Below are positions 1 through 40,998 of a stretch of 40,998 nucleotides of DNA, piece after piece. Each line of letters begins with the position of its first letter. The first letter of the stretch is position 1. This DNA comes from Bacteroidales bacterium. GTDB taxonomy: Bacteria > Bacteroidota > Bacteroidia > Bacteroidales > M50B96. The stretch spans positions 1 to 40,998 of the forward strand of contig JAIPAR010000004.1 in the NCBI GenBank assembly GCA_021739985.1. Reading direction: 5' to 3'. The position numbers and the translations under genes were made by a program. The notes under the pieces are model-generated. The model ran no database searches, was not told where the DNA came from, and was given only the letters and a program-made list of their open reading frames with translations.

Positions 1-664
1 CATAGGCATTGACGCCGGTAATCGATAGAGTTTCGACTCGGTTGTCAATCCTCATGGGATGCCATTCGTTTATACGGTAGAGCTTTTGCAGATATTCCTC
101 CCGAATCTGTTCATGATTTCCGGCTTCCAATTTCCCGAAACAGTCGGAGAAATTCTGAAGTAAATCATTAAAAATCAATTCAATATCAGGATTATAAATT
201 ATGATTTGCTTGAGCGAGATAGGGTTGGGAGCAGTACTGACGAATTTTTCCTGAAGGATATTGATACCGACACCAATCAGGGATGACTTTAGGAGGGCTC
301 CGGAAATCTGATTTTCGATTAAAATTCCTCCTATTTTTTTTTGATGATAGTACACATCATTGGGCCATTTAACCTTAAAGCCAGCAGAATAGGCTGAAAG
401 GGTTCGGCAAATGCTTAAACTGATGCCTTGCGAAAGCAGGAACTGCTGCTCGGCCGGGAAATGGCTAAATTCGATGTAAAAGGAGAAAAGCAGATTTTTA
501 CCGGTTTCACTTTCCCATCCATTTCCTGCATATCCACGTCCTCCGGTTTGAAAATCAGAGCGGATTAAAAGGCCATGTTTGGCTTCTCCGGTTTGCATCA
601 ATCGCTTCAGATGCAGGTTTGTAGAATCGGTAGCCGGCATGTGAAGAATTGAAAAAGGAATCAT
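1..664 (-). CDS. birA: Biotin--[acetyl-CoA-carboxylase] ligase (BirA-like), truncated at window edge
   Basis: Reverse-strand frame reads MIPFSILHMPATDSTNLHLKRLMQTGEAKHGLLIRSDFQTGGRGYAGNGWESETGKNLLFSFYIEF...KVKWPNDVYYHQKKIGGILIE. The DSTN, QTxGRGxxGxxW and KWPND motifs are typical of biotin protein ligase. The start ATG overlaps the pyrE stop (ATGA). Confidence 0.88.
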   Translation of the reverse strand, partial: MIPFSILHMPATDSTNLHLKRLMQTGEAKHGLLIRSDFQTGGRGYAGNGWESETGKNLLFSFYIEFSHFPAEQQFLLSQGISLSICRTLSAYSAGFKVKWPNDVYYHQKKIGGILIENQISGALLKSSLIGVGINILQEKFVSTAPNPISLKQIIIYNPDIELIFNDLLQNFSDCFGKLEAGNHEQIREEYLQKLYRINEWHPMRIDNRVETLSITGVNAY

Positions 665-1290
665 TTCCTCCATTCCGATGGATTTGTTCTCCATTGATTC
701 AGGGAATCAAGTTGAGAGGCCTGAATCATCCCTTTGTCAAGTGCTGTTTGAATCAGAACCGGATAGGAAGTTAAGGTATTTAGTTTTACCTGAGCCTTGG
801 AGAAGCTTTCTTCGGCAACCGGAAACCCATAGGTAAATATGGCCAGCATACCCAGAACTTGTTTATTTGCCTCGCGCAAAGCATGAACAGCTTGCAGACT
901 GCTTCCACCGGTGGAGATTAAATCTTCAATAACTACAATTTTATGTCCGACGGAAACATCTCCTTCAATAAGGTTTTCGAGCCCATGATCTTTCGGTTTG
1001 GAGCGAACATAGACGAATGGAAGGTTTAATTCCTGAGCCACTAAAGCTGCAATAGCAATTGCTCCTGTTGCGACTCCGGCAATCATTTCAGCTTCGGGAT
1101 ATTCATCTCTGACTTTTTTGATAAAGGCATCCATGATGGCCGTACGAATCCGCGGAAAAGATAAAGTTTTTCGGTTGTCACAGTAAATAGGTGAATTCCA
1201 ACCGGATGCCCAGTTAAATGGGTTGGTTTCATTAATTTTAACGGCCTTGATATCGAGCAGATGACCTGCAATTTGTTTGCTTAAATCCAT
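661..1290 (-). CDS. pyrE: Orotate phosphoribosyltransferase
   Basis: 209 aa ORF with PRPP-binding motif VVIEDLISTGGSSLQAV and N-terminal FNWASGWNSPIYCDNRK, typical of PyrE. Confidence 0.95.
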   Translation of the reverse strand: MDLSKQIAGHLLDIKAVKINETNPFNWASGWNSPIYCDNRKTLSFPRIRTAIMDAFIKKVRDEYPEAEMIAGVATGAIAIAALVAQELNLPFVYVRSKPKDHGLENLIEGDVSVGHKIVVIEDLISTGGSSLQAVHALREANKQVLGMLAIFTYGFPVAEESFSKAQVKLNTLTSYPVLIQTALDKGMIQASQLDSLNQWRTNPSEWRK

Positions 1291-1311
1291 ATAGAAGCTG
1301 GTTAATGGTTT

Positions 1312-1327
1312 TATACTTGCAAATATA
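1312..1327. promoter_or_regulatory. Back-to-back divergent -7 elements for the Nudix gene (+) and pyrE (-)
   Basis: TATACTTG on + (1312-1319) abuts CAAATATA (1320-1327), which reads TATATTTG on -. Matches the Bacteroidota TAnnTTTG consensus exactly on - and with one mismatch on +. Confidence 0.65.
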
Positions 1328-1359
1328 AATTAAATTTGAGGGTCGGAAAAGGCTTTCCG

Positions 1360-1989
1360 ATGGCAAGAACAAACATCATGGAAACTATCATACATTTTAG
1401 CAGCGGGCAAATCATTCTGAAAAAACAGGAGAATGCTAATCAGGATTCTCACCAACAAGTGATTGATTGTCACAAGTTAAGTAAGGAGTTTATTTTCTTT
1501 GATATGAATAAGCAGTTGGCAACAAAGACCATTTATGTTGCTGACCCGGTTAATTTTTTACAGGATGTGGACGATAGTGTTCAATTGATTGAGGCTGCCG
1601 GCGGATTTGTGGTTAATCCATCGCATGAAGCTTTGGTCATTTATCGACGCGGAAAATGGGATTTGCCGAAAGGGAAAATCGATAAAGGGGAAAGCATTGA
1701 AGAAGCCGCCATTCGCGAAGTTGAGGAAGAATGCGGGATTAAAGACCTGATTATTTCTAAAAAACTGCTGGTAACGTATCATTGTTATCAGCTTAAGCAA
1801 CAATTTGTGTTGAAGAAAACGCATTGGTTTTGGATGGATTCTAATTTTGCCGGGACACTTGTCCCGCAGCAAGAGGAAGGAATATGGAAAGCTGAATGGA
1901 GAAGTAATACGGAAATCGAAGACTTGTTTACAAATACCTATCCATCGATTCTGGAAGTGCTGCATGCAGCGCGTCAGGCAGGATTTTAA
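1360..1989 (+). CDS. NUDIX hydrolase
   Basis: Nudix box GKIDKGESIEEAAIREVEEECGI. The ORF track opens at a TTG (1336); ATGs at 1360 or 1378 are more likely starts. Confidence 0.92.
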   Translation: MARTNIMETIIHFSSGQIILKKQENANQDSHQQVIDCHKLSKEFIFFDMNKQLATKTIYVADPVNFLQDVDDSVQLIEAAGGFVVNPSHEALVIYRRGKWDLPKGKIDKGESIEEAAIREVEEECGIKDLIISKKLLVTYHCYQLKQQFVLKKTHWFWMDSNFAGTLVPQQEEGIWKAEWRSNTEIEDLFTNTYPSILEVLHAARQAGF

Positions 1990-2074
1990 TCTATTCCCAT
2001 AAATCTGGAACCCGGCTGCTCCTTTTAATCCAAAAAATCCAAACAAATGAGTACGATTTGCTGTTGTTCAGGCT

Positions 2075-2082
2075 TATCTTTG
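2075..2082 (+). promoter_or_regulatory. -7 element (TATCTTTG) for S41 peptidase gene
   Basis: Exact TAnnTTTG match 35 nt upstream of the ATG at 2118. Confidence 0.6.
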
Positions 2083-2117
2083 TATTTTCGTTTTATCACA
2101 CTTAATATCAGTCTTCT

Positions 2118-3731
2118 ATGAGCGACCAACCCAATCGGACTAAACTATGGATACCGGCTATGCTTGCTTTCACCTTAGTCATTGGATTTTATGCAGGTAG
2201 TTTTTTCCGTTATCATCCGGGTAGTGCTGCCGCAAACCTTTTCCCTACCGAAAATAAAGTATCCACTGTATTGACTTATATTGAACAGGAATATGTGGAT
2301 TCGATTGACCGTAATGACTTGATTGAAAAAACGATACCAAAAATTTTGGAAGAGCTTGATCCTCATTCCGTTTACATTCCCGCCTCCGATTTGCAAGGCA
2401 CTAATGAGCAATTAATGGGTGCTTTTGATGGAATCGGCGTTCAATTTAATATTCAGGAAGATACAGTGGTGGTGGTTCATCCCATTCCGGGTGGTCCATC
2501 GGCCAAAGCCGGGATTCTGGCAGGCGACCGAATTGTGCAGGTAAATGATAGTATTATTGCAGGTATTGGAATCAGCAATGATCAGGTAATGAGCTTATTA
2601 AAAGGACGAAAAGGGACTGAGGTTAAGATTTTGGTGCATCGTTCGGGTGATCATGAGCTCATTCCATTCGATATTACGCGGGATAAAATTCCGGTATATA
2701 GCGTGGATGCATCCTACGAAGCTGCTCTGGGAATTGGCTATATTAAAGTTAACCGATTTGCTAAAAACACTTTTCATGAATTCATGGAAGGAGCGATGAA
2801 GCTAAAACAAGCAGGTTGTACTAAGTTCATTCTGGATTTACGGGGTAACAGCGGAGGATTCCTTGAGGTAGCTATTAAAATGGCAGACGAGTTTTTACCG
2901 GATGGCAATCTGATCGTATATACTGAAGGGAAATCGCGCCCGAAAGATGAGGCATTTAGTTCGGCACAAGGTCATCTGGAAGATTGCGACTTAGTTGTTT
3001 TAATTGATGAATGGTCGGCTTCTGCCAGTGAAATTGTGGCCGGTGCCATTCAGGATAATGATCGTGGAACTATCATCGGAAGACGTTCATTTGGGAAAGG
3101 ACTTGTTCAGGAGCAAAGCGAGCTGGCCGATGGTTCAGCTATTCGTTTGACTATTGCTCGCTATTATACTCCTTCCGGAAGATGTATTCAAAAGCCTTAT
3201 GATCATAAAGAAGATTATTATTACGAGGCTATTCATGGCTATTCAGATAGTCTTGATTCATTGAAAACAACGTCCTCCAAGACCGATTCAACCCGCTATT
3301 TTACCAAGTCGGGTCGTGTGGTATATGGTGGAGGTGGTATTTTACCCGATATAATTACAGAACCGGATACCAGCGGGATAACTCCCTATTTTATGAAAAT
3401 CCGGAATCGGGGGCATTTGTATCAATTTGCTTTTGATTATGCCGATAGATACCGCAAAGAGTTTGCAGAGATGGAGTCTTATCAGCAATTAAATACCTCG
3501 CTAAACAGAGAAAAACTTTTCAACGAATTTTTAGCTTATACCCAGTCGAAAGGCATTTCACCTTCGAAGGACGAACTATCCAAATCAACACAATTAATAA
3601 GCACCATGTTGGTTGCCCAGATTGTTCGGAATATTTTTGATGATGCCGGGTATTATCCGGTTATTCAGGAAATTGACGCCCCCTTACTATTAGCCATTGA
3701 TCATTTAAAAAAAACCAACAACAATGAATAA
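2118..3731 (+). CDS. S41 family C-terminal processing peptidase with PDZ domain
   Basis: N-terminal signal/TM, PDZ-like GGPSAKAGILAGDRIVQVNDS, and catalytic region DLRGNSGGFLEVAIKMADEFL...DEWSASASEIVAGAIQDNDRGTIIGRRSFGKGLVQ. Confidence 0.95.
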   Translation: MSDQPNRTKLWIPAMLAFTLVIGFYAGSFFRYHPGSAAANLFPTENKVSTVLTYIEQEYVDSIDRNDLIEKTIPKILEELDPHSVYIPASDLQGTNEQLMGAFDGIGVQFNIQEDTVVVVHPIPGGPSAKAGILAGDRIVQVNDSIIAGIGISNDQVMSLLKGRKGTEVKILVHRSGDHELIPFDITRDKIPVYSVDASYEAALGIGYIKVNRFAKNTFHEFMEGAMKLKQAGCTKFILDLRGNSGGFLEVAIKMADEFLPDGNLIVYTEGKSRPKDEAFSSAQGHLEDCDLVVLIDEWSASASEIVAGAIQDNDRGTIIGRRSFGKGLVQEQSELADGSAIRLTIARYYTPSGRCIQKPYDHKEDYYYEAIHGYSDSLDSLKTTSSKTDSTRYFTKSGRVVYGGGGILPDIITEPDTSGITPYFMKIRNRGHLYQFAFDYADRYRKEFAEMESYQQLNTSLNREKLFNEFLAYTQSKGISPSKDELSKSTQLISTMLVAQIVRNIFDDAGYYPVIQEIDAPLLLAIDHLKKTNNNE

Positions 3732-6700
3732 GCCAACATATACTTTACGCTGGTTCTGCATAGGCCTTACAAGCATGTTGCTGACTTTCTTCCCCATCTC
3801 TCAGGTTCAGGCGCAAATTTTCGTTCTGGATGAAACATTTGAAGGGTCAACAGAGTTGCAACTATTTAATGAAGATGAATCGCATATTGAATTGGCTAAC
3901 GGAACCTTGATTTTTTCGGGAGGAAGTGGTTCCGGATGGACAGGTGACGGAACAAATACCACCTATCAGAATGCATTTACCGACAATGCTCTTCATCGGG
4001 CTTCTGCTAGTAAACTAATTCATGCCGAGAATTATAACCAACTGGAATTGCAAATAAAATTCAAACAAACCGCAGGTGGATTTGTCCAAAACTCGTGGTT
4101 TCGAGTGATGGCCAATGGAGTTGCCCTTCCTGATGCTTGTGGAAAAATCTCCTATAATCCAGCTACTTTAAACGGTGATTCTACCGGATACATAAGCTAT
4201 AATCTCGACTCTTACGGAGGAACCAGTTTTGTCCTTAGTCTTCAGTCATCCTGTAGAGTAAATCCTTCCGATAAAGTCATTATTGATGAAGTAAGAATAC
4301 TTGCAAGCAGCATTAATTTAAAAAGAGAACTTTCTGTTAGTGAATATTTTAATCCCGGCTTTTTACCATCCGGATACGTTACATGCCGAGAAATGAATTC
4401 ATTAGGCTGGCAAATCGGGAGTTACGCGCCAATTTCCGGAATCGGAAATTATGCCTATTCAATCAATCAGCCGGGCGATGGTGTCTTATCGAATAATAAA
4501 CTAATCACACCAATTCTTGATTTGACAAGTCAAACCAATGTTTCACTAAACTTAAACTTTGCAACCAGCACGGGTGGGAAATTGCTGGCGAGCACAGATG
4601 GCGGATTAACCTGGACAATGACCTTATTAAATTTTCCCTCAACACAGGGAGTATGGCAAAATACCAGTATCTCACTTAGCAGTCTGAATGGCCAAAACAA
4701 TGTCAGGCTGGCTTTTGCTCATCTTGAAATCACTGACCAATTCTCCATTTTTGCCATTGACAATCTTCAATTCACTGCAACCAATAACAGCACTTCCAAC
4801 CTGCAGTTAAAAAGCTTTATCAGTCCAATCCAACAAAGCCTATACAGTACACCAGAAATAGTATCAGTCAGAGTCAAAAATCTCGGAAACACCTTGTCTG
4901 GCTATAGCGTGAGTTATCAATTAAACGGAGGGTTGATTCAAACCGTGAACGTTTCAAATCCACTCGCATCGGGTGATTCATCTGTTGTAAGTTTTCCGAC
5001 ACCTGTTTTATTAGGAACCCTTGGATATCAAACTTTTAAAGCATGGACACATTGCGCATATGATACGAATCATAGTAATGATACCTTGAGTCAGCTCATT
5101 CTTGTTACCCAACCGGTGATTTCAACTTTTCCTTATATCGAATCTTTTGAAAGCACGCACTACTGGAGCGTTGGAGGCAATAATCCGGATTGGGGGCTTG
5201 TACAGCCTTCCGGAACGATAATAAATTCCGCCTCCGATGGAGTGAAAGCCTGGGTAACCAATCCAACCGGATTTGTAAACTCATTTAAAAAAGAATGGCT
5301 TGTTAGCCCGATATTTAATTTCTCAACTCTTCAAAACCCCGAACTACAACTGGATTTCATTTGCAGTACTGCTAATTTTGAAGATGGAGCCTGCGTTCAA
5401 TATAGTTTGGACGGTGGATCAACCTGGTCAACTTTAGGAATCTTTGGAGACCCAAATAATTGGTACACAGCCAGTTTTGTGACGGGATTATCTCAATTGA
5501 CTTCTTCACAGGGATGGAGCGGTACTTTATACCAAACCTGGACAACAGCGACTCACAGCTTAAGCTTGCTGGCCGGACAATCTTCGGTGCGCTTTCGTAT
5601 ATATTTTGGTTCCGACCTCCAGTTTGACAATTATGAAGGATTCGCATTCGACAATTTCATCATAAAGGAACTACAATCTTACGATCCGGGTATTTCATCC
5701 ATAGAATATCCGAACGGAACATGTATCCTCGGAAGCCAGGAGCCCATTGTAGCAGCTGTTACAAATTATGGATTCAACCCGATTTCAGGTTGCTTAATTT
5801 CATATTCACTTGACGGGCTAAATTTCATCAATGAAACTATTAGTCAAAGCATTGCTCCCGGTGAGACTATTCAATACACGTTCAATCAAATGGCCAATTT
5901 CACTTCCTCCGGTGGTTATGAATTGCATTTGGCACTGTCTCATCCTCAGGATGGATATTTGTATAATAATGAAAAGCAGATTAGCTTAACCTATACACAA
6001 TCAACAAGCCTTCCATATACAGAAAATTTTGAAAATGGAACGCTGCCTCAAGGCTGGGAGACCAAGAATGCCTTGGGAGCTGCCGGCTGGCTTATCGGGA
6101 ATGATTACACCAGTACCTATTTCAACATTCCGTCTCATACCGTATATGCCGCCTCAAATGATGATGCCTGTTACTGCAATTCGTCGAATGATTTACTGAT
6201 TTCTCCCTATTTTGATTTAAGCTATTACACTAGCTTTACACTCCTCTTTGACGCTTTTTACACCGGAGAATTTTATTCATCGGCTGTGGTGCTAATCAGT
6301 ACCGATTGTGGTTACACCTGGACTGATGTATATTATTTACCTTCAAATACACTTAACTGGCAACCTTTCAGTATTAACCTGAATGCGTATGCTGGAGAAC
6401 AAAGTGTCCGGATTGCATTTAAACATGATGATAATGGTGGATGGGCTTCCGGATTTGCCATTGATAATGTGAGCTTTATTGGAAATACGAATGTCACCTC
6501 TCAGGAAATTGAATTAAAGAACGGATGGAGTATTATATCCACCTACATCAACCCAACTACAGCCAACATCGCAACGGTATTTACACCAGTAGTTTCTAAT
6601 CTTATCATTATTAAAGATGAAAACGGCCAAGTGTATTGGCCTGGTTTTGGGGTCAACAGCATCAATAACATGATGATTGGTGAAGGATATCAGGTATTTA

Positions 6701-6987
6701 TGTCATCATTATCCACCTTAACAATCCATGGAACCATGATTGCTCCAGAAAATACGCCGCTTTTAATTGGGCAAACCTGGAGTTTAGTCGGCTATTTGCG
6801 TACTACCCCGATGGCAATCGAAACAGCGTTTGCTGCAATCAATCCTGTTCTCGTAATTGCCAAAGATGAAATTGGAATGGTGTATTGGCCAGGTTTCGGA
6901 GTGAATACAATTGGCCAACTAAATCCAGGTAAAGGATACCAGATCAAACTTACAACAGCTTCTACCCTTACTTACCCGGCCAATTAA
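3724..6987 (+). CDS. Secreted adhesin-like protein (choice-of-anchor J / cleaved-adhesin-type domains, CARDB-like domains, C-terminal duplicated GWS...YWP...GYQ module)
   Basis: Signal peptide MNKPTYTLRWFCIGLTSMLLTFFPISQVQAQ. Repeated blocks of the form W..S.IFNFSTLQNPELQLDF.../VRFRIYFGSD...GFAFDNF. No obvious T9SS CTD at the C-terminus (ends ...TASTLTYPAN). Confidence 0.85.
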   Translation: MNKPTYTLRWFCIGLTSMLLTFFPISQVQAQIFVLDETFEGSTELQLFNEDESHIELANGTLIFSGGSGSGWTGDGTNTTYQNAFTDNALHRASASKLIHAENYNQLELQIKFKQTAGGFVQNSWFRVMANGVALPDACGKISYNPATLNGDSTGYISYNLDSYGGTSFVLSLQSSCRVNPSDKVIIDEVRILASSINLKRELSVSEYFNPGFLPSGYVTCREMNSLGWQIGSYAPISGIGNYAYSINQPGDGVLSNNKLITPILDLTSQTNVSLNLNFATSTGGKLLASTDGGLTWTMTLLNFPSTQGVWQNTSISLSSLNGQNNVRLAFAHLEITDQFSIFAIDNLQFTATNNSTSNLQLKSFISPIQQSLYSTPEIVSVRVKNLGNTLSGYSVSYQLNGGLIQTVNVSNPLASGDSSVVSFPTPVLLGTLGYQTFKAWTHCAYDTNHSNDTLSQLILVTQPVISTFPYIESFESTHYWSVGGNNPDWGLVQPSGTIINSASDGVKAWVTNPTGFVNSFKKEWLVSPIFNFSTLQNPELQLDFICSTANFEDGACVQYSLDGGSTWSTLGIFGDPNNWYTASFVTGLSQLTSSQGWSGTLYQTWTTATHSLSLLAGQSSVRFRIYFGSDLQFDNYEGFAFDNFIIKELQSYDPGISSIEYPNGTCILGSQEPIVAAVTNYGFNPISGCLISYSLDGLNFINETISQSIAPGETIQYTFNQMANFTSSGGYELHLALSHPQDGYLYNNEKQISLTYTQSTSLPYTENFENGTLPQGWETKNALGAAGWLIGNDYTSTYFNIPSHTVYAASNDDACYCNSSNDLLISPYFDLSYYTSFTLLFDAFYTGEFYSSAVVLISTDCGYTWTDVYYLPSNTLNWQPFSINLNAYAGEQSVRIAFKHDDNGGWASGFAIDNVSFIGNTNVTSQEIELKNGWSIISTYINPTTANIATVFTPVVSNLIIIKDENGQVYWPGFGVNSINNMMIGEGYQVFMSSLSTLTIHGTMIAPENTPLLIGQTWSLVGYLRTTPMAIETAFAAINPVLVIAKDEIGMVYWPGFGVNTIGQLNPGKGYQIKLTTASTLTYPAN

Positions 6988-8459
6988 AGTACAGGGCTAA
7001 ATAAGCGGGCAATTGACTCACGGAGTTTGTCTTTGGTTGGTCTATTTTGATGCATTTCCAGGGTAAGCCGATAACTGGCTGCCAAATCCTCGAAAAATGC
7101 TTTTTTAAGTTTGGTTGTGATGTCTGTGTCGTAAATAAGTGCATTCACTTCAAAATTTTGGTCGAAACTACGAATGTCCATATTGCTAGTTCCTACCGTA
7201 CTAAAGATATCATCGACCATCATTAACTTGCTGTGAGTGAATCCTTTGGTATAAAAATAGACTTCAATACCGGCTTCAAGCAAATCACCCAGGTAGGAAC
7301 GGGAGCCCCAATTGGTGAAGTACGAATCGTTTTTGTCGGGTAGCAGGATTTTAACATCCACACCGCTAAGTGCCGCCGTACGTAAAGCCAACATAATTCC
7401 CTCATTTGGAAGGAAATAAGGCGTTGAGATATATACCGAACGAGTGGCAGTGGCAATCGCTGCATAGTAGGTTTGCATGATACTTGACCAGTCCGAATCC
7501 GGGCCGCTGGCTGAAATTTGAGTCATCACATTGCCTTCCACCGGATACATCGAAAAATATCGCTCTTTCCGCAATTGTTCACCAGACATAAAGTACCAGT
7601 CCATCGCAAAAATTACCTGCAAACTAAGCACGGCATCACCTTTAATCTTTAAATGCGTATCTCTCCAAAAACCGGAATTATTCCGGCCATGCAGGTATCG
7701 GTCGGCAATGTTAATCCCGCCCACAAATCCGACTTGTGAATCAATGACAACAATTTTACGGTGGTTACGATAATTAATCTTGTTTGCGAAACGATAGGAA
7801 CGAACCGGCATAAAGCTGTAAAGCTCTACTCCTTCCTCCTCCAGTTCATGTAAAAATTCTTTACTCAATCCCCAGGAACCCACATCATCATAAATTAATC
7901 GGACCTCAACACCCTTCCGAGCTTTTTCAATGAGTAGATTTTTAAGGATATTGCCAATCATATCATCTTCCAGAATATAATATTCCAGATGGATATGATG
8001 CTCCGCCTCCTTAATAGCCTGAATCAATTCGTTGAAAGTTTCCTTCCCTGAATTTAATACCGTAATCTGGTTATTCATAGTTAAAGAAGCTTTGCTGTTA
8101 TTATACAACAATCGCATTAGGTTAACTTTTGAGCAGATTTTTCGGTTGGCATATTGATTGATTTTACTAATATCAATCTCATATTTTTGGGAGATTAGGC
8201 GGAAACTATCTGCATCTATCTGCTCTTTTCGGGTAAAAATCTTCATTTTCCGATAATTCCTGCCAAAATAAATGTACAGTAGAATTCCAACAAAGGGTAA
8301 TAAGACTAAAACTAAAATCCAGGATATCGTTTTGACGGGGGAACGATTATCAAGTAGAATGATGATAAGAGGAAAAGCCACAAACACAAAGAGAATCACA
8401 TAGGCGATTAGAGCCCATATACCTTCCAGATGAATAAGATTAAGAATATCAAACTTCAT
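6984..8459 (-). CDS. cls: Cardiolipin synthase / phospholipase D family
   Basis: Two HKD-type motifs (HRKIVVIDSQVGFVGG and HSKLMMVDDIFSTVGTSNMD) and N-terminal TM helices. Confidence 0.93.
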   Translation of the reverse strand: MKFDILNLIHLEGIWALIAYVILFVFVAFPLIIILLDNRSPVKTISWILVLVLLPFVGILLYIYFGRNYRKMKIFTRKEQIDADSFRLISQKYEIDISKINQYANRKICSKVNLMRLLYNNSKASLTMNNQITVLNSGKETFNELIQAIKEAEHHIHLEYYILEDDMIGNILKNLLIEKARKGVEVRLIYDDVGSWGLSKEFLHELEEEGVELYSFMPVRSYRFANKINYRNHRKIVVIDSQVGFVGGINIADRYLHGRNNSGFWRDTHLKIKGDAVLSLQVIFAMDWYFMSGEQLRKERYFSMYPVEGNVMTQISASGPDSDWSSIMQTYYAAIATATRSVYISTPYFLPNEGIMLALRTAALSGVDVKILLPDKNDSYFTNWGSRSYLGDLLEAGIEVYFYTKGFTHSKLMMVDDIFSTVGTSNMDIRSFDQNFEVNALIYDTDITTKLKKAFFEDLAASYRLTLEMHQNRPTKDKLRESIARLFSPVL

Positions 8460-8557
8460 GGATGAAAATTTGTTTTCCCTGATTCTGCCAACTTGTGTAA
8501 AGGTTTAAATGTAAGCACATTTCAATCATTTACAAAAGCTAAATATAGGAAGAAATT

Positions 8558-9628
8558 TTATTCAGGGAAGTGCTGTTGTACAGGATTTTGGTAAAAATAC
8601 ATTAAGCGTGAATCGCCAATGAATTCTTCTTTGAATGGGTTTAATGAAATGTGAGGCGCTTTAATTCCATCTCCAAAAAATTTGTTTCCTTCAAAAACAC
8701 GGGCTTCATCCCATATGTCTTGTTCCAAAAAGGATTGAAGCAAGCGAGTACCACCTTCAACCAGTATCGATTGTATCCCTTCTTCGTAAAGAATATGCAT
8801 CATTTGTGCCAGGGGATTGGAATCAAAATCAATATTGAAATACTTGATATTGAAGCGGTTTGCCTGGTTTTTGGCTGTAAAGACAATGGTTGGTACCTGA
8901 GAATCTAAGAGATGGAGTGAATCGGGCAGACGAAGTTGGCGATCGGGAACGATTCGTACCGGCTGTTTTCCTTCCCATAAACGAGCGGTCAGCTGTGGAT
9001 TATCAAGCAAAGCGGTATTCGTTCCCACCATGATGCCGGCTTCCTCGATGCGCCATTTATGAACCAGCACTTTGGCCATTTGGTTGGTAATCCAAACGGG
9101 TGGCTTTTCCTGGCTGGTTCGGATAATATCGATGAATCCGTCGGCTGTTTGGGCCCATTTGAGGAGGATGTAAGGGCGTTTCTTTTCGTGAAAAGTGAAG
9201 AACCGGCGATTTAAAAAACGACCTTCCTCTTCCAAAATGCCGGTAATTACTTCGATGCCGGCTTCCTGCATCCGTTGAATCCCTTTTCCGGCTACTTCGT
9301 AAAAAGGGTCTGTGTTGCAAATCACCACTCTTGGGATGTTCAACGCAATTATCATATCGCTGCATGGAGGTGTTTTCCCGTGATGCGCACAAGGTTCCAG
9401 GTTGACGTACAAGGTTGAATCTTTCAGGAGGCGTTTGTTTCGAACGGATTCCACAGCATTTACCTCGGCATGCGGGCCACCCCAACGCTGATGATATCCT
9501 TCGCCGATGATATGATCCTTATGCACGATAACGGAGCCAACCATAGGATTCGGAGCCACAGCGGACTGACCCAGCCTGGCTAATTCGAAACATCGCTTGA
9601 TATAAAATTCGTGCGTTGGAAATTCCAT
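8558..9628 (-). CDS. ribD: Bifunctional diaminohydroxyphosphoribosylaminopyrimidine deaminase / 5-amino-6-(5-phosphoribosylamino)uracil reductase
   Basis: Deaminase motif HAEVNAVE...LYVNLEPCAHHGKTPPC and a RibD reductase C-terminal region (SILVEGGTRLLQSFL). Confidence 0.95.
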   Translation of the reverse strand: MEFPTHEFYIKRCFELARLGQSAVAPNPMVGSVIVHKDHIIGEGYHQRWGGPHAEVNAVESVRNKRLLKDSTLYVNLEPCAHHGKTPPCSDMIIALNIPRVVICNTDPFYEVAGKGIQRMQEAGIEVITGILEEEGRFLNRRFFTFHEKKRPYILLKWAQTADGFIDIIRTSQEKPPVWITNQMAKVLVHKWRIEEAGIMVGTNTALLDNPQLTARLWEGKQPVRIVPDRQLRLPDSLHLLDSQVPTIVFTAKNQANRFNIKYFNIDFDSNPLAQMMHILYEEGIQSILVEGGTRLLQSFLEQDIWDEARVFEGNKFFGDGIKAPHISLNPFKEEFIGDSRLMYFYQNPVQQHFPE

Positions 9629-9632
9629 GCTT

Positions 9633-9640
9633 CAAAACTA
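9633..9640 (-). promoter_or_regulatory. -7 element (TAGTTTTG) for ribD, 4 nt from start codon
   Basis: Reverse strand reads TAGTTTTG-AAGC-ATG. Confidence 0.5.
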
Positions 9641-9668
9641 GAAAAAATACGGAATCTAAAATCTTCTT

Positions 9669-9676
9669 TACCTTTG
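9669..9676 (+). promoter_or_regulatory. -7 element (TACCTTTG) for prmC
   Basis: Exact TAnnTTTG match 26 nt upstream of the ATG at 9703. Confidence 0.6.
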
Positions 9677-9702
9677 GCCGCTGGTTAAATCATGTTAATC
9701 GA

Positions 9703-10557
9703 ATGAACTATCAGGAACTGGAACACGAATTTGTAGATTCTTTACAAGGAATTTATCCGCCGGAGGAGGTGCAGGCGATTTTTGGGCTATGCCTTGAATC
9801 GGTGGAGGGCCTAAGCAGGATGGAGTATAGAATGAATCTGTCCGGGCAGCCGGCTGCAAGCTATCTTTCGAGATACCAGCAGATTTTAATCCGATTGCTG
9901 ACCAATGAGCCCATTCAATATATCCTGGGGCAATGCCATTTTTACAATCAGATTTTTACAGTGGGGCCTGGCGTGTTGATTCCCCGGCAGGAAACCGAAG
10001 AGCTGGTTCGTTGGATTGCTGATGACTATAAGATGCAACATCCTGATTCGCTGTTGGATGTTGGAACCGGGAGCGGCTGCATCGCCATTACGCTTAAAAG
10101 CCTTTTTCCGGCCAGCCGGGTTCTAGCCAGCGATATCTCCCAAGAAGCCTTGCGAATTGCTTCTATTAACCAGCAAAGGCTTCAGCCGGATGTAAGCCTT
10201 ATTCAAGATGATATGTTGCAGCCGGATTTCAGCAAATTTCCGGAGAATTTGGAGTTAATCGTCAGCAATCCACCTTATATACAGGAATCCGAGCGAGCAT
10301 TAATGTTGCCGAATGTGCTTGAATATGAGCCATCTACAGCTTTATTCGTCCCCAATGAGGATGCCTTAAAGTATTATCGGGCACTATTGATATTTGCTCA
10401 GCAAAAGTTGGCTCCCGGAGGAAGGCTGTATCTGGAAATCAATGAAAATCTGGGCCATGCAATGCTGGAGCTTTGTAAGCAGTATGGTTTTTCGAAACTG
10501 GAATTGCGCAAAGATTTAATGGGGAAAGACCGGATGATACGTGCTTCGGAAGGCTAG
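9703..10557 (+). CDS. prmC: Peptide chain release factor N(5)-glutamine methyltransferase
   Basis: LLDVGTGSGCIAITL SAM motif and SNPPYI catalytic motif. The ATG at 9703 follows a TACCTTTG -7 element at 9669, so the ORF-track start at 9616 is probably too far upstream. Confidence 0.92.
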   Translation: MNYQELEHEFVDSLQGIYPPEEVQAIFGLCLESVEGLSRMEYRMNLSGQPAASYLSRYQQILIRLLTNEPIQYILGQCHFYNQIFTVGPGVLIPRQETEELVRWIADDYKMQHPDSLLDVGTGSGCIAITLKSLFPASRVLASDISQEALRIASINQQRLQPDVSLIQDDMLQPDFSKFPENLELIVSNPPYIQESERALMLPNVLEYEPSTALFVPNEDALKYYRALLIFAQQKLAPGGRLYLEINENLGHAMLELCKQYGFSKLELRKDLMGKDRMIRASEG

Positions 10558-12347
10558 TTCCCGGCGAGCTTTTCTAATAAACGCACTATTGATTGCACAT
10601 CCATTTCACACTCTTTCCGAAGCTCGTCGGGTGTTCCATGTTCAATAAACCGATCCGGAATTCCAAGCCGCACCAGTTTGGCGGAAGAAGCATGCTCAGC
10701 CAGATATTCTGCAATAGCTGAACCCAATCCTCCGTTTGTGGTTCCATCTTCCAAACTAATTAAAACATGATATTGATTTGCGATGTGTTGGAGTAGATTG
10801 ATATCCAAAGGTTTAAGGAATCTCATATCAAAAAGTCCAATGGATGCTGTATGATTTTGCTCAAACAGATGAATGGCATCCAGTGCCGTATTTCCTATCG
10901 GTCCAAGAGATAAAATAGCTATCTGGTGGCCGGTTTTGAGTTCACGGCCGGTTCCAACAGGAATCGTAATGGGCTCATTTTTCCAGTCTATCAATCGGCC
11001 GGCTCCTCGCGGGTAGCGGATCACAAACGGCAATTCACGCCGGGATACAGCTGTGTGCATCAAATTCCTTAATTCATGCTCATCAAAGGGCGAAGCAATT
11101 ATTAAATCCGGGATGGCACGCAAATAGGCAAGGTCATAAGCTCCATGATGGGTAGCACCATCGGCTCCTACTAAACCGGCCCGGTCGAGGCAAAAAATCA
11201 CCGGGATTTTTTGCAGCGCCACATCATGAATAAGCTGATCATAAGCCCTTTGCATGAAGGTGGAGTAAATAGCACAAAAAGGAATGGCTCCTTCCAGTGC
11301 CAGTCCGGCCGAGAATGTTACGGCATGTTGCTCGGCAATTCCAACATCGAATACACGGTTTGGAAAAATATCCTGCATATAGTTGAGTGAAGAGCCTGTG
11401 GGCATGGCGGGTGTAACCGCAACGATGTTGGGATGTTGGGTAGCCAGCTCTAAAAGTGTATAGCCAAAGACATCCTGATATTTGATGGGTTTATCGGAAT
11501 GAGATAATGTTTCGAGCATTTCGCCGGTGCGCGAATCAAACTTTCCGGGAGAGTAATGCCAATCTGTTTGATGAAGCTCGGCCTGGCGGAAGCCCTTACC
11601 TTTGACTGTTTTAACATGAAGCACTTTGGGTCCTTGCTGCAGTTTGAGCTGATTGAAAACCTCCACGAGTTTTAGAACATCATGCCCATCAACTGGACCA
11701 GTATAATGAAAATCGAATGCTTGAAACAGTTTTTCAAATTGCAGCGGAGAGGCTCCAATTACCGGGTCAATCGCCATGTTGTTATCATTTAAGATAACTA
11801 ATAAATTGGCTTGATTAAAACCTGCGTTGAGAAGAGCTTCAAAGGCCATACCGCCTGAAAGAGCCCCATCGCCTATAACCGCAATAAATTGCCGATTGCT
11901 TTGCCCATGTATGTTTGCAGCCATGGCCATTCCAAGGATAGCTGAGATGGAAGTGGATGAATGACCTACCCCGAAAGCATCATATACGCTTTCGCTCATC
12001 TTAGGAAAACCACTTAATCCTTTGTATTTGCGATTTGAATGGAATTGCATTTTACGTCCGGTAAGAATTTTATGCCCATACGCCTGGTGTCCCACATCCC
12101 AAACTAACTTGTCAATCGGTGTATTGAATGTGTAATGAATAGCCACCGTTAATTCTACTGTACCCAAACTCGCACCCAGATGCCCGGGATTATCGGCAAC
12201 TGCTTCAATAATAAAATCACGAAGTTCCATGCATACTTGAGGAAGCAGCTCAACTGGCAAATTCTTTAAATCGACAGGAGAATTAATATCATCCAGCAAT
12301 ATTCTTTGTATCTCGTTCTCTTTCAATTTCTTATAAAAATTATTCAA
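10554..12347 (-). CDS. dxs: 1-deoxy-D-xylulose-5-phosphate synthase
   Basis: 597 aa; LVWDVGHQAYGHKILTGR, VIGDGALSGGMAFEALN-like TPP motif and DVGIAEQHAVTFSAGLA. The apparent start codon is TTG. Confidence 0.95.
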   Translation of the reverse strand: MNNFYKKLKENEIQRILLDDINSPVDLKNLPVELLPQVCMELRDFIIEAVADNPGHLGASLGTVELTVAIHYTFNTPIDKLVWDVGHQAYGHKILTGRKMQFHSNRKYKGLSGFPKMSESVYDAFGVGHSSTSISAILGMAMAANIHGQSNRQFIAVIGDGALSGGMAFEALLNAGFNQANLLVILNDNNMAIDPVIGASPLQFEKLFQAFDFHYTGPVDGHDVLKLVEVFNQLKLQQGPKVLHVKTVKGKGFRQAELHQTDWHYSPGKFDSRTGEMLETLSHSDKPIKYQDVFGYTLLELATQHPNIVAVTPAMPTGSSLNYMQDIFPNRVFDVGIAEQHAVTFSAGLALEGAIPFCAIYSTFMQRAYDQLIHDVALQKIPVIFCLDRAGLVGADGATHHGAYDLAYLRAIPDLIIASPFDEHELRNLMHTAVSRRELPFVIRYPRGAGRLIDWKNEPITIPVGTGRELKTGHQIAILSLGPIGNTALDAIHLFEQNHTASIGLFDMRFLKPLDINLLQHIANQYHVLISLEDGTTNGGLGSAIAEYLAEHASSAKLVRLGIPDRFIEHGTPDELRKECEMDVQSIVRLLEKLAGN

Positions 12348-12656
12348 CGGATGTTTTCAAAGACTCAGGAATACCTGGTATTTTAATTGCCACAAAAGTA
12401 GTGTATCCTATTCATAACTAAGAAGCAAAATTCAATGACCATGAGAATAATTTTACCCATAGAAAAACATTGGTTTCCCGAAAAGAATTGATGATTCATG
12501 GAAAATCTATGGTATCAGTGCCTCATTGGATATCCATTTTGATATAAACAATTCATCCCTATCATCCATAATAATGTTATTAAACCCGGATGAGTTTTTA
12601 TCATAAATAAATGGATAGGGTGAATAAAGTTAAAATTTATTCCATCACAAGATTGA

Positions 12657-12694
12657 TTGTTAAAAAATAATTAACAATTGGCGCGAATTGTTAA
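12657..12694. promoter_or_regulatory. Inverted-repeat cluster TTGTTAA / TTAACAATT-GGCGCG-AATTGTTAA
   Basis: Perfect 9-bp arms at 12671-12679 and 12686-12694 with a 6-nt spacer, plus a third half-site at 12657-12663. Confidence 0.5.
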
Positions 12695-12911
12695 AATAAA
12701 AAAATCAAAAATCAGGTGTACAACTCATTAAATTTAATATTTTTAGCCGGGATGTTTAACTAAGTGGAAGCGAGAAAAATTGTTAAAATTATATGACCGT
12801 AAGATTGCAGGAGGTATATGATTCAATAAGAAATTAAAACAACATGTTGTTAAATATTAGTTCATCATGTGTTTTTTTTAATATTCAAGCAAGAAATCAA
12901 TGTGAATTGCT

Positions 12912-12919
12912 TACATTTG
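12912..12919 (+). promoter_or_regulatory. Candidate -7 element (TACATTTG) for the giant T9SS gene
   Basis: Exact TAnnTTTG match ~80 nt upstream of the ATG at 12999; no clear -33 TTG at normal spacing. Confidence 0.35.
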
Positions 12920-12998
12920 AACAGTTTATAGGGATTACACTTAGGGAAATTAGACTGAAACAATTATTGCAATATAAATTACACTAAATCAATTTATT

Positions 12999-15900
12999 AT
13001 GAAACATCATTTCTACTCATTCAGAATGAAAGTAGTCATGCTGTCGCTTATGGCCATATTTTTAGCGATGACATCAAGCGCACAGATTACTACGTATCCG
13101 TATTTTGAAAATTTTGATGGAGCATCTACATGGACATCGGGCGGAACCGGTTCAACCTGGGCACTGGGTGTTCCGGCGATGACAACCATCAATTCAGCGT
13201 ATTCAGCACCCAATGTATGGGCAACAAACCTTACAGGGAATTATGCCAATAGTGAACTATCCTGGATTCAAAGTCCGGAGTTTTCATTTGTAGGTTTAAC
13301 TGCACCGGTTGTTGAGTTCAAAATGTGGTATGTAACACAAAATGTTTATACTGATGGAGCAAGTCTTCAGTATTCGCTTGATCAGGGAACAACCTGGGCG
13401 CATGTTGGGGCTGAGTATGGCTCAATATTACCAGACGTTAATGCAACAAACTGGTATAATGAGAATACAATTGCCGGCTTAGAATATAAAAATGGATGGG
13501 CTGGAAATAGCGGCGGTTGGATTACAGGCAAGTATATTCTGAACAGTCCTACAGTTACCAACCTTGCCAATCAGGCTAGTGTTACTTTTAGATTCTTGTT
13601 TGGTTCCAATGCTTCCACACAGAATGAAGGTATTGCTATTGATAACTTTTCGGTTTACCAACAACCTAATACGGATATAGGGATTATTTCCTTATATAGT
13701 ATTGAGAGTGTTTGTATCGGTTTAAATGATGTGTATGCCATTGTTCAAAATTTTGGATTGAATACAATCACCACTTTTAATGCGAACTGGGAAGTAAACT
13801 CAGTAAGTCAAACTGGTTATTTATATTCCGGCTCGTTGGCAACGAATGCAACTGATACTATCTATTTAGGACAGTATAACTTTTTACAGGGGACTACCTA
13901 TAATGTTACAGCCTCAACTGCCAATCCAAATGGAACGATTGACCAGAACACATTTAACGACAGCTACACGATTACAGGACTAACGACTTCTTTATCAGGG
14001 GCATATACAGTTGGAACAGGCGCTGATTATGCAACTATTGATGCAGCTATCACTGCTTTGCAAAATATTGGAGTTTGTGCTCCGGTAATCATGAATATTT
14101 TACCTGGCACTTATACCGGGAATTACAGTATTGGAGCTGTTCCGGGTACAAATGCGGTAAATACAGTAACATTCACCTCATCAACGGGAATTGCCACTGA
14201 TGTTGTTTTAACCTATGCCGCTGCGGGTTCTACCGATTATTGGACATGGCGTTTTAATAACACAAGTTATATTATCCTGGATAAAGTGACGGTTGTTGGG
14301 ACAGGTGCTACTTATGCCCGGGCAGTTGAGTTTATTAACGCAGCTTCTTTCTGTACAGTTAGTAATTGTATCATTAATATTCCGGTTGGAACAAGTTCTT
14401 ATTTTGTAGGTGTTTATGCCAATACAACGCTGGAAAACAATATAACAATTGCCAATAATATCATTAACAATGGATATTACGGGGTATATGTTCGAGGAGC
14501 TAGTTCATCATCTTATGAATCCAATACAGTAATTACCGGAAATACTTTTAACAACCCATATTATTACGGTATTAACCTGGCTTACAACAACTTTCCGGTT
14601 ATCTCAAACAATATAATTAATATCAATTCCGCTTCATCAACGACTTACGGAATTTATAACTACTATACCATTGATGCTATTATTGATGGGAATACAGTTA
14701 CCAACTCTTCCGCCTCAGGGACTGGCTATGGAATTTATTCAGCATATTCAGACGGTGCTCAGAAAATTCTCAATAATCGGATTACCATGACAAATAATGG
14801 AACCGTATATGCTTTGTATGATTACTATTGCGATGCATCTCCCGGGAATGAAGCCTTGGTAGCCAATAACTTCGTATATCAAGGAGTTGGAACCGGAACT
14901 GCTTATGGACTTTACATGTACTATTCAACGTACCAAAATGTGTACTTCAATTCAATACACATAACAGGAGGTTCTTCAACTGCAGGGAAAGGGATGTATT
15001 TCTATTCGGCATCCACAACAGCTTCGAGTATTCGGGTTGCCAATAATAATGTGGTCAACAGTGGTGGAGGTTATGCAGCTGATATTCTTGCAGCCTCTGT
15101 TACAGCCAATTATGTTTCATATTCTGATTATAATAATATTTATGCAACCGGGCCGGTTCTTGTAAGATGGGGAGCTACGGATATGGCTACGCTTGCGGCT
15201 TTTCAAACAGCTACAGGTTCTAATGCCAACTCGGTATCGGTTGACCCGGTTTTTGTATCCCCAACCGACCTTCATACATCGAATGCAACCTTAAATGCTG
15301 CTGCTGAGCCTTATGCTTCGGTCACAACGGATATTGACGGGGAACTTCGTGATGCAACTACTCCGGATATTGGAGCCGATGAGTTTACTCCTGCTCAAAA
15401 TGATGCCGGGGTGAGTGCATTTGTAGGTATCAACACAGTTTGTCCAGGAACTTCCGACGTTATTGTCAGTGTTGGTAACTATGGACTCGCTATACTTAAT
15501 ACGGTACAAATCCATTGGACTGTAAATGGCGTTGCGCAACCTGTCATTAATGCCACAAACCTGAATTTAGCCAGCGGTTCTATGACCGATGTTACCTTGG
15601 GTACTTTTAATTTTGTAGCTGGAACGGTTTATAATTTATCAGCCTATACTACCCTGCCCAATGGTTCATCAGATGCAAATCATATCAATGACAGCACCTT
15701 TGTAACCGGTATGGAAACTTCCTTATCAGGAACCTATACAGTTGGAGCTACCGGAAACTATCTCACCATTCAGGATGCCGTAAATGCACTTTCATCCCAT
15801 GGCATTTGTGGACCAGTGGTGATTAATGTAGAACCCGGAACTTATACAGGCCAGGCTACTATTGGAGTTATCAACGGAAGTTCTGCAACGAATACGGTAT

Positions 15901-18900
15901 TAATCCAATCATCAACCGGGATAACTAATGATGTAATTGTGCAATATGCAGGAACTGCATCAACAGACAACTGGGTATTGGCTTTCAATGGTTGTGACTA
16001 TGTGACAGTTAAGACTATGACTTTTCTATCGACAACTTCGTCCACTTATGGACGAGTCGTTATGTTTGACCTTGGAGCCAATTACAATACACTCGATAGT
16101 TGTAGAGTTGTCAGTATTGTGGGAACATCATCGAATGCATCCGGAATCTATAGTACAACTACCGGAGTGGACAATTTCAACACCATCTCGAATTGCAGCA
16201 TTGAAAATGGATACTATGGTATTTACTTCTATGGATCAAGTTCTGCTATGGAGGATGGGAATAAATTTATCAATAACTCGATTACCGGGTTCTACTATTA
16301 TGGTATTTATTCAGGATATAGCTTGAATATTCAGACTATTGGAAACTTGATTGCCAATGGTTCCAATTCATCTACGAATTATGCCTTAAGATATTATTAT
16401 AATGATGGTCAAAGTATAATTACCGGAAATAACATTATCGGAACCAATACAAGTACATTCTATGGACTGTACTATTACTATTGCGACCCGGACACCTCGG
16501 CTCCTTCCTTAATTGCCAATAACTTTATTTCCTATCAGGGAGGTACAACGGCAACGGCTTATGGATTGTATGTATATAATAGCATGGCTACCCAAATTTA
16601 TAATAACTCTGTAAATATTTTAACAGGGAGCGCTACGGCTTCTGCTGCAGCCTATTATTTCTATACTACCGGCACAACCTATGCAAATACGGCTATCTAT
16701 TGGCTCGACAGTAAAAACAACAACTTTGTGAATACGGGCAGTGGTTATTCCTATCTCATTAACGAAGGTGTTTACCAGTTAGGTTCAATGACAAGTGACC
16801 ATAATAATTTGTATGTATCCGGAACTAATTTGACGAAGGTTGGAACGGTAAATCAAACCACCCTGACCGCTTGGCAGAATTATTATCCGGGAGATGTTAA
16901 AAATGTAAACCCAGGATATGTTAGTTCATCGGACTTGCACACCAATTCAGGTGATTTAGATGGATTTGGTGTTCCTCTTGCAGAGGTAGCTACCGATATT
17001 GATGGAGAAGCCAGAGATGCTTCTACTCCTGATATCGGAGCGGATGAATATACGCCTGCTTCTTTTGACTGTGGGGTTGTAAATATTTTAAATCTTTCCG
17101 GAGTTTGCCCGGGTACCATACCTGTTGAGGTAGTGATCCAAAATTTTGGACTTGACACCCTTACAACAGCCTGGATACATTGGACCATCAATGGTGTAGC
17201 TCAAACTACTTACATCTGGACAGGCTCTATCGCTCCTCTCGAAACGGATACTGCTTTGGTGGGTTCTTATACTTTTACTTCCGGGACTTTTTATACCGTG
17301 GAAGCACATACCAGTCACCCAAACAATGGTTCGGATGGAAATGCTCAAAATGATGCTTATACGACTCCCGGATTTGAAACCGCAATGTTTGGAACCTACA
17401 CCGTTGGTGCAACCGGCGATTTCTTAACCATTACCGAAGCTGCTCAGGCATTGATGGTGAATGGAATTTGTGATGATGTGATTATCAGCATTACTCCGGG
17501 TACTTATAATGAATCGGTTATGTTGAACGATGTGGTTGGAGTTGGTCCAAATGCAACCATTACCTTCCAGTCTTCTACCGGAGTTAATACCGACGTTATT
17601 GTAACCTTTACAGGAACATCAGCCATTAATTATGTTTTCCAGATTACATCTGCTGATTATGTGACGATTCAAAATATGACCCTGACAAATACCGCCTCTG
17701 CAACTTATGGGAAGGTATTTTCTTTAACCGGCGGATCTGATCATATCACCATCAATAATAACCTTATTAATTCAATTACCGGAAGTAGTTCCTCTGCTGC
17801 GGGTATTTATGCTACCGGGCTTAATAATTATCTTACTATATCAAACAATACCATTAAATACGGGTATTATGGAATTTATGCATATGGCTCCAGTTCGGCA
17901 TTGAATGAAGGGACTCAAATTCTGAATAATAATGTGACTGATTTTTATTATTATGGTATTTATGCTTATTATCATAATAACGCACGTCTGGAAGGGAACT
18001 TCGTTGAAACGGCAGCAGCCTCAACCAGTACAACCGTTTATGTATTAACAGCAGGCTATTGCGATGGAGAAAGCGTAATTGCCAATAATGATGTACGGGA
18101 TGCACGTAGTAGTTCTACGGTTTATGGTTTAAGGGTTTATTACTGTGATGCTCCTTCCATGGCTCAAGCTACTTTAGTGTATAATAATAGAGTATCTATT
18201 ACCGGGACCAAGACATCGGTATATGCATTCTACATTTATTATTCAGCCTATGCCAAATGCTATTATAACTCCGTAAATGTTACTACGGGTACTTCCACCT
18301 GTCGGGCAGCTTATTTGTATAGCTCAACTACTGGTGTTTACAATACAGTTATGAAAAATAACAGTATCGTGGCCAATGTAAATGCTGCTGCTTTTTCTAT
18401 TTATTATTATGGCCCGGCTACCGGATTAACCAGTGACCATAACAACTACTATAATAACGGAACGAACTTTGGTTATAATAATGCCAATGTTATCACCCAG
18501 GCCAGTTGGCAAGCTGTTTATCCTGGCGATGTAATAAGTACCGGAAGTGCTTATGTTTCAAATACGAACCTTCATTCACTTTCTGCTATGTTAGATGGAC
18601 AAGGTACTCCTATTCTGGAAGTTACGGTTGATATGGATGGAGATGTCCGAAATACATTAACTCCGGATATTGGTGCTGATGAGTTCGAATTGCTCGCTTA
18701 CGATTTGGAGTTAGCCAATGTTTATACGCTAGGTGAAATTCCTCAGGAAGCCGGTGACAATCATGTTATGGTTGCACGAGTTATCAATGCAGGTACTCAG
18801 ACTCAGTATAACAAAACGATTACGTTACAGATTACGGGTGCTAATACACAGACCGTTACAGCGAACATCGATACGATTGTTGGTGGTGCCATCAAGTACA

Positions 18901-21900
18901 TTAATTTCCAACCTTATACATTAACGAATCTTGGATGGAATACGCTTAATGTTTCTATTGAAAGTGATCAAAACAACAACAATAATTCGCTGACACTTCC
19001 TCAACTTGCTACAACAAATGTGATGACTTTTGCCGATACAACTGTTTCTACAGGAAATGGAGGAAATAATGATGCAGATGGTCATATTTACTGGAATAAG
19101 TATTATATCAATGGATTAAAATCAGTTACTCAGGTTACTGCTTACATTACGGGAGATGCCAACAACGTTGGTAATACAGTTTATGGTGCCGTTATGGATA
19201 TGAACAATAACTTACTGGGTATTACAAACCCGCATATGATTGCTGCCAATGAGCTGGATACCTATATCACGATGACTTTTGCAGACCCAAGTGGTTTGAC
19301 CTTTGCCAATGAATATGCGTATGTGGGATTTGTTCAAACACCTACTGTAGCTTCCGCTTACTTCCCAATCGGATATCAGGATGAGATTCCTATGAGACCG
19401 GAAACTTACTACTATTCATCGAACATGAACGGAAGTGGATTTACCTTATATACTAATAATCGTCGTTGGATGATTAAAGCAGTACTGGAAGATCCGGCTC
19501 CTTATAATGCTGCTGTTATTGCAGTAGTTGCTCCGGTAAGTGAGACCTGCGGTTTAGGCAATGAAAATATTATTGCTACTACCCTAAACTACGGTTCAGA
19601 TACCATCACTACTTATACCATGTCATATCAGGTTAACGGTGGGTCGATTGTAACCGAGAATGTCATTGCTACGCTTATTCCGGGAGCTACATACAATTAT
19701 ACCTTCAACCAGGCTTATAATTTCGTGGCACCAACTGCAGATAGCACATTTACAATTAAAGTATGGGCCACTTTGGCTGGTGATACTTTACACGCTAATG
19801 ATACTATCCTGGTGGCTGTTAATTCCTTATATGTTCCTATTGCACCTGTTGCCAATATAGGGACCACCATTTTTGGAACAAACGGAACCTTCTCTGCTTC
19901 GGCAGCTGATACCATTGCCTGGTTTATGGATCCACAAGGATTAGTTTCATTGGGATTTGGCGATAGTATTACTTACGGACCACTCTTTGATACGACCACC
20001 ATCTATGCATCAGCTATTATTCCCTCAGGAACTGTAGCTTTAACAGAATTCATGATTGGAGACCCGGATTTTATTGAGATTCAAAATATCTCTAGTGGTC
20101 AAATTGATGCCACGGGCTGGGTAGTAGCTGTAAGTAATAGTTATACGGATATTAACTCCGTAAATGCAAACCTTTGGAACTTAGGCGTAATGCCTGCTGG
20201 TCAGGTGCTGTATAAATCAGATTCATCAACCGACAACTATTGGGGAAGTAACTTATTCTGGAATCCGGGTGCCGTCCCAAGCTATAGAGGCTGGGCAATC
20301 ATTCTTGATAATCTTGGAAATATCGTTGACTTTGCCAACTGGGGTTGGACGGATGCTGAATTAGCTACTTTCTCTGCTGCTATTAATGGTTTCACAGTTA
20401 ACTTCGCTTCTGCCTGGAGTGGCGGTTACATTAATGCTTCCACCAACTATCTGACTCGTACCAATTACGACACCGATACTCCTGGAGACTGGCTTGTATC
20501 AGCCGCTGGAAATATTGGTTTTGCTAATCCAACTTTAGCAATTACATCTTCAACCGGAAGCGGTTGCGCCAGTGATTTAGTCCCCGTTACGGTTAACGTA
20601 ACCAACATTCCAATCAATGACGCCGGTGTTTCAGTCATTATCAGTCCACAGTCCGGATTTGAACTTGGGATGGAAACGATTTGTGTTGAAATCCAAAACC
20701 TTGGTTCAGTTGCAGCTGTTAACTTCCCAATAACTGTTTCAGTTGACAATGGATTCCAACTAACGGACTATGTAACGACTCCACTTGCTGCTGGTTCAAC
20801 AGCGCAGTTTTGTTTCAATTTCCCAGTGGATTTGACTCCATTTGGAACATACGAATTGTGTGTATATACTCAATTTGCAGGTGACGGATATGCTGCTAAT
20901 GACACCTTGTGTACCACCATTATAAATGACTCAAGCATGTGTGCTTCTTATGCTACTTCGACTTCCTATGAAGAAATCATTGAAGTCGGATTTGCCGGAT
21001 ATGTTAATAATACAGGACCAGCTTACGGAGCTACTTATTCTAATTTTACCGGTTTAGGTCCGGTTGCTGATTTGATTCCGGGTATGACCTATCCGCTTCA
21101 TATCACCAGTTATTTTGCACCGGGATACACAACCATATATACCTGCTATGCAAAAGTTTATGCTGATTGGAACCATGATGGTGTATTCTCAGAAACGACT
21201 GAATTAATTTATGGTGCCCTCACAAATTCGAATAGTACCATTAACGGCACCTTCACTGTTCCGGGGAATGCGTATATTGGAGTTGTAAATCTACGCGTAG
21301 TGATGGAAGAAACCTCAGCTGCAGCTAACGTATCTGCCTGCGGAACCTATTCATGGGGTGAAACTGAAGATTATAAGGTAAATATCCAGGCTCCTTCTCC
21401 TTGGGATGTGGCCACCATGGCAATTACTCAGCCTTCTGGCACCTTAATACAAGGTCAGATTTCTCCGGTGGTTGCTACCGTTTATAATATTGGTACAGAA
21501 ACCATCACATCATTGGTTATTGAATATACCATAAATGGTGGCGCTCCGGTAAGTTACAACTGGTCTGGCTCCTTAGCTTCCTTCTCAAATACGAGTGTTA
21601 CACTTCCAAGTTTTGTTATACCTGGTGGTAACTATACCATTTGTGTAACTTCCATCCTTGCAAATGATGCAAACGCAAGTAACAACAGCTATTGCGGAAC
21701 TTATTTTGCTCTTCCACAATTTGATTTGGAAATGACAGCAATTTTAGCCCCGGAAAGTGGTTGCGACTATAACTATCAGGATGTTACAGTAACATTTACG
21801 AACCTTGGTGATACGATTACTGATCCTATTCAATTGGGCTATCAGCTTAATACAATGTCAAATCCACATATTGAAAACTTTACCGGAGTTATTTTACCAG

Positions 21901-24900
21901 GCGCCGTTATTACTTATACATTCAATTCTCCTGTCAACCTTACAGTCTTTATTGATACTGATTTTGAACTAACTGCTTTTACAAGCTATATCGAAGACCC
22001 AATCCATTTGAATGATAGTATCATGATTGAAGTAGGTTCCTATGTAAGTCCTCCTGCTCCATCTGCTAATAGTTTGTATGTTTGGAGTGGACAGTCTGCT
22101 ACATTCAATGTCAATAATCCGGATACTAACCTGGTATACAGTTGGTTTATGGCCGATACGACCTTCCTTGATTTTGGGAATAGTATATCAACTCCACCTT
22201 TATACGACACAGCTACCTATTATTTAGGAGCCTCAAGCGGAGGAGGAAGTGGTTCATTAACAACTGCTTATAATAGTAACAATGGATTGGCAAGTATCAT
22301 GTTCTCTGTACAGGCACTCAGTGGAAACATTACGATTGAATCATTTGATATCAATATTGATGGAACCACTCCGGTTGAAGTATTTTATCATGCCGGAGGT
22401 TTCTTAGGTGCAGAATCGAATCAAGCTCTATGGACCTTGTTAGGATCTCTTCCTTCGGTGACCAGCAATGGAGCAAATGTTCCAACACCTCTTGCCATTG
22501 GTGGTTTAATGATTCCTGCCGGTGAAACCTATGGTATTTTGATTACTACGACCAATAGCGGGATGAATTATACAACTTTAACCGTTCCCGAAACCTACAC
22601 AGATGGCAATATTACCCTGGTAACCGGAGCAGGAGTTCCTAATCCATTATCCACAACAATTAATTATCCTCGTGGATTTAACGGTACGGTTTATTATTCA
22701 AGTGGTAATGGTTGTGTAAGTGAATTGACCGAGGTTAATGCCTATGTTCAATATGCTGATTATGACGCAGCTGTTGTTGGATTGATTAGCCCTGAAAGTG
22801 GTTCATTCCTTTCCAGCGATTCAGTTATTGTTGCAATCTATAATAATGGTCTGAATCCTATTTCGAACTTCCCAATGAATTATACGGTAAATGGTACGAA
22901 TATGGTTTCTCAAACCTATGCCGGCACCATCATGCCTGGTGATACCGCCTATTTCACTTTCAGTACATTGGTGAATTTATCCGTTTTTGGTTCTTATGAT
23001 ATTTGTGTTACAGCGAATGTGGCTAATGATGGTTTAACTTCTAATGACACCTATTGTGGCAATGTTATTAACTACAACGGTAGCGGATTGAATTGTGCGG
23101 AAGCATTCCCTTATGGAACCATTAATGATCCATCTCAAAACTCAGCAACAACCTTTGCTTATGATTCTGAATGGTGGTCATTTGAAGTTCCATCAGGCTT
23201 ATCCTATGATAATGTGGTCATTTCGCTTTGCGGTTCGGGATTCGATACGTATTTATATTACTATACCGCATGTAACACGGCACCTGCTTCTTCCAATGAT
23301 AATTCGTGTGGAACAGCTTCCCAAATCTCACTAGGAACTACGGCTCTTACAGCAGGCATTTACTATGTGAAAGTAAGTGGCGCCTCCACCAACTTTGGTA
23401 CATATACCTTATCCATTACTGGTAATCTTATACCGAAGTTCATTGTTAACCTGACTGCATATGCCGCTGATTGTAATGGTACTGCTACGGGTGCAATTAC
23501 TTCCAATATTCTGCAAGGACCTACCGGTTCAAGTGCTACTTTGCCTGTTACTTACCATTGGTCAAATAATGCCAGTACGGAAGATATCACTAACATTGCT
23601 GCCGGTACTTACTTCGTCAGTGTTACAGATGCAACCGGTTGGACTGAAGTAGTGCAAGCTACTGTAACAGAACCTTCTGAGATAGTTATTACAACTGACT
23701 CTGTTTCACATAATACAGTCATTGGCGGCCATATTGGATCAATTGGCATCACTGTTACCGGTGGCGCAGGTTCATATACCTACTTATGGGGAAATGGAGC
23801 TACTACACAGGATTTGACTGATTTGTACGCAGGGATTTATGCCTTAACTGTAACAGACGCAAATGGATGTCAGGAGTCTATTTCGATTCCGGTGAACTCA
23901 CCTTCACCCTGGACTGCCACTCCAACTTCTATCAGCCATATTATTGTTATCCCACAAAACACCTTGATTACACTTGACTTATTGAATTTAAGTCCGGGTA
24001 GCTTTGTTGGAGTATTCTATGATTCATCTGGAACCTTAGCTTGCGGCGGTTGGGCATATTGGTCAGGAATGGCCACTACTTTAACTGCATATGGTGCATC
24101 AGCCGGACAAGAGAATGGGTTCAATCCGAATGAAACCTTCTATTGGAAAGTATATGATGCTGCATTGGGAGTTCAATATCCAGGAACAGCCACTTATAAT
24201 GTACCACAATATCCAAACAATAGTAGTTTTGCTCCTGGCGGCCTGAGTGGCTTAACCAAAATTGAGGCCTTCTCAATAATAACACAAACCATTCCTCTTC
24301 CTGAAGGTTGGAGTATCTGGTCCACTTATATTAGTCCTACCAACCCCAATATTCAAGTTGTAATGGCCGAAATTGCACCATGTCCTCCGGGCGTATCCAA
24401 AGTCGTCATTGTGAAGAATGGAGCAGGAGCTATTTATTGGCCAGCCTATTGTTTGAATATGATTGGAAATGTAATTGTTGGACAGGGATATCAGGTGAAG
24501 GTTGCCAATAGCGGTCAAGGAACAAGCTTTGGAGTAACCGGCTTAAAATTAAGTCCGAATACTCAATTTACAATTCCTGCCGGCTGGTCCTTTATCGCTT
24601 ATTTGAAAGATCAACCTGCCTCTGTTGTAACCATGCTTGCAGCCATTGCCCCTCAAGGGAACCCGGCCGGTTGTACTCAAATTGTAAAAAATGGAGCAGG
24701 TCAAATCTTTTGGCCACTCTATAGCCTCGTTACATTCCCGAATGGATTAATGTATCCCGGACAAGGTTATCAGCTTAAAAACAATTGTTCCGCACTTACT
24801 TTCTCGTATCCGGGAACAAAATCGGAAGATTTAAACTTCACTGAAGCTGCTACTCCTTCCCATTTTGGCTCAACCGTGAATACCGGCAACAATATGACAC

Positions 24901-25475
24901 TCGGAATTCCGGAAGATGCATGGATTTCAAAACCAAACTATGGGGATGAAATTGGAGTATTCAATGCTGAAAATCAACTGATTGGTGCTTCTGTTTATGA
25001 AGAAGGCTTTACAGCTATTACCATCTGGGGGAAAGAAATCATTAACCCGGAAGAAAAAGGTTCTATTGGAAGCCCTTTCTCTATCAAACTTTATAACACT
25101 ACCACTAATCAAGAATCGACCCTTACCGTTGACTCCTGGTTAGAAGGTGAGGCCGTTTATGCAGAAAACGGAATTGCTGTCGTTGAAAAATTTGCACCGT
25201 CTCTTATGATGGCTGATGAATGGTTCGTTGGCCAAAATAACCCTAACCCTTTCAACTCAAGCACAACCATTCCGGTTTATGCCCCCGTTGAAAACTACGT
25301 TGAAATAACATTATACAATACACTTGGAGAAATGATACAGGTTATCTATCAAGGAAATCTAAAAGCCGGAAATCATGAAATAAAAGTAAATGCTGAGCGT
25401 TTACCAGCTGGAAACTATTATTACAAATTTACGTCTGATAGTTTTGCATGTACTAAGTACATGACTATACAATAA
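12999..25475 (+). CDS. Giant multidomain T9SS-type secreted/surface protein (4158 aa)
   Basis: Signal peptide and choice-of-anchor-J-like N-terminus. Three tandem CARDB + parallel beta-helix units each ending in D[IM]DGxxR...TPDIGADE. Further CARDB-like repeats, a lamin-tail-like segment, a GEVED-like segment (VYADWNHDGVFSE...WGETEDYKVNI), a PPC-like segment, SprB-like repeats (YLWGNGATTQDLTDLYAGIYALTVTDANGC), and the duplicated GWS/YWP/GYQ module. T9SS type A tail: NNPNPFNSSTTIPVYAPVENYVEITLYNTLGEMI...LPAGNYYYKFTSDSFACTKYMTIQ. Confidence 0.92.
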   Translation: MKHHFYSFRMKVVMLSLMAIFLAMTSSAQITTYPYFENFDGASTWTSGGTGSTWALGVPAMTTINSAYSAPNVWATNLTGNYANSELSWIQSPEFSFVGLTAPVVEFKMWYVTQNVYTDGASLQYSLDQGTTWAHVGAEYGSILPDVNATNWYNENTIAGLEYKNGWAGNSGGWITGKYILNSPTVTNLANQASVTFRFLFGSNASTQNEGIAIDNFSVYQQPNTDIGIISLYSIESVCIGLNDVYAIVQNFGLNTITTFNANWEVNSVSQTGYLYSGSLATNATDTIYLGQYNFLQGTTYNVTASTANPNGTIDQNTFNDSYTITGLTTSLSGAYTVGTGADYATIDAAITALQNIGVCAPVIMNILPGTYTGNYSIGAVPGTNAVNTVTFTSSTGIATDVVLTYAAAGSTDYWTWRFNNTSYIILDKVTVVGTGATYARAVEFINAASFCTVSNCIINIPVGTSSYFVGVYANTTLENNITIANNIINNGYYGVYVRGASSSSYESNTVITGNTFNNPYYYGINLAYNNFPVISNNIININSASSTTYGIYNYYTIDAIIDGNTVTNSSASGTGYGIYSAYSDGAQKILNNRITMTNNGTVYALYDYYCDASPGNEALVANNFVYQGVGTGTAYGLYMYYSTYQNVYFNSIHITGGSSTAGKGMYFYSASTTASSIRVANNNVVNSGGGYAADILAASVTANYVSYSDYNNIYATGPVLVRWGATDMATLAAFQTATGSNANSVSVDPVFVSPTDLHTSNATLNAAAEPYASVTTDIDGELRDATTPDIGADEFTPAQNDAGVSAFVGINTVCPGTSDVIVSVGNYGLAILNTVQIHWTVNGVAQPVINATNLNLASGSMTDVTLGTFNFVAGTVYNLSAYTTLPNGSSDANHINDSTFVTGMETSLSGTYTVGATGNYLTIQDAVNALSSHGICGPVVINVEPGTYTGQATIGVINGSSATNTVLIQSSTGITNDVIVQYAGTASTDNWVLAFNGCDYVTVKTMTFLSTTSSTYGRVVMFDLGANYNTLDSCRVVSIVGTSSNASGIYSTTTGVDNFNTISNCSIENGYYGIYFYGSSSAMEDGNKFINNSITGFYYYGIYSGYSLNIQTIGNLIANGSNSSTNYALRYYYNDGQSIITGNNIIGTNTSTFYGLYYYYCDPDTSAPSLIANNFISYQGGTTATAYGLYVYNSMATQIYNNSVNILTGSATASAAAYYFYTTGTTYANTAIYWLDSKNNNFVNTGSGYSYLINEGVYQLGSMTSDHNNLYVSGTNLTKVGTVNQTTLTAWQNYYPGDVKNVNPGYVSSSDLHTNSGDLDGFGVPLAEVATDIDGEARDASTPDIGADEYTPASFDCGVVNILNLSGVCPGTIPVEVVIQNFGLDTLTTAWIHWTINGVAQTTYIWTGSIAPLETDTALVGSYTFTSGTFYTVEAHTSHPNNGSDGNAQNDAYTTPGFETAMFGTYTVGATGDFLTITEAAQALMVNGICDDVIISITPGTYNESVMLNDVVGVGPNATITFQSSTGVNTDVIVTFTGTSAINYVFQITSADYVTIQNMTLTNTASATYGKVFSLTGGSDHITINNNLINSITGSSSSAAGIYATGLNNYLTISNNTIKYGYYGIYAYGSSSALNEGTQILNNNVTDFYYYGIYAYYHNNARLEGNFVETAAASTSTTVYVLTAGYCDGESVIANNDVRDARSSSTVYGLRVYYCDAPSMAQATLVYNNRVSITGTKTSVYAFYIYYSAYAKCYYNSVNVTTGTSTCRAAYLYSSTTGVYNTVMKNNSIVANVNAAAFSIYYYGPATGLTSDHNNYYNNGTNFGYNNANVITQASWQAVYPGDVISTGSAYVSNTNLHSLSAMLDGQGTPILEVTVDMDGDVRNTLTPDIGADEFELLAYDLELANVYTLGEIPQEAGDNHVMVARVINAGTQTQYNKTITLQITGANTQTVTANIDTIVGGAIKYINFQPYTLTNLGWNTLNVSIESDQNNNNNSLTLPQLATTNVMTFADTTVSTGNGGNNDADGHIYWNKYYINGLKSVTQVTAYITGDANNVGNTVYGAVMDMNNNLLGITNPHMIAANELDTYITMTFADPSGLTFANEYAYVGFVQTPTVASAYFPIGYQDEIPMRPETYYYSSNMNGSGFTLYTNNRRWMIKAVLEDPAPYNAAVIAVVAPVSETCGLGNENIIATTLNYGSDTITTYTMSYQVNGGSIVTENVIATLIPGATYNYTFNQAYNFVAPTADSTFTIKVWATLAGDTLHANDTILVAVNSLYVPIAPVANIGTTIFGTNGTFSASAADTIAWFMDPQGLVSLGFGDSITYGPLFDTTTIYASAIIPSGTVALTEFMIGDPDFIEIQNISSGQIDATGWVVAVSNSYTDINSVNANLWNLGVMPAGQVLYKSDSSTDNYWGSNLFWNPGAVPSYRGWAIILDNLGNIVDFANWGWTDAELATFSAAINGFTVNFASAWSGGYINASTNYLTRTNYDTDTPGDWLVSAAGNIGFANPTLAITSSTGSGCASDLVPVTVNVTNIPINDAGVSVIISPQSGFELGMETICVEIQNLGSVAAVNFPITVSVDNGFQLTDYVTTPLAAGSTAQFCFNFPVDLTPFGTYELCVYTQFAGDGYAANDTLCTTIINDSSMCASYATSTSYEEIIEVGFAGYVNNTGPAYGATYSNFTGLGPVADLIPGMTYPLHITSYFAPGYTTIYTCYAKVYADWNHDGVFSETTELIYGALTNSNSTINGTFTVPGNAYIGVVNLRVVMEETSAAANVSACGTYSWGETEDYKVNIQAPSPWDVATMAITQPSGTLIQGQISPVVATVYNIGTETITSLVIEYTINGGAPVSYNWSGSLASFSNTSVTLPSFVIPGGNYTICVTSILANDANASNNSYCGTYFALPQFDLEMTAILAPESGCDYNYQDVTVTFTNLGDTITDPIQLGYQLNTMSNPHIENFTGVILPGAVITYTFNSPVNLTVFIDTDFELTAFTSYIEDPIHLNDSIMIEVGSYVSPPAPSANSLYVWSGQSATFNVNNPDTNLVYSWFMADTTFLDFGNSISTPPLYDTATYYLGASSGGGSGSLTTAYNSNNGLASIMFSVQALSGNITIESFDINIDGTTPVEVFYHAGGFLGAESNQALWTLLGSLPSVTSNGANVPTPLAIGGLMIPAGETYGILITTTNSGMNYTTLTVPETYTDGNITLVTGAGVPNPLSTTINYPRGFNGTVYYSSGNGCVSELTEVNAYVQYADYDAAVVGLISPESGSFLSSDSVIVAIYNNGLNPISNFPMNYTVNGTNMVSQTYAGTIMPGDTAYFTFSTLVNLSVFGSYDICVTANVANDGLTSNDTYCGNVINYNGSGLNCAEAFPYGTINDPSQNSATTFAYDSEWWSFEVPSGLSYDNVVISLCGSGFDTYLYYYTACNTAPASSNDNSCGTASQISLGTTALTAGIYYVKVSGASTNFGTYTLSITGNLIPKFIVNLTAYAADCNGTATGAITSNILQGPTGSSATLPVTYHWSNNASTEDITNIAAGTYFVSVTDATGWTEVVQATVTEPSEIVITTDSVSHNTVIGGHIGSIGITVTGGAGSYTYLWGNGATTQDLTDLYAGIYALTVTDANGCQESISIPVNSPSPWTATPTSISHIIVIPQNTLITLDLLNLSPGSFVGVFYDSSGTLACGGWAYWSGMATTLTAYGASAGQENGFNPNETFYWKVYDAALGVQYPGTATYNVPQYPNNSSFAPGGLSGLTKIEAFSIITQTIPLPEGWSIWSTYISPTNPNIQVVMAEIAPCPPGVSKVVIVKNGAGAIYWPAYCLNMIGNVIVGQGYQVKVANSGQGTSFGVTGLKLSPNTQFTIPAGWSFIAYLKDQPASVVTMLAAIAPQGNPAGCTQIVKNGAGQIFWPLYSLVTFPNGLMYPGQGYQLKNNCSALTFSYPGTKSEDLNFTEAATPSHFGSTVNTGNNMTLGIPEDAWISKPNYGDEIGVFNAENQLIGASVYEEGFTAITIWGKEIINPEEKGSIGSPFSIKLYNTTTNQESTLTVDSWLEGEAVYAENGIAVVEKFAPSLMMADEWFVGQNNPNPFNSSTTIPVYAPVENYVEITLYNTLGEMIQVIYQGNLKAGNHEIKVNAERLPAGNYYYKFTSDSFACTKYMTIQ
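13663..18690 (+). repeat. Three tandem protein-level repeat units (CARDB-like + right-handed beta-helix), ~1.65-1.73 kb each
   Basis: Approximate unit boundaries 13663-15395, 15396-17058 and 17059-18690. Each starts with DxGVxxxxxxxxVCPG/IG...VxNxGL, has a TVGATGDYLTIxxAxxAL...GICxPVxINxxPGTY segment, many YYGIYxYY strands, and ends with DIDGExRDAxTPDIGADE. Confidence 0.85.
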
Positions 25476-25500
25476 CCTCTATCATTTTAGTTAACATTTC

Positions 25501-25534
25501 AGAAGGCTGTCGGGATGACAGCCTTCTCGTTTTT
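25501..25534 (+). terminator. Rho-independent terminator after the giant T9SS gene
   Basis: Perfect 11-bp stem AGAAGGCTGTC-GGGAT-GACAGCCTTCT followed by CGTTTTT. Confidence 0.88.
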
Positions 25535-25570
25535 AACAGCTATTATTAAACATACTAATCCTGTGAAATT

Positions 25571-25585
25571 TTAACAAATTGTTAA
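25571..25585. promoter_or_regulatory. Inverted repeat TTAACAA-A-TTGTTAA upstream of thioredoxin-T9SS gene
   Basis: Perfect 7-bp arms around a single A, 66 nt upstream of the ATG at 25651. Confidence 0.5.
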
Positions 25586-25650
25586 GTCTGCGCGGAAAAT
25601 TATTTTTATCTTAGTGCCCTATTTAAATTTGATAACTAACACCTATAATT

Positions 25651-27282
25651 ATGAAGAAAAATCTACTCTTACTTCTTGCTTTATTAGTAAGTTTTTCAGT
25701 ATTCAGCCAATACAGAGCTATGAATGTTGAACCAGCAAAAAACCCGGCTCCTAAAAGTGTTGCCGCTCTTGCTCCTAACTTTACTACAACAGACATCAAT
25801 GGTAACACGTACACTTTATACGATTACCTCAATGCCGGTAAAACAGTAATCATCGATATGATGGCTACTTGGTGTGAACCTTGTTGGAACTTCCATACAA
25901 ATGGAGCCTTAGAAGATGTTTATAACACCTACGGACCAAACGGCACCAATGAAATTATGGTGTTTATGATGGAAGCTGACGACACAACTCCTCTTTCTGA
26001 ACTCACCGCTTCAACTTTAGGTGACTGGACTGCCGGAACTCCTCAACCAATTTGTAATGATGATAATATTGCTGCATTATTCAATCTTCAATATTATCCT
26101 ACTATTTTGATGATTTGCCCAACAGGCGATTATTATGAAGTTGGACAAGGTATCACTGCTTATTTTACCGCTGCTGAATATTATGCATTCGCACAACAAT
26201 GTCCTACCACTGCTGATGCTCCTATTTGCGACTTCTCTTTCAGTCCAAATGCTACCATGGGTTCAACCGTAACTTTTACCGACGAATCATGGGCTCTTCC
26301 TACTTCATGGAGCTGGACTTTTGAACAAGGAACTCCTACTTCATCAACGAATCAAAACCCAACTTGTGTTTGGAATGTAGCAGGTGTTTATGATATCACT
26401 TTGATTGCTTCCAATGCAAACGGTGCTGGTACTGCTGTTACCAAACAAATTACCATTATTGACCCGGCTGCTACCAATAATTTGAATGTTACTTTCGAAG
26501 AATGTATGACCAACTGGACAGGTGATTTTTCTCCTTATCAGTGGACAACTGTTGACTTAGACTTAGGTAATGTATGGGGTGATTTCTCTGATGTAGGAGT
26601 TAGCGGTCCAATGGCTTTCAATGTTTATGATCATGCTGAAGCAATGGCTACGGTTGGTAATGGTTTAGCTCCTCATGGTGGAAACAAAGCTGGTATGGTT
26701 ATGAATACTATAACCGCAAGTGCTCCAAACAATGACTGGTTCATTTCTCCACTTATCAATTTAGGAACCAACTCTTCAATTAGTATGTGGGCTGCTTCTT
26801 TATCAACAGATTGGGGCGCAGAAGAATTTTATATCGCCGTTTCTACTACAGATAACGCTCCTGGCAGTTTTATCAACGTTTCTCCTTTAAACACTCCTGG
26901 TGAAGCTTATACAAACTATACTGCTGATCTGAATGCTTATAATAACATGCCAGTTTATATTGGTATTCATTGTGTAAGTAATGACCATTTTGTATTATTT
27001 GTTGATGACATTGTAATCAATACAACTACAATTGGTATTGACGAAAATGCTGCCGTTGCTGTTCGCGTTTATCCTAACCCTTCAACAGGTACCGTTAATG
27101 TTGAAAACGCTCAAGGTAGTTCAATTCAAATTTACAACATGATTGGTGAAGTTGTTGCTTCACAAGCTAAAGCTAATCAGTTCGAATCATTCGACCTTTC
27201 AACTCTTAGCAATGGTACTTATTTCGTAAAAGTTATTTCTGAAGCACTGGTTTCTACTCAAAAAGTAGTTATCAATAAATAA
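25651..27282 (+). CDS. Secreted thioredoxin-like protein with PKD, choice-of-anchor J-like and T9SS type A domains
   Basis: Signal peptide; DYLNAGKTVIIDMMATWCEPCWNF (CxxC, CEPC); PKD-like FTDESWALPTSWSWTFEQGTPTSSTNQNPTCVWNVAGVYDITLIASN; C-terminal VYPNPSTGTVNVENAQGSSIQIYNMIGEVV...LSNGTYFVKVISEALVSTQKVVINK. Confidence 0.92.
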   Translation: MKKNLLLLLALLVSFSVFSQYRAMNVEPAKNPAPKSVAALAPNFTTTDINGNTYTLYDYLNAGKTVIIDMMATWCEPCWNFHTNGALEDVYNTYGPNGTNEIMVFMMEADDTTPLSELTASTLGDWTAGTPQPICNDDNIAALFNLQYYPTILMICPTGDYYEVGQGITAYFTAAEYYAFAQQCPTTADAPICDFSFSPNATMGSTVTFTDESWALPTSWSWTFEQGTPTSSTNQNPTCVWNVAGVYDITLIASNANGAGTAVTKQITIIDPAATNNLNVTFEECMTNWTGDFSPYQWTTVDLDLGNVWGDFSDVGVSGPMAFNVYDHAEAMATVGNGLAPHGGNKAGMVMNTITASAPNNDWFISPLINLGTNSSISMWAASLSTDWGAEEFYIAVSTTDNAPGSFINVSPLNTPGEAYTNYTADLNAYNNMPVYIGIHCVSNDHFVLFVDDIVINTTTIGIDENAAVAVRVYPNPSTGTVNVENAQGSSIQIYNMIGEVVASQAKANQFESFDLSTLSNGTYFVKVISEALVSTQKVVINK

Positions 27283-27302
27283 GCTTCCAGCTTGATACAT
27301 AG

Positions 27303-27334
27303 AAAAGGGTGCCCGATAGGAGCACCCTTTTTTT
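27303..27334. terminator. Bidirectional terminator between convergent thioredoxin-T9SS and epimerase genes
   Basis: AAAAGGGTGC-CCGATAGGA-GCACCCTTTTTTT, with A and T tracts on both sides. Confidence 0.85.
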
Positions 27335-27369
27335 ATCCTTTTAAGTGATCGGTTTCTGACTAAACGATT

Positions 27370-28365
27370 CTATTCACCAAATACTTTGAACCATTCCGCC
27401 ATGCGGGTTAGTCCTTCTTTTACATCGGTAGTAGGCTGATATCCATAATCTTGCTGTAATCTGGTTACATCCGAATAAGTCCTGTAAACATCCCCAATGC
27501 GCATCGGACGATATATGATTTTTGCGCTGATTTGAAGCACATCTTCCAGGGTTGCAATAAAATCATTCAAATTCACCGGATTGGAGTTCCCAATATTATA
27601 TACTTCATACACCGATTGCTGATTCATCGTTAAACGAATCCCCTGCACGATATCATCCACATACGTAAAATCTCGTTCCAGATTGCCGTTGTTGAACACA
27701 TCAATACTATCGCCGGCCAATATTTTCTTCATAAAAATATAAGGTGCCATATCAGGCCTTCCCCAAGGTCCATACACGGTAAAAAATCGTAATCCGGTGG
27801 TTTTAAGCTGATACAAATGGCTATAGGAATAAGCCATTAATTCATTCGCCTTTTTGGTAGCTGCATACATTGAAATAGGATTGTCAACCCGATCTTCTTC
27901 CCGAAACGGGACATCTTCCCGATTTCCATAAACCGAACTGGAACTAGCATAGATAAAGTGCTTGACTCCGGCATGCCTGGAGGCATCCAGCAAATTGATA
28001 AAGCCTACCACATTTGTATCTACATAAGTATGCGGATTTTGTAACGAATATTGAACTCCGGCCTGTGCAGCCAGATTAATAATGATATCAAATTTTTCCT
28101 GATGAAATAAGGCTTCAACTGCCTGGCGGTTGGTAATATCCATCTTTACAAATGAATAGGATGGATGTAACCGACTTGGATACAATGTATGGTCTTCCGG
28201 CTCAAGGGTATCAATCCCTAAAATCGGAAGCTTTTTGGTCTTTAAACTGCGCGCGTAGTAGTCATTAATATTATCCAGCCCAATTATCTCAAAGCCTTCT
28301 TTAATCAATAATTCGGTTAAATGATACCCAATAAAGCCCAGGCCTCCTGTAACTAATATTTTCAT
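27370..28365 (-). CDS. NAD-dependent epimerase, UDP-glucuronate 4-epimerase-like
   Basis: Rossmann motif GGLGFIGYHL, AAQAGVQYSLQNP, SSSSVYG and YAATKKANE catalytic YxxxK. Confidence 0.88.
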   Translation of the reverse strand: MKILVTGGLGFIGYHLTELLIKEGFEIIGLDNINDYYARSLKTKKLPILGIDTLEPEDHTLYPSRLHPSYSFVKMDITNRQAVEALFHQEKFDIIINLAAQAGVQYSLQNPHTYVDTNVVGFINLLDASRHAGVKHFIYASSSSVYGNREDVPFREEDRVDNPISMYAATKKANELMAYSYSHLYQLKTTGLRFFTVYGPWGRPDMAPYIFMKKILAGDSIDVFNNGNLERDFTYVDDIVQGIRLTMNQQSVYEVYNIGNSNPVNLNDFIATLEDVLQISAKIIYRPMRIGDVYRTYSDVTRLQQDYGYQPTTDVKEGLTRMAEWFKVFGE

Positions 28366-28477
28366 TTGATTTATTTTATAGGATGATTATTTTCGCACCA
28401 GATTTCTTTCTCCTAAGGGATTATATGGCGGATGCGTTTTCGTTCACGTGTTTTTCATGGATGACTAAGCTGTAAGT

Positions 28478-29056
28478 TTAATCCCGTTTCCGGATTTTAC
28501 TTACAAGACCATCTTCCAAGCGATAATACTCCTTGCTCTCCGGACAAATTGCTTCTCCGTTGACAAATTCAAGCCTATGTCCATACTCACTCATCCAGCC
28601 AATCTGACGAGCCGGATTGCCAACCACCAACGCATAGGGCTTAACTTCTTTGGTTATCACAGCACCTGCTCCGATAAAGGCAAACTCCCCAATATCATGT
28701 CCACAAACAATCGTTGCATTGGCTCCGATACTGGCACCGTGCCTGACAATGGTTTTCGTGTAAATTCCCCGCCGATTGACTGCTGAGCGTGGATTTATCA
28801 CATTAGTAAAAACCATCGACGGACCCAGAAAAACATCATCCTCACAAATTACCCCCGTATAAATGGAAACATTATTCTGCACCTTCACATTATTTCCCAA
28901 CACAACTTCCGGAGAGATTACCACATTTTGTCCAATGTTGCAATTTTCACCTAATTGGCAGTGACTCATGATATGTGAAAAATGCCAGATTTTAGTTCCT
29001 TTCCCGATGGTACAAGGCTCATCAATTACTGCGGTTTCATGTGCAAAATAACTCAT
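28478..29056 (-). CDS. Left-handed beta-helix acyltransferase, WbpD/WlbB-like UDP-sugar N-acetyltransferase
   Basis: Hexapeptide repeats; [31 protein letters not shown] and [56 protein letters not shown]. Confidence 0.85.
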
Positions 29057-29114
29057 AGGCTGCGAATTTTATGGTTTATGTAAATTTTCTTCTGATTTAG
29101 TTAATCCTAAATGG

Positions 29115-29615
29115 TTATAATCCTTCTACTTTATTCCGATGGACCTGAGCAATGAGACTCATCCCCAATTGATTAATACGTATCCTTAACTTATTTTTTC
29201 CAATACTCTCGATGATACCCGTCTTTCCCGCTAAAGGTCCTTCCTGAATGACCACAGGTTGATTCTTTTCGAACTGAATATCATAATTTGTGGTTTGCTC
29301 TAAAAATAATTTAATCGCCTCAATCTCATAATCAGCTATTATCGCAGGTTTTCCCAGATAATATACAAGTCTTGAGATGCCTTTAATCTCATTCATAATA
29401 TGAAAATCAATCGGTCGGATTTTTAGGAAAACATAGGATGTAAACAGTACCACTTCCACTTTTTTCTTGCGGTCTGACCACTGTCGAACTTCCGTACGAA
29501 CCGGACAATAGGTTTCAATACCTGCTTCGTTCAATAGTTTTTCAACTTTTTTTTCTTGTCGCGAAGAAGTATAGATGGCATGCCAGGTTCGGGGTATAAG
29601 CTGACTGTCTGTCAT
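29115..29615 (-). CDS. NusG-like (UpxY-type) transcription antitermination protein
   Basis: [59 protein letters not shown]-like domain and KOW-like [22 protein letters not shown]. Start at MTDSQ is preferred over the track start (29633). Confidence 0.85.
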
Positions 29616-29696
29616 AAGGAGCAATTTCCACAAAACTATAAAATTTCCATGGAAGACAAAGCCATCAGGGATTAATCACTTTTTCTTAAAAAATCC

Positions 29697-29704
29697 TAGC
29701 TTTG
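29697..29704 (+). promoter_or_regulatory. -7 element (TAGCTTTG) for tatA-leuS
   Basis: Exact TAnnTTTG match 41 nt upstream of the tatA ATG. Confidence 0.6.
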
Positions 29705-29745
29705 CGAACGAGAATATAATTCTAAACGATTTAATTCACAATACG

Positions 29746-29958
29746 ATGAATACAATTAACCTCATGGTTTTGTTAGGAGCAATGGGCCCCTGGCAAATAG
29801 TTCTTATTATCCTTGCTGTTTTATTGTTATTTGGTGGAAAGAAAATTCCTGAGCTAATGCGTGGCCTGGGTCAAGGCTTGCAGGAGTTTAAAAAGGCCTC
29901 CAAAACAGAAGAAGAAAAAAAATCAAACGAAACCGAGAAAGATTCAGAGAAAAAGTAA
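29746..29958 (+). CDS. tatA: Sec-independent protein translocase TatA/TatE
   Basis: Single N-terminal TM followed by [25 protein letters not shown] and an acidic/basic tail. Confidence 0.93.
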
Positions 29959-29961
29959 GTT

Positions 29962-32748
29962 ATGGAGTATAATTTTCAGGAGATTGAACAACGCTGGCAA
30001 AAGTATTGGCAAGATAATAACATTTATAAGGTTGAACTAAATCCTACGAAACCTAATTTTTATGTGCTCGATATGTTTCCATATCCTTCAGGGGCAGGGT
30101 TGCATGTGGGACATCCGCTGGGCTACATAGCTTCAGATATTTTTAGTCGCTATAAAAGATTGAAAGGATTCAATGTCTTACATCCCATGGGGTATGATTC
30201 ATTTGGACTCCCGGCTGAGCAATATGCGATTCAAACCGGTCAGCATCCTGCAATTACGACCCGTCAAAATATTGAACGCTATCGCGAACAACTTGATAGA
30301 ATTGGATTCTCCTACGATTGGGAACGTGAAATCCGCACCAGTGATCCAGCTTATTATAAATGGACGCAATGGGCTTTCCTTCAATTGTTTAAGCATTATT
30401 ACGATACAAAAACGCAATCAGCTCAGCCTGTTTCGAAGCTGGTTCAACAGTTCGAACATAGCGGCAATGTTGATGTTTCAGCTGCACATTCCTGTCCTGA
30501 AACCTTTACTGCCCTTGAATGGAAGCAAAAATCAGAAGCTGAACAGCAAAAAATATTGTTGAATTATCGTCTGGCCTATCTGGCTGATAGCCTGGTAAAC
30601 TGGTGTCCGGCCCTGGGAACTGTCCTGGCCAATGATGAAGTGGTGAACGGAGTCTCCGAACGTGGCGGCCATCCTGTGATTCAAAAGGAAATGAAGCAAT
30701 GGTCCTTGCGGATTTCTGCCTATGCGCAGCGTCTGCTGGATGGTTTGGAGCGTATCGACTGGACTGAATCCCTGAAAGAAATTCAGCGCAACTGGATTGG
30801 AAGATCCGAAGGTGCAGAAATGAATTTCAAGATAAAAAACAGCTCTCATCTTCTTGAAATTTTTACCACTCGTCCCGATACAAGCTGGGGAGTTACGTTT
30901 ATGGTGATGGCTCCGGAGAATAAACTGGTTGCTGAAATTACCCCTCCTGATTATCAGGAAGCGGTACACCATTATATTACCGAAAGCCAGAAACGTTCCG
31001 AAAGAGAACGCATGGCCGATACCAAAACAGTTTCCGGACAGTTTACAGGCGCTTATGCCATCAATCCGATGAATGGGAATGAAATTCCAATTTATATCAG
31101 CGATTATGTATTGATGGGTTATGGAACCGGCGCTATTATGGCTGTTCCTGCCCACGACAGTCGGGATTTTCGCTTTGCCCGTCATTTCAATCTTCCTGTC
31201 ATTCAGGTAGTTGTTGCTCCTGATGCGGTTGCTTCTGATACATCGCAATGGACTGATTCATTCGATGCCAAAGAAGGAGTCATGATTCATTCCGGGTTTA
31301 TTGATGGTTTGGATGTAAAAAAAGCCATTCGTAAAACGATAGAGTATATTGAATATCAGGGAATTGGGAAAGGGAAGATTAACTTTAGACTTCGGGATGC
31401 TATCTTCAGCCGTCAACGCTATTGGGGAGAGCCTTTACCAATTTATTTTAAAGATGGACTTCCTTACCCGCTGAATGAAGATCAGCTTCCGCTTGAACTG
31501 CCGGAAGTGGATAAGTTTTTACCTACCGAAGATGGTCAGCCGCCTCTGGGAAGAGCTGAATCCTGGAGTACCCCCGAAGGGTATCCTTATGAATTGAGTA
31601 CAATGCCCGGTTTTGCCGGCTCCTCAGCCTATATGTATCGTTATATGGATCCCTCGAATCCTATGGAGTTGGTTTCAAAGGAAGCTAATCAATATTGGAA
31701 AAACGTAGATTTATACCTGGGAGGTGCTGAACATGCAACCGGACACCTGATTTACAGCCGATTCTGGAACAAATTTCTGTTTGATTTGGGTGTCGTTTGT
31801 GAAGATGAACCTTTTAAAAAACTCATTAATCAGGGAATGATTCAGGGTCGTTCAAGTCTGGTTTATCGGATTCAGCAATCAAATACCTTTGTAAGTTTCG
31901 AAAAATCAAGTCAATACGATACAACTCCTATTCATGTGGATGTAAACATGGTAGAGAATGATGTACTTGACCTGGAAGCTTTTAAAGCCTGGAGACCTGA
32001 GTTTGCAGATGCAGAATTCATCCTGAATGATCACGACCAGTACAAATGTGGCTATCAGGTAGAGAAGATGTCGAAACGCTATTATAATGTTGTGAACCCG
32101 GATGACATCGTGCTTAAATATGGTGCTGATACCCTTCGGATGTATGAAATGTTCTTGGGACCACTTGACCAATCCAAACCCTGGGATACGAATGGAATCG
32201 ACGGTGTTCACAAGTTCCTGCGGAAATTCTGGCGTCTATTCTTCGACCGGGATGGAAACTTGCTTGTGGAGTTATCAAACCCGGAAGCTGCTGAGTTAAA
32301 AATTTTACATAAAACGATTAAGAAAGTTAATGAAGATATTGAACGTTTCAATTTCAATACTTCAGTATCGGCATTTATGATTTGTGTGAATGAGTTGAAT
32401 GAGCTTAATTGCCATAAACGTCAGATACTTGAACCTTTGACAATTCTTTTATCTCCATTTGCGCCACACATTTGTGAAGAAATTTGGCATCAAATCGGTC
32501 ATCCTGACAGCATTGTTACTGCGGGATTCCCTGAATTCGATGAAAAGTACCTGGTTGAGAACAGCTTTGAGTATCCGGTTTCTTTTAATGGGAAGATGCG
32601 TTTCAAGATAAACTTCCCGGCGGATTTATCCTCCGAAGAAATTGAGAAACAAATCCTGGCCAATGAAACGGCCCTAAAATGGCTGGAAGGCAAACCTGCC
32701 CGAAAAGTGGTGGTAGTTCCCAAACGAATCATCAATATCGTTTTTTAA
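29962..32748 (+). CDS. leuS: Leucyl-tRNA synthetase
   Basis: 928 aa; [18 protein letters not shown] (HIGH region), [16 protein letters not shown] (KMSKS-like), class I synthetase architecture. Confidence 0.97.
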
Positions 32749-32755
32749 AAAATAC

Positions 32756-32784
32756 AAACGCTTCCAACTGGGAGCGTTTTTTTT
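32756..32784 (+). terminator. Terminator after leuS
   Basis: AAACGCTTCC-AACT-GGGAGCGTTTTTTTT stem-loop (one G-T pair). Confidence 0.85.
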
Positions 32785-33024
32785 GGAGATGATTTTCACA
32801 TGAATATATACAGATAATTAGATAAATGCTCCACAACAGTTTATGCATAAGTTGTATAACATATTAAACGTATGTCCATATCTATATTATTGCCCTACCT
32901 TTAATCCCAATTAGATAGAGATGTAAATATATCACTACTAGACTGGGAAAATTAAGTAAAACAGTTCGGTTACTAATCGCACAAACAAGGACAATTCGAT
33001 TACAAATCACTAATTATCAGAGAA

Positions 33025-34377
33025 ATGGACAAAATGAAGAGATTTTTTTTACCGGTGGTTATCCTGGCAATTTCGGGGGCGCTCGCATTTGTTAGTTGTA
33101 CCGGTGATGATCCCGATGAACCAAGTGTAGCCTCCTGTGTAGGATGTCACACCAATTATGAGCACCTGCAGGCAGTATATACTCCCGATACAACAGCTCC
33201 GGCTGGAGGTTGCGGGGGGGAAGCTCCTCATATTGAACCTTACGACCGGGTTTATATGGGTGGTGAAGGATTTGAGGCTTATAAAGCATCTTCACACTAT
33301 GAAGTAGGTTGTGTAGGTTGCCATAATGGGGTTGATAATACTGATGATAAGGTTGAAGCTCATTCAGGCGAGTTTATTCGGCATCCATCGATGTATTATG
33401 AAGAAAAATGTGGAAGTTGTCATGCCGACATTGCGAATGACTTTACAACTAGTTTGCATCATGGAACGGGGCAGAAACGTAAAGTAACGATTCGCAACGG
33501 TTTGGCCGGCGCACATGAGTTTGATCAATTGCCTGCGCATCAAATCGAAGGCTATAATGCCAACTGTGCAACTTGCCACGGAACATGTGGAAATTGCCAC
33601 GTTGTTCGTCCACCTGCAGGTGGTGGTGGTCTTTCAAGTGGTCACAACTTCAATAAAACCCCTGATATGCTGAATGTTTGTGTAACTTGTCACACATCCC
33701 GCGGTGGGCACGCATTCCTCGGAGTTGCTGCCGGAACACAACCCGATGTTCACTTATCTTCGAATAGTTTTAAATGTTTAAGTTGTCACTCGGGTCATGA
33801 AATGCATGGAAATGGCGAGCCGGTTGACCAACGTTATGCTTATACTGAGTTACCAAGCTGTCAGGATTGTCATACAGGCATTCAGACGGCAAACATTTAC
33901 CACTCTTTCCACTATAATACCTTTAATTGTCAAGTTTGCCATTCTCAGGATTATAATAATTGTGGAAGCTGCCATATTCATGGAGCAGGAGCCAGAATTC
34001 CATCCTACCTGGGCTTTAAAATCGCTAAAAACCCAATTCCGGATATCAAAACTGAATTTAATTTAACATTGGTAAGACGGTCTTTAGCAGCACCTGATAG
34101 CTGGCAAGAGTTTGGAGTTGCTGAATCATCTAATTTTGATGCATTCCCAACCTATAATTTTACCACTCCTCATAATATTTTACGCTGGACTACCCGTACC
34201 CAAACAGCACCTGGTGCAACCTGCTATTCGAATTGTCATATCCGCAACGAAGCCGGCACACTGGTAAATCAGGAACTTTATTTGTTCCAAACTGATTTGC
34301 TCGAATGGGAATTGGATGCAACAGCTCCGATAACAGTTGACGGGCAACTGCCAACTTCCTGGTTCGATCCACAATAA
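33025..34377 (+). CDS. Multiheme c-type cytochrome, predicted lipoprotein
   Basis: Ten CxxCH motifs (CVGCH x2, CGSCH x2, CATCH, CGNCH, CVTCH, CLSCH, CQDCH, CQVCH) plus one CYSNCH. N-terminal lipobox-like region ALAFVSC|TGDDPDEP. Confidence 0.9.
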   Translation: MDKMKRFFLPVVILAISGALAFVSCTGDDPDEPSVASCVGCHTNYEHLQAVYTPDTTAPAGGCGGEAPHIEPYDRVYMGGEGFEAYKASSHYEVGCVGCHNGVDNTDDKVEAHSGEFIRHPSMYYEEKCGSCHADIANDFTTSLHHGTGQKRKVTIRNGLAGAHEFDQLPAHQIEGYNANCATCHGTCGNCHVVRPPAGGGGLSSGHNFNKTPDMLNVCVTCHTSRGGHAFLGVAAGTQPDVHLSSNSFKCLSCHSGHEMHGNGEPVDQRYAYTELPSCQDCHTGIQTANIYHSFHYNTFNCQVCHSQDYNNCGSCHIHGAGARIPSYLGFKIAKNPIPDIKTEFNLTLVRRSLAAPDSWQEFGVAESSNFDAFPTYNFTTPHNILRWTTRTQTAPGATCYSNCHIRNEAGTLVNQELYLFQTDLLEWELDATAPITVDGQLPTSWFDPQ

Positions 34378-34418
34378 TGATGTTTTATTAATACAAATAA
34401 ATCTTAATTCTAGAAACT

Positions 34419-35411
34419 ATGGCAAAATTTAAATTCTGGATGCTAAGCATCCTTGTAGTAGGTCTCGCTTTCAATTTTACAAGCTGTTCAGATGATGATC
34501 CAATCAACGAAGCACAGGTCCTTGCTGAATACATGGAATCAGCTGATTCTCCTTTGATGAAAGATTATGTCAATACCGACATGCCTTCTATCATTACAGC
34601 AACGGATGTTAATTCATTTAATTTACTTGGACAAGCCTATATTATTGACATTCGTTCAGCTGCTGATTATGCAAACGGACATATTGCCAATGCTGTGAAT
34701 GTTGCTTTCGCTGACCTGTTGACTCATGTGGCTGCTATTAACATGGCCAATTATCAGAAAGTAGTTATTGTATGCTACAGTGGTCAAACTGCTGCTTACG
34801 GTGCTAGTATTCTTCGTTTAATGGGTTATGATAAAGTTTTCTCCATGAAATTTGGAATGTGTTCCTGGAATGAAGCTACTGCCACCGGATGGAGCACCAG
34901 CATCAGCAATCTATACGCTACTCAGTTCACGGCTGACTCAACTTCGAAAAATGCTGAAGGTGCACTTCCTACCTTGGAAACAGGTAAAACTACCGGCCAG
35001 GAAATTTTAGAAGCTCGTGTTGCTACTTTATTAACCGAAGGTTTTGACCCGGCTAAAATCACGAATGCAACTGTTTTCGGTAATCTGACAAATTATTACA
35101 TCATTAACTATTGGCCATTGGCTTCATATCTGGATCCAGGTCATATTCCAGGAGCCATTCAGTACGAACCTAAATTAACAATTAAGCTCGATGCTGCTTT
35201 GAAAACACTTCCTACCGATAAAACTATCGTTGTGTATTGCTACACCGGTCAAACCAGTGCTTTCTTAACCGCTTATCTCCGTCTCCTGGGTTATGATGCT
35301 AAATCTTTACTCTATGGTGCTAACGGAATGATTTATGACGTAATGTTAGCAGCTGGAATGACTACCTTTAAACCCGCTACCGATATTATGGGTTATGATT
35401 TAGTTCAATAA
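34419..35411 (+). CDS. Tandem rhodanese-domain lipoprotein
   Basis: Lipoprotein signal VGLAFNFTSC|SDDDP. Two rhodanese active-site loops, VVIVCYSGQTAAYGASILRLMGYDKV and TIVVYCYTGQTSAFLTAYLRLLGYDAK. Confidence 0.9.
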   Translation: MAKFKFWMLSILVVGLAFNFTSCSDDDPINEAQVLAEYMESADSPLMKDYVNTDMPSIITATDVNSFNLLGQAYIIDIRSAADYANGHIANAVNVAFADLLTHVAAINMANYQKVVIVCYSGQTAAYGASILRLMGYDKVFSMKFGMCSWNEATATGWSTSISNLYATQFTADSTSKNAEGALPTLETGKTTGQEILEARVATLLTEGFDPAKITNATVFGNLTNYYIINYWPLASYLDPGHIPGAIQYEPKLTIKLDAALKTLPTDKTIVVYCYTGQTSAFLTAYLRLLGYDAKSLLYGANGMIYDVMLAAGMTTFKPATDIMGYDLVQ

Positions 35412-35433
35412 TTGAACCTCTTTTAATTTATTC

Positions 35434-35466
35434 AGGGTGTATCCGGCAACGGGTACACCTTTTTTT
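35434..35466 (+). terminator. Terminator after rhodanese gene
   Basis: AGGGTGTATCC-GGCAAC-GGGTACACCTTTTTTT stem with U-tract. Confidence 0.8.
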
Positions 35467-35546
35467 GCCCCATATTCTAGCTTACCTGTGCATTATTTAC
35501 TATTGCATTCATCCTAATAGTGCATTCCAACCCTCATTCGTTTTCA

Positions 35547-36239
35547 CTATAAAGCCCCTTCGTCCGCAAAACTGTAATATCCTGCGCTGCTAACAATCAA
35601 ATGATCTATTAAAGGAATCTCGAGCATGCGGCCGGTTTCCTGAATTTTCCTTGTTAAGGCAATATCCTGGGAGCTGGGTTGAAGATTCCCACTGGGGTGA
35701 TTGTGGCAGACAATTATTGAACTGGCCAGCCGGTTCATAGCCTCCTTCATCATCAAGCGAATATCTATCACCGTTCCGGCAACACCACCCTGTGATAAGC
35801 GATAGGAATGAATGATTTTATTGGCCCGATTTAAATATACCACCCAAAATTCCTCATGCTGCAAATCAGCTAATTTCGATTTGAAATATTCAGCAATATC
35901 GCCTGAGCTTGTTATACTAATTAGATGAATTTGTGGACTTTGGGATCTCCTTCTCCCCAACTCAATAGCTGACAAAATACTTACAGCTTTTGCCGGACCA
36001 ATTCCCTGGATTTTCAGCAAATCGCTTACATCCTGTCGAGCCAGCAAGTTAAGATTGTTATCCACCCCGGCTAGTATAGTTTTCGCCAGGTCGAGGGCAG
36101 ACAAAGAGCGACCTCCATTCACAATTAAAATGGCTAGTAATTCGGCATCACTTAAAGAATGTAAACCTTTTTTGAGCAGTTTTTCGCGAGGACGGTCTTC
36201 TTCTGCCCAGTTCTTAATACTTAATCGATTTTCAGCCAT
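35547..36239 (-). CDS. radC: DNA repair protein RadC / JAB-domain protein
   Basis: IKNWAEEDRPREKLLKKGLHSLSDAELLAILI and IIVCHNHPSGNLQPSSQDIALT. Start at MAENRL is preferred over the track start (36293). Confidence 0.94.
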   Translation of the reverse strand: MAENRLSIKNWAEEDRPREKLLKKGLHSLSDAELLAILIVNGGRSLSALDLAKTILAGVDNNLNLLARQDVSDLLKIQGIGPAKAVSILSAIELGRRRSQSPQIHLISITSSGDIAEYFKSKLADLQHEEFWVVYLNRANKIIHSYRLSQGGVAGTVIDIRLMMKEAMNRLASSIIVCHNHPSGNLQPSSQDIALTRKIQETGRMLEIPLIDHLIVSSAGYYSFADEGAL

Positions 36240-36336
36240 AAAGCTTCTTTTTCCGGTAAAATTACACAGAAAGTAAGGAGATGGCATTGTCAACTATAAA
36301 CTCAAACCTACCAGGTATGAACCAAAGTGGATTATC

Positions 36337-36900
36337 TTAGGATACTGGGCCGGGTTTGCGGATTTTTTCATTCCAAATAACCCAAAGAGAAAATATCACC
36401 ACATAAAAGAAAGGCCGAAGGATCCAATCATGCATAAAATCCCATTGTTCGGGCCAATATTGCAGGATAACTCCCAGGATAACAATGCGAAAAATATTTA
36501 CCCCATGCATAAGAATCATGCTCATCGGAATATACCAGAGTTTATGTTTCCAGGGGCCGGGAAACAGCAAAAATAGTACGATAATCTGATAAAATTGTTT
36601 AACCCCGGAACAGGAATTATTGACCTCAATAAATCCAACTTCCGGAAAGAGGAAAGTAGTACCCTGATGCGTAACCGGATACATCTTATCTAAAAAAAAG
36701 GCCGAATTGTTGAACAATAGCTCACGCATGAAATCCCGTATGCCAGCCATCCATCCCCAATCATTGAAAACAGTACTAAATGCCCAATAAAACTTATGCG
36801 CTAATACGGTAATCAGGATAAATAAAATTACATCTGCTACGGGGCGATAGCGTTGATACAAAGTTTTTACATGCTGATAGGAAAGGTTTAAACTTTTCAT
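36337..36900 (-). CDS. Exosortase/archaeosortase family transmembrane protease-like protein
   Basis: Multi-TM 187 aa protein with ordered Cys-Arg-His candidates: EVNNSCSGVKQF, HGVNIFRIVILG and MHDWILRPFFY. This is the spacing/order expected of the exosortase/archaeosortase superfamily. Confidence 0.82.
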   Translation of the reverse strand: MKSLNLSYQHVKTLYQRYRPVADVILFILITVLAHKFYWAFSTVFNDWGWMAGIRDFMRELLFNNSAFFLDKMYPVTHQGTTFLFPEVGFIEVNNSCSGVKQFYQIIVLFLLFPGPWKHKLWYIPMSMILMHGVNIFRIVILGVILQYWPEQWDFMHDWILRPFFYVVIFSLWVIWNEKIRKPGPVS

Positions 36901-36978
36901 TTTTCAACGATTTAATTAATAATAAAATCAGGCAGTAAGATGCTCTCGAATCATCCTATCAGTCCGATATTTTTTTTG

Positions 36979-37983
36979 TCAATAAAGATACTTGGCCAAT
37001 ATTGGTCCGGCGAAATTGGTCACCCAATCAGGTAGGCTTTTCCATATTCCACTCAAATCAGGAATTCGTCGGGGATTCGCATTGGTTGAACCAGTGTACG
37101 ACCAAACTAAGGGCACATCATAGGTATTCCATTGCTTTTTATAGCGATGTACGCCACTATCCTTCGTACTCCTTCCAAAAGAGTATATCCCGAAATGTTG
37201 AATGATGGCTTCTTGAATAAGTAACCAGTTTAATCGATACGAAATATATTGCGAACGAAGTTCCCAATCGCTTGCAAACCAATTGTTTTCCACAAAATTA
37301 CCATAGCCAAGATTAATCGCTCCGGCAACGGGTTGTTGGTTGCGGTATAGAACAATTCCATAGAGCTGTCCTCCCTGATACCTTTGCACAAGCATTTGAA
37401 AAAATCGTTCGGGTAAGTGTGGGCTTCCCAGGCGTTTTAGATTCTTACGATACACCCTAAAAAAATCTCCAATCAGCTTCTTCTGCGTCAGGCTATCATT
37501 GGACTGGCGGATATAGGCTGCTTGAAATTCATCCGTACCGGCTTTGTTTATCTTTCGTTTCAAATCGGCCGGAAAAACATTCCATTGACTGGATATTTCA
37601 GGTTCTAACGCCAGCCAGGAGGACACTTTATATGTTAAAATTCTGTTGGAAAATTCTTTGAAATCCCGCCATTCTACAGCACTGAACTTCTGCACGAACA
37701 TCTTAAAAATAGCTTCTCCTGAAATAGGGCTGGTTAACGAAATACGGATATTTCCATAAGAGAAATGCGGTGTACTAACCATCCGATTTCGGATTCTATT
37801 CCCGCCGATAAGAGCAATGGGATTCCCATCATCTTCCAAACTAAAAAAGGATGCCGGGAAATCAAAAATATTTTCGATAAGGATATTTAAAGCAGGATTA
37901 CACCCATGAGTCAGCACTGTTCCGGTGTTGATCTGGGGGGTCAAAGATTCATATTCGGAAGCGGAAATTTCACGCAATATCAT
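36979..37983 (-). CDS. FemAB/GNAT-fold acyltransferase-like protein
   Basis: C-terminal GNAT-like segment GQLYGIVLYRNQQPVAGAINLGYGNFVENNWFASDWE...NWLLIQEAIIQHFGIYSFGRSTKDSGVHRYKKQWN, resembling FemAB proteins of the XrtA/PEP-CTERM-associated type (FGRS...G..RFKKxWG). Confidence 0.72.
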   Translation of the reverse strand: MILREISASEYESLTPQINTGTVLTHGCNPALNILIENIFDFPASFFSLEDDGNPIALIGGNRIRNRMVSTPHFSYGNIRISLTSPISGEAIFKMFVQKFSAVEWRDFKEFSNRILTYKVSSWLALEPEISSQWNVFPADLKRKINKAGTDEFQAAYIRQSNDSLTQKKLIGDFFRVYRKNLKRLGSPHLPERFFQMLVQRYQGGQLYGIVLYRNQQPVAGAINLGYGNFVENNWFASDWELRSQYISYRLNWLLIQEAIIQHFGIYSFGRSTKDSGVHRYKKQWNTYDVPLVWSYTGSTNANPRRIPDLSGIWKSLPDWVTNFAGPILAKYLY

Positions 37984-37987
37984 AGTT

Positions 37988-37995
37988 CAAATATA
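37988..37995 (-). promoter_or_regulatory. -7 element (TATATTTG) for FemAB-like/exosortase genes, 4 nt from start codon
   Basis: Reverse strand reads TATATTTG-AACT-ATG. Confidence 0.55.
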
Positions 37996-38097
37996 AAAAA
38001 ATTGCTGATTTTCACGGAATGAAGCAATCTAAAAATGCTGCCATGGAGCTCGTTGGAATAAAATGGTTGTGTAAGAACTTTTATAGAGCCAATTTTT

Positions 38098-38105
38098 TAT
38101 ATTTG
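38098..38105 (+). promoter_or_regulatory. -7 element (TATATTTG) for hppA
   Basis: Exact TAnnTTTG match 44 nt upstream of the ATG at 38150. Confidence 0.6.
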
Positions 38106-38149
38106 CACACATTTCAAACAAATTCTAATATTCATTAAATCAACAGTGT

Positions 38150-40588
38150 ATGAAAAAACTCTTCAGCCTCGTAGCACTACTTTCCATTGGATTGGGAAGT
38201 TTTGCGAGTGAAGCCGACCTGGTGATCCCAGAACAGATTAAGGATCAAACCATCCTTTATTATGGATTCATTATCACGCTTTTAGGCTTCCTATTTGGGC
38301 TTTATCAATTTATGAAAGTAAAAAAGATAAGTGCTCATAAATCGATGTTAGATGTAGCACAAGTTATTTTTGAGACAGGAAAAACATATCTTATTCAGCA
38401 AGGGAAATTCCTGGTTATTCTTTTCATCTTCATTGGAGCCGCCGTCAGTTTCTATTTTGGATACCTGTCGGAAGCCAACTTTGGACTTGGTGGAGTGTTG
38501 ATGATTTTAGGATGGACAGTCTTAGGGATTGCTGGATCCTATGCTGTTGCCTGGTTTGGTATTCGAATGAATACGCTGGCTAATTCCCGAATGGCATTTG
38601 CTTCTCTCGAAAGAAAACCTATCAAACTGTTGAATATTCCATTGAATGCCGGTATGAGTATCGGTGTTGTGTTGATTTCACTGGAATTAATAATGATGTT
38701 AATTATCCTGCTGTTTGTTCCTGGTGAATTTGCCGGTGCCAGCTTCATTGGATTTGCCATAGGTGAATCGCTCGGAGCTTCTGCACTCCGTATTGCCGGC
38801 GGTATCTTTACCAAAATTGCTGATATTGGCTCTGACCTGATGAAAGTTATTTTCAAAATTGGGGAAGATGATCCACGAAATCCCGGAACCATCGCCGACT
38901 GTGTGGGTGATAATGCAGGAGACAGTGTTGGACCAACTGCTGATGGATTTGAAACTTATGGAGTAACCGGTGTTGCTCTTATTTCCTTTATACTCTTAGC
39001 GGTAACCGGCGCTGAATTGCAAACTCAGCTTCTGGTATGGATTTTTGTGATGAGAATTATGATGATTGTTACTTCCATCCTCTCTTTTGGAATTAATAAT
39101 GTGATTAGCAAAGCTAAATACGATAAAGTAGATGATCTTGATTTTGAAAAACCGCTTACTTCGCTGGTATGGATTACATCAATTTTATCTATCGCAGTGA
39201 CTTATATGGTCAGTTATTTAATGATTCCTGAAATCAATGGGAATAGCGATATGTGGTGGATACTTTCAACCATTATAAGTTGCGGAACCTTTGGTGCTGC
39301 TTTGATTCCCGAATTCACTAAACTATTTACAAGTCCTAAATCTACGCATGTAAAAGAAGTAGTTGAAGCCTCCAAAGAAGGTGGTGCCTCTTTAAATATT
39401 TTATCAGGCTTAGTTGCTGGTAACTTTAGTGCATTCTGGCAAGGCATGGTATTCTTTTTATTGATGTTTGTGGCTTATTATGCCAGCAGTTTCGGCCTGG
39501 ATATCAATGAGGGCGGATTCATGATTTATCCTTCCATTTTTGCATTTGGATTGGTGGCTTTTGGTATGTTAGGAATGGGTCCGGTTACTATCGCAGTTGA
39601 TAGCTATGGACCTGTAACTGATAATGCTCAATCCATCTACGAATTGTCATTGATTGAGGAAATTCCGAACATCTCAGAAGAAATCAAAAGAGATTATGGT
39701 TTTACTCCTGATTTTGAGAAGTCAAAACATTACTTAGAGGCCAATGACGGTGCAGGAAATACCTTTAAAGCCACGGCTAAACCGGTATTAATCGGAACAG
39801 CCGTTGTTGGAGCAACCACCATGATTTTCTCGCTTATTTTAGTGATTCAAGGGACGCTGGGCATTGATCCTGAAATGGTACTCAACTTGTTGAATCCTTA
39901 TTCAATCTTTGGTTTCTTATTAGGTGGAGCAGTCATTTACTGGTTTTCCGGCGCTTCTATTCAAGCCGTAACAACCGGTGCAAGTCGTGCTGTTGCATAT
40001 ATCAAAGAGCACATCAACCTGGATCCAAATGCTCCTAAAAAAGCGGATGTTGAAAAATCAAGAGCAGTGGTTAAAATTTGCACGCAATATGCTCAAAAAG
40101 GGATGTTTAATATTTTTGTGGCCATTTTCTCCTTTGCTTTGGCCTTTGCATTTTTATCTTCTCCGGTTGGCCTTACTGCCGAAATGAGTCCGGAAGAAAA
40201 ATTAAAATTTGCTGCTCCGGTTTCACTTTTTGTTAGTTACTTGATTTCCATTGCTTTCTTTGGTTTATATCAGGCTATTTTCATGGCCAATGCCGGTGGT
40301 GCCTGGGACAATGCTAAAAAAGTGATTGAAGTAGATATGAAAGAAAAAGGAACTGAATTACACGCAGCTTCTGTTGTAGGTGATACAGTTGGTGATCCTT
40401 TTAAAGACACCTCATCGGTTGCTTTGAATCCTATCATTAAATTCACCACCTTATTTGGATTATTGGCCATGGAAATCGCTATATCAGAAGCTTTCCGTCC
40501 AATTGCTCATTATGTAGGTTTAGTATTTTTAGCAGTCGCCTTGTATTTTGTTTATCGCTCTTTCTATAAAATGAGAATAAGATACTAG
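38150..40588 (+). CDS. hppA: Membrane-bound ion-translocating pyrophosphatase
   Basis: 812 aa, many TM segments; EDDPRNPGTIADCVGDNAGDSVGPTADGFETYG substrate-binding region and GDTVGDPFKDTSSVALNPIIK. Confidence 0.95.
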   Translation: MKKLFSLVALLSIGLGSFASEADLVIPEQIKDQTILYYGFIITLLGFLFGLYQFMKVKKISAHKSMLDVAQVIFETGKTYLIQQGKFLVILFIFIGAAVSFYFGYLSEANFGLGGVLMILGWTVLGIAGSYAVAWFGIRMNTLANSRMAFASLERKPIKLLNIPLNAGMSIGVVLISLELIMMLIILLFVPGEFAGASFIGFAIGESLGASALRIAGGIFTKIADIGSDLMKVIFKIGEDDPRNPGTIADCVGDNAGDSVGPTADGFETYGVTGVALISFILLAVTGAELQTQLLVWIFVMRIMMIVTSILSFGINNVISKAKYDKVDDLDFEKPLTSLVWITSILSIAVTYMVSYLMIPEINGNSDMWWILSTIISCGTFGAALIPEFTKLFTSPKSTHVKEVVEASKEGGASLNILSGLVAGNFSAFWQGMVFFLLMFVAYYASSFGLDINEGGFMIYPSIFAFGLVAFGMLGMGPVTIAVDSYGPVTDNAQSIYELSLIEEIPNISEEIKRDYGFTPDFEKSKHYLEANDGAGNTFKATAKPVLIGTAVVGATTMIFSLILVIQGTLGIDPEMVLNLLNPYSIFGFLLGGAVIYWFSGASIQAVTTGASRAVAYIKEHINLDPNAPKKADVEKSRAVVKICTQYAQKGMFNIFVAIFSFALAFAFLSSPVGLTAEMSPEEKLKFAAPVSLFVSYLISIAFFGLYQAIFMANAGGAWDNAKKVIEVDMKEKGTELHAASVVGDTVGDPFKDTSSVALNPIIKFTTLFGLLAMEIAISEAFRPIAHYVGLVFLAVALYFVYRSFYKMRIRY

Positions 40589-40605
40589 TCATCTGTTAGC
40601 TGCAT

Positions 40606-40642
40606 AAAAAAAGACCACTTCGAAAGGAGTGGTCTTTTTTTT
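40606..40642. terminator. Bidirectional terminator between hppA and class II RNR gene
   Basis: AAAAAAAGACCACT-TCGAAAGG-AGTGGTCTTTTTTTT. Confidence 0.88.
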
Positions 40643-40662
40643 GGAATCTATTTAAAAGTTAA

Positions 40663-40998
40663 TTAGCCACATTTAGAGTTTCCGCAACTGGTGCAAATCA
40701 AACATCCTTCTTGATAGATGAGCGTTGTATTGCCGCAATTAGCACATTTCTGACCATGTTTTACCACCGTTCCATCTGGTATGTATTTCTTCAGGGAACG
40801 TGCTACTCCGGCTTTCCAGTTATTAATGCTTTCGTTATCGAAAGTCATTGAATTAATAAGATTTACTACATATTCAATAGGCATTCCATGACGTAGCACG
40901 CTGGAAATGAGTTTGGCGTAGTTCCAGTATTCTTTATTAAACTGATGGGAAAGACCTTCAAGCGTTTTGCGATAACCCAGGCGGTCGGTAAATTGGAA
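40663..40998 (-). CDS. C-terminus of vitamin B12-dependent (class II) ribonucleotide reductase, truncated at window edge
   Basis: Reverse frame from the window edge reads FQFTDRLGYRKTLEGLSHQFNKEYWNYAKLISSVLRHGMPIEYVVNLINSM...GQKCANCGNTTLIYQEGCLICTSCGNSKCG. TSCpd-like segment plus C-terminal zinc-ribbon cysteines. Confidence 0.78.
   Translation of the reverse strand, partial: FQFTDRLGYRKTLEGLSHQFNKEYWNYAKLISSVLRHGMPIEYVVNLINSMTFDNESINNWKAGVARSLKKYIPDGTVVKHGQKCANCGNTTLIYQEGCLICTSCGNSKCG

Follow-up and report, generated by a model that had tools for sequence, protein, structure and literature searches.

The window analyzed here, a stretch of 40,998 nucleotides from an uncultured Bacteroidales bacterium (1.9-Mb draft genome, 60% complete), likely carries the enzyme module of an exosortase system whose substrates are encoded elsewhere in the genome: PID-CTERM-like miniproteins, each located directly behind a gene for T9SS cargo and probably co-transcribed with it. 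An initial annotation had tentatively read the two genes of this module, for an exosortase and a FemAB-like protein, as a stripped-down XrtA/PEP-CTERM-like system with its substrates elsewhere, serving as a second surface-anchoring route beside T9SS. The exosortase/FemAB pair is real and the main guess about its substrates was right; the system does not amount to a reduced form of XrtA, and its connection with T9SS appears to be tighter than “beside” would suggest.

Both genes were found as open reading frames on the minus strand, with the coordinates and spacing claimed for them, and the ordered Cys, Arg, and His motifs of the exosortase are all there (Table 1). The FemAB gene lies upstream and the exosortase gene downstream, and the two are probably organized as one operon.

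Table 1. Features of the exosortase/FemAB gene pair in the window
Feature	Position	Strand	Basis
Exosortase gene, 187 aa	36337..36900	(-)	TIGR04178 and PF09721 matches; AlphaFold2 model
FemAB/FemX-like transferase gene, 334 aa, TIGR03019-type (XrtA/PEP-CTERM-associated)	36979..37983	(-)	TIGR03019, PF13480, AlphaFold2 model
Intergenic gap, 78 nt, same-strand genes on both sides	36901..36978	(-)	Sequence
Cys97 codon (NNSCSG), presumed catalytic	36610..36612	(-)	Conservation
Arg138 codon (NIFRIV)	36487..36489	(-)	Conservation
His157 codon (HDWILRPF)	36430..36432	(-)	Conservation

In profile searches, the exosortase clears the cutoffs of two general models: it scores 63 bits against TIGR04178, where the cutoff is 23, and 46.9 bits against PF09721, where it is 25.7. 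This bears out the family assignment of the initial annotation. It attains none of the Xrt subfamily cutoffs: the best-scoring subfamily, XrtX (NF046081), gives 87 bits (cutoff, 170), the XrtF model 44 bits (cutoff, 90), and the XrtA/EpsH model TIGR02602 25.3 bits (cutoff, 105.55). Seven clade members from other genomes score 50 to 93 bits against the XrtX model, also under 170. Judged by these scores, the exosortase is XrtX-related and falls in a separate clade. Among 33 relatives of the order the three residues are near-invariant, as had been anticipated for its orthologs (Cys97, 32/33; Arg138, 33/33; His157, 32/33), and the position of Cys97 is invariant in A4. The AlphaFold2 model (mean pLDDT, 94) displays long helices, and the protein is a multi-helix membrane protein with conserved Cys, Arg, and His in this order, as in the exosortase/archaeosortase superfamily; a PDB fold search with the model returned zero matches at E values up to 0.001, and a solved superfamily member for comparison did not turn up. 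One exosortase is present in the available 60%-complete genome of the window, and 76 of 198 genomes of the order carry it. Our survey covered 80 named Bacteroidales exosortase loci, the relatives being nearly all metagenome genomes.

The FemAB-like protein matches TIGR03019 over nearly the whole model (102.5 bits; E, 2e-29) and also matches PF13480. With a score under the TIGR03019 equivalog cutoff of 260, it is homologous to this family and not an equivalog. Its AlphaFold2 model resembles Weissella FemX (1xe4; E, 4.5e-14; TM score, 0.6 to 0.65; for 7z5y, 0.65), FemX being a tRNA-dependent amino-acid transferase, and profile matches and fold together uphold the FemAB identity first proposed. 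At least 30 of the 80 named loci encode a TIGR03019-type FemAB no more than 5 kb from the exosortase, and at least 26 a TIGR03006-like polysaccharide deacetylase near it, at least 23 of these having FemAB too; the counts are lower bounds, as many contigs are short. Gene order around exosortase and FemAB differs between loci, and the pair is therefore not explained by simple inheritance of a single stretch. TIGR03019 matches of at least 80 bits occur in 10 genomes, all of which have the exosortase (10/10, versus 76/198 overall; P = 5e-5), and the pair is thus conserved across related genomes. In a 99%-complete congener, one further gene sits between FemAB and exosortase, and an XrtA-type deacetylase is found on another contig than the exosortase. 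The deacetylase also scores below its equivalog cutoff (TIGR03006), and none was detected in the 60%-complete genome of the window. Exopolysaccharide (EPS) genes (sugar transferase, WecA-like, and deacetylase) are grouped with the exosortase in many relatives. Two additional families recur beside the exosortase at L034, L061, and many other loci: c6 (approximately 555 aa), which gave no Pfam or NCBIfam match, and c3 (approximately 311 aa, with an N-terminal transmembrane segment), for which matches are only weak.

Exosortase neighborhoods of relatives encode proteins of 67 to 79 aa with a signal peptide, a Pro/Gly-rich stretch, a P[IV][DG]GG-like motif, a transmembrane segment, and a basic end, one of which is PID_CTERM according to NCBIfam. 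This NCBIfam model is too strict for the clade (E, 0.39 for a true-looking case), and we therefore built a profile (A1) from 29 tails, with every sequence of the window's genus left out. No PID/PEP-type tail was found within the window by regex and substrate profile, so that the lack of a visible substrate is true of the window; it does not extend to the genome, where A1 finds two miniproteins (G000:C10:16380, E of 2.5e-9; G000:C9:23301, E of 8.5e-9). Both have 79 to 80 aa, with a signal peptide, Pro-rich stretch, GGGAPLxxG motif, transmembrane segment, and basic tail; recognized by the extended profile, they give 11.3 bits and no match, respectively, against the NCBIfam PID_CTERM model (NF046080; cutoff, 26), which many relatives' miniproteins pass. 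The congener has six A1 matches and another genome of the family has seven, while seven exosortase-less genomes contain none below an E value of 0.06. The whole-genome scan for motif-transmembrane-Arg/Lys tails called for by the initial annotation, covering here PID-type tails, thus places substrates elsewhere in the genome as predicted, and “stripped-down” does not fit a system with two candidates in its own incomplete genome, six in the congener, and a deacetylase encoded elsewhere in the latter.

Across the order, A1 matches are found in 58 of 198 genomes, 51 of which also have the exosortase (Fisher P = 9e-21), and in 28 of the 31 genomes with strong exosortase orthologs. Of the seven A1-positive exceptions, two carry a different exosortase-like gene and the remaining five lack one; G134 (97% complete) has five A1 matches with no exosortase detected. 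This co-occurrence suggests that the miniproteins are likely targets of the exosortase. A second class of PID-CTERM miniproteins (PPPPPP...IPIDGGL) is often single and adjacent to another XrtX-related exosortase (99 to 129 bits), and is mostly without a T9SS neighbor (L066-L069, L071-L076, L078, L080-L081, L083, L087, L089, L091-L092).

Both miniprotein genes in the genome of the window lie directly behind T9SS cargo genes, at 55 nt (723-aa cargo) and 11 nt (1837-aa cargo). Of 69 distinct miniprotein genes, 52 are preceded on the same strand, at a distance of up to 300 nt, by a gene encoding at least 150 aa. In 43 of these 52, the upstream neighbor ends in a T9SS sorting domain, compared to 4 of 77 control same-strand gene pairs taken from the same genomes (P = 1e-20), and the miniproteins are probably co-transcribed with the upstream cargo gene. 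Of the congener's six miniproteins, two are without T9SS cargo directly upstream and one sits at a contig end. In some relatives (L036, L039, and L040) cargo, miniprotein, and exosortase are contiguous. The two partner cargo proteins of the window's genome are type A cargo by TIGR04183 (38.8 and 35.0 bits; cutoff, 23), with matches beginning at model positions 10 and 13. T9SS sorting domains at E values up to 0.01 number 96 in this genome and 123 in the congener, and miniprotein partners are therefore a small subset. Since the substrate genes form tandems with single T9SS cargo genes, the exosortase and T9SS routes look coupled rather than parallel, and the earlier emphasis on a second anchoring route beside T9SS is probably wrong.

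The partner cargo also carries a variant sorting domain. Forty partner domains align as IYxxxxxIYV...VYNxxGQ...GxYIV...TxKVxI, and a PNP-like motif (YPNP) is absent in 38 of them versus 0 of 40 other T9SS cargo proteins of the genus, a contrast that is somewhat inflated, as the comparison set consists mostly of full-length TIGR04183 matches and favors PNP-bearing domains. The PNP-less partners mark a subclass of T9SS sorting domains. Exclusivity of this domain to miniprotein partners was rejected, since PNP-less domains are found in exosortase-less genomes too (G012); one apparent PNP-less exception, G000:C80, sits at a contig edge and is not informative. An LED...RFxLHF module was dropped as a signature of partner cargo, being present in just 29 of 52 (regex). 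In G012, members of a different, signal-less miniprotein family (KP...I.IDN.ISLVMMS.PPGDP...NPF) lie 14 and 25 nt behind two PNP-less domains. Several genomes, mostly without this exosortase, encode this family 14 to 110 nt downstream of T9SS cargo (L319, G012:C567; L336, G012:C134; L348-L367). Two tested members gave no NCBIfam model match, and the family may be an alternative partner of PNP-less cargo.

In the mechanism that we propose, a Sec-exported miniprotein would be held in the inner membrane through its C-terminal transmembrane segment, and the exosortase would cut near the GGGAPxxxG motif via Cys97, with Arg138 and His157, and pass the N-terminal part, a short peptide, on to an acceptor, which would be an amino-modified glycolipid or exopolysaccharide. 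Loading of an amino acid onto this acceptor may fall to the FemX-like protein, much as has been proposed for VimA within the linker pathway of T9SS. VimA of Porphyromonas matches TIGR03019 and works in a linking-sugar pathway for T9SS cargo, and it has been speculated that TIGR03019-matching proteins make the exosortase acceptor (PMC7468200). The VimA/PorU/A-LPS pathway thus shares a TIGR03019-type protein with the system described here, but there PorU, a sortase, has the cargo as its direct substrate, whereas the FemAB described here has an inner-membrane exosortase as its partner. Cognate cargo could have, in the released peptide, a partner or anchor of its own at the surface, similar to T9SS type B cargo, which is encoded beside a cognate PorP/SprF protein as dedicated surface-anchoring partner (PMC9143113, PMC10202324). 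The likeness lies in this gene arrangement; type B systems combine a PorP-like partner with a type B domain, in contrast to an exosortase-tailed miniprotein and a type A-like domain without PNP. Cleavage, conjugation, and cargo binding of the miniproteins are steps that we infer from sequence and analogy. It is possible, and we put this forward tentatively, that exosortase and T9SS make up one bipartite display system, in which the PNP-less cargo subset, each member with its own exosortase-processed miniprotein, would be held or matured at the surface through a FemAB-modified acceptor. If true, two surface-display routes work together on a subset of cargo.

Exosortase and miniproteins might also form one system in which the tandem with T9SS cargo reflects shared regulation only, with peptides that decorate exopolysaccharide without touching the cargo. 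Adjacency as such points to co-expression and not to contact, and the clustering of EPS genes with the exosortase in many relatives is in agreement with this. However, co-regulation alone would predict neither one miniprotein per cargo in fixed order nor the distinct sorting domain of the partners, and we regard this explanation as rather unlikely. We see only a small chance that this is the classical XrtA/PEP-CTERM/exopolysaccharide type in a form that Bacteroidota have reduced. The accessory types known from XrtA (EpsH)/PEP-CTERM systems (FemAB, TIGR03019; deacetylase, TIGR03006) do recur beside the exosortase and travel with it, but all of them remain below their equivalog cutoffs, the co-occurring substrates are miniproteins with P[IL]xxG in place of PEP, and the exosortase is not XrtA/EpsH (25 bits to TIGR02602; cutoff, 105.6), which goes against the XrtA leaning of the initial annotation.

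Still less probable is a role of the miniproteins as membrane-anchored periplasmic chaperones or receptors of T9SS cargo that the exosortase leaves uncut. Their short length, single C-terminal transmembrane segment, basic tail, and position next to cargo would suit such a role, as would the few genomes with miniproteins and no detected exosortase; their strong co-occurrence with the exosortase (51/58), the contiguity in some relatives, and the fact that the PID_CTERM model covers the same tail type argue against it. The least probable explanation makes FemAB a chance neighbor with no relation to the exosortase, an amino-acid transferase for capsule or peptidoglycan. FemX-fold proteins are widespread in Bacteroidales and the congener has another gene inserted between the two, yet 30 of 80 loci have FemAB close to an orthologous exosortase, in gene orders that vary, and strong TIGR03019 matches co-occur with the exosortase in 10 of 10 genomes.

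We return to the miniproteins as candidate substrates of an exosortase with T9SS-linked targets, and to the known systems nearest to it. XrtX/PID-CTERM (NF046081, NF046080) provides the closest exosortase model and the same PID-type C-terminal tail, transmembrane segment, and basic end. It differs from the clade described here in exosortase score (50 to 93 bits in those tested), in substrates that read GGGAPLxxG in the window's genome and fall under the PID_CTERM cutoff, and in the pairing of multi-copy miniproteins with T9SS cargo. XrtF of Flavobacterium johnsoniae is likewise a Bacteroidota exosortase of a T9SS-bearing organism, but its model is matched here at less than half of its cutoff (44 versus 90 bits). 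Deletion of XrtF impairs biofilm formation and colonization, and this paper, the sole phenotype study of a Bacteroidota exosortase that we found, leaves the XrtF substrates unknown (PMC10936215); for the exosortase described here, the miniproteins are candidate substrates. In the open-access literature that we searched, PID-CTERM is not mentioned, nor did we find a paper tying exosortase substrates to T9SS cargo. The one-to-one tandem of exosortase-tagged miniprotein and T9SS cargo connects two sorting machines directly and in a way that lends itself to testing.

Within the window, positions 12999-27282 encode a 4158-aa protein that has a T9SS-type C terminus with PNP and is followed by a T9SS-dependent thioredoxin-like protein (25651-27282), both without a miniprotein partner. 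In addition, we observe a small polysaccharide group approximately 7 kb from the exosortase/FemAB pair, composed of a NusG-like (UpxY-type) factor, a hexapeptide transferase, and a sugar epimerase (27370-29633). Finally, a CxxCH-rich protein that reads as multiheme cytochrome-like from its sequence adjoins a rhodanese-like lipoprotein (33025-35411).
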